Origin: Sphingomonas sp. 8AM
Lineage (GTDB): Bacteria; Pseudomonadota; Alphaproteobacteria; Sphingomonadales; Sphingomonadaceae
Reading direction: 5' to 3'
DNA: 64,000 nt
Assembly: GCF_902506455.1 (NCBI RefSeq)
Contig: NZ_LR733844.1
Coordinates: 1,622,224 to 1,686,223 of the forward strand
In this document: piece after piece, positions 1-64,000 of the stretch
Layout of the letters: each line of letters opens with the position of its first letter
How positions within the stretch are numbered: the first letter of the stretch is position 1
Notes under the pieces: generated by a model
What the model saw: only the letters and a program-made list of their open reading frames with translations
What the model was told of the DNA's origin: nothing
The model's database searches: none
Program-made: the position numbers and the translations under genes

Positions 1-697
1 CGCAGGCATCGCCGAACTCCTGCGGGTCGCCGAAGCGTTTCGCCGGAATGCGCGCGCGCGCGCTCGCCGCGGCTTCCTCGACCGACACGCCGTTCGTTTG
101 CGCGTTGAAGGCATGAACGCCCGCCAGCCGCCGGGTCTCGAACAGACCGGGCAACAGGAAGTTGATCGTAACATTGGCGTGCGCGACCTGTCTTGCGACG
201 CCGGCGAGAAATCCCGTTAGCCCGACTCGCGCGCCGCTCGAAAGGTCGAGGCCGGGGACGGGGGCCTTCACCGAACCGGAGGTGATACACACGACCCGCC
301 CAAAGCGGCGCTCGATCATGCCGTCGATCACCTTCTGCACCAGCCGGATCGGAGTCACCATATTGGCGTCAACTCCGGCATGGATCGCAGCGCCGTCCAG
401 CGCGCGAAAGTCGCGGAGCGGCGGACCGCCATTGTTGTTGACGAGAATGTCGACCCGACCATCCGCCGCGTCGATCAACGCCTGCTGCACGCATTCCTCG
501 CCGACATCGCCCACGACCGTCAGAACATTGGCGCCAGCGTCGCGCAATTCACTGGCCGTCGCCCCGAGCGCGGCCGCGTCCCGACCGTTGAGCACCACCC
601 TGCTGCCAGCCTGCGCCAGCGCAGCCGCGCAGGCGCGCCCCAGCCCGTGGCTAGATGCGCAAACGATCGCCGTTCGCCCGGTCAGTCCAAGATCCAT
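1..697 (-). CDS. SDR-family oxidoreductase, FabG-like with degenerate active site (3' end outside window)
   Basis: The first 232 codons of a short-chain dehydrogenase are visible; the C-terminus lies beyond the window edge. The ATG at 697 follows a strong ribosome binding site (AAGGAGG). The N-terminus carries a Rossmann signature that departs from TGxxxGIG (CASSHGLGRA), and the NNxG motif is seen as VNNNGG. After the ITSGS strand, the usual YxxxK catalytic pair is absent: the stretch reads APVPGLDLSSGARVGLTG. This matches the BKR-like SDR subgroup, whose members lack a perfect catalytic tetrad. The gene starts 22 bp after the cysS stop on the same strand, so the two may be cotranscribed. Its substrate cannot be inferred. 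Confidence 0.85.
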   Translation of the reverse strand, partial: MDLGLTGRTAIVCASSHGLGRACAAALAQAGSRVVLNGRDAAALGATASELRDAGANVLTVVGDVGEECVQQALIDAADGRVDILVNNNGGPPLRDFRALDGAAIHAGVDANMVTPIRLVQKVIDGMIERRFGRVVCITSGSVKAPVPGLDLSSGARVGLTGFLAGVARQVAHANVTINFLLPGLFETRRLAGVHAFNAQTNGVSVEEAAASARARIPAKRFGDPQEFGDAC

Positions 698-719
698 TTC
701 GATCCTCCTTCTCGCTCGC

Positions 720-2147
720 TCAGCCCGGCAGCTTCCAGTCCCAGCCGAGCGGATCGCCGTCCATTACCTCGACGCCGGCAGCGGCGAGTTCGTCGCGTAT
801 CGCATCGGAGCGTCCGAAGTCCTTGGCCGCGCGTGCCTCCTTCCGCTCGAGCAATCGCGCTGCGATTGCCGGTTCGTCAATCCGCGCGTCGGCCGGACGT
901 ACGCGCAGCGTCGCGCGGTCGAGGCGGGCGAGGTCGAGCCCCAGCACCTCGTCGAACGCGCGCAGCGTCGCCATCCGATCCGCGGCGGCGACCTTCTTGT
1001 CGCCCAGCAGTGCGTCGAGCACCGGCAAGGCACGCGGGGTCGCGAGATCGTCGCTGAGCGCAGTGTCGAGCTGGTCGAGATAGGACGCGGCCGGTTTGCC
1101 GGCGTCGCCGGCGCGCGGGCGCAATGTTTCGACCGCATGCACCCAGCGCTTGAGACGCACCTGCGCCGCCGCCAGATTTTCCCACGAGAATTCAAGCTCG
1201 CTGCGATAATGCGCCTGCAGGCACATCAACCGGTAGGAAAGCGGGTGGAAGCCGCGCGCCACCACGCGCGACAAGGTCAGGAAGTCGCCAGACGATTTGC
1301 TCATCTTTCCCGTGCGATCGACGAGGAAGTTGTTGTGCATCCAGAAGGTCGCGCCGGTGTCCGCGCACGCGCAATGCGCCTGGTTCTGAGCGATCTCGTT
1401 GGGATGGTGGATCTCCCGATGGTCGATCCCGCCAGTGTGGATATCGAACGACGGGCCGAGATATTTCGCCGCCATCACCGAACATTCGAGATGCCACCCC
1501 GGCGCCCCGCGCCCCCATGGCGAGTCCCACTCCATCTGCCGCGGTTCGCCCGGCGGGGTGGTGCGCCAGATCGCGAAATCCTGCGGGTGGCGCTTGCCGG
1601 CGACCGTTTCGATCCGCCCATGCGCAGCATCGTCAGCCGTTCCCGCGAGTCGGCCGTAATCGGGAACGCTGGTCGTGTCGAAATACAGCCCGTCGGCCAG
1701 TTGGTAGCAATGGCGGTCCGCGATCTTCTCGCCCCACGCGATCATCTCGCCGACGTGATCGGTGGCGAGCGGCATGTGCGTCGGCGTGCGGACGTTCAGG
1801 TCGGCGAGGTTCTGCCGGAAGGCGTCCGTGTAATGCCGCGCGATCGCCCAGATGTCCCGACCGCTTGCCCGGGCCGCGGCTTCCATCTTGTCGTCGCCCG
1901 CGTCGGCGTCGGAAGTCAGGTGGCCGACGTCGGTGATGTTGATGACATGCGTCAGCCGCCAGCCCTTCCACGCGATCGTCCGGCTGAGCGTGTCGGTGAA
2001 CACATAGGCCCGCAGATTGCCGAGATGCGCATAATGATAGACGGTCGGGCCGCACGAATAGATGCGGACGTTGTCAGGATCGAGCGGCGCGAAGGTCTCG
2101 GCACGTCGCGAAAGGCTGTTGTAAAGGATGAGGGGAATGCCGGTCAT
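720..2147 (-). CDS. cysS: Cysteinyl-tRNA synthetase
   Basis: This class I aminoacyl-tRNA synthetase charges tRNA-Cys in the cytoplasm. The 475 residues fit the family length. The N-terminal catalytic domain shows YSCGPTVYHYAHLGN, containing the zinc-binding Cys and the HIGH-like signature HLGN. The lid motif GKMSKSSGD is present, with the WHLECS and HTGG motifs before it. The C-terminal helical anticodon-binding region ends in GDPLGWDWKLPG. The ATG at 2147 gives the standard start (MTGIPLILYNS). It is followed on the same strand by the SDR gene. Confidence 0.97.
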   Translation of the reverse strand: MTGIPLILYNSLSRRAETFAPLDPDNVRIYSCGPTVYHYAHLGNLRAYVFTDTLSRTIAWKGWRLTHVINITDVGHLTSDADAGDDKMEAAARASGRDIWAIARHYTDAFRQNLADLNVRTPTHMPLATDHVGEMIAWGEKIADRHCYQLADGLYFDTTSVPDYGRLAGTADDAAHGRIETVAGKRHPQDFAIWRTTPPGEPRQMEWDSPWGRGAPGWHLECSVMAAKYLGPSFDIHTGGIDHREIHHPNEIAQNQAHCACADTGATFWMHNNFLVDRTGKMSKSSGDFLTLSRVVARGFHPLSYRLMCLQAHYRSELEFSWENLAAAQVRLKRWVHAVETLRPRAGDAGKPAASYLDQLDTALSDDLATPRALPVLDALLGDKKVAAADRMATLRAFDEVLGLDLARLDRATLRVRPADARIDEPAIAARLLERKEARAAKDFGRSDAIRDELAAAGVEVMDGDPLGWDWKLPG

Positions 2148-2266
2148 GGCGCGCTCTTAATCCGCCCGCCCCGCTGCGCCAACCGTTTGCAGATGTTGCC
2201 GCGATGCAACACTTGCGCATGTGATGCGCTTGCTGTTCCGGAGCGTGCAGCAGCAAGGAGCCCCAT

Positions 2267-3094
2267 GTGACGAAGATTGCCGTCGTTCAGACCACGACCG
2301 GGATCGATTCTGCGCAAAATGCGGCCGCGCTGGTGGCGGCGATCGACGAAGCCGGGAACGCCGGTGCCGCGATGGTCTTTACGCCGGAGATGTCGGGCCT
2401 GCTCGATCGCGACCGCGCGCGCGCGGCCCCGTCGCTGGTCCGCGAGGGCGAGGATCGCGTGCTGGTGGCGGTGCGCGAGGCGGCGGTGAGGGCGCGGGTC
2501 TGGGTTCACCTGGGCTCGCTCGCGCTCCGCCGACCCGACGGCCGGCTCGCCAATCGCAGCTTCGTCATCGATGCGATCGGCAACATCCGCGCGCGCTACG
2601 ACAAGATGCATCTGTTCGATGTGGACCTTCCGAACGGCGAGAGCTGGCGCGAGTCGGCGAGCTATGCCGCTGGCGACCGACCGGTGGTGGTCGGCACGCC
2701 GCTTGGGCCGATGGGCCTGTCGATCTGCTACGACATGCGCTTTCCCGATCTGTATCGCGCGCTGACCGACGCCGGCGCACATGTTCTGTCGGTTCCTGCC
2801 AGTTTCACGCGCCCGACCGGCGCTGCGCACTGGCATGTGCTTTTGCGCGCCCGCGCGATCGAGGCGGGCGTCCATTTGGTCGCGGCGGCGCAGACGGGAG
2901 AGCACGAAGACGGCCGCGCCACCTACGGCCACTCGCTGGTGGTGGATCCCTGGGGCGAGGTGTTGCTCGACATGGGCGAGGCAGCCGGGATCGGCTATGC
3001 CGACATCGACCCGGTACGCGTTCAGGACGTGCGCAGCCGCGTGCCCGCGCTCAAGCACCGCCGTGTCGTAACCGCTCCGATCAGGATCGCGTGA
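2267..3094 (+). CDS. Carbon-nitrogen hydrolase (Nit1/Nit2-like amidase)
   Basis: This 275-residue protein belongs to the nitrilase superfamily. The catalytic triad is visible: Glu in FTPEMSG, Lys in RYDKMHLFDVD and Cys in SICYDMRFPDLYR. The LFDVD and DMRFP contexts resemble the Nit branch, which hydrolyses deaminated glutathione or omega-amides, so a metabolite-repair amidase is the best guess. It is a cytoplasmic protein with no signal peptide. The gene is divergent from cysS and lies upstream of rpsU. Substrate specificity is inferred from family resemblance only. Confidence 0.9.
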   Translation: MTKIAVVQTTTGIDSAQNAAALVAAIDEAGNAGAAMVFTPEMSGLLDRDRARAAPSLVREGEDRVLVAVREAAVRARVWVHLGSLALRRPDGRLANRSFVIDAIGNIRARYDKMHLFDVDLPNGESWRESASYAAGDRPVVVGTPLGPMGLSICYDMRFPDLYRALTDAGAHVLSVPASFTRPTGAAHWHVLLRARAIEAGVHLVAAAQTGEHEDGRATYGHSLVVDPWGEVLLDMGEAAGIGYADIDPVRVQDVRSRVPALKHRRVVTAPIRIA

Positions 3095-3095
3095 T

Positions 3096-3141
3096 CGCTT
3101 GCGGGACGTGAACGCTTGCGGGACGTGAACGCTTGCGGGAC
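3096..3141. repeat. 17-bp tandem repeat, about 2.7 copies
   Basis: Two perfect copies of CGCTTGCGGGACGTGAA lie at 3096-3112 and 3113-3129, followed by the first 12 bases of a third copy at 3130-3141. The array begins right after the amidase stop codon and lies about 90 bp upstream of rpsU. It has no clear role; it could arise by slippage or supply repeated binding sites. Confidence 0.85.
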
Positions 3142-3227
3142 TGGGCACTTGCTGCTAGGGCCGGAGTGTTCGGCGCGGGCCTCGCTCGCCGCCGCATTAC
3201 TTGTTTGATCCGGAGTTGAAGGTTCCA

Positions 3228-3434
3228 ATGCAGATCATCGTTCGCGACAACAATGTTGACCAAGCCCTTCGCGCGCTCAAGAAGAAGCTGCAGCGTGAGG
3301 GCGTTTATCGCGAAATGAAGCTGCGCCGGCACTACGAGAAGCCGTCGGAGAAGCGTGCGCGTGAGCGTGCGGCGGCGGTGCGTCGTGCGCGCAAGCTGGA
3401 GCGCAAGCGTGCGGAGCGTGATGGCGCGCGGTAA
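3228..3434 (+). CDS. rpsU: 30S ribosomal protein S21
   Basis: A small basic 68-residue protein beginning [20 protein letters not shown], the conserved S21 N-terminus, and ending in an Arg/Lys-rich helix ([15 protein letters not shown]). S21 binds the platform of the 30S subunit near the 3' end of 16S rRNA and helps initiation. I chose the ATG at 3228 over upstream in-frame codons because it matches the family start and has an AAGG motif about 8 nt upstream. A short hairpin at 3437-3455 follows the stop but lacks a T-run. The 17-bp repeat array lies upstream. Confidence 0.97.
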
Positions 3435-3537
3435 GACGCTGCGTTGACTGCAGCGCCGTTCGACACGGTGCTGCGCTCACCCCGTTTCTGCCAGCGCGTC
3501 GTGGCCTCGACGCGTGCAAGCCTGAGGTTTCCCGCCG

Positions 3538-4104
3538 ATGTCGACTGTCACCGCCGTTCCGATTGCGCCCGTCCGGCGCGCGTATGTGCTGTGGCTGGTG
3601 GTGGGCTTGCTGATCGCTCTGGTCGCGGGCGTGACGTTGGCGCGGCTCGGGAGCACCGGGATCGCGACGACCGCTTCGGGGCTGCGGTATCAGGTGCTCA
3701 AGGCCGGCGAAGGCAAGGGCAGCCAGCCGACCGACACTGATGTCGCGCTCATCAATTATGAGGGCCGGCTGGTCGATGGCACGGTCTTCGACAAGTCGCA
3801 GCAGCCGACCCCGCTGCCGGTTGCGGGTGTCGTGCCCGGCTTCTCCGAAGGCCTGAAGCTGATGCACAAGGGCGCCAAGTACCGGTTCTGGATCAAGCCG
3901 GAACTCGGCTATGGTGCGCGCGCCAACGGCCCGATCCCTGCCAATTCGACGCTCGTCTTCGATGTCGAGCTGCAGGACTTCCTTCCCGAGGCAACCGTTC
4001 GCCAGATGCAGATGCAGCAGAGCATGATGGGCGGAATGCCGGGCATGGGTGGGCCGGGCGGCGCGTCCGGCGGTCCGGCTGGGCCGGCGCCCGGCGGGCG
4101 CTGA
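3538..4104 (+). CDS. FKBP-type peptidyl-prolyl cis-trans isomerase, membrane-anchored
   Basis: A 188-residue protein with a single N-terminal membrane segment at about residues 13-34, followed by one FKBP domain. Family motifs visible are INYEGRLVDGTVFDKS, GVVPGFSEGLKLM and ELGYGARANGPIPANSTLVFDVEL. It should catalyse proline isomerisation in the periplasm, tethered to the inner membrane, and assist folding of exported proteins. The C-terminal tail is Met-rich and then Gly/Pro-rich (QMQMQQSMMGGMPGMGG), probably disordered. An intrinsic terminator follows at once. Confidence 0.93.
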   Translation: MSTVTAVPIAPVRRAYVLWLVVGLLIALVAGVTLARLGSTGIATTASGLRYQVLKAGEGKGSQPTDTDVALINYEGRLVDGTVFDKSQQPTPLPVAGVVPGFSEGLKLMHKGAKYRFWIKPELGYGARANGPIPANSTLVFDVELQDFLPEATVRQMQMQQSMMGGMPGMGGPGGASGGPAGPAPGGR

Positions 4105-4127
4105 TACGGTTTGCTTCGGAGCTAGGT

Positions 4128-4153
4128 AAGGGCGGCCTGCGGGTCGCCCTTTT
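4128..4153 (+). terminator. Intrinsic terminator after the FKBP gene
   Basis: Perfect 7-bp stem AAGGGCG/CGCCCTT with a 10-nt loop, ending in TTTT, 24 bp after the FKBP stop codon. It has the classical rho-independent layout. Confidence 0.8.
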
Positions 4154-4486
4154 CGTATGTCGTTGAGATAGATGCACCTGGCGTCAGCCGAGATCTGACC
4201 GCAAGACGCGTCTTGATTTACGCTCATCGGACGTAGTGACAAACCAAGTCCCGCAATTTTCGCTATTGCAGTGCCTCGCGGGCCATGACGATTGAGACGG
4301 TAAACGTGTCGCCCCCACGATCCGGATGAGCGCGGCAGAAATCCACGGCGCCTCTCTTCTGTCACGTGGCCACGCCTCCAGCCGCCGTGATCTGGCGGAC
4401 CAGGTTGTAAGCGGAATTCGGAAACACGTAAGCAGTGGCGAGATGCGGCGAAGGTCGCAGCGCCGCTCCCGCGACAAGGATGCGGC
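4154..4486. other. Gene-free intergenic stretch with a 14-bp palindrome
   Basis: About 330 bp between the FKBP terminator and the convergent cell wall hydrolase gene. No reading frame on either strand has recognisable family features. The one structured element is a perfect 14-bp palindrome, CAAGACGCGTCTTG, at 4202-4215. It could be a protein-binding site or a remnant; nothing more can be supported. Confidence 0.5.
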
Positions 4487-5722
4487 TCAGGGAAGCTTGA
4501 TCGCCCCGGGCGTAGACGCCGGCACCTGTTCTTCGCGTCGACGCACCCCTTCCAGTCCGACGGTCCCGCGCAGCACCGGCGCACTGGTCGGCATTGCGAC
4601 CGGCACTACCTGCCGGCGCATGCACAATCCCGGACCGGTGCGCGGAAACTCGCGGCAGTTCCATAGCTCGCGCTCCAGTCCGGCGTCCTTGTCGCGCAGA
4701 TAGCTAAACGACATGCCGGCCATCTGCACCGGTGTCATTGCGGCACCGTTGGGCAGCATCGTCCGGTCGGTCCAGCCGAGGAACTTACACCTTGGACGCG
4801 CGCCACACGCCGCTTTCGCTACCGCCGGATAGCTTTCGGCTGCGCCGCCGCTCAGCAGGGCAGTGAAGCTGTCGGGTTCGCCCGCGATCGCGCTCGTCGC
4901 GATCGGCGGCGCCGCGACGAGCGGCGAGGCGGCAGCCACGGCGTCCCCAGCTTCCAGCAACGCGTCGCCCAGCCGGTGCACCGGCGAAATGGCTCCCAGC
5001 AGCGCAATGATCGGCTCGTCGCTCGAGACGGTGCGCCGGAACGCCGCGGGCGTACCCCACCAACCGGTCCAGCGGAAGAACAGATGCGTGTGAACCTCGG
5101 CGAGCTTGTCGAGGCTCGCGCTCCAATAGGGCACTACCCAGTCGGTATGGTAATGCGTGGCGTAGCCCACCTTCGCGAACACCGCGCCGTTCAGCGCCTT
5201 GGTCGCCACTTGCCGTGCGCGCTCCCACGCCGGCTCCGATGGCCGGCGCGTCAGCGCACCGTCGCAGGTGAAGGTGAACTGGCAACCGGTCGCGCGCTCC
5301 TGGCCCTGGAACACCACGCCGCACACCGTCTTCGGAAAGGCCGGATGACGCAGACGATTGAGCACCACCTGCACGACCGCCTGTTGACCGACTGGATCGT
5401 CGCCGGCCTCATACCAGGCAGCGGCCGCGAGGCAGTCGGTCGCGCGCGCGCGCTGCTCGTCATCTCCGGCAAACAGGAACGGGCGCGCCGCAGGCCGCGG
5501 ACCGCGAACGAACGGAATCGCCGCATTGTAGGTTCGCGCGTCCTCGGGGGTCAGGTCCTGAAGCTCGACCGGCTCGACCGCCGGCACCTCGCCCGCCACC
5601 GCAACACGCTGCGGCCGCACGACCTTTTCCGCGATCGCGCTTGGCACGGCAGGCGCACGGCGCGCGACCAGCGCCGGAATTACAAGCGCCGACGTCGCGA
5701 TTCCGCCAAGGATCGCGCGCAT
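4487..5722 (-). CDS. Cell wall hydrolase, SleB-like (Hydrolase_2 family)
   Basis: A 411-residue protein. The N-terminus (MRAILGGIATSALVIPALVA) is a signal or anchor segment, so it acts in the periplasm. The central domain, residues about 100-230, has the SleB/CwlJ signature: CLAAAAWYEAGDDPVGQQAVVQ with the predicted catalytic Glu, then VLNRLRHPAFPKTVCGVVFQG and ATHYHTDWVVPYW. SleB-type enzymes cleave peptidoglycan glycan strands; in alphaproteobacteria the family serves vegetative wall turnover. The C-terminal 180 residues are unrecognised. The ATG at 5722 was preferred over a longer frame that would overlap cysK. It starts 22 bp after the cysK stop, suggesting cotranscription. Confidence 0.88.
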   Translation of the reverse strand: MRAILGGIATSALVIPALVARRAPAVPSAIAEKVVRPQRVAVAGEVPAVEPVELQDLTPEDARTYNAAIPFVRGPRPAARPFLFAGDDEQRARATDCLAAAAWYEAGDDPVGQQAVVQVVLNRLRHPAFPKTVCGVVFQGQERATGCQFTFTCDGALTRRPSEPAWERARQVATKALNGAVFAKVGYATHYHTDWVVPYWSASLDKLAEVHTHLFFRWTGWWGTPAAFRRTVSSDEPIIALLGAISPVHRLGDALLEAGDAVAAASPLVAAPPIATSAIAGEPDSFTALLSGGAAESYPAVAKAACGARPRCKFLGWTDRTMLPNGAAMTPVQMAGMSFSYLRDKDAGLERELWNCREFPRTGPGLCMRRQVVPVAMPTSAPVLRGTVGLEGVRRREEQVPASTPGAIKLP

Positions 5723-5744
5723 GGTCCAGCTCAGTTCGCGCAGT

Positions 5745-6665
5745 TCAATTCTCCGGGAGGAAATCCGGTACCGACAGGTAGCGCTCGCCGGTATCGTAGT
5801 TGAAGCCGAGCACCCGCACGTCGTCCGGAAGATCGGGCAGCTTCTGCAGGATTGCCGCCAGCGTCGCGCCCGACGAAATGCCGACCAGCAGCCCTTCCTC
5901 GCTCGCCGAGCGCCGCGCCATGTCCTTGGCGACGGCGGCATCGACCTCGATCACGCCGTCGAGCACCTGCGTATGGAGGTTTGCCGGGATGAAGCCGGCG
6001 CCGATCCCCTGGATCGGGTGTGGCCCGGCCTGACCGCCGCCGATCACCGGCGAGGCCTGCGGCTCGACGGCATAGACCTTCAGGTTTGGCCATTCCTTCT
6101 TCAACACCTCGGCGACGCCGGTGATGTGCCCGCCAGTGCCAACACCGGTGATGAGGACGTCGATCGGCGCGTCTCGAAAATCGTTGAGGATTTCCAGCGC
6201 GGTGGTGCGAACGTGCACGTCGATGTTCGCCGGATTTTCAAACTGCTGCGGCATCCAGGCGCCCGGGGTCTGCTCGACCAGCTCCAGCGCACGCTCGATC
6301 GCACCTTTCATGCCCTTCTCACGCGGCGTCAGGTCGAACTGGGCACCATAGGCGAGCATCAGGCGGCGACGCTCAAGGCTCATGCTCTCGGGCATGACGA
6401 GGATCAGCTTGTAGCCCTTGACCGCGGCGACCATTGCCAAACCGATGCCGGTATTGCCGCTGGTCGGCTCGATGATCGTCCCGCCGGGCTGAAGCGCGCC
6501 GGACTCTTCCGCCGCCTCGATCATCGCCAGTGCAATCCTGTCCTTGATCGAGCCGCCGGGGTTCGCCCGCTCGGACTTGATCCAGACCTCGGAGCCAGGG
6601 AACAGCTTCTGGATGCGGATATGCGGCGTGTTGCCGATCGTCGCGAGGACGTTCTGAACCTTCAT
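5745..6665 (-). CDS. cysK: Cysteine synthase A (O-acetylserine sulfhydrylase)
   Basis: This PLP enzyme makes L-cysteine from O-acetylserine and sulfide in the cytoplasm. At 306 residues it has the usual length. The Schiff-base lysine is K41 in NPGGSIKDR, the substrate loop reads [12 protein letters not shown], and the phosphate-binding glycine loop is [11 protein letters not shown]. The C-terminus holds [10 protein letters not shown]. Its start overlaps the stop of the upstream MFS gene by 4 bp, showing translational coupling. Cysteine synthase B is the alternative, but the overall sequence reads as CysK. Confidence 0.95.
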
Positions 6666-8017
6666 GGCTGCGCTACTCCATGTTGTGGGACGGTATCGAT
6701 CATGTCGGGCGGATCAAAGGTTCGCGCGCGGCGGAGTTCCGGGAACAGTCGGGACCAGAGCAAGGTCACCGCGATCGCGCCGACTCCGCCGAACACCACC
6801 GCGCCGACCGGGCCCAGCAGCGAGGCGAGCAAGCCGCTCTCCGCTTCGCCCAGCTCGTTCGACGCCGAAATCGTCAGCTGCGAGACCGCGCTGACCCGTC
6901 CACGCATCTCATCGGGCGTGTGAAGCTGGATCAGCGACGTTCGGACGTAGACCGACACCATGTCCGCGCCGCCCGCGACGATCAGCGCGATCAGGCTGAT
7001 GACGAAATCGACCCGGATCGCGCCCTCCGCGCCGACGCGCGTAATGCCGAGCGCCTCGGTCACCTGCGTGGCGATGCCGAACGTGAGGATCGCCAATCCG
7101 AAGATGACCACCGCGCTCAGCATTTTGACGCCGACGTTCGACTTCATCGGTCGGAACGAGAACCATACTGCGGTTGTCCCAGCGCCAATCCCCATGCCGG
7201 CCGCGAGAAAGCCGAGCCCGCTGGCGCCAACGTGCAGGATGTCGCGGGCATAAATCGGCAGCAACGCCGTCGCACCGGCCAGCAGCACCGCAAACAGGTC
7301 CAGCGTAATCGCAGCCAGAACCAGCCGGTTACGACGCACATAGGAGAAACCGTCGAGGATGCGCTGGACCGGACGGCGGTCCTTTTGTGAAGGCGGCTGC
7401 GGTACCTTCCCGATCAGGAACATCGTGGCCAGTGCCAGCGCGAGCAAGGCCGAGATCACGCCATAAGCGACATCGGGATGGATCGCGTAGAGCAGGCCGC
7501 CGATACTCGGCCCTGCGACCGTCCCGAACTGCCATGCAATCGACGAGATCGCGATCGCGGTCGGCAGACTTTCCTTGGGAACGAGGTTAGGAGCGAGCGC
7601 CGAATAAGCCGGTCCGGAAAAGGCGCGCGCGATCCCGATCAACACCGCAGCGGAGAAAAGCGCCGGCAATGAAAGATTACCCGACCAGGTCAGCATGCCC
7701 AGGATTGCCGCGTTGACGACGAGCAGCGCGGTGGTCGCGCGCACGATCCAGCGGCGGTCGACGCTGTCGGCGACCAGCCCGACGACAGGGGTCAGCAGGA
7801 ACAAGGGGATAAACTGTACCAGCCCGATCATGCCGAGCATGAAGGCGGCCTGCCGGATGTCCATCGTCTCGCGCGCGATGCCGTAGACCTGCCAGCCGAT
7901 GATGATCGCCTGCGCGCTGACCGCGATCGTCCCGGCAAAGCGCGACAGCCAATAGGCGCGGAAGTTGGCGATCCGCAGCGGATGCTGCGGGGCAGGCGAG
8001 GGGTCCGGCGCACTCAT
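6662..8017 (-). CDS. MFS transporter, probable exporter coupled to cysK
   Basis: A 451-residue major facilitator protein with about 12 hydrophobic segments and the loop [13 protein letters not shown] between helices 2 and 3, a variant of the MFS motif A. It resembles the MFS_3/EntS-like group of exporters. The ATG at 8017 ([21 protein letters not shown]) gives a normal cytoplasmic N-terminus; a longer frame runs into the pdhA promoter region. Its stop overlaps the cysK start by 4 bp, so the two are cotranslated. Export of a thiol or an O-acetylserine-type metabolite is an inference from this coupling alone. Confidence 0.85.
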
Positions 8018-8064
8018 CGACGTCCGCCTAGACCGCGCCCCAATCCCTTGCAAGCCGGTGGGGT

Positions 8065-8094
8065 TTGCAGTCTGTGCCGTGCCGTGGCTATAGG
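8065..8094 (+). promoter_or_regulatory. Candidate sigma-70 promoter for pdhAB
   Basis: TTGCAG (8065-8070) and TATAGG (8089-8094) are separated by 18 bp, upstream of pdhA and in the divergent gap between it and the MFS gene. The match to the -35/-10 consensus is partial. A GAGG motif at 8116-8119 then precedes the GTG start at 8131. Confidence 0.4.
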
Positions 8095-8130
8095 CCGCTA
8101 CGTCTTTCAAGAAACGAGGTAGTGTCCATC

Positions 8131-9189
8131 GTGGCAAAAGCCCCAGCAGCACGCAGCGAAGCACCGGCTGCCGACCCGCAGAAAACGAATCGCGAGCGTC
8201 CCGCCGAGCCGCGCCCTTATGAAGCGAGCAAGGACGAACTCCTCAAATTCTACGAGGACATGCTGCTGATCCGCCGCTTCGAGGAGAAGGCCGGGCAGCT
8301 GTACGGCCTTGGCCTGATCGGGGGCTTTTGCCACCTGTATATCGGGCAGGAAGCCGTGGCGGTCGGTCTTCAGTCCGCGCTGACCGAGAAGGACTCGGTC
8401 ATCACTGGCTATCGCGACCACGGCCACATGCTGTTGTGCGGGATCCCGCCCAAGGACGTCATGGCCGAGCTGACCGGACGTCAGGCCGGCATCTCGAAGG
8501 GCAAGGGCGGCTCGATGCACATGTTCAGCGTCGAGCACAAGTTCTACGGCGGTCACGGCATCGTCGGCGCGCAGGTCTCGCTCGGGGCCGGGCTGGCGTT
8601 CAGCCACAAGTACAACAACGACGGTGGGGTGTGCCTAGCCTATTTCGGTGACGGCGCGGCCAACCAGGGTCAGGTGTACGAAAGCTTCAACATGGCCGAG
8701 CTCTGGAAGCTCCCGATCATCTTCGTGATCGAGAATAACCAGTATGCGATGGGCACCAGCGTCAATCGCGCCTCGGCCGAGGATCAGCTGTATCGCCGCG
8801 GCGAAAGCTTCCGTATCCCCGGCATCCAGGTCGACGGAATGGACGTGCTGGCGTCGCGCGGCGCCGCCGAGGAAGCGCTGGCGTGGGTCCGCGCGGGCAA
8901 GGGGCCGATCATCCTGGAGATGAAGACCTATCGCTATCGCGGCCACTCGATGTCCGATCCGGCCAAGTACCGCTCGCGCGACGAAGTGCAGGCGGTTCGC
9001 GACAAGTCCGACCCGATCGAGCACGTGAAAAAGCTGCTGACCGAGGGCCACGGAGTCAAGGAAGAGGACTTCAAGGCGGTCGAGCAGCGCATCCGCAAGC
9101 AGGTCGCCGAGTCGGCCGATTTCGCCGAAAGCACGCCGGAGCCGGATCCGGCCGAACTGTATACCGATATTCTGGTGGAGAAGTATTGA
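8131..9189 (+). CDS. pdhA: Pyruvate dehydrogenase E1 component, alpha subunit
   Basis: With PdhB it forms the thiamine-diphosphate E1 enzyme that decarboxylates pyruvate and acetylates the lipoyl group of E2. The 352 residues include a disordered Ala/Pro-rich N-terminus, the [14 protein letters not shown] segment, and the ThDP motif from GDGAANQGQ to ENNQYAMGT. The phosphorylation-loop region [16 protein letters not shown] is conserved. A GTG start at 8131 is favoured by the GAGG motif 11 nt upstream. The stop is 1 bp from the pdhB ATG, so the two are one transcript. Confidence 0.96.
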
Positions 9190-9190
9190 G

Positions 9191-10609
9191 ATGGCGATCG
9201 ACATCAAGATGCCGGCGCTGTCGCCCACCATGGAGGAGGGCACGCTTGCCAAGTGGCTCGTCAAGGAAGGCGACACGGTGAAGTCGGGCGACATCATGGC
9301 CGAGATCGAGACCGACAAGGCGACCATGGAATTCGAGGCCGTTGACGAAGGCACCGTCGCGAAGATCCTCGTGGCCGAGGGAACCGACGGCGTAAAGGTT
9401 GGCACGGTCATTATGCAGCTCGCCGGTGAGGGCGAGGACGCCGGTGTTGTCACCAAGGACGACTCGCCCGCCGCGAACGCGCCGGCCGATGAGAAGAAGG
9501 CCGACACCGTCGAGGACTCGGCCCACCCGGCGCAGGAGAAGGTCGACACCGGCGCACGCCAGCTGTTCGAGGCGGCGGCGCACAAGGCGGAAGTCACCGA
9601 CCCGGCGATTCCGGCCGGCACCGAAATGGTGAAGGTCACGGTCCGCGAAGCGCTGCGTGACGCGATGGCCGAGGAAATGCGTGCCGACGAGCGCGTGTTC
9701 GTGATGGGCGAGGAAGTCGCGCAATATCAGGGCGCCTACAAGGTTACGCAGGGCTTGCTCGACGAGTTCGGCGACAAGCGCGTCATCGACACGCCGATCA
9801 CCGAATATGGCTTTGCCGGCGTCGGCACCGGCGCGGCGATGGGCGGGCTGAAGCCGATCGTCGAGTTCATGACGTTCAACTTTGCGATGCAAGCTATCGA
9901 TCACATCATCAACTCGGCGGCCAAGACCAATTACATGTCCGGCGGCCAGATGCGCTGCCCGATCGTATTCCGTGGTCCGAACGGCGCGGCGAGCCGCGTC
10001 GGTGCGCAGCATTCGCAGAACTACGGCCCGTGGTACGCCTCGGTGCCGGGGCTGATCGTGATTGCGCCCTACGATGCCGCCGATGCCAAGGGTTTGCTCA
10101 AGGCCGCGATCCGCAGCCAGGATCCGGTCGTGTTCCTCGAGAACGAGCTGCTGTATGGTCGGTCGTTCGAGATCCCCAAGCTCGACGACTGGGTACTCCC
10201 GATCGGCAAGGCGCGGATCATGCGTCAGGGCACGGACGTGACGATCGTCAGCTATTCGATCGGTGTGGGGCTGGCGCTCGAAGCGGCCGAGAAGCTGGCG
10301 GGCGAGGGGATTGAGGCGGAGGTCGTCGACCTGCGCACGTTGCGTCCGCTGGACAAGCAGGCCGTGCTCAAGTCTCTCGCCAAGACCAACCGTCTGGTCG
10401 TGGTCGAGGAAGGCTGGCCGACCTGCTCGATCGCGTCTGAAATCGCGGCGATCGCGATGGAGGAAGGGTTCGACGACCTCGACGCGCCGGTGCTGCGTGT
10501 CACCAACGAAGACGTGCCGCTGCCCTATGCCGCCAATCTCGAGAAGCTCGCGCTGATCTCGACCGACAAGATCGTCAAGACGGTCAAGAAGGTTTGCTAC
10601 CGCGGCTAA
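9191..10609 (+). CDS. pdhB: Pyruvate dehydrogenase E1 component, beta subunit, with N-terminal lipoyl domain
   Basis: 472 residues. Residues 1-80 form a lipoyl domain; the lipoylated lysine is K43 in the [11 protein letters not shown] hairpin. An Ala/Pro/Glu-rich linker (about 85-140) leads to the transketolase-like E1 beta domain, with [15 protein letters not shown] and the C-terminal swivel domain ending in [11 protein letters not shown] lipoyl domain on E1 beta is a known arrangement in alphaproteobacteria. The E2 and E3 genes are not in this window downstream, where the convergent Tad-like genes follow. Confidence 0.97.
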
Positions 10610-10621
10610 ATGAAGGCCCGC

Positions 10622-10652
10622 CCTCTTCGCCGCCGCTCAGGTGGCGGAGAGG
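10622..10652. terminator. Stem-loop between convergent pdhB and TadE-like genes
   Basis: CCTCTTCGCC (10622-10631) pairs with GGCGGAGAGG (10643-10652), with one G-U pair and an 11-nt loop. It sits between the pdhB stop and the last codons of the convergent TadE-like gene. There is no T-run, so a terminator role for either gene is only plausible. Confidence 0.35.
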
Positions 10653-11311
10653 TGCGCGGCGTCGCACAGCCGACGTTGCGCATCGGTCATGTTGGTGCTG
10701 TTCGTCAACGTCTGTGACGAGCGGTCGCGCACCGTGAACGACTGCAACGACGACAGCTCGCGCGGCGCCATGAAGCCGCGGCCGACGATCGGCTGGTAGG
10801 TGTAGCGCAGCTCGGCGAAGATCAGCGCCGAATTGTCGACCGGCTTCACCTTGTTTGTCGCGGGTCCCATGCCGGTCGCGAGTGTGGCGTCGGTTGCTCC
10901 CGCCCCTTCCAGACCGAAGGAGGAGGCGACGTTCTTGGCACCGAAACAGCGTTGCCACGTAATTTTGTAGCCGGTCTGGGTGCCGGTTTGTCCGTTGCTC
11001 TCCATTGTCGAGACGATGACGCGCCCGCGTCCACCAAAGTCGATGTTGCGCCCGGCGAACGCGACCCCGGTCATCACCTCGTCGACCTGCGCCTCGTCGA
11101 TGCTGCCGCGGTACCGCGCGACATTGTCGGCCACCATCATCGAAAGCTGGTTCAGGCGCAGCGTCACCACCGCCAGATTGGCCAGCTCGATCCCAATCAT
11201 CGCGATCGGCACCAGAAAGATGAGCGACAGCGCGAATTCGAGCATCGCAACGCCCGATCGGTCGCCGACGAGCCGACGCCAGTTGCGCCGGCTGGTTGCT
11301 GCGGGAGTCAC
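10637..11311 (-). CDS. TadE/TadG-family pseudopilin-like protein
   Basis: 224 residues. The N-terminus has the TadE-like layout: a basic stretch, then GVAMLEFALSLIFLVPIAMIG, a single membrane helix whose Glu follows the prepilin-like cleavage region. The rest is a secreted or periplasmic domain with no recognised fold. Such minor pseudopilins work with Flp/Tad pili or related surface structures. The ATG overlaps the stop of the preceding gene by 4 bp, making it the last member of a three-gene coupled operon. Confidence 0.8.
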   Translation of the reverse strand: MTPAATSRRNWRRLVGDRSGVAMLEFALSLIFLVPIAMIGIELANLAVVTLRLNQLSMMVADNVARYRGSIDEAQVDEVMTGVAFAGRNIDFGGRGRVIVSTMESNGQTGTQTGYKITWQRCFGAKNVASSFGLEGAGATDATLATGMGPATNKVKPVDNSALIFAELRYTYQPIVGRGFMAPRELSSLQSFTVRDRSSQTLTNSTNMTDAQRRLCDAAHLSAT

Positions 11312-11919
11312 GAGCAGCGAACCCGGATTTGCTGATCGCCATAGGGTTGGTTGCGGATCAGCGTCCGTGCGTCGACGATCGCGAACGGGCCGAGCCCGAT
11401 CGCGTTGGCCAGCGGGAACAGCCGCGGTACCTTCACCAGCACATCATAATACATGACGTCGTCGGCGCTCCCGAGGTCGTCACCACCGCCAACCGTGGCA
11501 TCGTACCGCCCGTTGTTGTTGCGATCCTCGTAGCAATCGGTCGAATTATACTGACCGACCGGCGCGGTGTCGGCGACGATCCGCTCGCCTTTCCCGACCG
11601 AAGCGAAATTGGTGTAGCTGAGCGGTGTCACCGTCACGGCCGCCGGATCGTCGCGGGTGCCTTTGGGCAGGATCGTGCGGACCTCCGAGCGGATCACGGT
11701 CACCACCTGATCCTTGCTGATGCTCCCGACCGTCGCCTTGCGCGCCGCCCGCTCCATCGCGCCGTTGGTCAGCGCGCTGAGATAGACCTGATAACCAAGG
11801 TCGAGCGCGCCCATCACCAACGTGAAGAACGGCAGCACCACCAGCCCGAACTCGACCATGGTCGCGCCGTCACGCGCGCGGAACAACGCCCGCAAGGACC
11901 TTCGTGCACCGATCGTCAC
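11308..11919 (-). CDS. TadE-like pilus assembly protein
   Basis: 203 residues from a GTG that overlaps the stop of the upstream TadG-like gene in the sequence GTGA. The TadE hallmark is near the N-terminus: RARDGATMVEFGLVVLPFFTLVMG, quoted as two adjoining parts (RARDGATMVEFG and LVVLPFFTLVMG), with the conserved Glu. The C-terminal region is periplasmic and contains an acidic Asp/Asn-rich patch (CYEDRNNNGRYD) that could bind calcium. A longer in-frame ATG exists but would lie inside the upstream gene. It probably partners with its two neighbours in one surface assembly. Confidence 0.8.
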   Translation of the reverse strand: MTIGARRSLRALFRARDGATMVEFGLVVLPFFTLVMGALDLGYQVYLSALTNGAMERAARKATVGSISKDQVVTVIRSEVRTILPKGTRDDPAAVTVTPLSYTNFASVGKGERIVADTAPVGQYNSTDCYEDRNNNGRYDATVGGGDDLGSADDVMYYDVLVKVPRLFPLANAIGLGPFAIVDARTLIRNQPYGDQQIRVRCS

Positions 11920-13607
11920 GACAGTCGCAATCCGCCGATCGTCTGCGCGATCTTGGCAAAGGAACGCCGCAAGGCCGTTGTATCGGAGGCGATTGACCAA
12001 TGGTCCGGATCGGTCGCGCATTCCTTCAGTTCTTGCGACAGCCCTTCGGTCCCGAAACCCACGATCCAGATGATGAAGCCGCGCTTCTTCATTTCGTTGC
12101 AGATGATCTGGGTGCGGCGGAGATGGCTCGCATAGATCCGGTCCTCGCTCGCGTCTGCTGGCGCCACCGCATTGTCGGGCTGGACCTTGTCCATCATCCA
12201 GTTCACACCCCAGGCGTCCGAGATGGTCCCTTCTGTATCAAGCTGCCCATCAGTCATGAACACGATGTGGCGGGAGACCTGATATCCCCCCGGAGCTACT
12301 GCATCTGAGTTGGTCGCGCTGAATATTCCTGCTGGAGCAAGGAAACGGGCGCCCCAAGCCAGCCCGATGTCATGATAGGTCTTTCCGGTTGGAAAGAGCG
12401 TGTCGACGTAGGCATTGAAGGCTGCGGATGTCTTGGAGGTCGGGTTGTAATCGCCTGTATATTGCTGCAGCGGGCTGGCTTCTTGTGGGCAGCTATAGGA
12501 CACGCTGAGAAGACGGTTGTTATAGGTCGCGTTATGATATTGAAGCTGTGACAATGCCGGCTTCCAGCGCGTTGCAGCGCTGTTCGGTTTGAGGTCGATT
12601 TGCAGGTCGTACGCAGTGGCGGGCGCCTCAAGCGAGGACGATCCATCGATGCCCTGCACGGTGCTTGCCTCTCGAATGCAGCCGTCCCAGGCGAACGAAG
12701 CAGGTGCACCATCGTTCTGGCCGGTCGGGTTACCCTGCCAGTACGCCGGATTTGTGATTTGATTGCCGGTTTGCACCCAGCTTTTGGTATTTACTGAAAG
12801 GCTCGTCCAATACCATTGCACATAGTCGCAGTTGTAATACCCCCCAGAGCTATTCTGGCAGGTCTGACGTCGGTACTCCCCACGCCGAGACGGGAAATTG
12901 ACGTTCTCATCCCCGGCGCCGCCGGCGATATAGCTCGGATTGAGCCGGTAGATGACGCGGCCGACGTTGACGTTCTGCGCGTAGGGCACGAACCCGTAGC
13001 GGATTCGACCGGCCCCCGTCGTCGCACCGGGGCCAAGGGCCGCCAGAAAGTCTTTGACGGCTTGTTTCAAGCCATAGATGCGTGTCAGGGTCTGATTGCT
13101 GGTCGATTGACCGGATGGTGTCGCCGCCATCGAGCCGGTAACATCCAGCACGAACATGACGTCCGTGTTGGGGATGTTCAGCTCCGCCTGACACGTCGTG
13201 GTGACCGGGATCGACCCGAACCCGAACATCCGCATCAGCGTCGTAGGCATCGACAGCGAAGCCCGGCCGACGACCACGCCGTCCGCAGCCTTGTCGTAGA
13301 CCGCATTGATCTGCTCCGCCGAATAGGTGCCGGCTGGGAAATTGAAACGGAAGAACTCGCTGGCCTTGGCCTTCTCGGCGTCGGTAAGCCGCGTAACGTT
13401 CGACATCGCCTTGCGGCCGGCGAGCGCTCCGGCATCACAGGCCTGTTGCAGGCGCGTATAGGCCATATAGGTGCGGCTGGTATCGATCGCGCCACCGATC
13501 ATCGCCAGCAGCGGGATGACTGCAAACGCCGCCATGATCGCGACGTTGCCGGCAACGTCGCGCAGCAGGCGGGGCAGGGTACGCGACAGGAGAAACGACA
13601 CGCGCAT
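11916..13607 (-). CDS. TadG-like protein with von Willebrand factor A domain
   Basis: About 563 residues. The N-terminus (GNVAIMAAFAVIPLLAMIG) is a TadG-type membrane anchor. A von Willebrand A domain follows with a MIDAS-like DVTGSM motif and, near the C-terminus, VFMTDGQLDTEG; a large insertion of Tyr/Asn-rich sequence separates them. It should be exported and anchored in the inner membrane, possibly binding surface or pilus partners. The start is uncertain: ATGs at 13646, 13622 and 13607 all lack a good ribosome binding site. I chose 13607 because it matches the family N-terminus (MRVSFLLSRTLPRLLRD). First gene of the operon. Confidence 0.83.
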   Translation of the reverse strand: MRVSFLLSRTLPRLLRDVAGNVAIMAAFAVIPLLAMIGGAIDTSRTYMAYTRLQQACDAGALAGRKAMSNVTRLTDAEKAKASEFFRFNFPAGTYSAEQINAVYDKAADGVVVGRASLSMPTTLMRMFGFGSIPVTTTCQAELNIPNTDVMFVLDVTGSMAATPSGQSTSNQTLTRIYGLKQAVKDFLAALGPGATTGAGRIRYGFVPYAQNVNVGRVIYRLNPSYIAGGAGDENVNFPSRRGEYRRQTCQNSSGGYYNCDYVQWYWTSLSVNTKSWVQTGNQITNPAYWQGNPTGQNDGAPASFAWDGCIREASTVQGIDGSSSLEAPATAYDLQIDLKPNSAATRWKPALSQLQYHNATYNNRLLSVSYSCPQEASPLQQYTGDYNPTSKTSAAFNAYVDTLFPTGKTYHDIGLAWGARFLAPAGIFSATNSDAVAPGGYQVSRHIVFMTDGQLDTEGTISDAWGVNWMMDKVQPDNAVAPADASEDRIYASHLRRTQIICNEMKKRGFIIWIVGFGTEGLSQELKECATDPDHWSIASDTTALRRSFAKIAQTIGGLRLS

Positions 13608-13679
13608 TTTCTCGTTACACATCAGATCGCTAGGGCGTGAAGCCATGGAGCAGGAACAGGTAAGGACTGCTAAACTTTG

Positions 13680-14351
13680 ATGGTTAATCAGCCGTTTATT
13701 GGGTCCGGAACCGACCCCGAACGCACGCTGGCGATGACCTATGCGGCGCCGGAGCAGCGCCCCGCACTGGCCGCGCTGTGGGGGCTCGACGACCGGCTCG
13801 CCGACATCCTGCGCACGACGCGTGAGCCGATGGTTGGACAGATGCGGCTGACGTGGTGGCACACCGCACTGTCGGCGCTCGACGAGGCGCCACCGCCTGC
13901 CGAGCCGGTCCTGCAGGCACTTGCCCGTGATGTCGTTCCGCGGGTGAACGGCGCGCGACTCGCCACGCTGGTCGAGGGGTGGGAGGCGCTGCTCGAACCG
14001 GCGTTGAACCGCGACGCGATGCTTGCTTATGCCACGCACCGTGGCGGCGGGCTGTTCGCCGCGATCGGAACGATCGTCGGCGTCGACGATCCTGCGGTCG
14101 CAACGTCAGGCGAGGGCTGGGCGCTGGTCGACCTGGCGCGGCATATCGAAGCCCCCGACAAGGCGGCACTGGCGCGCGCCATGGCGCAGGAACTGCTTGA
14201 GATCACACGCGCCTTTCGCTGGCCGGCCGCAGCGCGTGCAATCGGTGCGATGGCGCAGACTGCCCGGCTCGATCTGGCAGCCCGGCCGCGACCACACGGT
14301 CATCCGGCTCGCGCGGCGCGGCTGTTGTGGCATCGGGTCACTGGACGCTGA
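13680..14351 (+). CDS. Squalene/phytoene synthase-like protein, NDUFAF6-type
   Basis: 223 residues resembling the N-terminal two thirds of the squalene/phytoene synthase fold: ALWGLDDRLADILRTTREP and then MVGQMRLTWWHTAL, the segment conserved in the NDUFAF6-like branch. The two Asp-rich metal-binding motifs needed for prenyl condensation are not visible, so catalysis is doubtful. In mitochondria the related NDUFAF6 helps assemble complex I; a comparable bacterial role is only inference. The ATG at 13680 has AAGGA 13 nt upstream. It is divergent from the TadG-like gene. Confidence 0.75.
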   Translation: MVNQPFIGSGTDPERTLAMTYAAPEQRPALAALWGLDDRLADILRTTREPMVGQMRLTWWHTALSALDEAPPPAEPVLQALARDVVPRVNGARLATLVEGWEALLEPALNRDAMLAYATHRGGGLFAAIGTIVGVDDPAVATSGEGWALVDLARHIEAPDKAALARAMAQELLEITRAFRWPAAARAIGAMAQTARLDLAARPRPHGHPARAARLLWHRVTGR

Positions 14352-14417
14352 TCGTCGTCTTGCACCGGCCTGTTCGGACGCTAGCGTGCCGGTGATCGCA
14401 ACGGGGAGCATGGGGGC

Positions 14418-14885
14418 ATGTGGCGGTATCTGGTGGGCGGTCTCGCAGCGTTGTCGCTGGTCGGGGCAGGGTGGCTGATCTTCGACGGAGACGCCCATCC
14501 GGACGGGTTGTCGAAGCAGGTTGCCGCGGTGGGCGCACCCGCGGCAACTGCACCGGACGATCCTGCGGTCACGACGCTGCCAGAGGCGCCGGCGCGCACC
14601 CGCGAGCAGAAAAGGTTCGAGCGTTACGACAAGGATCGCGACGGCCGGATCAGCCGCGAGGAATATCTGGTGCCCCGTCGCAAGGCATTCGCCAAGCTCG
14701 ACAGCAATGGCGACGGGCGCCTGACCTTCGATGAATGGGCGATCAAGACCGTTACGCGCTTCACGGACGCCGATCGCGATCACTCCGGCGCGATGGACGC
14801 CGCCGAGTTCGCAAAAACCGCCCCGACGCGCAAGGCATCGCGTCCTGCGCGCCGCTGTGACGATACTGCAAAGTCCGAGGAATGA
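14418..14885 (+). CDS. Exported EF-hand calcium-binding protein
   Basis: 155 residues with an N-terminal signal or anchor helix (MWRYLVGGLAALSLVGAGW), then a Pro/Ala-rich linker. Three EF-hand-like loops follow: DKDRDGRISREE, DSNGDGRLTFDE and DADRDHSGAMDAAE. The first two fit the canonical DxDxDG pattern; the third has altered spacing. The protein likely binds calcium in the periplasm. Its partner is unknown; the gene lies between the phytoene-synthase-like gene and the convergent light-sensing kinase. Confidence 0.85.
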   Translation: MWRYLVGGLAALSLVGAGWLIFDGDAHPDGLSKQVAAVGAPAATAPDDPAVTTLPEAPARTREQKRFERYDKDRDGRISREEYLVPRRKAFAKLDSNGDGRLTFDEWAIKTVTRFTDADRDHSGAMDAAEFAKTAPTRKASRPARRCDDTAKSEE

Positions 14886-14897
14886 GCGGCACCGCGC

Positions 14898-16394
14898 TCA
14901 GACCGGCGCCTCGATCTCGAACCGCGCACCTTCGGGTGGGTAGCGCATCGCCGCGGTACCGCTCACCCGGCCGGCGAGCACCCGCTCGATCATCCGCGTT
15001 CCGAACCCGACCCTGGTCGGCGGGACGACCAGCGGGCCGTTCCGCTCGATCCACGCAAAGCGGAAGCGGCGCTCGGCGGCGCTGCCCGCCAGCGCCCAGC
15101 TGATTTGCACCGATCCCTCCGGGACCGACAACGCGCCATATTTGATCGCGTTCGTCGCCAGCTCGTGGAGCGCCATTGACAGCGCCAGCGTGATCTCGGG
15201 CGAGAGACGAACAGCCGGTCCCGCTATCGCGAAGCGCTGGCCGCCAGCGTCGATGAACGGTGCGAGGACGCGCTCGACGATCTCGCTGATCGCCGCGCCT
15301 TCGACCTCGTCGCGCACCAGCAACTCGTGCGCCGTGCCAAGGCTGGCGATCCGCCCCGCGACCGCGCGCCTCCCTTCGGCCAGCGAGCTGGCGTCGCGCA
15401 GCGTCTGGCTGACGACCGCGCCCACCGTCGCCAGCGTATTTTTCACGCGATGCGTCAGTTCGCGTGCGAGGATCCCGCGATGCTCCTCGGCAAATTTGCG
15501 GACCGAGATGTTGGCGGAAAATCCTGATAGCGCCAGCGGCGTCCCGTCGGCGCGCCGTTGCAGCGCGCCCTGTGCATGGATCCAGCGCTGCTCACCCGCC
15601 GGGGTCAGCACGCGATATTCAATGTCGTAGGGCAAATCATGATCGATCGTATCGGTCAGCGCCGCGCAGACCCGCTGATAGTCTTCGGGGTGAAGGCTTT
15701 GCTCGAAATCGGCGAAGCTGAACGTCGAGACCTCGTCCGCCGGGCGCCCGAGATTGTCGAGATACGCGGCCGACACCGTCAGGCTCACCTCGGGCAGCGC
15801 GACCGTCCAGGTCCCGAGCCCGCCCGCCTTCAGCGCCATCGCCAGCCGGGCTTCGCGCTCGGCCAGCGCAGTCTCGCGGCGGGCGACCTCGGCGGTCAGT
15901 GCGTCGCGGTCGTCCTGCAACTGCCGCAGGCGATATCGCTCGATCGTCACGTCCGTTTGCGTGGCGACGAAATAAAGCAGCGTGCCGTTGGAGTCGAAGA
16001 CCGGCGCGACCATCAGCCGGTTCCAGAACGGCGTCCCGTCGCGACGGTGGTTGAGCAGGTCGATCTCGATCCGCTCGCGCCGCGCGATTGCGTCACGCAA
16101 ACGCTGGATGTCGGAGTCGGCAGTCAGCGGACCCTGCATGAAGCGGCAGTTCCGACCGATCAGCTCGACCGCCGGGAACCCGGTCAGCGCCTCGAAGGCG
16201 GCGTTGACGAATACCAGCGGATTGTCAGGCAAGCGCGGATCGCTGACCACCATCGGCGTGATCGAATGCGCAACAGCCGCAAAAAACGGATCGCTCGGGT
16301 CCAGCGTGCGGGCGAATGCCGCCACCGCTGCGCCGATCTCGGGAGACGGCACGAACGGAGCGACCGGACGGGGGGCGAGAGGAGAACGATCCAA
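14898..16394 (-). CDS. LOV-domain (blue-light) HWE-family sensor histidine kinase
   Basis: 498 residues. Residues 35-150 are a LOV domain with the flavin-adduct motif GRNCRFMQGP (photoactive Cys83) and the FMN-contacting NHRRDGTPFWN segment. A coiled-coil linker (about 152-185) leads to a second PAS domain (185-300). The kinase core is of the HWE type: H315 in ELTHRVKNTL, N415 in HELATNAIKYGA, and WIERNGP at 448-454. It is soluble and should autophosphorylate in response to light. No response regulator gene is adjacent. The start is TTG at 16394, supported by GGAAG 4 nt upstream. Confidence 0.92.
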   Translation of the reverse strand: MDRSPLAPRPVAPFVPSPEIGAAVAAFARTLDPSDPFFAAVAHSITPMVVSDPRLPDNPLVFVNAAFEALTGFPAVELIGRNCRFMQGPLTADSDIQRLRDAIARRERIEIDLLNHRRDGTPFWNRLMVAPVFDSNGTLLYFVATQTDVTIERYRLRQLQDDRDALTAEVARRETALAEREARLAMALKAGGLGTWTVALPEVSLTVSAAYLDNLGRPADEVSTFSFADFEQSLHPEDYQRVCAALTDTIDHDLPYDIEYRVLTPAGEQRWIHAQGALQRRADGTPLALSGFSANISVRKFAEEHRGILARELTHRVKNTLATVGAVVSQTLRDASSLAEGRRAVAGRIASLGTAHELLVRDEVEGAAISEIVERVLAPFIDAGGQRFAIAGPAVRLSPEITLALSMALHELATNAIKYGALSVPEGSVQISWALAGSAAERRFRFAWIERNGPLVVPPTRVGFGTRMIERVLAGRVSGTAAMRYPPEGARFEIEAPV

Positions 16395-16458
16395 GATGCT
16401 TCCAACCTAGATCAGTAAGAAGGGCGGGACAATGCGCTGCCGCAGCGGAACGACGATT

Positions 16459-17862
16459 TTAATCCGTTGCTGGATCACTCGGCGTGCCGTGGCTGGCGGC
16501 GCTCCACAGGATCAGATAGCCGAACAGCCCCGCGACCAGCGACGCGACGAGGATGCCGAGCGCGGCGATCTCGGTGCCGGCCCCCCCGGCGAAGGCCAGC
16601 TCGGCAATGAATAGCGAGATCGTGAAGCCTATTCCCGCGACACCCCCGATCCCGACGATCATCCGCCACGTGACACCGTCTGGCAGCCGCGCGGCGCCGA
16701 CGGCCGCGGCCGCCCAGGTGGCCGCGAAGAAGCCGACCGGCTTGCCGATCACCAGTCCGGCGACGATCCCCAACGCCAGTGGAGATTGGAGCGCCGCTCC
16801 GATCAGATCGGCCGAGAGATGGATCCGCACGTTCGACAGCGCGAATAAGGGCAGAACTAGGTACGACACCCAGGGTGTCAGGATCCGCACCAGCCGCTCG
16901 GCTGGCTCGTCGGTCGCCGCCGCCATTTCATGGATGTAACCGAGCTGGCTCTGCGCCTCCTCGCGTCCACGCTCGGCGATCGCGTCGTCGTCGGCGGTGG
17001 TCGCCACACGTTGCGCGCGGCGAAGCCGGTCGACGGGGCGCTGCACGCGCTCGGCGAAGCGCTCCTCCGACAGACGCGAGCTGGTCGGCAACAGCAAGCC
17101 GATCGCGACCCCCGCGATGGTCGGATGAACGCCGGAACCGAGCACTCCGACCCACACCGTGGTGCCGAGCACCACATAGGCGACCGATGCCACCCACCCG
17201 AGCCGCTGCAACAGCAGGATGCCCAGATACGCCGCCGCTGCGAGCAGCAGGTAGGTGACTTGCAGGGTCTCGGTATATGCGACCGCGATGACCAGCAGCC
17301 CGAAGACATCGTCGATGGCAGCGAACGCGAGCAGCACCGCGCGGACGGCGCCCGGTAACCGCGTCGTGAACATCGCGACGATCGCCAGGCTGAACGCGGT
17401 GTCCATCGCCGCGACGACGCCCCAGCCATGTTGCGTTGGTGCGCCGTAATTAAAGGCCAGATAGATGCCGATTGGCACCACCAGACCGCCAATCGCCCCG
17501 GCGACGGGCAGCACGGCCGTCTTGATCGACGACAGCGAGCCCTTGCTGAACTCGCGTTTGACCTCGGTGCCGATGATGAGGAAGAACAACGGCATCAACG
17601 CATCGTTGACCCATTCGGCCAGTGGCATGGCGACGCCCTCGCCACCATAGCTCAGCCGCAGGTCGGTATCCCAGATCTGCTCGTAAGCGGCGCCGAGCGG
17701 CGAGTTGACGAGAACAAGCGCAATCAGCGAGGCGATCAGCAACGGTCCGCCGGATACCTCGCCGATCGCGAAGAAAGGCGCGGCACGTTTGAGAAGGCGC
17801 GCCGCGCCGGAATGATGCGCCCGGGCAGCAACCTGCCCGGATAGGCGCGGGGTGAGCGCCAT
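16459..17862 (-). CDS. nhaA: Na+/H+ antiporter NhaA
   Basis: 467 residues, inner membrane. It exchanges sodium for protons to control pH and salt stress. The paired transport aspartates are in AIDDVFGLLVIA, a third conserved Asp is in AAMDTAFSLAIVAMF, and FFLIIGTEVKREF matches the NhaA helix 2 region. It is longer than the E. coli protein (388 residues) because of a hydrophilic insert near residues 270-320 (RVQRPVDRLRRAQR). The ATG at 17862 has a GAGGA site upstream. The gene is alone in its orientation block with putA. Confidence 0.94.
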   Translation of the reverse strand: MALTPRLSGQVAARAHHSGAARLLKRAAPFFAIGEVSGGPLLIASLIALVLVNSPLGAAYEQIWDTDLRLSYGGEGVAMPLAEWVNDALMPLFFLIIGTEVKREFSKGSLSSIKTAVLPVAGAIGGLVVPIGIYLAFNYGAPTQHGWGVVAAMDTAFSLAIVAMFTTRLPGAVRAVLLAFAAIDDVFGLLVIAVAYTETLQVTYLLLAAAAYLGILLLQRLGWVASVAYVVLGTTVWVGVLGSGVHPTIAGVAIGLLLPTSSRLSEERFAERVQRPVDRLRRAQRVATTADDDAIAERGREEAQSQLGYIHEMAAATDEPAERLVRILTPWVSYLVLPLFALSNVRIHLSADLIGAALQSPLALGIVAGLVIGKPVGFFAATWAAAAVGAARLPDGVTWRMIVGIGGVAGIGFTISLFIAELAFAGGAGTEIAALGILVASLVAGLFGYLILWSAASHGTPSDPATD

Positions 17863-17948
17863 GAAGTTCCTCGATCGTGTATTAAGGCTATACGGCTCAC
17901 CCCGGCGGCCGTTCCGGTACCGTCACGCTGCCTTGACCCACATCAACG

Positions 17949-20900
17949 TCAATTGAGGCTCATCAGGCTCGCATTGCCGCCGGCGGCGGTGGTGTTGATC
18001 GAGGTCGACACTTCCTCGACCAGCCAGTCGAGCCGGTAGCCCGCGCTCGCCGCCTGCGGCAGCACGATCGGTCCCGGCAACGCCGACAGTGCGGAAAGCG
18101 CCCCGCCGACCCGCGCGGCATCGCCCTCGATCAGCGCCCCCGCGAATGCCGGCTCACGCTGCCAATCCTCCGCGATCCGCACCCGCGCCGCTACCGGACC
18201 GGGCAGCCCTGCCAGCGTGTCGCGCACCGTCGCCGCATCACCCACCACCACATCGTTGCCGGCAGCCAGCGCGACACCGAGCTGCTCGAACAGCCCGTCG
18301 CGCGTTTGCGGCAGCAGCAGAACGCGGCCGCGCGGGTGCAGCGCATAGAGGTTGCGCTCGCCGACCGGTCCGGCGAGTTCGACCTCAGCCCCCAGCATCG
18401 AGGCGGCGATCGCATCGCGGACCCGCGCTGCTGGCATGATCTCGCCACGCTCCTCCAGCCACATCGCCAGGTCGCGCGCCGCGGGATCAGCATGATCGCT
18501 GACCACGGGCGGTGGAAGCGCGGCCCCGGCGACCAGCCGTCCAAGGTAAAGCGGACCGCCCGCCTTCGGTCCGGTGCCCGAGAGCCCACGCCCGCCGAAC
18601 GGCTGCACTCCGACCACCGCGCCGATCACGTTGCGGTTGATGTACAGGTTGCCGGCCTTCACCCGGCTGGTGACGTGCGCGATCGTCTCGTCGAGCCGGG
18701 TGTGCAGTCCGAAGGTCAGGCCGTAGCCGGTGGCGTTGATCCGGTCGATCAACCGGTCGAGATCGGCGCGCCGGAAGCGAACGACGTGCAGCACCGGGCC
18801 GAACACCTCGCGCTCCAGTTCAGCGATGTCGTTCAGCTCGACGATCGTCGGCGGCACGAACGTGCCGTTTGCGGTGTTGCCCGTTACGGCGACCTGCTCG
18901 ACACGCAGCCCGCGGTCCCGCATCGACGCAATATGCCGCTCGATCATCGCCTGCGCCTCGGCGGTGATGACCGGACCGATATCGACCGACAGGCGGTCGG
19001 TGCGCCCGATCGACAGCTCGTGCAGCGCACCGCGGATCATTGTCAGCGTGCGATCGGCAATGTCCTCCTGAAGGCACAGGATGCGCAATGCCGAGCACCG
19101 CTGCCCGGCGCTGTCGAAGGCGGAGGCGATCACGTCCGCGACCACCTGTTCGGCAAGGGCGGACGAATCGACGATCATCGCGTTCTGTCCGCCGGTTTCG
19201 GCGATGAACGGGATCGGCGCGCCACCGGGAAGCAGCCGCGTGGCGAGCTCACGCTGAATCAGCCGCGCGACCTCGGTCGAGCCGGTGAACATTACCCCCA
19301 TGGTTTCGGGAGCGGCAACCAGCGCCGCGCCGATCGCGCCGTCGCCGACGATCAGTTGCAGTACCTCGCGCGGCACACCCGCCTCGTGGAGAAGGGCCAC
19401 GCCCTGCGCAGCAATCAGCGGCGTCTCCTCCGCCGGTTTGGCGAGCACCACGTTGCCCGCGACCAACGCGGCGGCGACCTGCCCGGTGAAGATCGCGAGC
19501 GGGAAGTTCCACGGGCTGATGCAGGTCACCACGCCCAGTGGCATATGCCCCGCGCCCAACGTCGAGCGCGCCTGTTCGGCGTAATAGCGCAGGAAGTCGA
19601 TTGCCTCACGCACCTCGGCGATCGCGTTGGGCAACGACTTGCCCGCCTCCCGCACGATCAGCGCGAGCAGCTGCGGCATCCGCGCCTGCATCGCGTCGGC
19701 GGCGTGGTCGAGAAGTCCGGCGCGCTCGGCAGGCGGCCGCGTCCCCCAATCCGCTACGGCGCCAGCGGCGATCCGAGCGGCCGCCTGCGCCTGCGCAATC
19801 GACATCTCGCGCACCGTGCCGACGTGATCGCGATGATCCGCCGGGTTGCGGACGATCCGCTCGGCTCCAACCTCACCTGCTTGCCAGGGTCCCTCGGTCG
19901 CCAACGTGTCGCTCAGCGCTGCCAGCACCGTTTCGTCGCTCAGATCGAGGCCGGCGGAGTTGCGGCGCGGACCGTAAAGCTCGCTCGGCAAGGCGATCTG
20001 CGGGTTCTTCTGCCCGGGCGACGCCATCCGCCGCACGGTCTCGACCGGATCAGCGACCAGGTCGGCGATCGCGACGTCGGGATCGGCGATCCGGTTGACG
20101 AACGACGAATTGGCGCCGTTCTCGAGCAACCGGCGGACGAGGTAGGCGAGCAGCGTCTCGTGCGTGCCGACCGGCGCGTAGATCCGGCAGGGCCGGTCCA
20201 GTTTCGCGGCACCGACCACCTCGTCGTACAGCGGCTCGCCCATGCCATGCAGACATTGGAACTCGTAATCGCCGACGGTGAAGTCGGGGCCGGCGAGATG
20301 ATAGATCGCGCTCAGCGTCTGCGCATTGTGCGTGGCGAACTGCGGGAACACCACGTCGCGCGCCGCCAGCAGCTTGTGCGCGCAGGCGGTGTAGGCGACG
20401 TCGGTATGGACCTTGCGCGTGTAGACCGGGAAGTCGGCGAGGCCGTCGACCTGCGCGCGCTTGATCTCCGCGTCCCAATAGGCGCCCTTGACCAGTCGCA
20501 CCATGATCCGCCGACCGGCACGCCGCGCCAGATCGACGATCCAGTCGATCACGAAGGGACAGCGCTTGCCATAGGCCTGCACGACGAAGCCCAGTCCGTT
20601 CCAGCCGGCAAGGTCCGGATCGGTCGCGAGGCTTTCGAGCAGGTCGAGCGAAAGCTCCAGCCGATCGGCCTCCTCGGCGTCGATATTGAGACCGATGTCA
20701 TAGCCCTTGGCGAGCACCGCCAGCGACTTCACCCGCTGCAACAGCTCGGTCATCACCCGGTCGGCCTGCGCGCGAACATAGCGTGGATGGAGCGCCGACA
20801 ATTTGATCGAGATACCCGGCCCTTCGTAGATGCCGCGGCCATTCGAGGCCGCGCCGATCGCCTTCACCGCGTTCTCGTAATCGCGATAATAACGGTCAGC

Positions 20901-21566
20901 GTCAGCGGCGGTCGTCGCCGCCTCGCCCAGCATGTCATAGCTGTAGCGGAAGCCACGCGCCTCGAGCGGGCGGGCGCGCTTCAACGCTTCGGCGATCGTC
21001 TCGCCGGTGACGAATTGCTCGCCCATCATCCGCATCGCCATATCGACGCCGCGGCGGATCACCGGCTCGCCCGCGCGCGCGATCAGCCGCGTCAACGCAG
21101 CGCTGAGCCCACTGTCGTTGACGCTGCCGGTCAGCTTGCCGGTCACGACCAGCCCCCAGGTCGCGGCATTGACGAACAGCGAGCGACCGTCGCCGACATG
21201 CGCGCGCCAGTCGCCGCCGGAGATCTTGTCGCGGATCAGCGCATCGCGCGTCGCCGTATCGGGGATACGAAGCAATGCCTCGGCAAGGCACATCAATGCC
21301 ACGCCTTCCTGACTTGACAGCGCATATTCCTGCACCAGACCCTCGACCCCGCTACCGGTATGCTTGCCACGCAGCGCGGTGACGAGCGCGGTCGCGGTGG
21401 CCAGCGTCGCGTCGCGCACCTCATCCGGCAGCGTGGCGGCATCGAGGAGCGGGGCGAGGCATTCGGGCTCACTGCGGCGATAGGCGGCGGTGATCGCCTG
21501 CCGCAACGCGCTCTGCGGGCGGATCGGCGGAGCGAAATCGGCGAACGGGGGCAAAGCGGCACGCAT
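17949..21566 (-). CDS. putA: Bifunctional proline dehydrogenase / P5C dehydrogenase
   Basis: 1205 residues. The N-terminal half is the FAD-dependent proline dehydrogenase barrel (about 150-430; SIKLSALHPRY, LNIDAEEADRLELSLDLLE). The second half is the P5C aldehyde dehydrogenase (about 530-985) with nucleophile Cys in SAGQRCSALRIL and the Glu in PFIAETGGQNAM. The two active sites channel proline to glutamate. There is no N-terminal ribbon-helix-helix DNA-binding domain, so it cannot repress its own gene as E. coli PutA does; the divergent Lrp-type gene fits that role. The ATG at 21566 has a GAGAGGA site. Confidence 0.96.
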   Translation of the reverse strand: MRAALPPFADFAPPIRPQSALRQAITAAYRRSEPECLAPLLDAATLPDEVRDATLATATALVTALRGKHTGSGVEGLVQEYALSSQEGVALMCLAEALLRIPDTATRDALIRDKISGGDWRAHVGDGRSLFVNAATWGLVVTGKLTGSVNDSGLSAALTRLIARAGEPVIRRGVDMAMRMMGEQFVTGETIAEALKRARPLEARGFRYSYDMLGEAATTAADADRYYRDYENAVKAIGAASNGRGIYEGPGISIKLSALHPRYVRAQADRVMTELLQRVKSLAVLAKGYDIGLNIDAEEADRLELSLDLLESLATDPDLAGWNGLGFVVQAYGKRCPFVIDWIVDLARRAGRRIMVRLVKGAYWDAEIKRAQVDGLADFPVYTRKVHTDVAYTACAHKLLAARDVVFPQFATHNAQTLSAIYHLAGPDFTVGDYEFQCLHGMGEPLYDEVVGAAKLDRPCRIYAPVGTHETLLAYLVRRLLENGANSSFVNRIADPDVAIADLVADPVETVRRMASPGQKNPQIALPSELYGPRRNSAGLDLSDETVLAALSDTLATEGPWQAGEVGAERIVRNPADHRDHVGTVREMSIAQAQAAARIAAGAVADWGTRPPAERAGLLDHAADAMQARMPQLLALIVREAGKSLPNAIAEVREAIDFLRYYAEQARSTLGAGHMPLGVVTCISPWNFPLAIFTGQVAAALVAGNVVLAKPAEETPLIAAQGVALLHEAGVPREVLQLIVGDGAIGAALVAAPETMGVMFTGSTEVARLIQRELATRLLPGGAPIPFIAETGGQNAMIVDSSALAEQVVADVIASAFDSAGQRCSALRILCLQEDIADRTLTMIRGALHELSIGRTDRLSVDIGPVITAEAQAMIERHIASMRDRGLRVEQVAVTGNTANGTFVPPTIVELNDIAELEREVFGPVLHVVRFRRADLDRLIDRINATGYGLTFGLHTRLDETIAHVTSRVKAGNLYINRNVIGAVVGVQPFGGRGLSGTGPKAGGPLYLGRLVAGAALPPPVVSDHADPAARDLAMWLEERGEIMPAARVRDAIAASMLGAEVELAGPVGERNLYALHPRGRVLLLPQTRDGLFEQLGVALAAGNDVVVGDAATVRDTLAGLPGPVAARVRIAEDWQREPAFAGALIEGDAARVGGALSALSALPGPIVLPQAASAGYRLDWLVEEVSTSINTTAAGGNASLMSLN

Positions 21567-21669
21567 CGCGGAATATCCTCTCGTGGTGCCCGTTCCATAG
21601 CCGAAGAAGCTATGGCAATCCGCCCGCATTTGGCGCATTTTCGACCCGAACGCAGCTAATCGGATCATC
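21567..21669. promoter_or_regulatory. putA/putR divergent intergenic region
   Basis: 103 bp between divergent putA and the Lrp-type regulator, so it must hold both promoters. A 7-bp direct repeat CGCATTT occurs at 21625-21631 and 21634-21640, phased by 9 bp, within an AT-richer patch, and could be part of a regulator site. No clear -10/-35 pair was assigned. Confidence 0.4.
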
Positions 21670-22155
21670 ATGGCAGGCCAATCGGACCATAAGGTCGTCG
21701 CATCCGGGCCGATCGATGCGTTCGATCGGCGGATCATCGAGGCGCTGCGTGCCGAAGGGCGATTGTCGGTGACCGAACTCGCGCGGCGGGTCGGTTTGTC
21801 CAAGACGCCGTGTCAGGTTCGGCTGCGGCGGCTGATCGACAACGGCTACATCCTCGGCTTTCGCGCGATCGTCGATCCGACGCGCCTGGGGCTCGACCAT
21901 GTCGCGTTCACCGAGGTCAAGCTGTCGGACACGCGCGAGACCGCGCTGGAGGAATTCCGTCGCGCCGTGCTGCGCATTTCCGAGGTCGAGGAATGCCACA
22001 TGATCGCCAGCAGCTTCGATTATCTGCTCAAGGTCCGCACCGCCGACATCCGTCGCTATCGCGAGGTGCTCGGCGAGCGTATCTCCTCGCTTCCGCATGT
22101 CGCGAGCACGTCGACCTTCGTCGCGATGGAGACGATCCGCGACGCGGGGGTCTAG
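21670..22155 (+). CDS. putR: Lrp/AsnC-family regulator, probable proline-responsive activator of putA
   Basis: 161 residues: an N-terminal winged HTH (residues 18-70; IDAFDRRIIEALRAEGRLSV, then TELARRVGLSKTPCQVRL) and a C-terminal RAM ligand-binding domain (VEECHMIASSFDYLLKVRT). It resembles the Lrp-type PutR/BkdR group, which activates putA in response to proline. Divergent placement next to a putA that lacks its own DNA-binding domain supports this role. The symbol is inferred from context rather than from a diagnostic motif. Confidence 0.85.
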   Translation: MAGQSDHKVVASGPIDAFDRRIIEALRAEGRLSVTELARRVGLSKTPCQVRLRRLIDNGYILGFRAIVDPTRLGLDHVAFTEVKLSDTRETALEEFRRAVLRISEVEECHMIASSFDYLLKVRTADIRRYREVLGERISSLPHVASTSTFVAMETIRDAGV

Positions 22156-22165
22156 AGAAGGGTGG

Positions 22166-22315
22166 TCAGCCCTTCAGAGCGAACAGGCACAGCCCGGCGC
22201 TGGCGACCGCCACAAGCGTCAGGAAGATCGTGAAGGCGAGGACCTTGGTCCGGCGGCGCAGACGATGGTGACGGCGGTAGCGATTATCGATGAGGCGATC
22301 TCGATCGTTGTGCAC
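22166..22315 (-). CDS. Small single-span membrane protein (49 residues), hypothetical
   Basis: A short frame fits the gap between putR and the SGNH hydrolase gene. From the GTG at 22315 it encodes a very basic N-terminus (NRYRRHHRLRRRTK) followed by one hydrophobic helix (VLAFTIFLTLVAVASAGLCL) and a short tail ending FALKG. The positive-inside layout predicts a cytoplasmic N-terminus and one inner-membrane span. The start is uncertain because the GGAG upstream is too close, and an in-frame stop about 20 codons upstream limits extension. No family was recognised. Confidence 0.45.
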   Translation of the reverse strand: MHNDRDRLIDNRYRRHHRLRRRTKVLAFTIFLTLVAVASAGLCLFALKG

Positions 22316-22375
22316 GCTCCGCGCTGTATGGCGCCCGCCATCTTGCTCCGCGATGAAGCGACACCGACGCGCGCG

Positions 22376-23248
22376 CTAGCGACCGCAGCCGCCGTTGGTC
22401 GCGATCGCGTCAGAGGCGGACTGCTGGAGCGCCACCGTCTCGGCCTCCGAAAAGCCGAGGTCCCCGGCTGCCGCCTCCCGCGCGCCCAGCGTGCGCGGAT
22501 CGACACCGGTCACGCGCGCGAACAGTACCAGCGCCTCCAGGTAATAGCCGTAGCTGCTGGCATGGTAATGATCGTACGACCACAGGGGCACCCGGGTATA
22601 GTCGATACCATCGAACGGGTTGGCGTCGGCGACCCCGCTGCGGATCGCGCAGGTGAAGGCTTGCCCGACCGGCGCGACATTCGCACGTGCGCGCCGCGCC
22701 GCGCTGTCGGTCGCGCGGCGCAGATCGTTCGCCATCACCTCGACGGACGTCCCCGACCAGCGCTTGCCGGGCAGAAAGACGAGGTCGGGCCGCGTCCACG
22801 TCGCGGTCATCGTGATCGCTACCTTTGGATTGCGCGCCCGCAGCAACTCGGCAATCCGCTGCGCATCGGCGATCGTCGCAGTGCCGTCGCCGGGGCGATG
22901 CGGGTCAAGCGTGCTATACTCCTGCAGAACGACATGGTCCCACGGGCGGTCGAGCAGCGGGCGCCGCTCGGCGAGATGCCAGCCGAGCGTCTTGCCTCCA
23001 GAGGTTTCCAGCGACACCTGCCAGTCGAGCCCGGCCTGCTCGGCGAAGCGCTTGAAAAGACCCGGCACCCCGCCGATCCGCTCGTTGTTGAGATCGGTCA
23101 CCCGGTCGGCATTCAGCACCCGCACCGGTGCATTGGCGCCGAAGGTGAAGCTGTTGCCGACGAAAAGGATCGTCTCGGCCGCTGCGGGTGCGGCGGTCGA
23201 CAGCAAGGCGGCGAGGGCGATCAGCAGGTTACGCATGGTGACCCGCAT
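22376..23248 (-). CDS. Exported SGNH/GDSL-like hydrolase
   Basis: 290 residues with a cleavable signal peptide (MRNLLIALAALLSTAAPAAA, preceded by MRVT if the first ATG is used). The block I motif ILFVGNSFTFGAN carries the predicted catalytic Ser, and a Tyr/His-rich segment (SYDHYHASSYGYYLE) near the C-terminus may hold the catalytic His. Family members are esterases or deacetylases. The gene follows the TonB receptor by 44 bp on the same strand, suggesting the two handle the same extracellular substrate. Confidence 0.78.
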   Translation of the reverse strand: MRVTMRNLLIALAALLSTAAPAAAETILFVGNSFTFGANAPVRVLNADRVTDLNNERIGGVPGLFKRFAEQAGLDWQVSLETSGGKTLGWHLAERRPLLDRPWDHVVLQEYSTLDPHRPGDGTATIADAQRIAELLRARNPKVAITMTATWTRPDLVFLPGKRWSGTSVEVMANDLRRATDSAARRARANVAPVGQAFTCAIRSGVADANPFDGIDYTRVPLWSYDHYHASSYGYYLEALVLFARVTGVDPRTLGAREAAAGDLGFSEAETVALQQSASDAIATNGGCGR

Positions 23249-23292
23249 AGCGCCGCCGCCGCGATCCGTGAACCGCGGCGGCGTGAACCAGA

Positions 23293-25764
23293 TTACCAGT
23301 TCAGATTAAGCCGGCCATAGATTTGCCGCCCGTTGAACCCGAAGGGCGAGTAATAGGGGAAGGCGGTCACGCCATTGTTGTTGAGCGCGGCCGGCATGGT
23401 GTCCGGATAGATGTCGAACAGGTTCTCCGCCCCCAGCGCCAGCGTGACCTTGTCGTTGAAACGGTACCGTGCCTCCAGATCGATGATCGTGTGGCGGCCG
23501 GTGTAGACGTCGTTCGCCAGCACCGTGCCGGGCTGCAGAACGTTGCCATAATGGACGGCACGAAGCGTCGCGCCGAGTGCGTCGCCTCGCCAGTCGACCG
23601 CGCCGACGATCTTGGTACGGGGCGTGCCTTGTTCGATCGTGAGGATGCGGTTGCGCCCGAACAGGCCGGGGGCAGGGTTGAGCGCCGCGGTCGAGGTCGG
23701 AATGCGGTCAACCGAGATGTCGTTCAGGTTCGCCGCGGCGCTTAGATTGAAGCTGCCGAGGCTTTCCGTCCGCAGCGTATAAGCGGCGACGATATCCAGC
23801 CCCTTGGTGGTGGTCTGGATGCCGTTGATGAAGAACCGTGCCGCCTGCACCCCGAACGGCGCGAGCAGCGCACCGACCTGCGCGCTAGCCGTAGCCTGGA
23901 TATTCTCGGAAAGCGCGATCTGATCGCGGATGCGGATGCGGTAGCCATCGACCGTCAGGCTGAACCCGCCGACGCGCACCACCGTGCCGAGCGAGTAGTT
24001 GCGCGACTTCTCGGGATTTAACGGCAATGCGCCCAGCGCGCGGGCAATGTTGCTCGATACCGGGTACAGACCGGTTTCCTGCGGGCCGAGGTTGCCGGTG
24101 ACCAGGGTCTGCGTCGACGTATAATATTGCTGCTGCAGCGATGGCGCGCGGAAGCCGGTCGACACCGAGCCGCGGAACGCCAGCCACGGCGCCACGTCAT
24201 AGCGTGCCGACAGCTTGGCGGTCGCGGTCTCGCCGAAGTCCGAATAGGTCTCGCCACGCGCCGCCGCGCCGAAGGTCAGCTTGTCCCACCACCGCGCCTC
24301 GACATCGAGATAGAGGCTGCCGTTGCTGCGATGAACGTCGACCTCGTTGCCGGGCTGGAACCCGACGAAGCCCTGCGCGCCGGATGCCAGCGTGCTCGGC
24401 GCCCCCGCGGCGCGATTGTAGCTTTCCGGCTGCCCGGCGCCGATCGCAAAGCCCTCACGACGATACTCGCCACCCGCGGCGATGTTGATGACCGCTGCGC
24501 CGAGCGTATATTCGCGCGCCAGGTCGAGGCCGGCGGTCAACTGATCGTAGCGCAGCCGGCCGCTGTCGAAATCACGTGGCGAGGCGCTGCCCAGGGTCGC
24601 GTTGCCCGAGTTGCGCGTCTCGAAATCAATCGTGTTGCGACCGTAGCTGACGGTCAGGTCGGTATTCCACCCGCCCAGATCGCCGCGGACGCCGACCGTT
24701 CCGTTATAGTCCTTCGACCGCGATCCGATCAGGGGCAGGAAGCCGTCCGGATAAATGCCGACGAGCGCATCCGCGTTGCTGTTCTGCGAATTAGGCAAGC
24801 CGGGAAACGGGCCGCCGGGGACGCGCGGGAAAGCGCCGCTCTCGCTGTCGCGCTGCTGGAATCCGCCATTGACATAGGCGGTCCAGTTGCCGTCACCCAG
24901 CGGCACCGCGGCATTGACGTAGACCGTGCCCTGCTCGACCTCGGGATCGCCGAACCGCGCGCGGATCCGGGGTGTTGTCAGCCCACGCGGATCTATGTCG
25001 GCGCGATTGGTCGGCTGACGCGAGACATATTCGCCCGAGACGGTGAGGAACCCCTCGCTGCCGAGCGCAAAGCCCTTCCACCCGCTGAACGTCGCCGTCT
25101 CGCCGTCGCGTATCGACCGCGAGGTCCGTGCCGCATCGTATTTCGTCGCATAGGTGCCGAAGGTGACGTTCGCGCCGCCGCCCTCGCGCGCCTCGCGCAG
25201 TCGCAGGTTAATGACGCCGGCGATCGCGTCTGAGCCATATTGCGCTGATGCGCCCTCGCGCAGCACCTCAACCCGGTCGAGCGCAACGGTCGGGATCGTA
25301 TTGAGATCGACCGCCGCCGAGCCGCGCCCGATCGAGCCGTTGATGTTGAGCAGCGCCGAGGTATGCGCACGCGTGCCATTGATCAGTACCAGCGTCTGGT
25401 CCGGCGACAACCCGCGCAGCGTCGCGGGGCGGATCGCATCAGTGCCATCGACCGCTGCCTGGCGCGGGAAGTCGATCGAAGGCGCCACCGTCGACAGCGC
25501 ATCGGCCAATTCGGTCGTTCCCTGGGCCCGAAGTGCGTCGCCGGTCAGCACATCGACCGGCGACACCGTGTCAAGGCGGCTGCGCCCGGGCGCGCGCGTC
25601 CCGGTGACGACGACCTCGCTACCGACCGGCTCTGCGGCTGCAGAGGCGACGTCGCCGGTGTCGGCGGACGCACCCTGTGGCGCAGTCTGCGCCGTAGCGG
25701 CCACCGTCAGCGTCGGCAGCAGCAGCGTGGCGCCGGCCAACAGCGCGGCTCGGGTGGTGCTCAT
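23293..25764 (-). CDS. TonB-dependent outer-membrane receptor
   Basis: 823 residues. A signal peptide ends near residue 25 (TVAATAQTA). The plug domain, about 45-165, includes VSPVDVLTGDALRAQG, the ATLRGLSPDQTLVLINGTR block and DAIAGVINLRLREA. The beta-barrel closes with NGRQIYGRLNLNW, a typical outer-membrane C-terminus. It imports an unknown ligand using TonB energy. It is the first gene of a two-gene unit with the SGNH hydrolase. There is no N-terminal signalling domain for a sigma factor cascade. Confidence 0.92.
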   Translation of the reverse strand: MSTTRAALLAGATLLLPTLTVAATAQTAPQGASADTGDVASAAAEPVGSEVVVTGTRAPGRSRLDTVSPVDVLTGDALRAQGTTELADALSTVAPSIDFPRQAAVDGTDAIRPATLRGLSPDQTLVLINGTRAHTSALLNINGSIGRGSAAVDLNTIPTVALDRVEVLREGASAQYGSDAIAGVINLRLREAREGGGANVTFGTYATKYDAARTSRSIRDGETATFSGWKGFALGSEGFLTVSGEYVSRQPTNRADIDPRGLTTPRIRARFGDPEVEQGTVYVNAAVPLGDGNWTAYVNGGFQQRDSESGAFPRVPGGPFPGLPNSQNSNADALVGIYPDGFLPLIGSRSKDYNGTVGVRGDLGGWNTDLTVSYGRNTIDFETRNSGNATLGSASPRDFDSGRLRYDQLTAGLDLAREYTLGAAVINIAAGGEYRREGFAIGAGQPESYNRAAGAPSTLASGAQGFVGFQPGNEVDVHRSNGSLYLDVEARWWDKLTFGAAARGETYSDFGETATAKLSARYDVAPWLAFRGSVSTGFRAPSLQQQYYTSTQTLVTGNLGPQETGLYPVSSNIARALGALPLNPEKSRNYSLGTVVRVGGFSLTVDGYRIRIRDQIALSENIQATASAQVGALLAPFGVQAARFFINGIQTTTKGLDIVAAYTLRTESLGSFNLSAAANLNDISVDRIPTSTAALNPAPGLFGRNRILTIEQGTPRTKIVGAVDWRGDALGATLRAVHYGNVLQPGTVLANDVYTGRHTIIDLEARYRFNDKVTLALGAENLFDIYPDTMPAALNNNGVTAFPYYSPFGFNGRQIYGRLNLNW

Positions 25765-27123
<1,359 letters not shown>

Positions 27124-27155
27124 CTTCGGTTGAGGCCGCCGCCGGCAAGGTCAAA

Positions 27156-27566
27156 TTATAAAGCGGCCTTCTTCAGCGGCTCTGGCTTCTTGTCGTTGGG
27201 CAGGATGCGCTTCAGGTGATCGTGAACCGTCCGCTGATTGAAGGGCTTCGACAGGAACGTCGCCTTTTCCGGCATATCTCCCTGGTTTGGTGAGACATGA
27301 CCGGACGCGATGACGATCTCGATCGGCGGCCAATGTTCGGCGACGTGCCGCGCGAGAGCGAAACCATCGATCGCGCCGGGCATATCCACATCCGAGAATA
27401 GCAGGACTGTCCGCTCCCAATGGTGGGACAGGTGCGCGATGGCCTCGTCGCCACCGAGGCATTCGTGCACGCGAAAGCCGGCTTCTTCGAGGATGTATGC
27501 CGTCTCCATGCTGATGATGGGGTCGTCCTCGACGACGACGGCATAGGGTGTGAGTGAGGTTGGCAT
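27156..27566 (-). CDS. Single-domain response regulator (CheY-like)
   Basis: 136 residues forming one receiver domain with no output domain. Acidic pocket VVEDDP, phospho-acceptor Asp59 in LLFSDVDMPG, Ser/Thr switch in IVIASGH and Lys107 in FLSKPFN are all present, so it should be phosphorylated. Receivers of this type often act with HWE/HisKA_2 kinases in sphingomonads; the LOV kinase 11 kb away is a possible but unproven partner. It is convergent with the mreB-like gene and lies 110 bp downstream of the channel gene on the same strand. Confidence 0.9.
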   Translation of the reverse strand: MPTSLTPYAVVVEDDPIISMETAYILEEAGFRVHECLGGDEAIAHLSHHWERTVLLFSDVDMPGAIDGFALARHVAEHWPPIEIVIASGHVSPNQGDMPEKATFLSKPFNQRTVHDHLKRILPNDKKPEPLKKAAL

Positions 27567-27676
27567 GCCGCCCCAAACCTCCTGCCATCACGCAAGTTGC
27601 AAGAGTAACTTAGATCGATCCCTTATTGCCGATGTCCAAATCCGCCACGGTGGGCACTGTATTTACGCCATGCCCT

Positions 27677-28786
27677 CTAAATGCCCGTTCCAGGGTGGTG
27701 CTGCCGGCTATCGGAGCGTCGATCAATCTCATCAACCGCGTAGCCGGCCCCGGGCAGCACACGAGTGGCGAACGGCTCCCATTCACGCCGCATGGCGACG
27801 TAGCGACCGAGGCCGTCTGGTCGCACCGCGATTCCGGCGTGCGCGAGGGTTGCCATTGCGGCATCGTCGCTCTTACCGTCTCGCGAGGCTTCAGCCGCGG
27901 GGCTGTGGGTTCGAGCCGCCACGGCAAAATGCCGGTGGAGTGTCTGAACCAGCAGAAGAGCGCCCCCGTGGAGTGTCGCGACCGGCGCGGAGTCGACCAA
28001 CGTCCGGTATCGCTGCCGATCGAGTGCGGAGCCGATCAGTGTCGTCAGGTCGAGAAGCACGACCGTAAACCGCGACACGGCGTAGCGCGGTTCCCTGAAT
28101 CGGAAGTAGAAGAGCAAGGGGTAGAAATGATGCGCTTCCTTGGTGGCGACGAGGGCGCGGGCCAGGTTTCCGAGCTCGCTGGTCGCGCCGCTGCTGTCAC
28201 CGTCTGGCAGGAGCCGCGCCAGCATCACCGCGGCATCGCCGGTACCATCGCTCATGAGGTCGATCGTCAGCGCCAGCGCGTTGCGTTCGCGAAGCGCCGA
28301 ATATACCTGAACGAGGTAACTCAGCACCAGCGACAACACCGACGCACCGATCAACGAATTGGCAAGGAATAATAGCCGCGTCGCGGTCGTGTGGGGGCTG
28401 TAGTCGCCGCCGCCGACGATCGACAGACTGTTGCCTGCGATGAGCAGCGCCGTACCAAAATCCGTCGATGCTTCACCGGTCGAGGGCCGGATCGCGGTGC
28501 CGAGTTCCGGTTGGATAACCAATGCGGCCCCGACCGCCAGCCCCACTGCCCAGAAGCCGATCAGCGAGACGATGATGATGGGCCCGGCAAAGGACAGGAT
28601 CGCTCCATGCCATCGGCGGAGCGCCCTGGCGGCAACACGAAAGAGCGCCCAGATCGCGCGATCCCAATAGGGTGCGAACAGCCCCGTACCGACCCGCGCG
28701 TATAATATGGTCAGGAAGATGTCGGCGAGGAAAAGCAGCATCAACGCGGCCCCGCCGACCTGTTCGAGTGAGATGGTCGCTTGCAT
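27677..28786 (-). CDS. Two-pore-helix ion channel-like membrane protein with unusual filter
   Basis: 369 residues. Hydrophobic segments lie at about 8-30, 61-91 and 135-163. Between the last two is a pore-loop-like stretch, TALLIAGNSLSIVGGGDYSP; residues 124-128 read VGGGD where potassium channels have VGYGD. The 200-residue cytoplasmic C-terminal region is unrecognised. It is probably a cation channel of the Ion_trans_2 type with altered selectivity. It starts 11 bp after the dehydrogenase stop, so it is the last gene of the five-gene operon. A non-conducting sensor role is possible. Confidence 0.72.
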   Translation of the reverse strand: MQATISLEQVGGAALMLLFLADIFLTILYARVGTGLFAPYWDRAIWALFRVAARALRRWHGAILSFAGPIIIVSLIGFWAVGLAVGAALVIQPELGTAIRPSTGEASTDFGTALLIAGNSLSIVGGGDYSPHTTATRLLFLANSLIGASVLSLVLSYLVQVYSALRERNALALTIDLMSDGTGDAAVMLARLLPDGDSSGATSELGNLARALVATKEAHHFYPLLFYFRFREPRYAVSRFTVVLLDLTTLIGSALDRQRYRTLVDSAPVATLHGGALLLVQTLHRHFAVAARTHSPAAEASRDGKSDDAAMATLAHAGIAVRPDGLGRYVAMRREWEPFATRVLPGAGYAVDEIDRRSDSRQHHPGTGI

Positions 28787-28797
28787 GGCCGGATGCC

Positions 28798-29961
28798 TCA
28801 GGGGATGAAGACCGCGCGCAGGCAGCCGTCCTCCTTGTGCTTGAACATATGATAGCCTTTCGGGCTGTCCTCCAGCGCGAAGCGATGCGTGGCGAGGGCG
28901 GCGGGCGTCAGTTCGCCGCGTTGCGCGTGGTCCAGCAGACGCGGAACATAGGCCTGTCCATGCTGCTGCGCGGTCCGCACGGTGACACCCTTGTTCATCA
29001 GCAGCCCGAGCGGAAACTTGTCCATCATCCCGTAGACGCCCAGGATCGACAGCGTGCCGCCCTTGCGCACCGCCAGCATCGCCTCACGCAGCGCGGTGCC
29101 GCGGTCTGTTTCCATGTACAACGCCTGCTTGACCCGATCATAGGCCTGCTGGAGCCCGGTGCCGCCCGCCTCCATCCCGACGGCATCGATGCAGGCGTCG
29201 GGACCTCTGCCGCCGGTCAGTTCCTTCAGCGCCTCGACGACATCGACCTTGGTGTAGTCGAGCGTCATAGCGCCGAACGCGGCAGCCTGCGCCAGCCGTT
29301 CGGGATAGCGGTCGATCGCGATCACGCGCTCGGCGCCGAGGATCATCGCGCCTTGCTGCGCCATCAGGCCGACGCCCCCGCAACCCCAGACCGCGATCAC
29401 GTCGCCGCGCTGGATGTTGCAAAAATCGGCACCCATGAAGCCGGTGGGCGCGGCATCGGAGATGAAGAGCGCGGCTTCGTCCGACACGCCTTCGGGGACG
29501 ACGAAGCAATCGGTGTCGGCGAACGGCACGCGCACATATTCCGCGTGTGCACCGGCATAACCGCCGAACGCGTGGGAATAGGCGTAGATGCCGGCGGTCG
29601 GATAACCGAGCAGCGGCTCCTGCAATTCGGGCTTGGGATGGGTCGTGTCGCACAGCGAATAGAGGTCGTGCTGGCAATACCAGCATTGGCCGCAGGAAAT
29701 GAACGACGGCACGACGACACGATCGCCGCGCTTCACCTTGGTTACGTCGCGACCGACATCGACGATCTCGCCCATGAATTCATGACCCAGAACGTCGCCC
29801 GCCTTCATCGTCGGGATCAGGCCATCGATCAGGTGCAGGTCCGATCCGCAGGTGGTCGACAACCGGACCTTGAGGATCACGTCATTGGGGTTCAGAATCG
29901 AAGGATCGTCGACTGTTTCGACGCGCAGGTCGTTGACGCCGTTCCAGCAGAGTGCACGCAT
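28798..29961 (-). CDS. Zinc-dependent alcohol dehydrogenase (formaldehyde dehydrogenase-like) 2
   Basis: 387 residues, medium-chain dehydrogenase. Catalytic zinc ligands are Cys38 (TTCGSD) and His60-Glu61 (GHE). The structural zinc lobe has four Cys in FISCGQCWYC and SLC. The NAD(P) site is VWGCGGVGLMAQQ. The class resembles glutathione-independent formaldehyde dehydrogenases, but the substrate is not determined. A clear ribosome binding site (AGGAGAAACC) precedes the ATG. It is paralogous to the first gene of the same operon, with identical positions for both zinc sites. Confidence 0.9.
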   Translation of the reverse strand: MRALCWNGVNDLRVETVDDPSILNPNDVILKVRLSTTCGSDLHLIDGLIPTMKAGDVLGHEFMGEIVDVGRDVTKVKRGDRVVVPSFISCGQCWYCQHDLYSLCDTTHPKPELQEPLLGYPTAGIYAYSHAFGGYAGAHAEYVRVPFADTDCFVVPEGVSDEAALFISDAAPTGFMGADFCNIQRGDVIAVWGCGGVGLMAQQGAMILGAERVIAIDRYPERLAQAAAFGAMTLDYTKVDVVEALKELTGGRGPDACIDAVGMEAGGTGLQQAYDRVKQALYMETDRGTALREAMLAVRKGGTLSILGVYGMMDKFPLGLLMNKGVTVRTAQQHGQAYVPRLLDHAQRGELTPAALATHRFALEDSPKGYHMFKHKEDGCLRAVFIP

Positions 29962-29971
29962 CCGGTTTCTC

Positions 29972-30484
29972 CTAGCGATCGGTGCCGCCGTTGCGGGCGG
30001 CGGGTTGCGGATCGGTGGTGGGGATCTCGCCGGTCAGCGCGAGCGCACGGAACCGGTAGAGCGCCTTGGCCACGATCTCACGCGGGACGACGTGGAACAG
30101 CTTGCCCACCGCTTCGCCGACAACACCACCGGGGGGATCGAACCGCACGTCGAGATGGAGTTCGGTCCCACGATCGCCGGGCGCGGTGCGGAAGGTGAGC
30201 ACACCCGTGTTCGCCACATCGGCGCCGTCGAGCGTAGACCAGCGGACCTCGTCATCCGTCGCCTGCGCCGCCGTCCGCCAGCGATACGTGCCGCCGGCCG
30301 GACCGTGCGCGACCCAGTCGGTCGCACCATCGTCGGCGGTCGAGACATCGGCAAAGTCCGCCCAGATAGCGGATTGGACATCGGGGCTGAGCCATAGTGC
30401 ACGAAGTTCGTCGGCGGGCCTTCCGATCGTGATGGCGGCGCGCGCCGCCGCATCCAGAACGTCGTCGGTCGTATCTGCGGTCAT
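29972..30484 (-). CDS. SRPBCC-fold (START-like) protein
   Basis: 170 residues from the ATG at 30484, which has AGAAAGGG upstream. It shows the SRPBCC pattern: an N-terminal RPADELRALWLSP segment, a central WSTLDGADVANTGVLTFR strand pair, and a C-terminal long helix (EIVAKALYRFRALALTGE). Proteins of this kind bind hydrophobic ligands in a deep cavity and are often listed as cyclase/dehydrase. It sits between the two dehydrogenase genes and the membrane protein, suggesting it binds a lipid or aromatic intermediate. No enzymatic residues were identified. Confidence 0.8.
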   Translation of the reverse strand: MTADTTDDVLDAAARAAITIGRPADELRALWLSPDVQSAIWADFADVSTADDGATDWVAHGPAGGTYRWRTAAQATDDEVRWSTLDGADVANTGVLTFRTAPGDRGTELHLDVRFDPPGGVVGEAVGKLFHVVPREIVAKALYRFRALALTGEIPTTDPQPAARNGGTDR

Positions 30485-30593
30485 TGGTAAGCCCTTTCTG
30501 TTGCGACCCGGGATCGCGTGAGGGAAGGCAGCGCAGCCGCCGCAGCGCCGCCGGGGATGACGCGGGTTTGGTGCTGCGGTGCGTTGTCCGGCG

Positions 30594-31181
30594 CTAGGCA
30601 ACCACCATGGGCAGCGCGTCCGCGACGGTGCCTTCGGCGCGATAGTCGTCCGGGGTCTCGAAATCCTGCCGGGCCCGCCCGCGGGCCGCCTGCTCGCCGT
30701 TCGGCCAGCCGCTGCGATCCGAATAGTCGCGATCGCTGCCTGCGTCGCGCCGGTGGGCGGCCTTCACACCGGTATAGGCGGCGATGTCGAGCAACGTGAC
30801 GCCCACGACCAGCGCCGTCGCCACCGCAGCATTGTGTCGCTTCGGGTTGTCACGATGCAGTGCAGTGGCAAGCGTCGCGAGATCGAGCGCGTCGCCGCCG
30901 ATCCGTGCCGCCAGCCCGATCGGCTTGTCGATCGACAGCGTCGGGACTGCACTGGCCAGTTCGCGCGCGCCATAGCCGCGGATCAGCGCCTCCTTGCCTT
31001 CCAGACCAAGGCTGCGGGCGAGCTTGCCCGGCGCGACCAGTTCGGCGACGCCGAGCCCGATCGAAAACCAGCCGAGCGCACGGGCGAGCCGGTCGGCACC
31101 GCTCATCGAGCTGGGACCTTTACGCTCGACGCGAGGATCGCCGGGCGAGCGGGCGATGCCGGTAAGATTGGTGAGTGACAT
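30594..31181 (-). CDS. Membrane protein of the alcohol dehydrogenase operon, function unknown
   Basis: 195 residues. A polar N-terminus precedes hydrophobic stretches near 34-50 (ALGWFSIGLGVAELVAPG), 70-90 and 118-138 (AAVATALVVGVTLLDIAAYT). The C-terminal 55 residues are hydrophilic and charged (HRRDAGSDRDYSDRSGWPNG). I do not recognise a named family with certainty. The ATG at 31181 has GGAGG 9 nt upstream and begins 11 bp after the first dehydrogenase stop, so cotranscription is very likely. Confidence 0.75.
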   Translation of the reverse strand: MSLTNLTGIARSPGDPRVERKGPSSMSGADRLARALGWFSIGLGVAELVAPGKLARSLGLEGKEALIRGYGARELASAVPTLSIDKPIGLAARIGGDALDLATLATALHRDNPKRHNAAVATALVVGVTLLDIAAYTGVKAAHRRDAGSDRDYSDRSGWPNGEQAARGRARQDFETPDDYRAEGTVADALPMVVA

Positions 31182-31192
31182 GGGTGCCTCCG

Positions 31193-32368
31193 TCAGGGCT
31201 GGAGCATGACCTTGATGCAGCCGTCCGCCTTGTCGCGGAACGTCCTGTACATTTCGGGACCTTGGGACAGGTCGACCTTGTGGGTGATGACGAACGAGGG
31301 ATCGATCTGACCGTCTTCGATCCGGCGCAGCAGGTCGCCGGTCCAGCGGGGCACATGCGCCTGCGCCATGCGGAAGGTCAGGCCCTTGTTCATCGCCTGT
31401 CCCATCGGGATCTTGTCGACCAGGCCGAGATAGACCCCGATGATCGAGATGACGCCGGCCGGGCGACAGACAAAGATCATCTCGCGCAACACATGCGGCC
31501 GATCGTTCTCCGCCATCAGCATCTGCTTGGCGCGATCAAGCATCGTGTCCGGCTGGCCGAAGCTGACATGGCTCTCGGTGCCGACCGCATCGATGCATTT
31601 TTGCGGGCCGAGGCCGCCGGTCAGCTCGTTCAGCCGCTCGACGACGCTTTCCTCGTCGAAGTTGATCGTGATCGCGCCCGCCGCAGCCGCCATCGACAGC
31701 CGTTCGGGCAGGTGGTCGATCGCCACCACCTGTTCCGCGCCGAGCAGGATCGCCGAGCGGATCGCCATCTGCCCCACCGGCCCACAGCCCCAGATCGCGA
31801 CGGTGTCGCCGGGCTGGATGTCGGCCTGCACCGCCGCCTGCCATCCGGTCGGCAGGATATCGGACAGGAACAGCAGCTTTTCGTCATCGATGCCGTCGGG
31901 CACCTTGATGTGCGTGGTGTCGGCGAAGGGCACGCGCAGATATTCAGCCTGGCCGCCGGGATAGCCGCCGGTCAGGTGCGTGTAGCCGAACAGCCCCGCA
32001 GTGCGGTGGCCGAACGCCTTGTCGCCCAGATCGCCCTTGCGGTTGGTGCGCTGGCACACCGAGAAATTGCCGCGCAGGCATTGCTCGCACTCGCCGCACT
32101 GGATGGTGAAGGGGATGACGACGCGATCGCCCTTCTTCAGCTTGCCTTTCGACCCGCTGCCGACCTCGACCACTTCGCCCATCGTCTCGTGCCCCATGAT
32201 GTCGCCGGGCAGCATCGCGGGCACGAGATTGTGGAAGAGGTGAAGATCGGAACCGCAGATCGCGCAGCTTGTAACCTTGATTATTGCGTCGCGCGGATCT
32301 TCGATCGAAGGGTCAGACACCGTGTCGTACCGTATGTCCTCCTTGCCGTGCCAGACTAGGGCCTTCAT
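31193..32368 (-). CDS. Zinc-dependent alcohol dehydrogenase (formaldehyde dehydrogenase-like) 1
   Basis: 391 residues. Catalytic zinc ligands are Cys38 (ICGSD) and His60-Glu61 (GHE); the structural zinc Cys cluster is QCGECEQC plus SVC. The coenzyme motif is IWGCGPVGQMAI. The C-terminal GVYLGLVDKIPMGQAMNKG segment is shared with dehydrogenase 2. It is the first gene of the five-gene operon, preceded by a GAGGAG site. Its promoter region faces the PAS-LuxR regulator gene. Likely role: oxidation of an aldehyde or alcohol, perhaps under stress. Confidence 0.92.
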   Translation of the reverse strand: MKALVWHGKEDIRYDTVSDPSIEDPRDAIIKVTSCAICGSDLHLFHNLVPAMLPGDIMGHETMGEVVEVGSGSKGKLKKGDRVVIPFTIQCGECEQCLRGNFSVCQRTNRKGDLGDKAFGHRTAGLFGYTHLTGGYPGGQAEYLRVPFADTTHIKVPDGIDDEKLLFLSDILPTGWQAAVQADIQPGDTVAIWGCGPVGQMAIRSAILLGAEQVVAIDHLPERLSMAAAAGAITINFDEESVVERLNELTGGLGPQKCIDAVGTESHVSFGQPDTMLDRAKQMLMAENDRPHVLREMIFVCRPAGVISIIGVYLGLVDKIPMGQAMNKGLTFRMAQAHVPRWTGDLLRRIEDGQIDPSFVITHKVDLSQGPEMYRTFRDKADGCIKVMLQP

Positions 32369-32502
32369 GCTGGTCTCCTCGGTTAAGGGAGATCACCTAA
32401 ACTTCTATAATCAATGCCGAACATGCGGGTGATCCCTAGGGAACATCACGCGTCTTCCGGCGCTTGCGCGGCTGCGATGCCGATGTGCGAAGGCCGCGCG
32501 CC
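32369..32502. promoter_or_regulatory. Divergent control region between dehydrogenase operon and PAS-LuxR regulator
   Basis: 134 bp that must contain both promoters. A perfect 10-bp palindrome TCCCTAGGGA lies at 32433-32442, flanked by GTGAT (32429-32433) and ATCAC (32445-32449), making a wider imperfect dyad of about 21 bp. That is the size expected for a LuxR-type dimer site. On the minus strand, TATAGA about 35 bp upstream of the operon start may be its -10. Confidence 0.45.
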
Positions 32503-34350
32503 TTGATCGAGAAGGCATCACCGACCGCTGGGTCAAAAGACGTTGCGAAAGGCGTCGGCGATCAGGATCTGGCGCGTCAGTTGCGCTTTCTCGAAGCCAA
32601 CCTCTCGTCGTTCCCGGATTACGTCTACGCCTTCGATCGGGAACGTCGGTTCGCCTATGCCAATCCCCCCATGCTGGCGCTCTTCGAGCTCACCTCGGAT
32701 GAGATGGTCGGCAAGACCTTTGCCGACCTCGATTACCCGCCTGATCTGGCGGCGCTGCTGAATGGCCACATCGATCGCATTTTTGCCGAGGGTGTGACCG
32801 TGGAGGATGAGGTATTCTATCGCACCCCGTCCGGTCACGCCGCGTTCTTCGCCTACCTCTGGGGGCCGGTCCGTGGCGCAGATGGGGTCATCGAGCAGGT
32901 CGTCGGGGTATCACGCGACACCAGTGAGCGGCGCGCCTGCGAGGAGGCGTTGCGCAAGAGCGAAGCGCGGCTTCGCGCCGCGACTGAGCTGGTGGGCGTC
33001 GGTATATACGCCTGGGACCCTGTCACCGGCGCGCTCGACTGGGACGAGCGGCTGCGTGCGATGTGGGGTCTCCCGCCTGACGCAGCAGTCGACGTCGACG
33101 TGTATGAGGCCGGCATTCACCCGGACGACCTCCCGCGTGTCCACAGCGCGATAGCGGCATGCATCGATCCGGCGGGCGACGGCCATTACGGCATCGAATA
33201 TCGTGTGATCGGGCGAGACGACGGCGTCACGCGGCACATCGCGACTTCCGGCCAGACCAGCTTCCGGGAGGGTCGGGCCGTCGGCTTCGTCGGTGCGGCG
33301 ATCGATATGACAACGCAACGCACCGCCGAGGCGGCAATCCGGGTGAACGAGGCGCAGTTTCGCGGTTTTGCCGCTCACAGCAGCAACCTGATCTGGATCG
33401 GAGACCCGGTTGCGGACACGATCATCTATCGAAGTGCCGCCTATGAACGGATCTGGGGCATACCTTGTCCGGCCGGAGCGACCGGTTTCGTCGAATGGAT
33501 GAACGACGTTCATCCCGATGACCGATCGCAGGTCGAACATGCGCTTTCCTCCGTCAAGGCCGGTGAGGTTGTCCAGTTCGAATACCGGATCATCCGTCCG
33601 CAAGACGGCGCGATCCGCTGGCTTCGCGACACCAGCTTTCCGATCCCCGACGATGCCGGTGTCGTGGCCCGGATCGGCGGCATCGCGGAGGATTTGACCC
33701 AGGAGGACATTCGTCAGGCGTACGTGGTCAGCGCCCGGGCAACCGAAGCGCGCAAGCTGGGAAACTTCGTCCGGTCGCTCGGTTACCGCGTGCGGACATT
33801 CGACAGCGCCGCGGCGTTCCTCGACATTGCGGCGGTCCTCGCTCCCGGCTGCGTACTCGTGGACCTGCGCAAGGCAAGGAGTGACGGACTTTCGGTGCCG
33901 CGCGAGCTCAAGGCGCGATCGGTGGCGCTGCCGGTGATCGCGATCGATGCGCCCGGGGCAGACACTGCGGCGGCGGTCGCCGCCATGAAAGCCGGTGCCA
34001 TCGATTATGTCATCGCCGGGGACGAGGGATTTGCGGCCAGCACGCTCGCAAACGCCATGGCGGAATGTCACGGCGCGGCTCGTCCGACGACTCGCGACGA
34101 GAACGCAGGTGCGCGCATCGCCCGGCTGACCACGCGCGAGCGCGAGGTGCTCGCCGGCCTTGTCGATGGCGGCACCAACAAGATCATCGGTCAGAAGCTC
34201 GGCATCAGCCCGCGGACCGTCGAACTGCACCGCGCACAGGTCATGAACCGACTCGATGTAGGCAATCTGACCGAGTTGCTCCAGGTCGCGCTCGCCGCCG
34301 GCTTCACGCCATCGGGCGGGGACGGCAGGGATCCGGGCAAAATCACCTAG
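32503..34350 (+). CDS. PAS-PAS-PAS-pseudoreceiver-LuxR transcriptional regulator
   Basis: 615 residues from a TTG with GAAGG 9 nt upstream (TTG 32464 and GTG 32485 are alternatives). Three PAS domains with PAC-like ends (VGVSRDTSERR, GFVGAAIDMTTQRT, RIGGIAEDLTQED) span about 25-400. A FixJ-like receiver (405-515) keeps Asp454 in VLVDLRKARSDGL, but the acidic pair and KPF lysine are lost (YVVSARATEA, VIAGDEGF). A LuxR HTH (545-600; LTTREREVLAGLVDGGTNK, GISPRTVELHRAQVMNR) ends the protein. It is soluble. It probably senses a ligand or redox state directly and controls the divergent dehydrogenase operon. Confidence 0.85.
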   Translation: MIEKASPTAGSKDVAKGVGDQDLARQLRFLEANLSSFPDYVYAFDRERRFAYANPPMLALFELTSDEMVGKTFADLDYPPDLAALLNGHIDRIFAEGVTVEDEVFYRTPSGHAAFFAYLWGPVRGADGVIEQVVGVSRDTSERRACEEALRKSEARLRAATELVGVGIYAWDPVTGALDWDERLRAMWGLPPDAAVDVDVYEAGIHPDDLPRVHSAIAACIDPAGDGHYGIEYRVIGRDDGVTRHIATSGQTSFREGRAVGFVGAAIDMTTQRTAEAAIRVNEAQFRGFAAHSSNLIWIGDPVADTIIYRSAAYERIWGIPCPAGATGFVEWMNDVHPDDRSQVEHALSSVKAGEVVQFEYRIIRPQDGAIRWLRDTSFPIPDDAGVVARIGGIAEDLTQEDIRQAYVVSARATEARKLGNFVRSLGYRVRTFDSAAAFLDIAAVLAPGCVLVDLRKARSDGLSVPRELKARSVALPVIAIDAPGADTAAAVAAMKAGAIDYVIAGDEGFAASTLANAMAECHGAARPTTRDENAGARIARLTTREREVLAGLVDGGTNKIIGQKLGISPRTVELHRAQVMNRLDVGNLTELLQVALAAGFTPSGGDGRDPGKIT

Positions 34351-35093
34351 GGATCCTCCGTTTGCCGCCGGCGGCGGCGCATCATCGAACAGGCTTAGTG
34401 CGACGTAATGTCCAGCGATGACGCGATTCATGATCCTGACCACGCCCTGGTGATCTTACGGCGACGCTTCGCCTCGCCGCTCGCTTGCGGGCCGGGCGGA
34501 AACCGCGCCCGTCGCGCGCTCGATGCGGAGGAGCATTGGGTCATGACCGATGCTATCGCAGATCGCGGCATGCGGATCGTCGTGTGTGACCGCGCCAAGC
34601 GCTATAGCGCTCCCCGAACAAGGTCCTGCCGCTATTCGATTGGTGTTGATATCGTCGCGTAACGATGAACTGCGCTTGCTTCGTGTCGGAAGTTCGGAGT
34701 TGGCCGTCATGATACCCGATGAAGCAGGAGCAACCGGCCGATGCGCTCGGCCTTCCCTTTTTCACGCCAAAAGGAAGTACGAACGCGGCATCATGATGAT
34801 CTGGTCCCGGTCCGGATGGGACAAAGCTTCGAGGGAAATCGGGAGGCCGGAGCGATACGCTTCGGCCACGACGATCGGCTGAACCGAGCACGTCAGCAAC
34901 TTGATCGTGCCCGATCGGCAACAATCGCCTGCACCCGCCTTCATGCCACGGGATGAACGACGCCGGATCAGCCCAGCATGAGAACGGCCTGGCAACATCC
35001 AATTCAACCGTGAGCGCCGGCAAAGCGAGCCGAAAGGTGATGCAGCCGGCGGCGATTGCATACTCATAGCCGGCCCAACCGGGAAAACGGCGG
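34351..35093. other. 743-bp stretch without a convincing gene
   Basis: Between the LuxR regulator and tRNA-Ser. Several open frames exist on both strands but none shows a family motif, consistent codon use or a good start site. Structured items are CCTAGGGATC at 34346-34355, a GC-rich inverted repeat around 34363-34377, and a perfect 14-bp palindrome AGCGCTATAGCGCT at 34598-34611. It may hold decayed coding sequence or an unrecognised RNA. Confidence 0.45.
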
Positions 35094-35180
35094 CGGAAGA
35101 GGTGGGATTCGAACCCACGGAGAGCTTGCACCCTCGCTGGTTTTCAAGACCAGTGCCTTAAACCGCTCGGCCACTCTTCC
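35094..35180 (-). tRNA. tRNA-Ser (anticodon UGA)
   Basis: 87 nt on the minus strand. The acceptor stem pairs GGAAGAG with CTCTTCC, followed by a G discriminator. The anticodon arm CTGGT-CTTGAAA-ACCAG carries anticodon TGA, and a long variable arm (CGAGGGTGCAAGCTCTC) is typical of class II serine tRNA. The T arm is GTGGG-TTCGAAT-CCCAC. The CCA end is not encoded (the next bases read CCG). Confidence 0.96.
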
Positions 35181-35317
35181 CGTCGCGCGGTGGCGGTGCC
35201 TATGGCAGCAAGGCTCGGACGTGTTCAAGCCCCCTGGTGTCGCTGCGGTCGTCCGTGCCGCGGGCGCGACGATTTGCGGTACCGCCGCAGCACGCGCTGT
35301 GTCAGAACCGGACGATC

Positions 35318-36346
35318 ATGAAAGCGGTAACAACTCTCACGCGCGGTCTGGCCGCAGGGGCGTGCCTGATCGCGCCGACGATGGCCCCGGCACAGGACGA
35401 CAGCGCGTTCCGGACCTATCTGACGCAGGTACGCGGGCGTGCGCTGGCGGCGGGCGTCTCGGCGGCGACGGCCGACAACGTACTGCCCGCGCTGACCTTC
35501 AACCCGCGCGTGGTCGCGCTCGACCAGCAGCAGCCCGAAGCGCGCCCCAATGCCCCGGTCCCACGCTTCGCGCCCTATCGCACCATGCACGTCGACACCG
35601 CGCGCATCTCGCGCGGACGCGCCACCTACACCGCACAGCGCGCCCGGCTGGCGCGGGTCGAGGCGGCGACCGGCGTACCCGAGGAGATCATGGTCGCGAT
35701 CTGGGGCCATGAGACCAACTACGGCAGCTACACCGGCGATTTCGACACGGTGCGCAGCCTCGCAAGCCTCGCGTACGAGGGGCGCCGCCGCCCGCTGTTC
35801 GAGGGCGAACTGATCGCCGCGCTGAAGATGATCGATCGCGGCGTCTCGCGCACGCAGCTCACCGGGAGCTGGGCCGGCGCGATGGGCAATCCGCAATTCC
35901 TGCCCTCCGTCTACCTCCGCCTCGCGCGTGATGGTGACGGAGACGGCCGCGCCGACATCTGGAACTCGGCGGCCGACACACTGGCGTCGATCGGCAATTA
36001 CTTCGTCCAGGCCGGCTGGCGACGCGGCCAGCCGTGGGGCGTCGCGGTCAACGTGCCCGCCAGCTTCGACCGTAGCGAGGTGCGCAACCGGCTCGTCTCG
36101 CCGCGCTGCCCGCGCGTGTTCGAGCGGCACAGCGGCTGGCACTCGATGGCGGAGTGGCGCGCGCTGGGCGTGTCGACGCAGGGCCGCACGCTGGCTGACG
36201 ACGTGCAGGCGACGCTGATCGAGCCCGATGGCCCCGGCCAGACCGCCTATCTGCTGACGGGCAATTACCGCGTGATCCTCGACTATAACTGTTCGAATTT
36301 CTACGCGCTGTCCGTCGGCCTGCTCGCCGATGCGATTGCGTCATAG
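35318..36346 (+). CDS. Lytic murein transglycosylase, MltB family
   Basis: 342 residues with a signal peptide (MKAVTTLTRGLAAGACLIAP, cleavage near PAQ). The catalytic Glu is in IWGHETNYGSYTG, and the MltB-specific blocks SYVRSLASLAYE-like (DTVRSLASLAYEGRRRP), GSWAGAMGNPQFLPSVY and DGDGDGRADIWNSAADTLAS follow. It cleaves peptidoglycan between MurNAc and GlcNAc, forming 1,6-anhydro ends, in the periplasm. The ATG at 35318 gives the proper signal sequence. The next gene, a D,D-carboxypeptidase, also works on peptidoglycan. Confidence 0.93.
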   Translation: MKAVTTLTRGLAAGACLIAPTMAPAQDDSAFRTYLTQVRGRALAAGVSAATADNVLPALTFNPRVVALDQQQPEARPNAPVPRFAPYRTMHVDTARISRGRATYTAQRARLARVEAATGVPEEIMVAIWGHETNYGSYTGDFDTVRSLASLAYEGRRRPLFEGELIAALKMIDRGVSRTQLTGSWAGAMGNPQFLPSVYLRLARDGDGDGRADIWNSAADTLASIGNYFVQAGWRRGQPWGVAVNVPASFDRSEVRNRLVSPRCPRVFERHSGWHSMAEWRALGVSTQGRTLADDVQATLIEPDGPGQTAYLLTGNYRVILDYNCSNFYALSVGLLADAIAS

Positions 36347-36426
36347 CGGCGGGTGACGCGCGCGCGGCGCGGCGCTATGGCATGTCGCCACATCGTTAAT
36401 TCTCGCTTCGACACACGGAATCATAA

Positions 36427-37593
36427 ATGACCAAGCTGCTGACCGTCCTTGCGCTTCCCGCTGCCGTCGTCGCGCTGGCGATGCCCGCCGTCGCCGCCGC
36501 GCCGCAGTTCGACACGCCGGCACCGGTCGCCTTCATGGAGGATCTGTCGTCGGGCGCGGTGCTGTTCGCGCGCGACGCCGATCGCCGGATGCCCCCGGCG
36601 TCGATGGCGAAGATGATGACGGTCTACACCGCGTTCCAGATGATCGCGCACGGCGACCTGAAGCTCGACACCGAGTTCGAGGTGCGGCCCGAGACGTGGC
36701 AGAAGTGGCACGGCCCGCAGGCGGGGTCGACGATGTTCCTGTCCTCGGGCGAGCGCGTTTCCGTCGCCAACCTGCTCTACGGCATCGTCACCTTGTCGGG
36801 GAACGACGCGTGCATCGTGCTCGCCGAGGGTATCTCGGGTACCGAGCAGGCGTTCGTCGAGCGGATGAACGAGGATGCCGCGAAGCTGGGGCTCAAGAAC
36901 AGCCACTTCGGTACCGCGAACGGCTGGCCGGACGGCGGCGTCACCTATGTCACGGCGCGCGATCTCGCCACGCTGGCGGCAGCAACGATCCAGCAGCACC
37001 CGAAGCTCTACAAGCAATTCTATTCGCGGCGTGATTTCACCTGGGGCAAGACGTTGGGCGGCGGGCAGGCGATCACCCAGGCCAATCGTGACCCGTTGCT
37101 CGGCCGGGTTGCCGGCGCCGACGGTCTGAAGACCGGCCACACCGATGAAGCCGGCTATGGCTTCACGGGTTCGGCCGAGCAGAATGGCCGCCGGCTCGTG
37201 ATGGTGCTGGCCGGGCTGACCAGCTTCAACCAGCGCGCGAGTGAATCGGTGCGCTTCATGGAATGGGGCTTCCGCGCGTGGCAGGCCAAGCCGGTCGTGA
37301 AGGCCGGCCGCGAGGTCGGCACTGCCGCGGTCCAGCTCGGCAGCGCACGCGAGGTGAAGCTCGTCGCGCCGAAGGACCTGACCGTCACGATCCCGTCGGG
37401 CAGCCGGCCGAAGCTCGCCGCGAAGATCGTCTATGACGGCCCGATCAAGGCGCCGATCAAGCAGGGCGCGCACATCGCCGATCTCGTCGTGTCGTCGCCC
37501 GGCCTGCCCGAGCAGCGGATGCCACTAGTCGCCGGTGGCGACGTCGGCGAGGCGGGCTTCTTCGGCCGTGCATGGCAGGGGCTGTTCGGCTGA
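36427..37593 (+). CDS. D-alanyl-D-alanine carboxypeptidase (PBP5-like, peptidase S11)
   Basis: 388 residues with a signal peptide (LLTVLALPAAVVALAMPAVAAA). The penicillin-binding motifs are SMAK (nucleophile Ser, in PPASMAKMMTVYT), SGN (in TLSGNDACIVLA) and KTG (in GLKTGHTDEAG). The C-terminal beta-domain ends in an amphipathic GRAWQGLFG tail that may anchor it to the membrane. It trims the terminal D-Ala from stem pentapeptides. It is followed after 14 bp by tmk. Confidence 0.94.
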   Translation: MTKLLTVLALPAAVVALAMPAVAAAPQFDTPAPVAFMEDLSSGAVLFARDADRRMPPASMAKMMTVYTAFQMIAHGDLKLDTEFEVRPETWQKWHGPQAGSTMFLSSGERVSVANLLYGIVTLSGNDACIVLAEGISGTEQAFVERMNEDAAKLGLKNSHFGTANGWPDGGVTYVTARDLATLAAATIQQHPKLYKQFYSRRDFTWGKTLGGGQAITQANRDPLLGRVAGADGLKTGHTDEAGYGFTGSAEQNGRRLVMVLAGLTSFNQRASESVRFMEWGFRAWQAKPVVKAGREVGTAAVQLGSAREVKLVAPKDLTVTIPSGSRPKLAAKIVYDGPIKAPIKQGAHIADLVVSSPGLPEQRMPLVAGGDVGEAGFFGRAWQGLFG

Positions 37594-37607
37594 CCGGCAG
37601 CACCGGC

Positions 37608-38237
37608 ATGACAAGAGGGCGGTTCCTCAGCCTCGAAGGCGGGGAGGGGGCAGGCAAGTCGACGCAGGTCCGCGCGCTCGCCGCCGCGCTTGGCGACCGG
37701 GGGATCGACACCGTCGTCACCCGCGAGCCCGGCGGCAGCGAGGGGGCGGAGGCGATCCGCGCGCTGCTGATGCAGGGCGAAGCGACGCGCTGGAGCGCGC
37801 GCGCGGAGGCATTGCTGTTCGCTGCCGCGCGGGCCGACCATGTCGAGAAGGTGATCCGCCCCGCGCTGGATGCCGGGCATTGGGTGATCTGCGACCGTTA
37901 TCTCGACTCGACCCGCGCCTATCAGGGGCTGGCGGGCGGGATTGACGATGCAGCGATCCGCGCGCTGCACGATTTCGGCGCGCAGGGGCTGCTCCCGGAT
38001 CGCACCTTCCTGCTCGCGCTGCCGACTGCGATCGGTGCGGCACGGGCGGCAGCGCGGGACGGTGCCGCAGCCGACCGGTTCGCGCGGCGCGATCCGCACT
38101 TCCACGCCGCCGTCGCCGCCGCGTTCGAGGGCTTCGCAGCGCGCGAGCCTGCGCGCTTCACCCGCATCGACGCCACGCTCCCGCCCGAGGCGGTGACCGC
38201 AACGATACTCGACGCGCTGGCGGACCTGCTGCCGTGA
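37608..38237 (+). CDS. tmk: Thymidylate kinase
   Basis: 209 residues; converts dTMP to dTDP. The P-loop is LEGGEGAGKST, the substrate-binding segment is VTREPGGSEGAEAIR, and the catalytic DRYLDSTRAYQG motif is conserved, as is the LID-proximal Arg-rich region. The ATG at 37608 is preferred over an upstream in-frame ATG at 37572 because it starts just before the conserved first strand and avoids overlap with the carboxypeptidase. Its stop overlaps the holB GTG start by 4 bp. Confidence 0.95.
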   Translation: MTRGRFLSLEGGEGAGKSTQVRALAAALGDRGIDTVVTREPGGSEGAEAIRALLMQGEATRWSARAEALLFAAARADHVEKVIRPALDAGHWVICDRYLDSTRAYQGLAGGIDDAAIRALHDFGAQGLLPDRTFLLALPTAIGAARAAARDGAAADRFARRDPHFHAAVAAAFEGFAAREPARFTRIDATLPPEAVTATILDALADLLP

Positions 38238-39226
38238 CATCGCTCCGCGGTCATCGCACCGCGATCGACGCCTTTCTGGCGGCGAGCACCGGCGGTGCGC
38301 TCCACCACGCCTGGCTGCTCGCCGGCCCGCTTGGCGTCGGCAAGGCGACGTTCGCGCAAGCCGCCGCGCTTCGGCTGCTTGCCGATGCGATGACGCCGGG
38401 CGTGGTGCCGCCCGGCTTCGCGGTGCCCGATACCCATCCCGCCGCAAAGCTGATGGCCGCAGGCTCGCATCCCGATTTGCGCGTGCTGCGCCGGCTCGCA
38501 AAGAAGGACAAGGAGGACGAACTCGCGCGGTCGATCACCGTCGACCAGATCCGCAGCCTCGGGCCGTTCCTCGGCACCATGCCCTCGCTGTCACCACGCC
38601 GTGTGATCGTGATCGACGCCGCCGACGATCTCGAACGCCCCGGCGCGTCGAACGCGCTGCTCAAGAGCCTCGAAGAGCCCCCCGCCGGCACGGTGTTTCT
38701 GCTGGTCAGCCACGCGCCCGGCCGGCTGCTGCCGACGATCCGCTCGCGTTGCCGACTGCTGCGCTTCGATCCGCTCGACGACGCCGACATGGCGGCAGTG
38801 CTGGCGGACATCCTGCCCGATACCGATCCCGACGAACGTGCGGCGCTGGTGCGGATCGGGGAGGGGGCCCCCGGCCGTGCGGCCGGCTATGCCGGTCTCG
38901 ACCTCGGTGCGATCGACACTGCCGTGGAAGCGATCGGCCGCGACGGCGACCCGACCCTCACGCGCCGCTCGGCACTCGCCCGCGCGCTGTCACCGAAGGC
39001 CGCGCAGCCCCGCTACGAGGCGTTCCTCGATCGGGTCCCGACGGTGATCGCGCGCATGATCGCGCTGCGCGTCGGCACCGATCTGCGTGCCGCGCTCGAC
39101 GCCTATGACGAGGCGCGCAAGGTCGCCGCCGCGGCGCGCAGCCTGTCGCTGGATGCACAGGGCACCGTCTACGAACTCACCGGGATCGTCGCCCGCCTCG
39201 CCGGCCCCAACCAGCCGGTCCGCTGA
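38234..39226 (+). CDS. holB: DNA polymerase III, delta' subunit
   Basis: 330 residues, a clamp-loader AAA+ subunit. The Walker A-like loop LLAGPLGVGKATFAQ is kept, DAADDLERPGASNALLKSLEEP matches the family, and SRCRLLRF is the sensor/Arg segment. The usual four-Cys zinc module is absent; the corresponding stretch has no cysteines. It starts with GTG inside the tmk stop (GTGA), so translation is coupled. tmk-holB linkage is common in bacteria and supports the assignment. Confidence 0.93.
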   Translation: MTSLRGHRTAIDAFLAASTGGALHHAWLLAGPLGVGKATFAQAAALRLLADAMTPGVVPPGFAVPDTHPAAKLMAAGSHPDLRVLRRLAKKDKEDELARSITVDQIRSLGPFLGTMPSLSPRRVIVIDAADDLERPGASNALLKSLEEPPAGTVFLLVSHAPGRLLPTIRSRCRLLRFDPLDDADMAAVLADILPDTDPDERAALVRIGEGAPGRAAGYAGLDLGAIDTAVEAIGRDGDPTLTRRSALARALSPKAAQPRYEAFLDRVPTVIARMIALRVGTDLRAALDAYDEARKVAAAARSLSLDAQGTVYELTGIVARLAGPNQPVR

Positions 39227-39253
39227 CTTCGTCGCCCCTGCGCGGGCAAGGGC

Positions 39254-39309
39254 CCATGTCTGTCTCGTGCCGCGGCCGGTATGACACATGGCGCTCCCGG
39301 CCTGTGTCA
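39254..39309 (+). promoter_or_regulatory. metG leader with two mutually exclusive hairpins
   Basis: Three arms are present. CCATGT (39254-39259) can pair with ACATGG (39286-39291). TGACACA (39282-39288), which overlaps that second arm, can instead pair with TGTGTCA (39303-39309). The element lies 43-98 nt upstream of the metG ATG. Its function is unproven; stem lengths are short (6-7 bp). Confidence 0.35.
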
Positions 39310-39351
39310 CCCCCGCTTGTTCTGCCGACCATCAAACCCTAGTGAAGCGGC

Positions 39352-40902
39352 ATGGGCGACCCCTTCTATATCACCACCGCGATCAGCTATCCCAACGGCC
39401 GTCCGCATATCGGCCATGCCTATGAGGCGATCGCCGCCGACGCCATCGCGCGTTTCCAGCGTCAGGCCGGGCGCGACGTTCGCTTCCAGACCGGCACCGA
39501 CGAACACGGCCTGAAAATGGTCCAGACCGCACGCGACAAGGGCGTCGAGGTCCGCGCGCTCGCCGATGAAATGTCTGGTTATTTCAGGGGGATGTGCGAC
39601 GCGCTGAGCATCAGCTATGATCGGTTCATCCGCACCACGGACGCCGATCATCATGTCGCCAGCCAGGCGCTGTGGCGTGCGATGGCCGCCGCCGGAGACC
39701 TGTACCTCGATCGCTACGAGGGCTGGTATTCGGTCCGTGACGAGGCGTTCTACGACGAGAAGGAACTGGTCGACGGGGAGGGGGGCGAGAAGCTTTCGCC
39801 GCAGGGCACCCCCGTAACGTGGACCGCGGAGGAGACGTGGTTCTTCCGTCTCTCCAAATACCACCAGCCGCTGCTCGATTTCTACGCCGCCAACCCCGAC
39901 TTCATTCGCCCGGAATCCCGCCGCAACGAGATCCTGCGCTTCGTCGAGGGTGGCCTGTCCGACCTGTCGGTGTCGCGCACCAGCTTCGACTGGGGCGTGC
40001 CGGTTCCCGACAGCCCTGGACACGTCATGTACGTGTGGGTCGACGCGCTCACCAACTACCTGACCGGTGCGGGCTATCCCGACGGGAAGATGCCGCACTG
40101 GCCGGCCGATCTGCACCTGATCGGCAAGGACATCGTCCGCTTCCACGCCGTCTACTGGCCGGCGTTCCTGATGTCGGCCGGTGTCGCGCTGCCCAGGACG
40201 GTGTTCGGCCACGGCTTCCTGCTTCATCGCGGCGAGAAGATGTCCAAGAGCCTCGGCAACGTCGTCGATCCGCTCGGTCTGGCGAATGCGTTCGGCGTCG
40301 ACGGTCTGCGGTATTTTCTGCTTCGCGAAGTCAGCTTCGGGCAGGACGGCAGCTACGCGGCCGACGCGATCGTGACGCGCGTCAACGCCGAACTGGCGAA
40401 CGCGTTCGGCAACCTGGCGCAGCGGACCTTGTCGTTCATCGCCAAGAACCTCGGCGGTGCGCTTCCGGAAACGGGGCGCACGGACGTGGCGGACGCCCAG
40501 CTGATCGAGGAGGTCGTCGTCGCCTGCGCCGGCTTCAAGGCGGCGTTTGACGACCTGCTGCTCAGCCAGGGCATCGAGGCATGGATGCGCGGCGTCTTCG
40601 CCTGCAACCAGTACATCGACGCGCAGGCCCCGTGGGCACTCCGCAAGACCGATCCTGAGCGGATGCACGCGGTGCTCGGCACGCTGGTCCGCGCGATCCG
40701 GATGCTGGCGATCACGATCCTGCCGGTGGTACCGGCCGGCGCGGGGCTTATCCTCGATCTGCTCGGCGCAGAAGACCGTGGCCACGCCGCGATCGACGAC
40801 GACGGCTGGTACGCGCGACAGGCGGCGGCCGGCTTCGTGCTCGCGACCCCGACGCCTGCGTTCCCGCGGCTGGAGATGCCGGCGGAAGTGGAGCCGTCCT
40901 GA
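39352..40902 (+). CDS. metG: Methionyl-tRNA synthetase
   Basis: 516 residues, class I synthetase charging tRNA-Met. The HIGH motif appears as PNGRPHIGHAYE and the KMSKS motif as GEKMSKSLGNVV. This is the shorter form without the C-terminal tRNA-binding EMAP-like dimerisation domain, and the zinc-knuckle region is reduced (YDEKELVDGEGGEKLSPQG lacks the Cys set). It heads a four-gene overlapping unit with tatD, the MBL hydrolase and a small membrane protein. Confidence 0.97.
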   Translation: MGDPFYITTAISYPNGRPHIGHAYEAIAADAIARFQRQAGRDVRFQTGTDEHGLKMVQTARDKGVEVRALADEMSGYFRGMCDALSISYDRFIRTTDADHHVASQALWRAMAAAGDLYLDRYEGWYSVRDEAFYDEKELVDGEGGEKLSPQGTPVTWTAEETWFFRLSKYHQPLLDFYAANPDFIRPESRRNEILRFVEGGLSDLSVSRTSFDWGVPVPDSPGHVMYVWVDALTNYLTGAGYPDGKMPHWPADLHLIGKDIVRFHAVYWPAFLMSAGVALPRTVFGHGFLLHRGEKMSKSLGNVVDPLGLANAFGVDGLRYFLLREVSFGQDGSYAADAIVTRVNAELANAFGNLAQRTLSFIAKNLGGALPETGRTDVADAQLIEEVVVACAGFKAAFDDLLLSQGIEAWMRGVFACNQYIDAQAPWALRKTDPERMHAVLGTLVRAIRMLAITILPVVPAGAGLILDLLGAEDRGHAAIDDDGWYARQAAAGFVLATPTPAFPRLEMPAEVEPS

Positions 40903-41681
40903 TGCTCGCCGACAGCCATTGCCACCTCAATTACAAGGGGTTGGTCGAGGAACAGCAAGCGGTGCTCGAACGTGCGCGGGCGCGCGGCGTCACCGCGATG
41001 CTCAACATCGCCACGCGGGAGAGCGAGTGGGACGCGGTGCTCGCCACCGCCGAGCGTGAGCCCGACGTGTGGGCGACGGTCGGCATCCACCCGCACGAGG
41101 CCGACGCGCACCCGCATGTCGATACCGCCAGGCTGGTCGCGCGCGGCCGGCATCCGCGGGTGGTCGGCATCGGCGAGAGCGGGCTCGACTATCATTACGA
41201 TCATTCCGACCGCGATCGCCAGCAGGCGAGCTTCCGCGCGCACATCGCCGCCGCGCGCGAATTGCAGGTTCCGATCGTCGTCCACACTCGCGACGCCGAA
41301 GAGGACACCTTGGCCATCCTGCGCGAAGAGATGGAGCAGGGGACGTACACCGGCGTGATCCATTGCTTCACCGCAAGCGCCAATTTCGCCGATGCGGCGC
41401 TCGAACTCGGATTCTACATTTCTATTTCCGGCATCGTGACGTTCCGAAACGCGACCGACCTGCAACAAACCGCCACCCGGCTGCCTCGCGAGCGGCTTCT
41501 TATCGAAACCGACGCGCCATTTCTGGCGCCGATTCCGCACCGCGGCAGGCCCGGCGAGCCGTCGTTCGTTGCCGACACTGCTGCGTTCCTCGCTCGTCTG
41601 CGCGGCGAGGATCTCGAGGAATTACAAACCTATACCGCGCGCAACTTCCACGATTTGTTCAGCAAGACGCACCCGGCGTGA
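40902..41681 (+). CDS. tatD: TatD-family metal-dependent hydrolase
   Basis: 259 residues. The metal-binding motifs of the TIM-barrel DNase/hydrolase family are in place: DSHCHLNY near the N-terminus, VGIHPHEAD, GESGLDYHYDHS, IVVHTRDAEEDT, and IETDAPFLAPIPHRGRP. Family members are 3'-5' DNA exonucleases or D-aminoacyl-tRNA-related hydrolases. The ATG shares one base with the metG stop (TGATG). Adjacency to metG is widely conserved. The stop overlaps the next gene in GTGA. Confidence 0.95.
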   Translation: MLADSHCHLNYKGLVEEQQAVLERARARGVTAMLNIATRESEWDAVLATAEREPDVWATVGIHPHEADAHPHVDTARLVARGRHPRVVGIGESGLDYHYDHSDRDRQQASFRAHIAAARELQVPIVVHTRDAEEDTLAILREEMEQGTYTGVIHCFTASANFADAALELGFYISISGIVTFRNATDLQQTATRLPRERLLIETDAPFLAPIPHRGRPGEPSFVADTAAFLARLRGEDLEELQTYTARNFHDLFSKTHPA

Positions 41682-42442
41682 AGGTCCGCATCCTCGGCTC
41701 CGGCACTTCGTCCGGCGTCCCTCGCATCGGCAACGACTGGGGCGACTGCGATCCGACCGAGCCGCGTAACCGACGGAAAAGATCGTCGATTTTGGTCGAG
41801 CACGAAGGCACTCGCATCCTCGTCGACACCAGCCCCGACATGCGTGAACAATTGCTGGAGGCGCGTGTCGAGCGGTTCGACGCCGTGATCTGGACCCACG
41901 AGCACGCCGACCATGTCTTTGGAATCGATGATCTTCGTCAGGTCTATCATGTGCTCGGTCGCCCGGTAGAAGGCTATGCGCGGTCGCGCACCGCCGCCGC
42001 GCTCCGCCGGCAGTTCGGTTATGTGTTCGAGGGTAACCGCGGCTACCCACCCACAGTCAATCTCAACGACTTACCTGATCGCCTTCAGATCGGCGCGATC
42101 GCGATCAGCGTCGTCGATCAGCCCCACGGCGGGATTACTTCTGCCGGATTGCGCTTTGAGGCCGCCGGGCAGGTTATCGGATATGCAACCGATATCAGCG
42201 CGATGACGGCCAGTATGCATGATCATTACCAAAACCTGGACGTCTGGATTGTCGACGCGCTGCGCCGTCGTCCACATCCGACGCATCCCGACCTTGCAAC
42301 GGTGCTGGCGTGGCAGGAAGCGCTGCGACCACGCCGCACCGCGCTGGTCCATATGGACCAATCGATGGACTATGCCTCGCTATGTGCGGAACTTCCGGCC
42401 GGCGTAGAGCCAGGTTTTGACGGATGGGAATGGTCGGCGTGA
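41678..42442 (+). CDS. Metallo-beta-lactamase-fold hydrolase (PhnP-like)
   Basis: 254 residues starting with GTG at 41678, overlapping the tatD stop by 4 bp. The start MKVRILGSGTSSGVPRIG is typical of this subgroup. The metal site HxHxDH is H74/H76/D78/H79 in IWTHEHADHVFGIDD, and the later ligands are in QPHGGI and VDALRRRPHPTHP. Related enzymes are phosphodiesterases acting on cyclic phosphates. The substrate here is unknown. It is cotranslated with tatD and with the small downstream membrane protein. Confidence 0.92.
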   Translation: MKVRILGSGTSSGVPRIGNDWGDCDPTEPRNRRKRSSILVEHEGTRILVDTSPDMREQLLEARVERFDAVIWTHEHADHVFGIDDLRQVYHVLGRPVEGYARSRTAAALRRQFGYVFEGNRGYPPTVNLNDLPDRLQIGAIAISVVDQPHGGITSAGLRFEAAGQVIGYATDISAMTASMHDHYQNLDVWIVDALRRRPHPTHPDLATVLAWQEALRPRRTALVHMDQSMDYASLCAELPAGVEPGFDGWEWSA

Positions 42443-42603
42443 CGGACCGAAGCATGCAGGTCGCGATCCTGCTCCTTGTGCTGGTCCTGCCGCTGACCAG
42501 CTTGATAGCGCGACGCGTACCAGCACGTACCATGTTGATCTACGGCGCGATCTGGCTCGGAATCGCCACGACCCTCCTCGTTACGGCATCCCTATTTACA
42601 TAA
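42439..42603 (+). CDS. Small two-span membrane protein (54 residues)
   Basis: A short gene starting with GTG inside the stop of the MBL hydrolase gene (GTGA overlap) and ending at TAA 42601. The translation has two hydrophobic segments: MQVAILLLVLVLPLTSLIA, then a basic turn (RRVPARTM), then LIYGAIWLGIATTLLVTA. The tight coupling and clean membrane topology argue that it is real. No named family was recognised. The role is unknown but probably linked to the metG-tatD-MBL unit. Confidence 0.75.
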   Translation: MTDRSMQVAILLLVLVLPLTSLIARRVPARTMLIYGAIWLGIATTLLVTASLFT

Positions 42604-42648
42604 CGTGGATTATCGAGACAAGCAGCTGCTCCGAACCAGTCGTCTCGC

Positions 42649-43806
42649 TCAGCTTTTTGTTGCCCGTGTGGCCTTTGCTTCAGCAGTCAGCACAAGCTCT
42701 GCTGCCAGCAACGCACCGGCCTGATCCTGCGCCACCGAGGTCCGCTCGACGAGGTCAATGATGAACTGCGGCCCGAACGGCAGCGGCACTTTCGAACAAT
42801 CAATGTAACGCGTGCCCTTCCGATCGGCGACGAACAGATGGTTGCCGCCCGGACGTCCGGCGATGTCGACATATTTCCGCAGTTCAATGTAGCCCTCGGT
42901 GCCGAGGATGAAGAGCCGCCCGTCGCCCCAGGTCGGCAGCCCGTCGGGCGTGAACCAGTCGACCCGAATATAGCCCGCTCCGCCATCGCCGTGGAGCATC
43001 ATGTCGCCAAAATCCTCGAATTTCGGATGGTCCGGATGCGCGAAATTGCCGGTTTGCGATGCCAGCACCTGCGCGCGCGTGCTGCCGGTCAGGTAGACGA
43101 ACTGGTCGGCCTGATGGCTGCCGACGTCAGTCAGGATGCCGCCATTGCGCGCCGGATCCCAGAACCAGTCCGGGCGGTTGGGCGCAGACACCCGATGCGG
43201 TGCGAGGTTGATCGTCTGGATGACGCGCCCGATCGCGCCGTCATGCACCATCTGCCCCGCCATCACCGCGGCGGGCACCTCCAGTCGTTCCGAATACATG
43301 ATCCCGTATTTGCGCCCGGTCTCCTTGATCGCGCGACGCACGTCAGCCAGCTGCGACAGCGTCGTTACCGCTGCCTTGTCGCTGAGATAGTCCTTGCCCG
43401 CGCGCATCACCCGGATACCGAGCGGTGCTCGCAGGCTCGGGACGGCCGCGCTGCACACAAGCTTGATTGCGCGATCCTGGAGGATTTCGTCCTCGCTTCG
43501 TGCCAGCTTCGCGCCCGGATAGCGTTTGCGGAAGGCGGCGATCTGCTGTGGGTCGGTAGCGAAGAAGCTGGTGAGCACCCCGCCCCCCCGGATCATCGCG
43601 TCGGTAATGCCGTAGATGTGATTGTGATCCATGCCGATCACCGCGAACGGCACCCGGTATTTCGCTTCGGGCGCCGGCTTGGCAACCGCGGTCTCGGTCG
43701 GCGCATCGCCGCGCGTGGCGGACTGCGCCAGCGCATCGCCCGCCAGCCCCATCAACCCGGCAGTCAGCCCCATGCCCAGCACAGCGCGGCGATCGGAATG
43801 CGTCAT
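42649..43806 (-). CDS. Tat-exported Gfo/Idh/MocA-family oxidoreductase (1)
   Basis: 385 residues. The N-terminus has a twin-arginine signal (SDRRAVLGMGLTAGLMGLAG). A Rossmann domain follows (VIGMDHNHIYGITDAMIRGG, an unusual variant of GxGxxG), with YLSDKAAVTT at the site of the usual EKP lysine motif. The C-terminal alpha/beta domain has LTDVGSHQADQFVYL. NAD(P) may remain tightly bound, as in exported glucose-fructose oxidoreductase. It is the last gene of the five-gene minus-strand operon and starts 13 bp after its neighbour. Confidence 0.87.
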   Translation of the reverse strand: MTHSDRRAVLGMGLTAGLMGLAGDALAQSATRGDAPTETAVAKPAPEAKYRVPFAVIGMDHNHIYGITDAMIRGGGVLTSFFATDPQQIAAFRKRYPGAKLARSEDEILQDRAIKLVCSAAVPSLRAPLGIRVMRAGKDYLSDKAAVTTLSQLADVRRAIKETGRKYGIMYSERLEVPAAVMAGQMVHDGAIGRVIQTINLAPHRVSAPNRPDWFWDPARNGGILTDVGSHQADQFVYLTGSTRAQVLASQTGNFAHPDHPKFEDFGDMMLHGDGGAGYIRVDWFTPDGLPTWGDGRLFILGTEGYIELRKYVDIAGRPGGNHLFVADRKGTRYIDCSKVPLPFGPQFIIDLVERTSVAQDQAGALLAAELVLTAEAKATRATKS

Positions 43807-43819
43807 GATATTGTCCCTC

Positions 43820-45082
43820 TCAAACCGTCACCAGCGACGTTGGCCATGTCTTTGCTTCGCCCTTGTCCATCGCCTGCTCGCCAAGCAGTGAGGCCACGCT
43901 GGCATGATAGGCCTGCTGCAACAGCCCCGGCAGCGGCTTGCCGGATCGTACCGCCTCGCCAAACCCCTCGAACTGCAGCATCGTCTCGTCATACTCACCC
44001 CAGCCGAGCGACTCCCCCGGGGTCGTCACCGGCAGCTCCGGAAACCATGTCGCGCCGCCGATCGGAATGGTCCGCTTGTGCCCGCGCTTCACGTCGGCCT
44101 GCATCCGCTGCAACGCCAGTGCGCGCGCGGGCACCTCCTGGTAGATGCGGCCCAGCTCGGGTTCGATCGTCCCCTTGCTGCCTTGTACCTGCTCCTCGCA
44201 CCCGTAGCGCGCATTGTTGAGCAGCGACGTGTAGATCACCTTCCGCCCACCGGCATATTCGTAGATCAACGCAACATGATCGTAGACTTCGCGGCCATCC
44301 TTCCAGAAGCAGATGCTGCCTGATCCGATCACCCGCGTCGGTACCGCATCGAGGAACCAGTTGCCGACCTGTAGTTGATGCGTTGCCAGCTCGGTCATCA
44401 ATCCGGCCGAGCTTTCACGATACAATCGCCAGTTGATCCGACGATCGTCACTGTCCGCCGGAACGGGGCGTCGCCACGCATTGTTGCGGTGCCAGCTGGC
44501 GCGGATTTGCGTCACGGTCCCGATCTCACCCGCCTTCACGCGCCGTAACGCGTTCAGATAGGTCGGGTGGAACATCCGCTGATGCCCGATCTGCAGAACC
44601 TTGCCACGGGCTCGCGCACGCTCGACCATCGCGCTGCAATCGGCGATCGTCCGCGCCATCGCCTTTTCGCACCAGACGTGCAGCCCGGCATCCATCGAGT
44701 CAAACGTGTGCTGCGCATGGCGATGAAGCGGCGTGGCGATCACGACAGCGTCCAGCCCGCGCGCATCGAGCATCGCGCGATGATCGCTGAACTCGGGCGT
44801 GCCCGCCGCTACCCACTGCCGCGCCTTGGCAAGATTGGGCGCATACGTGTCGCAGAGCGCAGCGACTCGGCAATTGCGCGTCTTGGCGATATTCTGGATC
44901 AGCGCACGCCCGCGGTCGCCGGTGCCGATCACGCCCAGACGCACCTTGCCGGCACCGGCGGTTTCCGCCCCGGCCGCCATGGCCACCCATGGCGTGGCGG
45001 TTGCCATCACGCTGCCCGCGCTGGCCGTCAGCACGCGGTCGAGAAACGTCCGGCGGCTCAGGTCGAAGGTCTTGTCGGTCAT
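43820..45082 (-). CDS. Tat-exported Gfo/Idh/MocA-family oxidoreductase (2)
   Basis: 420 residues with a Tat signal (LSRRTFLDRVLTASAGSVM). The dinucleotide motif is VIGTGDRGRALIQN, and the catalytic Lys motif is WCEKAMARTI. The C-terminal domain includes LMTELATHQLQVGNWFLD, the place of the conserved His. The ATG shares one base with the apbE-like stop (TGATG). Export through Tat implies that a folded, cofactor-loaded enzyme works in the periplasm. Likely chemistry is oxidation or reduction at a sugar C3, by analogy with the family. Confidence 0.88.
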   Translation of the reverse strand: MTDKTFDLSRRTFLDRVLTASAGSVMATATPWVAMAAGAETAGAGKVRLGVIGTGDRGRALIQNIAKTRNCRVAALCDTYAPNLAKARQWVAAGTPEFSDHRAMLDARGLDAVVIATPLHRHAQHTFDSMDAGLHVWCEKAMARTIADCSAMVERARARGKVLQIGHQRMFHPTYLNALRRVKAGEIGTVTQIRASWHRNNAWRRPVPADSDDRRINWRLYRESSAGLMTELATHQLQVGNWFLDAVPTRVIGSGSICFWKDGREVYDHVALIYEYAGGRKVIYTSLLNNARYGCEEQVQGSKGTIEPELGRIYQEVPARALALQRMQADVKRGHKRTIPIGGATWFPELPVTTPGESLGWGEYDETMLQFEGFGEAVRSGKPLPGLLQQAYHASVASLLGEQAMDKGEAKTWPTSLVTV

Positions 45083-45975
45083 CAAGCGAACATCCTGGTG
45101 GAGGCGGCGGACGCGAAATCGAACAGCATCCGTCGTTTGTCATCATGCAACCGTCGCGCGGCGACGTCATCCGCCACGATCAGGGCAGTACTCAACATCT
45201 CGGCCATTGCGCCGCTTCGGTCCACGACGACGGCCGTTCGCGGCGAAATAATGGGTGCTGACGCACCTGGCCGCAGCAGTGCCGCGCGCTCCGGAGCGGC
45301 GGTGCCGAACCCGACCGTCGCGGAAATCGACAGCGCCTCGTCGACCAGCTCGACCACGACCAGCGACCGCTCCGGATTGCGCGGATCGGGTACCGCGAGC
45401 GACCAGCTGCCGCCCAGGGGGTGCTCGCCGATTACCGCGATCGAACTCTCTCCGGCGGACAGCAGCGCGCACCCTACCCCCGCCGCGCGCAACGCCAATA
45501 CCGCAAGATCGAGGGCATAACCTTTTCCGAAGCCGCCGAAATCCAGCGCGACCGACGCGTCAAAGGCAATCGTCGCCGCGTGCCGGTCGAGCCGGATCCC
45601 CGCCCAGCCGACGGCATGTCGCGCATCGATGGTCGGATCGAAGAGCCCTTCGGTCGCAGCGCGCGCATCATCGATCCGGATCAGCGCGTCGAACAGGATC
45701 GGATCGGCGATCTTTGCGGTCTGCCCGGCGCGCAGCGCCTCGTTCATGGCGGTCGCTGGCGACGGGCGGTGGATCGTGAGCGTATCGTCGACCCGCTCGA
45801 TGGCATCCCGCGCGAGCGCCAGCGCGTCGGAGGCGCCGCCGCCGAAGCGATGCAGCTCGATCCGCGTGCCCATTGCAGCGAAACACAGCTCTCCGCTCGC
45901 GGGCAACGCGCCTGTCGAGGCCGCCTGCGGCGTCAGGCTTTGACTTCCCAACCGGGCTGGTAATCGACCGCCCAC
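45082..45975 (-). CDS. ApbE-like protein (FAD:protein FMN transferase family), divergent
   Basis: Up to 297 residues; GTG 45975, TTG 45951 and ATG 45873 are possible starts, all near the 45933 stop of the upstream gene. ApbE features are AAMGTRIELH, FDPTIDAR and DFGGFGKGYALD. Three conserved places differ: HxIDPRTG reads PIISPRTA, the metal-binding ADxxxTAL reads AEMLSTAL, and the ATSG turn reads ISATVG. No signal peptide is seen. ApbE enzymes attach FMN to exported redox proteins; here the altered residues leave activity uncertain. It is embedded in the Gfo/DUF1080 operon. Confidence 0.8.
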   Translation of the reverse strand: MGGRLPARLGSQSLTPQAASTGALPASGELCFAAMGTRIELHRFGGGASDALALARDAIERVDDTLTIHRPSPATAMNEALRAGQTAKIADPILFDALIRIDDARAATEGLFDPTIDARHAVGWAGIRLDRHAATIAFDASVALDFGGFGKGYALDLAVLALRAAGVGCALLSAGESSIAVIGEHPLGGSWSLAVPDPRNPERSLVVVELVDEALSISATVGFGTAAPERAALLRPGASAPIISPRTAVVVDRSGAMAEMLSTALIVADDVAARRLHDDKRRMLFDFASAASTRMFA

Positions 45976-47246
45976 AATTTCATCGCCTCCGGACTGGTCG
46001 GCTTGCCGGTCGAGGGATCGATCGTCAGCTCACTGTTGGTGCGATAGGCAATGTTGCCGAGGTGGCAGAGCGTTGTGCTGATATGCCCCTCCGCGATTGG
46101 CGAGGCCAGCGTCGACACATGGCCACGGATCACGTCGACGAAATTGCGGGCGTGATAGACATCGAGGACCCCTTCGCCGACCGTACCGGTGGTCTCGGAC
46201 GTCGCAGCAGCCTTGACCTGCCGGGTCGGCTTTCCAGCCAGATCGAACAACTCAAAGCCATTGCGGTCGACGACAGCCGACCCCTTGGTGCCGAGCAGCA
46301 GGACCCCGCGCCCCCGGCCATAAGCCTGTTGCGCGTTGCAGCTCTGCCCGTTCCAGCGGATCGCACGGTCGCCGTCGTAGATCAGGTCCAGCGCGAGCGA
46401 GTCGTACATCTCCCAGTCGTCGCCCTTGTGAAAACGCTTCGCTCCGCGCGCAACCACCGTCTTGGGATAGGTCAGCCCCATCAGCCAGCGCGCGACGTCC
46501 AGTTCGTGCATCGCATTGTTGCAGATCTCGCCGGTGCCATACTTCCAGAACCAGTGCCAATTGTAGTGGACGAGGTTCGAGCGATAGTCACCACGTGGTC
46601 GCGGACCCTGCCAGAGATCCCAGTTGAGGTTGGCCGGTGGCGCGACGACGCTGCCGTTGCCGATTGAGCCCCGATTGTTCGCGTACCAGGTCTGTGCCTC
46701 ATAGACGTCCCCTAGTTCCCCGGCGCGGATCAGCGCACCGAGCTGCTGCGTCTCCGGGCTCGAGCGCTGCTGGTTACCGACCTGTAGCTTGCGCCCGGTG
46801 CGCTTCTGCATGGCTATCAGCGCTTCACCCTCGGCGGGTGCGATACCGATCGGCTTTTCCAGATAGCAGTCGCGCCCGGCATCCATTGCATCGACCGCCA
46901 GCTTGGCGTGCCAGTGATCGGGAGTCGCCACCGTGATGATATCGACGCTCTTGCGATCGAGCAGCCGGCGGTAATCACCCTCGGTCTTCACACCGCTGTT
47001 GCCCTTGGCGGCGAACGCCGCGGCGCGCTTCGCGAGCACATCCGAGTCCACGTCGACGAGATGCGTGATCGTGACGTTCGGCTGTTTGGCAAAGGCGCTC
47101 AAATGCGCCTGTCCGCGGCCGTTGACCCCGACGACCGCGACGCGGAGCCGGTCGTTGGCGCCCTTGATCTGCGCATAGCTTCGCGCACTGATCGCGACAC
47201 CCAGCGCCGCACCGGCGCCGGTTAACATCGTTCGACGATCGATCAT
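45933..47246 (-). CDS. Tat-exported Gfo/Idh/MocA-family oxidoreductase (3)
   Basis: 437 residues with a Tat signal (IDRRTMLTGAGAALGVAISA). The coenzyme loop is VVGVNGRGQAHLSAF, the catalytic Lys is in CYLEKPIGIAP, and the C-terminal domain holds NNAMHELDVARWLMG with the conserved His and Asp. It is closest in layout to the GFO-like enzymes found beside DUF1080 proteins in Bacteroidetes and sphingomonads. The ATG overlaps the DUF1080 stop by 4 bp. Likely a periplasmic sugar or glycoside oxidoreductase. Confidence 0.88.
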   Translation of the reverse strand: MIDRRTMLTGAGAALGVAISARSYAQIKGANDRLRVAVVGVNGRGQAHLSAFAKQPNVTITHLVDVDSDVLAKRAAAFAAKGNSGVKTEGDYRRLLDRKSVDIITVATPDHWHAKLAVDAMDAGRDCYLEKPIGIAPAEGEALIAMQKRTGRKLQVGNQQRSSPETQQLGALIRAGELGDVYEAQTWYANNRGSIGNGSVVAPPANLNWDLWQGPRPRGDYRSNLVHYNWHWFWKYGTGEICNNAMHELDVARWLMGLTYPKTVVARGAKRFHKGDDWEMYDSLALDLIYDGDRAIRWNGQSCNAQQAYGRGRGVLLLGTKGSAVVDRNGFELFDLAGKPTRQVKAAATSETTGTVGEGVLDVYHARNFVDVIRGHVSTLASPIAEGHISTTLCHLGNIAYRTNSELTIDPSTGKPTSPEAMKLWAVDYQPGWEVKA

Positions 47247-48664
47247 CGGCTCATCCCTTTGAATTCACGAATCTTGATCGACCGGAAGTCGACGCGGTCG
47301 CCATGGTCCTGCAACAGGATCGGGCCCTGCGCGCGCTCGCCGAACTGCGGCCATTTGGCATACTTGCTTTGCGCCACCAGCGCCCGGAAAGCTGGTGATC
47401 CACGCTCATATTCCACGACCTTGAAGCCGTTGAGCCAGTGTTCGACATGATGGCCACGCGACACGATCACGGCGCGGTTCCATTCGCCCGGCGGGTTGAT
47501 CCGCTTGCCCGGGCTGTCGGGATCCGACAGGTTGCGGGCCGGGATGAGGTCGTAGAGCGAGCCGAGCGTGCGATTGCCGTCGCGGCCGCGCTTGGCATCG
47601 GGATGCCGCGCGTCGTCGAGAAGCTGGTACTCCAGCCCGATGGCCGACCCCTCGCCCTTCGACAGCGCCGGGTCGACGAAATATTTGATCCCGCTGTTGG
47701 CACCCTCCCTCAGCCGGAAATCCACCGACAGTTCAAAATCCCGGTATTCGCGGGTCGTGATGATGTCACCACCGTTGGTCGATTCCGCGCCGTTGGCGCC
47801 TTCCACGGTCAACAGGCCGTTGGCGATCGACCAGCCCTTCGCCGGAAAGCCGCTGCCCTTCGCCGCGGTCCAGCCGCTGGTACTCCGCCCGTCCCACAAC
47901 AGCTTCCAGCCTGCGCCGCGCTCGTCGTCGGACAATTGGTTCGAAAGCCAGCCCTGCTGCGGTATCCCGGTCGCCGGCCGCGCAAAGCGTGCCGGCCGAT
48001 CCGTGATCATCCGAACGTTGCGGAAGCGCGCCTCGGGGTGGCGTGCTGCGTCCGCGTCGGGGATGGCGTGCACCTGAAAGGCGATGAACCCGCGGGCGTC
48101 CATGTCATCGACGACGTCGGCGGCCGGCACGCCGTTGATCCACGTCCGCAGCCGATTACCGATCGCCTCGACACGATAGTGGTTCCAATCGCCCGAGCGG
48201 AAAGCCCGTCGCGCCGCTTCGTTGCGTCCAAGCGTATAGAGCCATTGTCGCCGCTGCTCGTCGTAAAGTCCGCCACTCCATGCCCGTTTCGAGGGATCGA
48301 TCTCCGCCTGGTAGCCGAAGACAACTCCATTGCGGTAGTCCGGGCGGCTCTGCCCCCGGATCATCACCCCTGAATTGAGCGCCGGATCGGTCTTCGCATC
48401 GAATTCGATGATGAAGTCGCCATATTGCGCGTCGGATACCAGCCAGCTGTTCGTCTTGCCCGGTTCGGCACGGCCGACCAACTCGCCGCCGGCGACATCA
48501 TAGGTCGCGTTGCCCCCGACCTTGTGCCAGCCGCCGAGTCCCGCGCGTGGGGTCACGTCGCGCCACGGCGCGCCTTGCCGCGCAGCTTGGGGCGGCCGGG
48601 CGGTGACGATGGTGGGCAGCGAGGTCGACAGCAATGCCCCCGCTACGAGTGTTCGGACCTTCAT
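47243..48664 (-). CDS. Exported two-domain DUF1080 protein (3-keto-glycoside hydrolase-like)
   Basis: 473 residues with a signal peptide (LVAGALLSTSLPTIVTA). Two concanavalin-like DUF1080 domains are visible: one at about 38-215 (YGDFIIEFDAKTDPALNSGV, FQVHAI) and one at about 245-470 (REYRDFELSVDFRLREGANSG, GEWNRAVIVSRGHHVEHWLNG). DUF1080 proteins are linked to hydrolysis of 3-keto-glycosides, so it may cleave the product made by the neighbouring oxidoreductases. First gene of the minus-strand operon; the ATG at 48664 is preceded by a TTG alternative. Confidence 0.87.
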   Translation of the reverse strand: MKVRTLVAGALLSTSLPTIVTARPPQAARQGAPWRDVTPRAGLGGWHKVGGNATYDVAGGELVGRAEPGKTNSWLVSDAQYGDFIIEFDAKTDPALNSGVMIRGQSRPDYRNGVVFGYQAEIDPSKRAWSGGLYDEQRRQWLYTLGRNEAARRAFRSGDWNHYRVEAIGNRLRTWINGVPAADVVDDMDARGFIAFQVHAIPDADAARHPEARFRNVRMITDRPARFARPATGIPQQGWLSNQLSDDERGAGWKLLWDGRSTSGWTAAKGSGFPAKGWSIANGLLTVEGANGAESTNGGDIITTREYRDFELSVDFRLREGANSGIKYFVDPALSKGEGSAIGLEYQLLDDARHPDAKRGRDGNRTLGSLYDLIPARNLSDPDSPGKRINPPGEWNRAVIVSRGHHVEHWLNGFKVVEYERGSPAFRALVAQSKYAKWPQFGERAQGPILLQDHGDRVDFRSIKIREFKGMSR

Positions 48665-48782
48665 CAAGCACCCTGCCCTGTTGCGAGGCCCGGACGCGAA
48701 CGCCCGAACCGTTTTGTGACGGGTGCCATTGCACCTCTCCCGACACTGAGCCTAGGTCGCGGCCCGACCACTTGCAATAGAC

Positions 48783-48793
48783 ATGTCAGACAT
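48783..48793. promoter_or_regulatory. Candidate FadR/GntR operator upstream of DUF1080 and the regulator gene
   Basis: Perfect dyad ATGTCAGACAT between the divergent DUF1080 and gntR genes. It fits the FadR-subfamily pattern T-GT-N3-AC-A. It lies 76 bp before the regulator start and 118 bp from the DUF1080 start, so it could control both. Confidence 0.5.
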
Positions 48794-48869
48794 TGGCGAC
48801 CGCCTTACGTTAGGCTAGGGTCACATCCCGGCGTCGCAACGGTCGCCTGCGGACGAAACAGGACGATCG

Positions 48870-49616
48870 ATGCGGAAGACAGAGAGTGGCGGCAAATTGT
48901 ACCGCGGGATTGTCGACGCGATCATGGCTGACGTCGCCGACGGCATCTACCCGGTCGGGACGCGCCTGCCTGCCGAACGCGACCTGACCGAGCGCTTCGG
49001 GGTAAGCCGCCCCACCGTCCGCGAAGCGATGATCGCTTTGGAGATGCAGGGGATCGTCGAAGCACGCAAAGGTTCGGGCGTTTTCGTGCTCGCGACCGGA
49101 GCAGTCGATGCGAGTCGCGAGCTCGACATCGGCGCGTTCGAGATCACCGAGGCACGGCGATTGCTGGAGGGCGAGGTGGCCGCGGTGGCCGCCACCGAGA
49201 TCGATACGGCGCAACTCGCTGAACTCAGGTCCTTGCTCGCCCAGATGGAGCAAAGCGACGTGTCGGCCGCCGAGGATGCCGACCGCCGCTTTCACATCGC
49301 GATTGCCGAAGCGACCGGGAATGCGGTCATCATCGCTGCAGTCACCGATTTCTGGGACATGCGCTTTCGGTCGCCACTTGCGCGCGAGGTGCTCGTGAAG
49401 GCGGGCAGCCTCGGAACCGAGAGCCGGATGGCGGAACACGGCCGCATCCTTGCCGCGCTGGAGGTGCGTTCGCCCGTCGACGCGCGCAATGCGATGCGCG
49501 ACCATCTCTCGCGCGTGATCGACCATCTGCTCGACGTCACCGAAACCGAAGCAGTCGAGCGCGCACGCGCGGAAGCCACGCAGCGCCGCCATGCGCTTGC
49601 CCGTCGTGCCGTATGA
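48870..49616 (+). CDS. FadR/GntR-family transcriptional regulator with FCD domain
   Basis: 248 residues. The N-terminal winged helix (about 8-76) includes GTRLPAERDLTERFGVSRPT and ARKGSGVFV. The all-alpha FCD domain follows, with the likely metal ligands in RRFHIAIAEATGN, AEHGRIL and RDHLSRVIDHL. FCD members typically bind sugar acids, keto acids or other small carboxylates. The ATG at 48870 has AGGA 6 nt upstream. Position between the two arms of the utilisation locus makes it the local regulator, probably a repressor. Confidence 0.92.
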   Translation: MRKTESGGKLYRGIVDAIMADVADGIYPVGTRLPAERDLTERFGVSRPTVREAMIALEMQGIVEARKGSGVFVLATGAVDASRELDIGAFEITEARRLLEGEVAAVAATEIDTAQLAELRSLLAQMEQSDVSAAEDADRRFHIAIAEATGNAVIIAAVTDFWDMRFRSPLAREVLVKAGSLGTESRMAEHGRILAALEVRSPVDARNAMRDHLSRVIDHLLDVTETEAVERARAEATQRRHALARRAV

Positions 49617-49627
49617 AATCGCGGTGA

Positions 49628-49653
49628 GCATTGTCAGCATGGACTGACAATGC
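49628..49653. promoter_or_regulatory. Perfect 10-bp inverted repeat upstream of the TonB receptor, candidate operator
   Basis: GCATTGTCAG (49628-49637) and CTGACAATGC (49644-49653) are perfect arms with a 6-bp spacer. It lies 12 bp after the gntR stop and 96 bp before the receptor start. A further CTGACAAC occurs at 49657-49664. The TGTCAG half-site recurs in the dyad at 48783. A terminator hairpin for gntR is the alternative, but there is no T-run. Confidence 0.55.
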
Positions 49654-49748
49654 TACCTGACAACTAGGTAAGGACGCGTTCGGCGGACTGTCACAAGGCA
49701 GCAGCCGTTTTGCACAATGCAGCGCGCCAGCCGGCAGGGAGAGGGCTT

Positions 49749-52748
49749 TTGTCCAGTCAGCACCGCTACAAGCGCCATCTGTACGTCTCAATCAGCCTGA
49801 TAAGCATGGTCGCCGCTGCGCCGATCCGCGCGCAGACCAATGCACAGGCGCCCTCCCCGGCCGCTGCAGATCAGGATCTGCCCGAGGGCCAGGTCGCCGA
49901 CATCGTCGTCACCGGCTTCCGCGCCGCACTGAACAACGCCCTTAACCAGAAACGGAACGAAACCGCGGCAATCGACAGCATCGTCGCGGAGGACATCGGT
50001 AAATTCCCCGACTCCAACCTTGCCGAGTCGATGCAACGCATCCCCGGCGTCGCCTTGTCGCGCGGCGACGGCGGCGAAGGTCGCAACATTTCGGTTCGCG
50101 GGTTGGGCGCGCAATTTACGCGAGTCCGCATCAACGGCATGGAGGGTGTATCGCAGGTCAGCGGCAGCGATATCCGCGGTGGCGTCGCCACCGGCCGCTC
50201 GTTCGACTTCGTGACCTTCCCGACCGAGATCTTCTCGGCGTTGTCCGTGCGCAAGACGATGTCCGCCGACGTCGAGGAAGGCTCGCTTGGCGCGACCGTC
50301 GACCTGCGTGCACCACGCCCGTTCGACCAGAAGAAGGACTTCGTCCTTTCCGGAACGGCGCGCGGCATCTATAACGACATCAAGAAGGACGTCGACCCGC
50401 GCCTGTCGGCGATCGTCTCGAAGAAGTTCGGCGATACGTTCGGCATCCTTGGCAGCGTTGCCTATTCGAAGCGGCGGATCGACGAATACGCCTATTCGGC
50501 TGTCGACGTCGTTCCGACCTATGTCTACGGGCAGGCCGCCCCCAACGGTGCGCCGAATGCGGGCGTGATCTTCCCGTTCTGCACCCCGGTGGGCTACAGC
50601 TACAACGGCGCCGCCACGACCAGCCCGGTGCCGGGCTACGCCCAGCCCAACGCGGTCGCGATCGGTGCGGACGCCAATAATTGCAGCGCCGGCAATCCGC
50701 GTACCGGCACCGCCGCAGCGTATGATTACATCATGAGCCGCACCGGCGTCAGCGGCCGCCCTGGCGGCGGCGTCTTCCTGCCGCGCCTGCCGCGCCCGGT
50801 GAAGAGCAGCCAGGACCAGCAGCGCCTCGCCGGCACGCTCACCTTGCAGTGGAAGCCGAGCGACAACACCGACATCTCGCTCGACGGCCTCTACTCGCGC
50901 TTCAAAGTCGACCGGCTCGACGCCTATTTCGATGCGCGGTCGTTCGGGCGGGCGATCTCCAATAACGGTCAGCCGCTTACCTCGGTGCGCGAGATCGAGG
51001 TCGACGACAATGGCTCGCTGATCCACGGCCTGTTCGATGGCGTCGATCTGCGCTCGGAGATGCAGCAGGAGCGGTTCACCTCCGAATACCGGCAGGCCAA
51101 TCTCAATTTTGACCATCGCTTCTCGGACAAGGTCCGGCTGTTCGGTCTTGTCGGCATCAACGAATCCCGTCTTGATGTGGACCGTCTTCAAGTCGCGGTC
51201 GATTCGAACGACACGCGCGACTGGTCGATCGACTTCCGCGACAATCCCGACATTCCGAAGATCGGTTACGGGATCGACACGACCAACCCCGCACTGTTCC
51301 GCTACGGGCCGCCGCTCACCAACGGCGACCAGCAGGGGCAGCTGTCGAATTTCATCCGCCGCAACGTCATCCTCAGCAAGACCTTCGAGCTGAACGGCGA
51401 ATGGGAGGCCGCGCACGGCTTTACCGTCGTGGCTGGCGGCCAGTATCGCACCAACAGGTACACCGCGCGGGAACGCCAGCTGGGCACGACGACGCCGCTG
51501 ACCCTGCCCGCCGGCGTGTCGATCGCCGACTTCACCTATACCACGAACGGCATCGGCAAGAACCTTGACGGGCAGCTTCAGGACTTTGTGTCGGTTGATC
51601 CGATCAAGTTCCGCAACGCGGTGGGTCTCGACGATTACGCCTATTGCAGCATCGAATGCGCGCGCGGGACGTACGGCGGCGTCGATGAAAAGTACAAGTC
51701 GGGTTATCTGATGGTGCGCTTCGATACCAAGGATGTGCTGCCGTTCGGGCTCCGCGGCGACGCCGGTGTTCGCTACGTCCACACCGATCTCGATACGTAC
51801 GGGCCGATCACCACTGCCGCGCCGGCCGGTTCGACCTATTCGTCGCGGTTCGTGATTTCGGAAGTTAGCCGATCGTATGAGGATTGGTTGCCGGCGGTAA
51901 ACCTCGCACTGGATATCACCCCCGAGCTGATCGCGCGCTTCTCGGCAGCGCGCGTGATGTCGCGGCCATCGTACGGCCAGCTCATCCCGGCGGGATCGGC
52001 GAACCTCGTCATTCAGACGGCCTCGTTCAGCAATCCATTTCTCGACCCGATCCGGGCCAACACGATCGATGCCGCACTGGAGTGGTATTTTGCGCCGGGT
52101 TCGCTGGTCTCGCTCGGCTATTTCTACAAGAACATCGAAACCTACATTCAGGCGCTGCCGCAGCTGGTGCCGTTTCAGGATATCGGCCTTCCGCTTTCGC
52201 TGCTGACCGGCACGCAGTTGCGCCCGACCGACCTGTTCAGCGTGCAGCGCAACGTCAACACCCCTGGCGGGCCGCTGCGCGGCTTCGAGGTCAACGTACA
52301 GCTGCCGTTCCGCTTCCTTCCCGGCGCGCTCAGCAACTTCGGCGCGCTCGGCAACTTCACCCGCGTTCGCTCGAACATCACGTACCTGCTTGGCAACGGC
52401 CGGACTCGCGTGGCGCCGCTGGTGGGCCTGTCGGGCGAAACCGCAAGCGGCACCCTCTATTACGAGGACAGCAAGTTCAGCATCCGCTCGACGGTCAATT
52501 ACCGTTCGCCGTTCCTGACGGCAGTCCCGAGCGGCTCGGTTGATGCGGATGCCTCCGTGAACGCCAGCTCGATCTTCGTCGATGCCTCCGCCTCGTACAA
52601 TCTGACGGAAAACATCAAGCTGATCGCCGAGGTATCGAACATCACCAACGAGACCAATCGGCTTACGGCCGACACCGTTCGTCAGGACCCGCTCTACACC
52701 GCCTATTTCGGGCGCACTTACGCGCTTGCGATCAATTTCCAGCTCTGA
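49749..52748 (+). CDS. TonB-dependent receptor of the utilisation locus
   Basis: 999 residues from a TTG preceded by GGGAGAGG with 5-nt spacing (the in-frame TTG at 49710 has no such site). The signal segment is YVSISLISMVAAAPIRAQ. The plug domain, about 50-195, has ESMQRIPGVALSRGDGGEG and ISVRGLGAQFTRVRINGME, typical of the large Caulobacter/Xanthomonas-type receptors that import carbohydrates. The barrel ends in FGRTYALAINFQL. It should take up the substrate later processed by the periplasmic enzymes of the locus. Confidence 0.93.
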   Translation: MSSQHRYKRHLYVSISLISMVAAAPIRAQTNAQAPSPAAADQDLPEGQVADIVVTGFRAALNNALNQKRNETAAIDSIVAEDIGKFPDSNLAESMQRIPGVALSRGDGGEGRNISVRGLGAQFTRVRINGMEGVSQVSGSDIRGGVATGRSFDFVTFPTEIFSALSVRKTMSADVEEGSLGATVDLRAPRPFDQKKDFVLSGTARGIYNDIKKDVDPRLSAIVSKKFGDTFGILGSVAYSKRRIDEYAYSAVDVVPTYVYGQAAPNGAPNAGVIFPFCTPVGYSYNGAATTSPVPGYAQPNAVAIGADANNCSAGNPRTGTAAAYDYIMSRTGVSGRPGGGVFLPRLPRPVKSSQDQQRLAGTLTLQWKPSDNTDISLDGLYSRFKVDRLDAYFDARSFGRAISNNGQPLTSVREIEVDDNGSLIHGLFDGVDLRSEMQQERFTSEYRQANLNFDHRFSDKVRLFGLVGINESRLDVDRLQVAVDSNDTRDWSIDFRDNPDIPKIGYGIDTTNPALFRYGPPLTNGDQQGQLSNFIRRNVILSKTFELNGEWEAAHGFTVVAGGQYRTNRYTARERQLGTTTPLTLPAGVSIADFTYTTNGIGKNLDGQLQDFVSVDPIKFRNAVGLDDYAYCSIECARGTYGGVDEKYKSGYLMVRFDTKDVLPFGLRGDAGVRYVHTDLDTYGPITTAAPAGSTYSSRFVISEVSRSYEDWLPAVNLALDITPELIARFSAARVMSRPSYGQLIPAGSANLVIQTASFSNPFLDPIRANTIDAALEWYFAPGSLVSLGYFYKNIETYIQALPQLVPFQDIGLPLSLLTGTQLRPTDLFSVQRNVNTPGGPLRGFEVNVQLPFRFLPGALSNFGALGNFTRVRSNITYLLGNGRTRVAPLVGLSGETASGTLYYEDSKFSIRSTVNYRSPFLTAVPSGSVDADASVNASSIFVDASASYNLTENIKLIAEVSNITNETNRLTADTVRQDPLYTAYFGRTYALAINFQL

Positions 52749-52755
52749 CCCACGG

Positions 52756-54042
52756 ATGCCGATGACCGATCAGCGACCTGCACCGCTAAAGGCCGGCGGC
52801 AACATCCGCTGGGTGATTTGCGCCCTGCTGTTTTTTGCCACGACCATCAACTACATCGATCGGCAAGTCATCGGCATCCTCAAGCCGACGCTCCAGTCGG
52901 AGCTTGGCTGGTCCGAGATCGACTACGGCACGATCGTCTTCTGGTTCCAGGCCGCTTATGCGATCGGCCTGCTGGCGTGCGGGCCGATCATCGACAAGGT
53001 CGGCTCGAAGCTCGGCTATGCCGCCGCGATCACCTTGTGGAGCGTCGCGGCCATGGTCCACGCGCTGGTGCGCAGCCCCGGCGGGTTCGCCATGGCCCGC
53101 TTCGCCTTGGGCCTCGGTGAATCCGCCAACTTTCCGGCAGCGATCAAGTCGGTGGCGGAGTGGTTTCCCAAGAAAGAGCGTGCGTTGGCTGCGGGCATCC
53201 TCAACGCCGGCGCCAATGTCGGCGCGATCGCAACGCCGATCGTCGTGCCGATGATCGCGCTCAGCTACGGGTGGCAGGCGGCCTTCCTCATCACCGGCGC
53301 GCTCGGTTTCCTCTGGCTGGCGGCGTGGCTGCTCTTCTATCGTGCTCCGGCCCAACATCCCCGCGTCGGAGCGCAGGAGCTAGCCTATATCGCCGCCGAT
53401 CAGGACAATGACGCCGGCACCGAACCGATCCGCTGGTCGCAACTGTTCCGCCGCCGCGCGACCTGGGCGTTCGTCATCGCCAAGTTCCTTACCGATCCGG
53501 TCTGGTATCTGTTCCTCTTCTGGCTTCCCGATTTCTTTGCCAAGCGCCACGGGCTTGACCTCAAGACCTTCGGCCCCCCGCTGATCGCGGTCTATCTGCT
53601 CGCCGACGTCGGCAGCATCGGCGGCGGCTGGCTGTCGTCGGCGCTCATCAAGCGCGGCTTCAGCGTCAATGCGGGACGGAAACTCGCGCTGCTCGTTTCC
53701 GCGATCCTCGTGACGCCGATCGTCTTCGCCAGCAGCGTATCGAGCCTGACCGCCGCGGTAGCGATCATCGGGCTGGCGGCCGCCGCGCATCAGGGCTGGT
53801 CGTCCAACCTCTACACGATGGTGTCCGACACCTTCCCGCGCACGTCGATCGCCTCGGTGATGGGGATCGGCGGGGCGGCGGGCGCGATCGGCGGGATGAT
53901 TATGGCGAAGTACGTTGGGCAGGTGCTTGAGACGGTAGGGACCTATGTGCCGGTGTTCCTGTGGGCTGGTAGCGCCTACCTGATCGCTCTTTTGCTCGTC
54001 CACCTGCTGGTGCCGAGGCTCGATCGCAAAATCGCCAGCTGA
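52756..54042 (+). CDS. MFS transporter, ACS family (hexuronate transporter ExuT-like)
   Basis: 428 residues with 12 predicted membrane helices. The ACS signature is clear: NYIDRQVIGILKPTLQSELG in the first helix region and ALGLGESANFPAAIKSVAEW. ExuT, GarP and related proteins take up hexuronates, aldonates or similar acids by proton symport. Two ATGs (52756, 52762) are possible. It starts 7 bp after the TonB receptor stop, so the two form one transcript. An uptake system for an acidic or 3-keto sugar is the favoured role. Confidence 0.9.
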   Translation: MPMTDQRPAPLKAGGNIRWVICALLFFATTINYIDRQVIGILKPTLQSELGWSEIDYGTIVFWFQAAYAIGLLACGPIIDKVGSKLGYAAAITLWSVAAMVHALVRSPGGFAMARFALGLGESANFPAAIKSVAEWFPKKERALAAGILNAGANVGAIATPIVVPMIALSYGWQAAFLITGALGFLWLAAWLLFYRAPAQHPRVGAQELAYIAADQDNDAGTEPIRWSQLFRRRATWAFVIAKFLTDPVWYLFLFWLPDFFAKRHGLDLKTFGPPLIAVYLLADVGSIGGGWLSSALIKRGFSVNAGRKLALLVSAILVTPIVFASSVSSLTAAVAIIGLAAAAHQGWSSNLYTMVSDTFPRTSIASVMGIGGAAGAIGGMIMAKYVGQVLETVGTYVPVFLWAGSAYLIALLLVHLLVPRLDRKIAS

Positions 54043-54073
54043 CCTCCTGCGCCCGCACGTGATCCCGGGCGCC

Positions 54074-54097
54074 CCTCTACCTCTACCTCTACCTCTA
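54074..54097. repeat. Hexanucleotide repeat CCTCTA x4
   Basis: Four perfect copies of CCTCTA lie between the MFS gene and glpK. The last copy contains the glpK stop codon (TAG on the minus strand). Copy-number change would alter only the 3' flank. Confidence 0.9.
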
Positions 54098-55591
54098 GCT
54101 TCTCGCGGTCAGCGTCTTGGCAAGCGCCGCGTGCCAACCGGACGCGAGGATTGCGCGTGCCTCGTCCGGCATCTTCGGCTCGAAGCAGGCAGCGCGCGCC
54201 CAGGTTGCCGTCAAGGCGTCCAGATCCTTCCAGACTCCTGTCGCCAGCCCGGCGTGAAACGCAGCCCCGAGCGCGGTCGTCTCCAGATGCCGCGGCCGCT
54301 CGACCGGGACCTGCAGCATGTCGGCGAGGAACTGACACAGCCAGTCGTTCGCCGCCATTCCACCGTCGACGCGGATCGTCGCCGGCGGTTCACCGCCATC
54401 GGCGACCATCGCGTCCGCCAGATCCATCGTCTGATAACCGACCGCCTCCAGCGCGGCCCGCGCCAGATGCGCCTGCGTCGAGCCGAGCGTCAGCCCGAAG
54501 ATCGCGCCGCGTGCATCCGGATCCCAGTGAGGCGCGCCGAGCCCGACGAACGCCGGGACCATATAGACGCCGTGACTGTCGGGGACCTGCGTCGCCATAT
54601 CGTCGGTGTCGCGGGCGTGGGTGATGACGCCGATCCCGTCCCGCAGCCATTTTACCGCCGCGCCGGCAATGAAGATCGACCCCTCCAGCGCATAGGTCAC
54701 CTTCCCATCCAGTCGGTAGGCCGGTGTGGTCAGCAATCGATGCTCGGATGCGACCGCTTCCGCACCGGTGTTGAGAAGCATGAAACAGCCGGTACCATAG
54801 GTCGATTTGACCATTCCCGTCGCGAAACACGCCTGCCCGAACAGCGCCGCCTGCTGATCGCCCGCGACGCCGGCGATCGGGATCGCAGCGTCGAACAGCC
54901 CGTTGGCGGTGTGGCCGAAGATATGGCTGTTGTCGTGCACTTCGGGCAGCATCGCCATCGGCACGTCAAACAGCGCGCACAACGCCTCGTCCCAGCGCTG
55001 CGCATGGATGTCGTAGAGCAAGGTGCGGCTGGCATTGGTGATGTCGGTCGCATGCACCGCGCCGTTGGTCAGCCGCCAGAGCAGGAAACTGTCGATCGTG
55101 CCGAACGCCAGCTCGCCTCTCTCCGCCCGTTCCCGCGCACCTTCCACATGATCGAGGATCCACGCCAGCTTCGTCGCCGAGAAATACGGGTCGAGCAGCA
55201 GCCCGGTCTTCGCACGCACGACGCGCTCGTGCCCTTCTTCCTTCAATCGCGCGCAGAGTTCGGCGGTACGCCGATCCTGCCAGACGATTGCGTTGTGGAT
55301 CGCTGCGCCGGTCGCGCGATCCCATACGACGACCGTCTCGCGCTGGTTGGTGATACCGATCCCTGCGATGCCCTCCGCACCAACGCCGCTCTGCCGGATC
55401 GCCTCGCGCGCCGTGTCCAGCGTGTCGCGCCAGATGTCCTCGGGATCGTGCTCGACCCAGCCGGGATGCGGGTATTGCTGCGCGAACTCGCGCTGCGCGG
55501 TCGCGACCGGTCGCGTGTCGACGCCGAAAACGATCGCCCGCGTCGACGTCGTGCCCTGATCAATCGCGAGAATATGCTGCGGACCCGCCAC
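54095..55591 (-). CDS. glpK: Glycerol kinase
   Basis: 498 residues, FGGY kinase family. It phosphorylates glycerol to glycerol 3-phosphate. Motifs: [14 protein letters not shown] at the start, [13 protein letters not shown], the catalytic region [13 protein letters not shown], and [18 protein letters not shown]. The GTG at 55591 has a GGAG site and gives a length close to the 502 residues of E. coli GlpK; longer in-frame starts run into glpF. The stop lies in a CCTCTA repeat. It follows glpF by 17 bp. Confidence 0.95.
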
Positions 55592-55608
55592 GTCTGTCTC
55601 CTCGATTG

Positions 55609-56403
55609 TCAGTTGCGCGCGCGCGGCGGCAGGTAGGGCCGCACGAGATATTGGTAGATGGCGGCGCCCGTCACCCCGCCGACCAGCGGCCCCGCGATCG
55701 GCACCCACCAGTAATTACCGGGCCCGGGCAGCGCAGAGTCGCCCCAGCCCATCAGCCAGCAAAAGAGCCGTGGGCCAAAGTCGCGCGCCGGATTGATCGG
55801 CCATCCCTCCAGATAGCCCGCCGACGCACCGATGCACGCCACGAGCAAGCCGATGATCAGCGCACTGGCATTCGCCATCGGCGCCTGGGTGTTGAACTCG
55901 TCGGTGATCGCGAAAATACCGAGCAGCAGGATCGCGGTCAGCACCACTTCGTCCCAGAACGCGTGGGCCCGGGTAATATGCGCGCCCGGCGCGGTGAAGA
56001 ACACGCCTGCTGCGCCACCAGCGGCGCGGGTCAGGCCGTGTGCGCTGTTATATGCCTCGATCACCGGGCCGAACAATTGGTAGACCAGCGCCGCGCCGAT
56101 CATCGCGCCGACGATCTGCGCCGCCACGTAAGGCAGGATCTTGCGTTTCGGGAAATCTCGGAAGATCGCGAGTGCGATCGTCACCGCCGGGTTGGCATGC
56201 GTGCCGGACACGGCACCGGTTACATAGATCGCCAGCGTCACGGCCAGTCCCCAGGCGATGCACACGCCCCAATAGGCGGTCGCATAGGGACTTGGATCGT
56301 AGAGGATCAGCATCGCCGCGGCGGAGTTGCCAAGCGTGATGATGATCGTCACCGCCAGTGCCTCGGCGATCAGTTCGCCCCTGAAGCCATGCTGCCGCGC
56401 CAC
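55609..56403 (-). CDS. glpF: Glycerol uptake facilitator (aquaglyceroporin)
   Basis: 264 residues, inner membrane MIP-family channel with six helices. The two half-helix motifs are [12 protein letters not shown] and [11 protein letters not shown]. The Asp after the second NPAR and the wide pore layout are typical of glycerol facilitators rather than water channels. The GTG at 56403 has GGGGAGG about 6 nt upstream. It is cotranscribed with glpK and divergent from glpD. Confidence 0.94.
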
Positions 56404-56540
56404 GTACCATCCTCCCCACGCGCCTCATGGGGGCGCTGTGCGATACCTTCCTATGTTTGCGAGCAAGGTCAATGCCGGTTTGAAGCGCAGCCTGAACTTG
56501 CCATATGTTGGCCCGACCCAACCGTTATGAGGCGCTTCCC

Positions 56541-58058
56541 GTGCAGCATCCGAACCAAGCCCTCGACGAAGAGGTCGACCTGCTGATCGTCGGCGGCGGG
56601 ATCAACGGCACAGGTATCGCGCGCGACGCGGCGGGCCGCGGATTGTCGGTACTGCTCGTCGAACAGGAGGATCTGGCGAGCCATACCTCGTCTGCCTCTA
56701 CCAAGCTGATCCACGGTGGCCTCCGCTATCTCGAATATCGCGAGTTCCGGCTGGTTCGCGAGGCGCTGATCGAGCGCGAGCGACTTTGGCGGATGGCACC
56801 GCACATCATCTGGCCGCTGGAGTTCGTGCTCCCGCAAAGCAATTCGCCACGTCCGGCGTGGCTCGTCCGGCTGGGTCTGTTCCTGTACGATCATCTCGGC
56901 GGTCGTAAACGGCTGCCCGCCACCCGCACCGTCGCGCTCGACCGCGATCCGGTCGGTCGAGGACTGAAGCCCGGCAATCCCAAGGCGTTCGTCTATTCGG
57001 ATTGCTGGGTCGAAGACAGTCGACTGGTCGTGCTGAACGCGCGTGACGCCGCCGATCGCGGCGCGACGATCCTCACCAGGACCCGGCTCATCGATGCCCG
57101 GCGAAACGGAGGCGACTGGGTGGCGACGATCGAGGATACGGCGGGACAACGCTCCGTGCGCGCCCGCGCGGTCGTCAACGCTGCCGGCCCATGGGTGGCT
57201 GACGTGCTTGGAAAGGTACCCGATGCGCGGCGGGATCGCGGCGTGCGACTCGTCAAGGGCAGTCACATCGTCGTGCCGCGGCTCTATGACGGCGCACACG
57301 CCTTCCTGCTCCAGAACCCCGACCGTCGGGTGGTATTCGCCATCCCCTATGAGCAGCATTATACATTGGTCGGGACGACCGACGAAGCCTGGCAGGGAGC
57401 GCCAGGCCGCGCGACCATCGACCATCAGGAGACCACCTATTTGCTCGACACCATCGCGCGCTATTTCAAACGCCCGGTGCTCCAGGACGAGATCGTCTGG
57501 AGCTATTCCGGAATCCGCCCGCTCTACGACGACCACGCCACCAGTGCCTCAGCGGTGACGCGCGACTATGTGCTCGATCTCGACACAGGGACCGACGGCG
57601 CGCCGATGCTCAGCATTTTTGGCGGCAAGATCACTACTTATCGCAAGCTTGCCGAACATGCGCTGCGGGAACTCACCCGCTTCTTCCCCGGCATCGGACC
57701 GGCATGGACTGCTGACGCCACGCTTCCCGGTGGCGACATCGCCGATCTCGACGTTGAACGCTACCTTGCAACGCTCCAGCGGCGCTATGCGGCGTTTCCC
57801 CCGCCGCTGCTGCACCGCCTCGTGCGCGCCTATGGCACGCGCGCCGAGCGGATGCTGGGTAATGCGCAATCCCCGGCGGATCTGGGCGATGACCTGGGCG
57901 CCGGCCTGTCGACCCGAGAGGTCGATTATCTGCGGGTCGAGGAATGGGCACGCTCAGCCGAGGACATCCTCTATCGCCGCAGCAAGCTTGGAGTCCACGT
58001 CCCGCCGGAGACGGCGGCGCGGGTCGACGACTATCTTGCAAGCCTCATCAATGGCTAA
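56541..58058 (+). CDS. glpD: Aerobic glycerol-3-phosphate dehydrogenase
   Basis: 505 residues from a GTG with GAGGCG 6 nt upstream; the in-frame ATG at 56505 has no site. This FAD enzyme oxidises glycerol 3-phosphate to dihydroxyacetone phosphate and passes electrons to quinones at the inner membrane. The FAD motif is LLIVGGGINGTGIARDAAGR, and LASHTSSASTKLIHGGLRYL, HYTLVGTTDE and FGGKITTYRKLAE are family blocks. With glpF and glpK it completes glycerol catabolism to triose phosphate. No glpR gene is visible nearby. Confidence 0.95.
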   Translation: MQHPNQALDEEVDLLIVGGGINGTGIARDAAGRGLSVLLVEQEDLASHTSSASTKLIHGGLRYLEYREFRLVREALIERERLWRMAPHIIWPLEFVLPQSNSPRPAWLVRLGLFLYDHLGGRKRLPATRTVALDRDPVGRGLKPGNPKAFVYSDCWVEDSRLVVLNARDAADRGATILTRTRLIDARRNGGDWVATIEDTAGQRSVRARAVVNAAGPWVADVLGKVPDARRDRGVRLVKGSHIVVPRLYDGAHAFLLQNPDRRVVFAIPYEQHYTLVGTTDEAWQGAPGRATIDHQETTYLLDTIARYFKRPVLQDEIVWSYSGIRPLYDDHATSASAVTRDYVLDLDTGTDGAPMLSIFGGKITTYRKLAEHALRELTRFFPGIGPAWTADATLPGGDIADLDVERYLATLQRRYAAFPPPLLHRLVRAYGTRAERMLGNAQSPADLGDDLGAGLSTREVDYLRVEEWARSAEDILYRRSKLGVHVPPETAARVDDYLASLING

Positions 58059-58378
58059 TGGATCAGTCCGTGGCGACTGACCAATGCGTTGAAGGCGTCC
58101 GCGGAAAGCGGAGAGGCGAAGACGCAGCCGGCGACGAGGTCGTCCGCCCATACCACCATCGCGGCGATCATCCCGAGCCCGGGAAGGTTCAGCCAGATGG
58201 GCTGGTTGCGGTCCATGCTGGAGAAGGTCAGCAGCCGGCAGCCATGCTCCGACAAATCGACGACCTTGCACAAGGTGCGGGCCATCCCGCTTTGCTCTGC
58301 GGGCGTGTCGAGCTCGAGTCGCGCGCGCTTGCTGCGGCGGAAGGGACGAGCGGCTGGCGTATATTCGGCTGCGAACAT
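58055..58378 (-). CDS. PilZ-domain protein (probable c-di-GMP receptor)
   Basis: 107 residues made of one PilZ domain. The c-di-GMP binding signatures are RRSKR at 14-18 and VVDLSEHGCRLL (D/NxSxxG) at 39-50. It is cytoplasmic and has no output domain, so it would act by contacting another protein. Its last 4 bp overlap the end of convergent glpD. The ATG is inside a perfect 10-bp hairpin (58376-58401), while an AGG sits in the loop; see the separate entry. Confidence 0.88.
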   Translation of the reverse strand: MFAAEYTPAARPFRRSKRARLELDTPAEQSGMARTLCKVVDLSEHGCRLLTFSSMDRNQPIWLNLPGLGMIAAMVVWADDLVAGCVFASPLSADAFNALVSRHGLIH

Positions 58379-58401
58379 GGCGGCGAACCTACGCCGCCAT
58401 G
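58376..58401 (-). promoter_or_regulatory. Hairpin covering the PilZ start codon
   Basis: On the minus-strand mRNA, CATGGCGGCG and CGCCGCCATG form a perfect 10-bp stem around the 6-nt loop TAGGTT. The start codon is the last three bases of the 3' arm, and the loop AGG is a plausible ribosome binding site 9 nt upstream. This layout suggests controlled translation. Confidence 0.6.
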
Positions 58402-58418
58402 CTTAACGCAACGTTAAG
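58402..58418 (-). terminator. Stem-loop after rpmE
   Basis: Perfect 7-bp stem CTTAACG/CGTTAAG with a 3-nt loop, directly next to the PilZ hairpin and 11 bp after the rpmE stop. It lacks a T-run, so a role in ending the rpmE transcript is possible but weak. Confidence 0.4.
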
Positions 58419-58428
58419 GCTGTCGCAC

Positions 58429-58659
58429 TTACTTGCGGAGCGTGAGCCCGCCACCGAAGCGCTTGTTGAAGCGCGCGACCTGGCCGCCCGAATCGAGCAA
58501 CTGACCACGACCGCCGGTCCAGGCCGGGTGCGCCAGCGGGTCGATTTCCAGCGTCATCGTGTCGCCTTCCTTGCCCCATGTGGAGCGCGTCTCGTACACA
58601 GTGCCGTCGGTCATCTGGACCTTGATCATGTGATAGTCGGGGTGCGTGTCTTTCTTCAT
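58429..58659 (-). CDS. rpmE: 50S ribosomal protein L31
   Basis: 76 residues starting [19 protein letters not shown], the L31 N-terminus, and continuing [21 protein letters not shown] and HPAWTGG, both typical. The zinc-binding CxxC pair is absent, so it is the zinc-independent type. The ATG at 58659 has GGAGC 7 nt upstream. The position next to the fabZ cluster is unusual but shared with other sphingomonads as far as I recall. Confidence 0.95.
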
Positions 58660-58750
58660 GGTCGTGCTCCGAAATGGCTGGTTCCGACCAGCCTGAAAGG
58701 AAGGCGCGCGCCTAATCGATACGCGCGCCGAAGTCAAAGCGTGTGGTGGA

Positions 58751-59239
58751 TCAGCCGCGCTTGGGCGGATCCGCGATCATCGCCGTGAAATTGGCCTCTG
58801 CCGCAACCTGTCCGTTGATCTTCGCGACCCCGGCGAACTTGCACACCGACGAGCGCTTCTGGACGAACTCGACCTCAAGCGACAGCAACACACCGGGTTC
58901 GACAGGCTTGCGGAACTTCGCGCCCTCGATGGCCATGAAATAGACCAGCTTGCCCGATCCGGCGAGTCCGAGGCTCTCGACCGCCAGCACACCCGCGGCC
59001 TGCGCCAGCGCCTCAACGATCAGAACGCCCGGCATGATCGGACGTCCGGGGAAATGCCCCTGGAAGAAGCCTTCGTTGATCGACACCGCCTTGGTCGCCC
59101 TGATCGAGCGATCGCGAACGATCTCCTCGACCCGGTCGACCAGCAGCATCGGATAACGATGCGGCAGCGCCGCCATCACGTCCACGATTTCGAGCGGGCC
59201 GATCGGCCCGCCCGTCGTGGTGGCCGGCGCCTCGCTCAC
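58751..59239 (-). CDS. fabZ: 3-hydroxyacyl-ACP dehydratase
   Basis: 162 residues, hot-dog fold. The catalytic His is in [14 protein letters not shown] and the Glu in [12 protein letters not shown]. It dehydrates 3-hydroxyacyl-ACP in fatty acid synthesis. The GTG at 59239 overlaps the ompH stop (GTGA) and is consistent with the unit's coupled starts; a longer frame exists but runs through ompH. In other proteobacteria lpxD precedes and lpxA follows fabZ; neither is here. Confidence 0.95.
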
Positions 59240-59904
59240 CGGCCGGTGGGCGCGCGGGTAGCTGCCGCGGGAGCCGCCGCGGGCGCGGTCGCTGCCGGCG
59301 CACCGGCGGCCGCGTCGCCCTGCTGGCCAGGCTGCCAGTTCGCCGGCGGGGTGATCCCGACGGTCGGCACCAGCCGGTCGAGCTCCGCGGTGATCGCCGA
59401 GGTGATGTCGGTGGTCGGCTGCGCGAACAGCGCGGCGTTCGGACGCAGCAGCAGGCTGACGTTCTTGGCACGCACCGCACCGCTCACCGCGTCGGGCAGC
59501 TTGGCCGAAATCTGCTCGACCGCATAGGCCTGCGCGCGGCTCGCCGGCGCCGTCAGGCGCTGCAATTCGGCGTTGGCGGTCTGCTCGCGGGTCTGGATCG
59601 CCTGCGCTTGCGTGCGCAGCGATGCCTCGGTCGCGCCGGGGGCGGCAGCGGCCTTCTGATAGGCGGCGACGAGCGGCTGCAGCTCGGTGGTGATCGCCTG
59701 ACGGCGGGTGTTCGCCTGATCCAGCTGCGCCTTGTAGGTCGCCTGGATCTGCGTGCGCGCGGTGGCCCACGCCTTGGAGTTGGCAACCGCCGCCTCGGGG
59801 TCGCCCACCGCGATACCCGCAACCTGCGCGGTCGCGGTAGCGGCGGTGAACGCGCCCGGCGTCACGAGCGCCGCGGCAAGCAGGAGGTGCTTGAAGTTGG
59901 TCAT
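59236..59904 (-). CDS. OmpH/Skp-family periplasmic chaperone
   Basis: 222 residues with a signal peptide ([20 protein letters not shown]). The middle is a long helical region rich in Ala/Gln/Lys (about 45-135; [20 protein letters not shown]), as in Skp-type tentacles, and the tail is Ala/Pro-rich and low complexity. It should hold unfolded outer-membrane proteins on the way to BamA. Its ATG shares one base with the bamA stop (TGATG), and its stop overlaps the fabZ start. Sequence identity to Skp itself is weak. Confidence 0.83.
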
Positions 59905-62651
59905 CAGAACTGCGTCCCTACGTTGAAGGTAATAAGCTTACGGTCGTCGCCGGGCTGCGAGATCAGCGCCTTGGCGAGATCGATGCGCAGTGGGCCGAAC
60001 GGCGAATTCCAGTTGACGCCGACACCCACCGATACACGCGGCCGCGCCGAATTGCCGAGGAAGCGCTCCTCGAATGGCTGCGACGCGATCTGCGGTGAGT
60101 TGGGGACGATGCCGTTACATCCGCCATTGCCGTTCGGGATACCGGCGGCGCAGGTGGTCGGCACCAGCGCGCCCCCGGCATTGACGTACGAATAGAGCGG
60201 ATTGCCCGCGGCATCCTTGACGGGCAGCGGCAGCACAACCGTGTTGCCGTTGGCATCGGTGGTTGTCGGGAACGTCGCGGTCGGCAGCGGCTGGGTGATG
60301 TTGAACAGGCTGCCGAACTGCGCATAGATCGACGGCCGCAGCCCCATTTCGCGCGCGCCCGAGCCGAGCGGAATCTCGACCTCGAACCGGCCGAGATAGT
60401 AGGCCGTGCCGCCCAGCGCGTCGTCGACCAACTGGTCGCGATCGGTGATCAGCACCTGCTTGCCCGCGGAGTCGGTCGTGTAATAGCGTCGCTGAACGCG
60501 CGGCCCGACGCCGCGGATGTCGAAGCCGCGGAACTGCGGCTCGCCAAGATAGAAGCGGTCGTTGATACGGACGCGATCGACGCCTTCGCCGCGCGACTTC
60601 TCCAGCGACTTGATATAGCCGCCCTCGCCCACGAACGAGCCAATGAAACCGCTGCCGAGATTCACGAACTTCGAGAAGTCTAGCTTCGAGCGGATGTACT
60701 TCACATCGCCCCCCAGCCCCGCAAAATCCTGGCTGAACACGAAGCGCTGCCCCGCGGTCGGACGAAGCCGGCTGTTGAGGCTGTCGAAGATCAGCGAATA
60801 GCCGACCGACGAGGTCAGACGATTGCCCAGCGAGTCACACAGATAGCGGCCGGCCTTGAGCGGGTCGCACTTGCCGTTGGTGTAGAAGCTGTTCTGGTCC
60901 AGCCCGACCTCGTCATAGGAGAAGCCGTAACGGCCGGCGAGCTGCCAGTACTCGGTCAGCGGCACGCCGGTACGCACCTGGAAGCCGGTCGAAACCTGAC
61001 TGTAGGTGGTATTGCGGTTGGTACCGATGAAATTAAAGGCGTTATAGTCGCGCCGGAACACGTCGACGCCCAGCGCAATGTTCTTGTCGAACACATAGGG
61101 TTCGGTGAAGCCCAGCTGGATCGACTTGGAATAGGTCGAGTAATTGACGCCGGCGCTGAGCGTCTGACCCTTGCCGCGAAAGTTGTTCTGCGTGATGTTG
61201 GCCTGGATGATGAAGCGCTCGAGGCTCGAGAAGCCTGCCGAGAGCTGCAACTGGCCGGTCGACCGCTCCTCGACATTGGCGTCGAGCACGACGCGGTCGG
61301 GTGCGGAACCCGGCGTCTGCTTGATCTCGAACTTGTCCTGAAAGAAGCCGAGCGAATTGATGCGGTCCTGCGAACGCTTCACCTGGAAGCTGTTGAACGC
61401 GTCACCCTCGCCCAGACGCACCTCGCGCCGGATCACCTTGTCCTGCGTCTGCGTGTTGCCGGTAATATCAACGCGCTCGACGTAGGTGCGCTGCGCCTGA
61501 CCGATGTGGAAGTTGATCGACATCGTCAACGTTTCACGGTCACGCTGGAATTCGGGCGCGACGTTGCTGAACGCATAGCCGAACAGCCCGGCCGTCTCGC
61601 TCAGATTGTCGACGGTGTCCTCGACGGCCTTGGCGTTATACCAGTCGCCCTTCTTGATCGGTAACCCGGCGGCGAGCTTCTTCCCGTCGAAGTCACGGAT
61701 ATCGCTGTCGACCGTGACGTCGCCGAACTTATACCGCGGGCCTTCCTCGACCACATAGGTGATGATGAAGTCCTTGCGGTCGGGCGTCAGCTCGGCGACC
61801 GCCGAGGTCACCCGGAAATCAGCATATCCTTCGGTCAGATAAAATTGCCGCAGCTTCTGCTGGTCGTAGGCCAGGCGGTCCTGATCGTAGGATGTCCCCG
61901 ACGACAAAAGGCGGTAAAAGCGCGCTTCCTTGGTCGCCATCTGGGCGCGCAGCTTGCCATCGTCGAACACCTGGTTGCCGATGATGTTGATCTGGCGAAC
62001 CTTCGACTTCGGCCCCTCGTTCACCTCGAAGATCACGTCGACGCGGTTCTGGTCGAGGCTGACCATCTTGGGCTGGACAGTTGCAGCAAAGCGGCCCTGC
62101 CGGCGATACAATTCGATGATCCGCGCTACGTCGGCGCGCACCGCCGAACGGGTGAAGATCTGCCGCGGCTTGAGACGCACCTCCTTGCCGATCTTGTCTT
62201 CCTTCAGCCGCTTGTTGCCCTCGAAGATCACGCGGTTGATGATCGGATTTTCCCGCACGCGGATCACGATATTGCCGGTCGCCGCGCCATCGATCTGCAC
62301 GTCGGCGAACAGGTCGCTCGCGTAAAGGTCCTTGATCGCCTGATCGAGCGTCTCGTTGGTGTAGCTGTCGCCCTGCCGCAGCTTGGTATAACTCAGGGCG
62401 GTCTCCGGCTCGATCCGCTGCGTTCCGTCGACGCGCAGCGTCGTGATCGTGCGGGCGGCCGGCTGCGCGATCGCCGGGCCCTGTTGCGCCGCCGGCGCCA
62501 CCGCAGGCGCAGTCGTCGCCGGACGGACGGTTGCATTGGCGGCCGGGCGCGTCTGGGCGGTCGCGGCCAGCGGCACACCGGCCAGCATGGTGCAGCCCAG
62601 CAAGGTCGCCGAGGCACGCGCCCGCGAAGTCGAAGTGTTCAGCACCGTCAC
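59904..62651 (-). CDS. bamA: Outer-membrane protein assembly factor BamA
   Basis: 915 residues from a GTG with AGGA 6 nt upstream. The signal segment ([17 protein letters not shown]) is followed by an Ala/Pro linker, then five POTRA domains (about 68-425; [20 protein letters not shown]) and the Omp85 barrel ending in FNVGTQF. The barrel has the [15 protein letters not shown] insertion motif. BamA folds and inserts outer-membrane barrels. The gene sits in the order dxr-rseP-bamA-ompH-fabZ. Confidence 0.96.
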
Positions 62652-62727
62652 TGCATTCCTACCCGAGAGTAAACGCCGTCCATCGAGGCCCGGTCTTCGG
62701 CGCGTGCGCCGCCCTGCCTTACCTTGC

Positions 62728-63861
62728 TCACCCGATCAACCCGGCCAGATGCCGCCAGAGGCCGAAGTTGCCCAGATCGTTGAACGTCACCAGCAACATC
62801 AGCGCCAGCACCGCCACCAGCCCGCCGCGATACGCCCACTCCACCGCCTCCGGCGCCACCGGCCGGCGTCGCACCGCCTCGATTGCATAGAAGAGCAGGT
62901 GCCCGCCATCCAGCATCGGCACTGGCAGCAGGTTGATGAACCCGAGATTGATCGAGACGAGCGCGATCAGGAAAACGAAGGCGTCCAGGCCCAGCGTGAT
63001 CTGTTCGCCCGACACCTTCGCGATCGACAGCGGCCCGCCGAGTTCCTTGACCGAGCGCCGTCCGGAAATGATCTGGCCGATCGTCTCCACCATCATCCCG
63101 ACGATCTGCCCGGTGCGCCGCACCGCGATGACCGGCGCTTCCAGCACCCCGACCCGCTCGATCACCGGGGCGGCCGGCGAGATGCCGAGCAGCCCGACGC
63201 GGTAGCTGTTGCCGAAGCGGTCGCGTTGTTCCTGCGTGCCGATCACCGCCTCGACGCTGGCCGGAGTGGCGCCGCGGACATAGTCGACCCGCGCCCGCTC
63301 GCCCGCCCGGATCTTCACGAACCGGACCATGTCTTCGAACGTCTCGACCGGCCGGCCGCCGAGCGCCGTGACGCGGTCGCCGGCCTGCAAGCCCGCAGCG
63401 GCGGCGGCCGTGCCGGGGATGGCCTGTCCTACAACACTCGGGGTCCGTGCGTCGCCGTAAGCGATGGCGAAGCCGGCGAGGATCAGGATCGCGAGTATGA
63501 AATTCACGAACGGCCCGGCTGCAACGATGATCGCGCGCTGCCATACCGGCTTGGCCTGGAACGTCTGCGCGCGCTCGGCGGGCGACAGCGCCAGCCACTC
63601 GCCGGTCGGCTGGCTTGCCGGGTTCATGTCGCCCGCGAACTTCACGTATCCGCCCAGCGGCAGCCACGCCAGCTTCCAGCGCGTACCGCGCCTGTCGGTC
63701 CAGCCCGCGACCTCGCGCCCGAAGCCGATTGAAAAGGCGTCCGCCTTCACGCCGAACCAGCGTCCGGCGAGATAATGTCCCATTTCATGAATGAAGACGA
63801 GCGGACCGATCACCAGAAAGAAGGCGAGAACGGTCAGCAATAGTCCGGGTGTCTGGATCAA
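62728..63861 (-). CDS. rseP: RIP metalloprotease RseP (site-2 protease)
   Basis: 377 residues from a TTG whose last bases overlap the dxr stop (TTGA), the same coupling used elsewhere in this cluster; a TTG at 63870 is less well spaced. The zinc motif HEMGH is at residues 25-29 of the first helix and the third ligand is in MLDGGHLL. A PDZ domain (about 115-200, AAAAAGLQAGDRVTALGG) lies between. RseP cleaves membrane-bound anti-sigma factors and signal peptides. Confidence 0.93.
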   Translation of the reverse strand: MIQTPGLLLTVLAFFLVIGPLVFIHEMGHYLAGRWFGVKADAFSIGFGREVAGWTDRRGTRWKLAWLPLGGYVKFAGDMNPASQPTGEWLALSPAERAQTFQAKPVWQRAIIVAAGPFVNFILAILILAGFAIAYGDARTPSVVGQAIPGTAAAAAGLQAGDRVTALGGRPVETFEDMVRFVKIRAGERARVDYVRGATPASVEAVIGTQEQRDRFGNSYRVGLLGISPAAPVIERVGVLEAPVIAVRRTGQIVGMMVETIGQIISGRRSVKELGGPLSIAKVSGEQITLGLDAFVFLIALVSINLGFINLLPVPMLDGGHLLFYAIEAVRRRPVAPEAVEWAYRGGLVAVLALMLLVTFNDLGNFGLWRHLAGLIG

Positions 63862-64000
63862 GCCACGCAATCCTTCACGCGCTCGCCCGCTAATTGCCGC
63901 GCTTCCGCATCGACGTGGAGTACCGCGTCGAGCGTTTTCGGCGCGGCCGGGTCGTAGCGCTGCAGGGTATCGTCGACGATTGCGGCGATTTCAAGAAAGC
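63858..64000 (-). CDS. dxr: 1-deoxy-D-xylulose 5-phosphate reductoisomerase, C-terminal end (gene continues outside window)
   Basis: The last 46 codons are visible, ending QLAGERVKDCVA. The segment FLEIAAIVDDTLQRYDP and the DAEARQLA helix match the C-terminal helical domain of Dxr. The rest lies past the right edge. Dxr makes MEP in isoprenoid synthesis. The stop overlaps the rseP start. Placement directly before rseP is the usual order in proteobacteria. Confidence 0.85.
   Translation of the reverse strand, partial: FLEIAAIVDDTLQRYDPAAPKTLDAVLHVDAEARQLAGERVKDCVA

Follow-up and report, generated by a model that had tools for sequence, protein, structure and literature searches.

Sphingomonas sp. 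8AM carries a locus that probably serves the use of D-glucuronides by an oxidise-cleave-reduce route, in which an ApbE-like protein would be the dedicated partner of the exported Gfo/Idh/MocA oxidoreductase G2. The locus most likely represents the known 3-keto-glycoside route of DUF1080 and Gfo proteins in a version for glucuronides. Plant xylan would most likely supply its substrates, as glucuronic acid side chains or as aldouronic oligosaccharides.

Gene content of the locus

The locus occupies positions 42649-54042 of the window, the whole 64,000-nucleotide stretch of DNA that was analyzed. Its eight reading frames are open at the positions listed below, and in a Pfam scan each of the eight proteins matches the family after which it is named.

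42649..43806, minus strand: G1, Tat-type Gfo/Idh/MocA protein, 385 aa (Pfam)
43820..45085, minus strand: G2, Tat-type Gfo/Idh/MocA protein, 421 aa, ApbE-linked (Pfam, comparisons, AF2 model)
45082..45975, minus strand: ApbE-like protein, 297 aa from GTG or 263 aa from ATG 45873 (Pfam, alignment, AF2)
45933..47246, minus strand: G3, Tat-type Gfo/Idh/MocA protein, 437 aa, glycoside 3-dehydrogenase-like (NCBIfam, PDB)
47243..48667, minus strand: two-domain protein of the DUF1080 / 3-keto-disaccharide hydrolase family, 474 aa (PF06439 twice)
48758..48772, plus strand: candidate operator, imperfect TGTGGYCNGACCACA with 3 mismatches, in the divergent promoter region (shared sites)
48870..49616, plus strand: GntR/FCD regulator, ExuR/UxuR-like (Pfam, NCBIfam)
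49710..52748, plus strand: TonB-dependent receptor of the Xanthomonas-Caulobacter type (TIGR01782, 613.7 bits, above the cut-off of 310)
52726..54042, plus strand: MFS transporter of the galactonate/hexuronate group (TIGR00893, 244.1 bits, below the cut-off of 395)

The three Gfo/Idh/MocA proteins, the two-domain DUF1080 protein, the ApbE-like protein and the large TonB receptor named in the preliminary description are all borne out by the scan, with three GFO_IDH_MocA matches, two PF06439 stretches within one protein, an ApbE match of 90.4 bits, and plug and barrel domains. The regulator, described as FadR-type, has GntR and FCD domains and can be placed more sharply: its best two NCBIfam matches are ExuR (130.9 bits, cut-off 396) and the Uxu operon regulator (116.5 bits, cut-off 442), both below cut-off. 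The transporter, called ExuT-like, is an MFS_1 protein; scores below the NCBIfam cut-offs apply alike to the 3-dehydrogenase, ExuR and D-galactonate-transporter subfamilies. None of the eight scanned proteins is a classical glycoside hydrolase, as had been noted, but this holds only for these coordinates. Relatives pair the module with GH115, GH51-type, GH43 or GH92 genes, and the route therefore seems to work alongside hydrolases instead of taking their place.

Oxidoreductases and the DUF1080 protein

G1, G2 and G3 each combine Rossmann and C-terminal Gfo domains in Pfam, with the Rossmann model alone scoring 23.1 in G1, slightly below the cut-off of 24. The twin-arginine motifs that open the three proteins, DRRAVLG, SRRTFLD and DRRTMLT, were identified by eye, as was the RR motif present in most ApbE-linked relatives of G2. 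In G1, the sequence VIGMDHNH replaces the glycine-rich loop, and the K/D/H catalytic positions are present by eye. The solved structures nearest to G1 are 3u3x (346 bits) and 2p2s (327 bits), whose titles say no more than oxidoreductase or putative oxidoreductase. G2 starts at TTG 45085 or ATG 45082 and has CEKA in place of EKP. Its AF2 model (pLDDT 79.9) has the glucose-fructose oxidoreductase (GFOR) 1rye as its best PDB match and also matches the glucuronide-3-dehydrogenase 8tdi (E 9.6e-20). The best PDB matches of G3 are 8tdf/8tdh, and its best NCBIfam match is NF058561 (BT_2158_fam), at 131.6 bits against an equivalog cut-off of 750; G2 reaches 77.6 bits in the same family.

The DUF1080 protein matches PF06439 with 276.9 bits (gathering cut-off 26.8) over two stretches, which in the genome also appear as two separate matches. 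The N-terminus of the protein looks secretory, and its two-domain layout is that of the solved structure 4jqt (506 bits). From its membership of PF06439, the protein plausibly hydrolyses a 3-keto-glycoside.

Among the closest known systems is the 3-keto-disaccharide pathway reported for Bacteroides thetaiotaomicron BT2157-BT2158 (Nasseri et al. 2024). As in that system, where BT2158 is a periplasmic Gfo glycoside 3-dehydrogenase (PMC11300592) and BT2157 the PF06439 protein of the pathway (PMC9007349), the locus joins a Gfo protein with a PF06439 protein, and G3 and GfoB score best against the BT_2158 family. The window differs in its glucuronate context, two-domain DUF1080 protein, three Gfo proteins, ApbE-like partner and scores below the equivalog cut-off. 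The lactose route of Caulobacter, as outlined in PMC9007349, likewise has an alphaproteobacterial DUF1080 protein, CCNA_01705, proposed to be periplasmic and to act after an oxidation step. There the membrane-bound LacABC carries out the oxidation, whereas in the window Gfo proteins would take this step and none of its eight scanned proteins is LacABC-like.

The P2B11 glucuronide-3-dehydrogenase (8tdi), by its title a Gfo-type enzyme acting on C3 of glucuronides, resembles G2 in fold, but by sequence it matches G2 with just 45 bits and G3 with 29 bits. We know of no ApbE link for this enzyme and, to our knowledge, the GFOR of Zymomonas has neither a DUF1080 nor an ApbE partner. GFOR, the best fold match of G2 at about 20% identity, is an exported Gfo enzyme with a bound cofactor and a redox-neutral cycle (PMC4628093).

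Conservation of the core genes

A search for the same gene set in other genomes, which the preliminary description had proposed, shows that the core of DUF1080, G3-type Gfo, ApbE and G2 genes recurs in Sphingomonas, Porphyrobacter, Ignavibacteriota and, in altered order, Bacteroidota. The gene set is thus more than a chance assembly. One of the loci, L016, derives from almost the same species as the window and does not count as independent support. A plasmid origin of the locus was considered and rejected: relatives on four plasmid records have less than 45% identity, and none of these records is from Sphingomonas.

In 13 of the 26 loci of the G2 clade no DUF1080 gene was found in the fetched stretch, a point against the favored glucuronide route. 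Several enzymes, such as the oxidoreductive sulfoquinovosidases and GH4/GH109, use a single active site to oxidise, eliminate, hydrate and reduce, and one of the Gfo proteins might similarly be an NAD-dependent glucuronidase to which the DUF1080 protein is accessory. The 13 stretches with G2 and ApbE genes without a DUF1080 gene are consistent with this arrangement, as is the match of the G2 model, among many others, to the NAD-dependent glycoside hydrolases 8qc2/8qc5. We nevertheless consider it rather improbable, as a DUF1080 gene is present in each of the six fetched G2 loci of sphingomonad type (L011, L016-L019 and L021), single-domain in L011, and the gene stays with G3 and G1 in L010, where G2 and ApbE are gone.

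Glucuronate context

Comparative genomics upholds the assignment of the locus to glycoside or uronide utilisation and directs it to glucuronides. In Sphingomonas sp. UV9, the genes form the contiguous series MFS-UxuB-UxaC-UxuA-TBDR-regulator-DUF1080x2-G3-ApbE-G2-G1, and in Porphyrobacter TH134 the series DUF1080x2-G3-ApbE-G2-UxuB-UxaC-regulator-ManD-KdgK-MFS. UxuA or ManD genes lie inside the fetched stretch in 5/26 loci of the G2 clade and 1/55 others (Fisher p 0.012); further cases are L010 and L023, which has the end of a UxuA gene at the contig end. The UV9 counterpart of the transporter (L104:6693-7985, 798 bits) adjoins UxuB-UxaC-UxuA; from this neighbourhood and its family, the MFS protein is predicted to be an ExuT-type hexuronate carrier.

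It is quite doubtful that the glucuronate context is coincidental and that the locus really acts on some other glycoside of plants or microbes, because uronate genes recur with the module in Sphingomonas, Porphyrobacter, Alistipes and another member of the Bacteroidia. Such a coincidence would agree with the position of UxuA-UxaC-UxuB-KdgK in the genome of 8AM, at about C2:551.3-556.2 kb and some 1.1 Mb from the locus, and with the contexts of other relatives: GH92 and sulfatase genes in Persicobacter and a beta-N-acetylhexosaminidase gene in Spirosoma. Alistipes (L032) has an amidohydrolase and a NagB-like gene (assigned by eye) alongside its uronate genes. As the contexts in Persicobacter, Spirosoma and Alistipes differ, the module in itself is not specific to glucuronides.

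GH115 enzymes act on (4-O-methyl)glucuronosyl side chains, and GH115 genes lie near the module in L011, which has two, and in a Bacteroides finegoldii record, in further support of the glucuronate link. Alternatively, the oxidoreductases could remodel a uronate instead of cleaving a glycoside, for example 4-O-methyl-glucuronate or a sugar acid that GH115 sets free, with the DUF1080 protein cleaving a minor substrate. This idea is grounded in gene context, and we regard it as very unlikely.

The candidate operator is shared with L021 (no mismatches), L010 and L017 (one each), L019 (two) and L016 (three), the consensus being derived from these sites. An operator common to the locus and the UxuA-UxaC cluster of the same genome was rejected, since the best matches in L102 have three mismatches and lie away from the cluster. 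A scan for TGGTn1-5ACCA found no site in the intergenic regions of the locus.

Linkage of the ApbE-like gene to G2

The preliminary description missed that the ApbE-like gene is more than a chance neighbour: the protein is atypical, and its gene is tied to one Gfo protein across phyla. It lies near G2 in 24/26 G2 loci from five phyla, compared with 3/55 loci of more distant homologues. The two G2 loci without a nearby ApbE gene are L038 and L031, whose contig begins just upstream of G2. In several phyla the G2 and ApbE genes overlap or almost touch. The locus of genome G110 lacks both genes and keeps DUF1080x2-G3-G1-UxuA, and the whole genome is without ApbE. The apparent G2 match in L010 is a cross-match with G3, and place-by-place comparison shows no G2 there. 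A counter-example is a Spirosoma plasmid, on which an ordinary membrane-type ApbE with the GGE motif adjoins a relative of G2. Every G2 residue shared by 85% or more of the ApbE-linked proteins also occurs among the unlinked ones; the strongest contrast is 0.87 versus 0.15.

The ApbE-like protein is thus a near-obligate partner of one exported oxidoreductase, apparently undescribed in the literature searched. In a full-text search no relevant paper names both ApbE and Gfo, the sole co-mention being a seaweed paper unrelated by its title, and a search on ApbE and glucuronate gave no mention of ApbE among the matches listed. An ApbE survey removed genes without a signal peptide in a focus on extracytosolic systems (PMC8238504), and would thus have missed the ApbE-like group.

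Structure and possible function of the ApbE-like protein

The AF2 model of the ApbE-like protein (pLDDT 86.6) has an ApbE fold, with ApbE 5mgy as the best PDB match (E 9.4e-15) and further matches to 7esb, 3pnd and 6nxi. The window copy contains the motifs GESS and AEMLST. The subfamily has GxS[ST/A] where ordinary ApbE has GG[E/D], and its triad Asp is mostly Glu. Of 20 stretches fetched for comparison, L110, L115, L121 and L124 held the loci's own copies and were excluded. From a set of 16 ordinary ApbE proteins, L112, L117 and L120 were left out because the frame taken was antisense, and L122 and L123 were removed after the GxS[ST] motif was found in both.

The catalytic triad of Vibrio ApbE is Ser241, His257 and Asp285 (PMC12052999), and the positions aligned with it in the window copy hold Ser, Ala and Glu. 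Among the locus copies, Ser is kept in 28/28 and His in 20/28, and Asp is changed to Glu in 22/28. His is lost from the window copy, its five nearest relatives (L016-L019 and L021), L020 and L026. The copies that retain it include that of G057 and six deep-branching ones, which also keep Asp. The fold and the retained residues are compatible with a true flavin transferase, which in the cytosol would attach FMN covalently to G2, or to a different exported protein encoded in the cluster, for electron transfer to the membrane. Cytosolic flavin transfer by ApbE is known for Klebsiella fumarate reductase (PMC12052999). This function is unlikely for the ApbE-like protein, given the loss of His in these copies, the change of Asp to Glu in most, and the absence of a residue separating ApbE-linked from unlinked G2 proteins. 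Moreover, the flavinylation motif [D/N/E/S/T]xx[S/T][G/S/A]A[S/T] is not conserved across 27 G2 proteins, occurring only as STTSGAS in two (L031 and L034); [S/T]GA[S/T] is absent from all eight window proteins; and no FMN_bind or DUF2271 domain was found in the 8AM genome, nor a second ApbE.

No strongly hydrophobic N-terminus that could be an export signal or lipobox was seen in the window copy or the 24 relatives read, the starts of which are uncertain. We infer that the protein is cytosolic. The missing export signal is not decisive against an ApbE function, because cytosolic ApbEs exist. Compared with the ApbE and Ftp flavin transferases (PMC12052999, PMC4767422 and PMC8238504), the protein shares the fold and the conserved Ser and Lys, but differs in showing no export signal, in its GxS[ST/A] motif, His lost in the window's group and Asp replaced by Glu in most copies, and in its linkage to Tat-Gfo genes instead of the target domains published there. 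With the catalytic His gone from the window copy and its five nearest relatives, a role in assembly or cofactor loading is likelier there than flavin transfer.

Proposed pathway

In the favored glucuronide pathway, the TonB receptor would bring the oligosaccharide into the periplasm, and a Tat-exported Gfo protein carrying firmly bound NAD(P) (G3, possibly joined by G2) would oxidise C3 of the glucuronosyl unit. The glycosidic bond weakened in this way would then be cut by the DUF1080 protein. A second Gfo enzyme would reduce the 3-keto-uronate back and regenerate the bound cofactor, so that a periplasmic NAD(P) pool would not be needed. Oxidation, cleavage and re-reduction are plausible from knowledge of the families and from the fold likeness of G2 to GFOR and 8tdi. 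Glucuronate would be imported by the ExuT-like transporter and broken down by the UxuA-UxaC-UxuB-KdgK enzymes encoded elsewhere in the genome, and the ExuR/UxuR-like regulator would sense a uronate. The ApbE-like protein would act in the cytosol as the partner of G2, before G2 is exported.

A more speculative proposal, to which we assign a low likelihood, is that the GxS[ST] ApbE-like family is a cytosolic system that equips Tat-exported Gfo/Idh/MocA oxidoreductases with a cofactor. It would bind a dinucleotide and, ahead of export, fix a flavin or nicotinamide nucleotide on the partner Gfo protein, by a covalent tether or by irreversible loading. If true, this would account for the activity of nucleotide-dependent sugar oxidoreductases in a compartment that has no free NAD(P) pool, and it would add a novel way of installing cofactors post-translationally, spread over at least five phyla.

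Carbohydrate biology has only recently come to include the breakdown of sugars by oxidation and cleavage with Gfo and DUF1080 proteins. The locus suggests a glucuronide-specific form of it, which in relatives is joined directly to glucuronate catabolic genes. The pairing of an ApbE-like protein with an exported Gfo protein makes it testable how nucleotide-dependent enzymes are equipped for work beyond the cytosol.

Organization and distribution of the locus

The eight genes and protein families named in the preliminary description are all present in the window and match in Pfam and NCBIfam.

42649-43806, minus strand, G1, Tat-type Gfo/Idh/MocA protein
43820-45085, minus strand, G2, Tat-type Gfo/Idh/MocA protein
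45082-45975, minus strand, ApbE-like protein
45933-47246, minus strand, G3, Tat-type Gfo/Idh/MocA protein
47243-48667, minus strand, DUF1080x2, two-domain PF06439 protein
48758-48772, palindrome-like site TGTGGYCNGACCACA, 3 mismatches
48870-49616, plus strand, GntR/FCD regulator, ExuR/UxuR-like
49710-52748, plus strand, TonB receptor
52726-54042, plus strand, MFS transporter

The minus-strand genes are transcribed in the order DUF1080x2, G3, ApbE-like, G2 and G1, with overlapping or closely spaced ends, and the regulator, TonB receptor and MFS genes run in the opposite direction. The flanking genes are seemingly unrelated: TatD-like and metallo-hydrolase-like on one flank, glycerol kinase on the other (names assigned by eye). 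Positions 54095-58058, adjoining the locus, carry genes for glycerol kinase, an aquaporin-type facilitator and glycerol-3-phosphate dehydrogenase; a glycerol-kinase-like gene likewise adjoins the locus in L016, from nearly the same species (both by eye).

The palindrome-like sequence TGTGGYCNGACCACA occurs with 0-3 mismatches between the DUF1080 and regulator genes of the related loci L021, L010, L017, L019 and L016. This recurrence is only suggestive of regulation, because the consensus was derived from these same sequences.

At E 1e-60, 3 of the 199 family genomes searched contain a match to DUF1080x2 (one spanning the second domain only), as do 2 of 385 genomes from the class, own genome included in both; for G2 the figure is 2 of 298 family genomes. 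The locus is therefore sporadic. A scan of genome contigs with a two-row G2 alignment covered the best 80 of 567 confirmed loci. The search for the same gene set in other genomes, proposed in the preliminary description, recovered the full set in Sphingomonas sp. UV9 (L021/L104) and the DUF1080x2 module with uronate genes in Porphyrobacter sp. TH134 (L018).

Predicted chemistry of the Gfo and DUF1080 proteins

PF06439 proteins have been tied to 3-keto-glycoside cleavage, namely BT2157 and, through mutant fitness, CCNA_01705 (passages of PMC9007349), and the periplasmic protein BT2158 is reported to be a glycoside 3-dehydrogenase (passages of PMC11300592). The top NCBIfam match of G3 is the BT_2158 family (131.6 bits, not reaching the cut-off of 750), and its top structure matches are 8tdf and 8tdh. 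A protein of solved structure, 4jqt, has the same two-domain layout as DUF1080x2 and matches it with 506 bits across 438 residues. The structure nearest in fold to the predicted G2 model (pLDDT 79.9) is Zymomonas GFOR, 1rye (E 2.1e-21); the model also matches 8tdi, titled glucuronide-3-dehydrogenase, and the NAD-dependent glycoside hydrolases 8qc2 and 8qc5. GFOR is exported and keeps its cofactor bound through a redox-neutral cycle (passages of PMC4628093). By analogy, cofactor recycling at the locus could use a bound cofactor in a redox-neutral cycle.

Elsewhere in the same genome (L013:9705-12915, C2 at ~3.16 Mb), a further DUF1080 gene adjoins a gene for a 565-residue flavoprotein-like product that by eye resembles GMC/LacA-type oxidoreductases. 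The genome may thus have two kinds of 3-keto route.

Linkage of the ApbE-like gene to G2

Linkage was counted within fetched stretches, with the G2 clade comprising L011 and L016-L040. An ApbE gene is present in 24 of the 26 clade loci, compared to 3 of 55 others (L053, L054 and L056; Fisher 3.7e-15, which overstates independence because the loci share ancestry). The clade loci without ApbE are L038 and L031; the G2 match of L031 starts 168 bases into its contig, and the related L034 has ApbE directly upstream. The linked clade loci span Pseudomonadota, Ignavibacteriota, Balneolota, Bacteroidota and Armatimonadota, to which L053 and L054 add Planctomycetota. In the locus of genome G110, G2 and ApbE are both gone and DUF1080x2, G3, G1 and UxuA are kept; a search of that genome for ApbE found none anywhere.

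An ~80-residue conserved protein follows G2 in many Bacteroidota loci (L024:11278-11523, L196:9278-9520 and nine others), and none was seen in sphingomonad loci. It starts with an MKDI[IV]IT-type sequence and apparently has two membrane-spanning helices; nothing in Pfam matches the L024 copy. It is possible that it serves as a membrane anchor or electron link.

Sequence features of the ApbE-like proteins

Residues were named after the Vibrio enzyme (passages of PMC12052999) and placed by sequence alignment. At the GG[E/D] position, Ser (GxS[S/T/A]) stands in all 28 locus copies; the 11 ordinary ApbEs compared, encoded by the same genomes, all carry Glu or Asp. In the Ser-His-Asp triad of ApbE flavin transferases, Ser is present in 28 of 28 locus copies. 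The Asp is replaced by Glu in 22 and retained in six deep-branching copies (L037, L039, L040, L053, L054, L056). The His is missing from eight (window, L016-L019, L021, L020, L026). G057, which belongs to the window's family, retains the His in its copy (L011), and loss of this residue is therefore not general in sphingomonads. Locus and ordinary ApbEs are strongly clustered in the tree (3 changes versus 11.2 in shuffles) without forming one clade; the "ordinary" copies L122 and L123, also GxS[ST], are placed beside locus copies. N-terminal hydrophobicity (highest 12-residue mean before the core) reaches at most 1.59 in 25 locus copies, versus 1.5-2.8 in 9 of 11 ordinary ApbEs; the low values of the other two, L109 and L119, probably come from open frames starting far upstream.

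Relative to L016, dN/dS is 0.23 for the ApbE-like gene versus 0.03-0.08 for seven neighbour genes. In pairs with dS close to saturation, its value is highest or nearly so against L021 (0.35) and L017 (0.25; TonB receptor 0.27), and equals that of G1 against L019 (0.30). The gene thus evolves faster, with its frame intact and still under purifying selection. Judged from sequence, this selection and the lost His favour a role in binding or assembly over flavin transfer in the window's group.

The window's genome and G579 contain no ApbE besides the locus copy, no FMN_bind domain and no DUF2271. In sphingomonad genomes that also have an ordinary ApbE (G057, G580, G581, G582), DUF2271 lies ~1 kb from the ordinary gene, away from the locus. 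A search of 22 genomes for FMN_bind gave ten with the domain, all of them Bacteroidota, and almost every Bacteroidota genome in the set also has an ordinary ApbE. Genomes with these known substrates thus have an ordinary ApbE available to serve them. A full-text search for ApbE and Gfo together, with subscription literature mostly outside its scope, returned no relevant paper. Passages of the eLife ApbE survey (PMC8238504) describe removing genes without signal peptides when focusing on extracytosolic flavinylation.

Neighbourhoods of GxS[ST] ApbEs

L122 and L123, found via Pfam alone in genomes chosen for having a G2 locus, cluster with Tat-type Gfo genes (stretches L125 and L126). Searches with the ApbE-like profile covered 299 Pseudomonadota genomes and 99 genomes of G585's phylum, and the best 60 loci were considered, 30 per search, with many weaker matches beyond. 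Besides three known loci, GxS[ST] occurs among them in G987, G1041 and G971, all clustered with a G2-like Gfo gene, as is a second Bacteroides xylanisolvens copy (L187; genome chosen for its G2 locus). The remaining 54 loci, all lacking GxS[ST], have no Gfo gene within ~1.5 kb at E 1e-5, and relaxing the threshold to E 1e-4 adds a single 40-bit match, in L182. The comparison is uneven, because it took a 17 kb stretch to show the Gfo gene of G971, which lies ~5 kb from ApbE, while longer stretches, of 12-13 kb, were read for just five of the 54 (again without a Gfo gene). Four plasmid records contain a G2 relative, and in each an ApbE gene belongs to the same run of genes; three of these ApbEs are GxSS, and the fourth, from Spirosoma, is an ordinary GGE membrane type and an exception to the association.

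The Isosphaeraceae locus L054:7653-11404 has the order ApbE, DoxX-type membrane protein, Tat-Gfo. In L056:9983-14402, L126:1430-8704 and L195:1431-8755, Tat-Gfo and GxS[ST] ApbE genes cluster with a membrane protein that by eye is glycosyltransferase-like. L056 also encodes an F5/8-type C domain protein, and L126 has what by eye is a similar protein.

Glucuronate context and other uses of the module

The UV9 order is MFS-UxuB-UxaC-UxuA-TonB receptor-regulator-DUF1080x2-G3-ApbE-G2-G1. In TH134, the genes after the module are UxuB, UxaC, the regulator, ManD, KdgK and an MFS transporter. Of these, UxaC (572, cut-off 387) and ManD (743, cut-off 550) exceed their NCBIfam cut-offs, whereas UxuB and KdgK are best matches under theirs. 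UxuA is carried by L010, L019 and L025, the L010 copy exceeding the uxuA cut-off. In fetched stretches of unequal length, UxuA or ManD occurs in 5 of 26 G2-clade loci versus 1 of 55 others. Next to DUF1080-ApbE-G2-Gfo, G057 (L011) has a pair of GH115 genes together with a GH51-type arabinofuranosidase gene, and a Bacteroides finegoldii record is publicly annotated as GH43-Gfo-small protein-Gfo-DUF1080-"FAD:protein FMN transferase"-GH115. Given these uronate-gene and GH115 neighbours, the substrate in the window's lineage is most likely a glucuronide. The own genome has UxuA-UxaC-UxuB-KdgK at ~C2:551.3-556.2 kb, the window lying at 1.62-1.69 Mb.

Alistipes L032 carries UxuA, a PRK08277 D-mannonate oxidoreductase (371.7, cut-off 281) and a KDG-kinase-like protein. 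An amidohydrolase and, by eye, a NagB-like gene lie there as well, and the combination would suit a substrate containing both uronate and amino sugar. The second G2-ApbE set of B. xylanisolvens XB1A (L187:5096-14637) comes with Oxidoreduct_C-type and G1-like proteins and with amidohydrolase-like and NagB-like genes (the last two by eye); it closely resembles L032, suggesting an amino-sugar-containing substrate. The module occurs with GH92 and a sulfatase in Persicobacter and with a hexosaminidase in Spirosoma, and is put to other uses in other lineages.

The gene content of the locus and of its relatives points to a glucuronide-utilisation form of the Gfo/DUF1080 route, with an ApbE-like protein as near-obligate partner of one Gfo protein.
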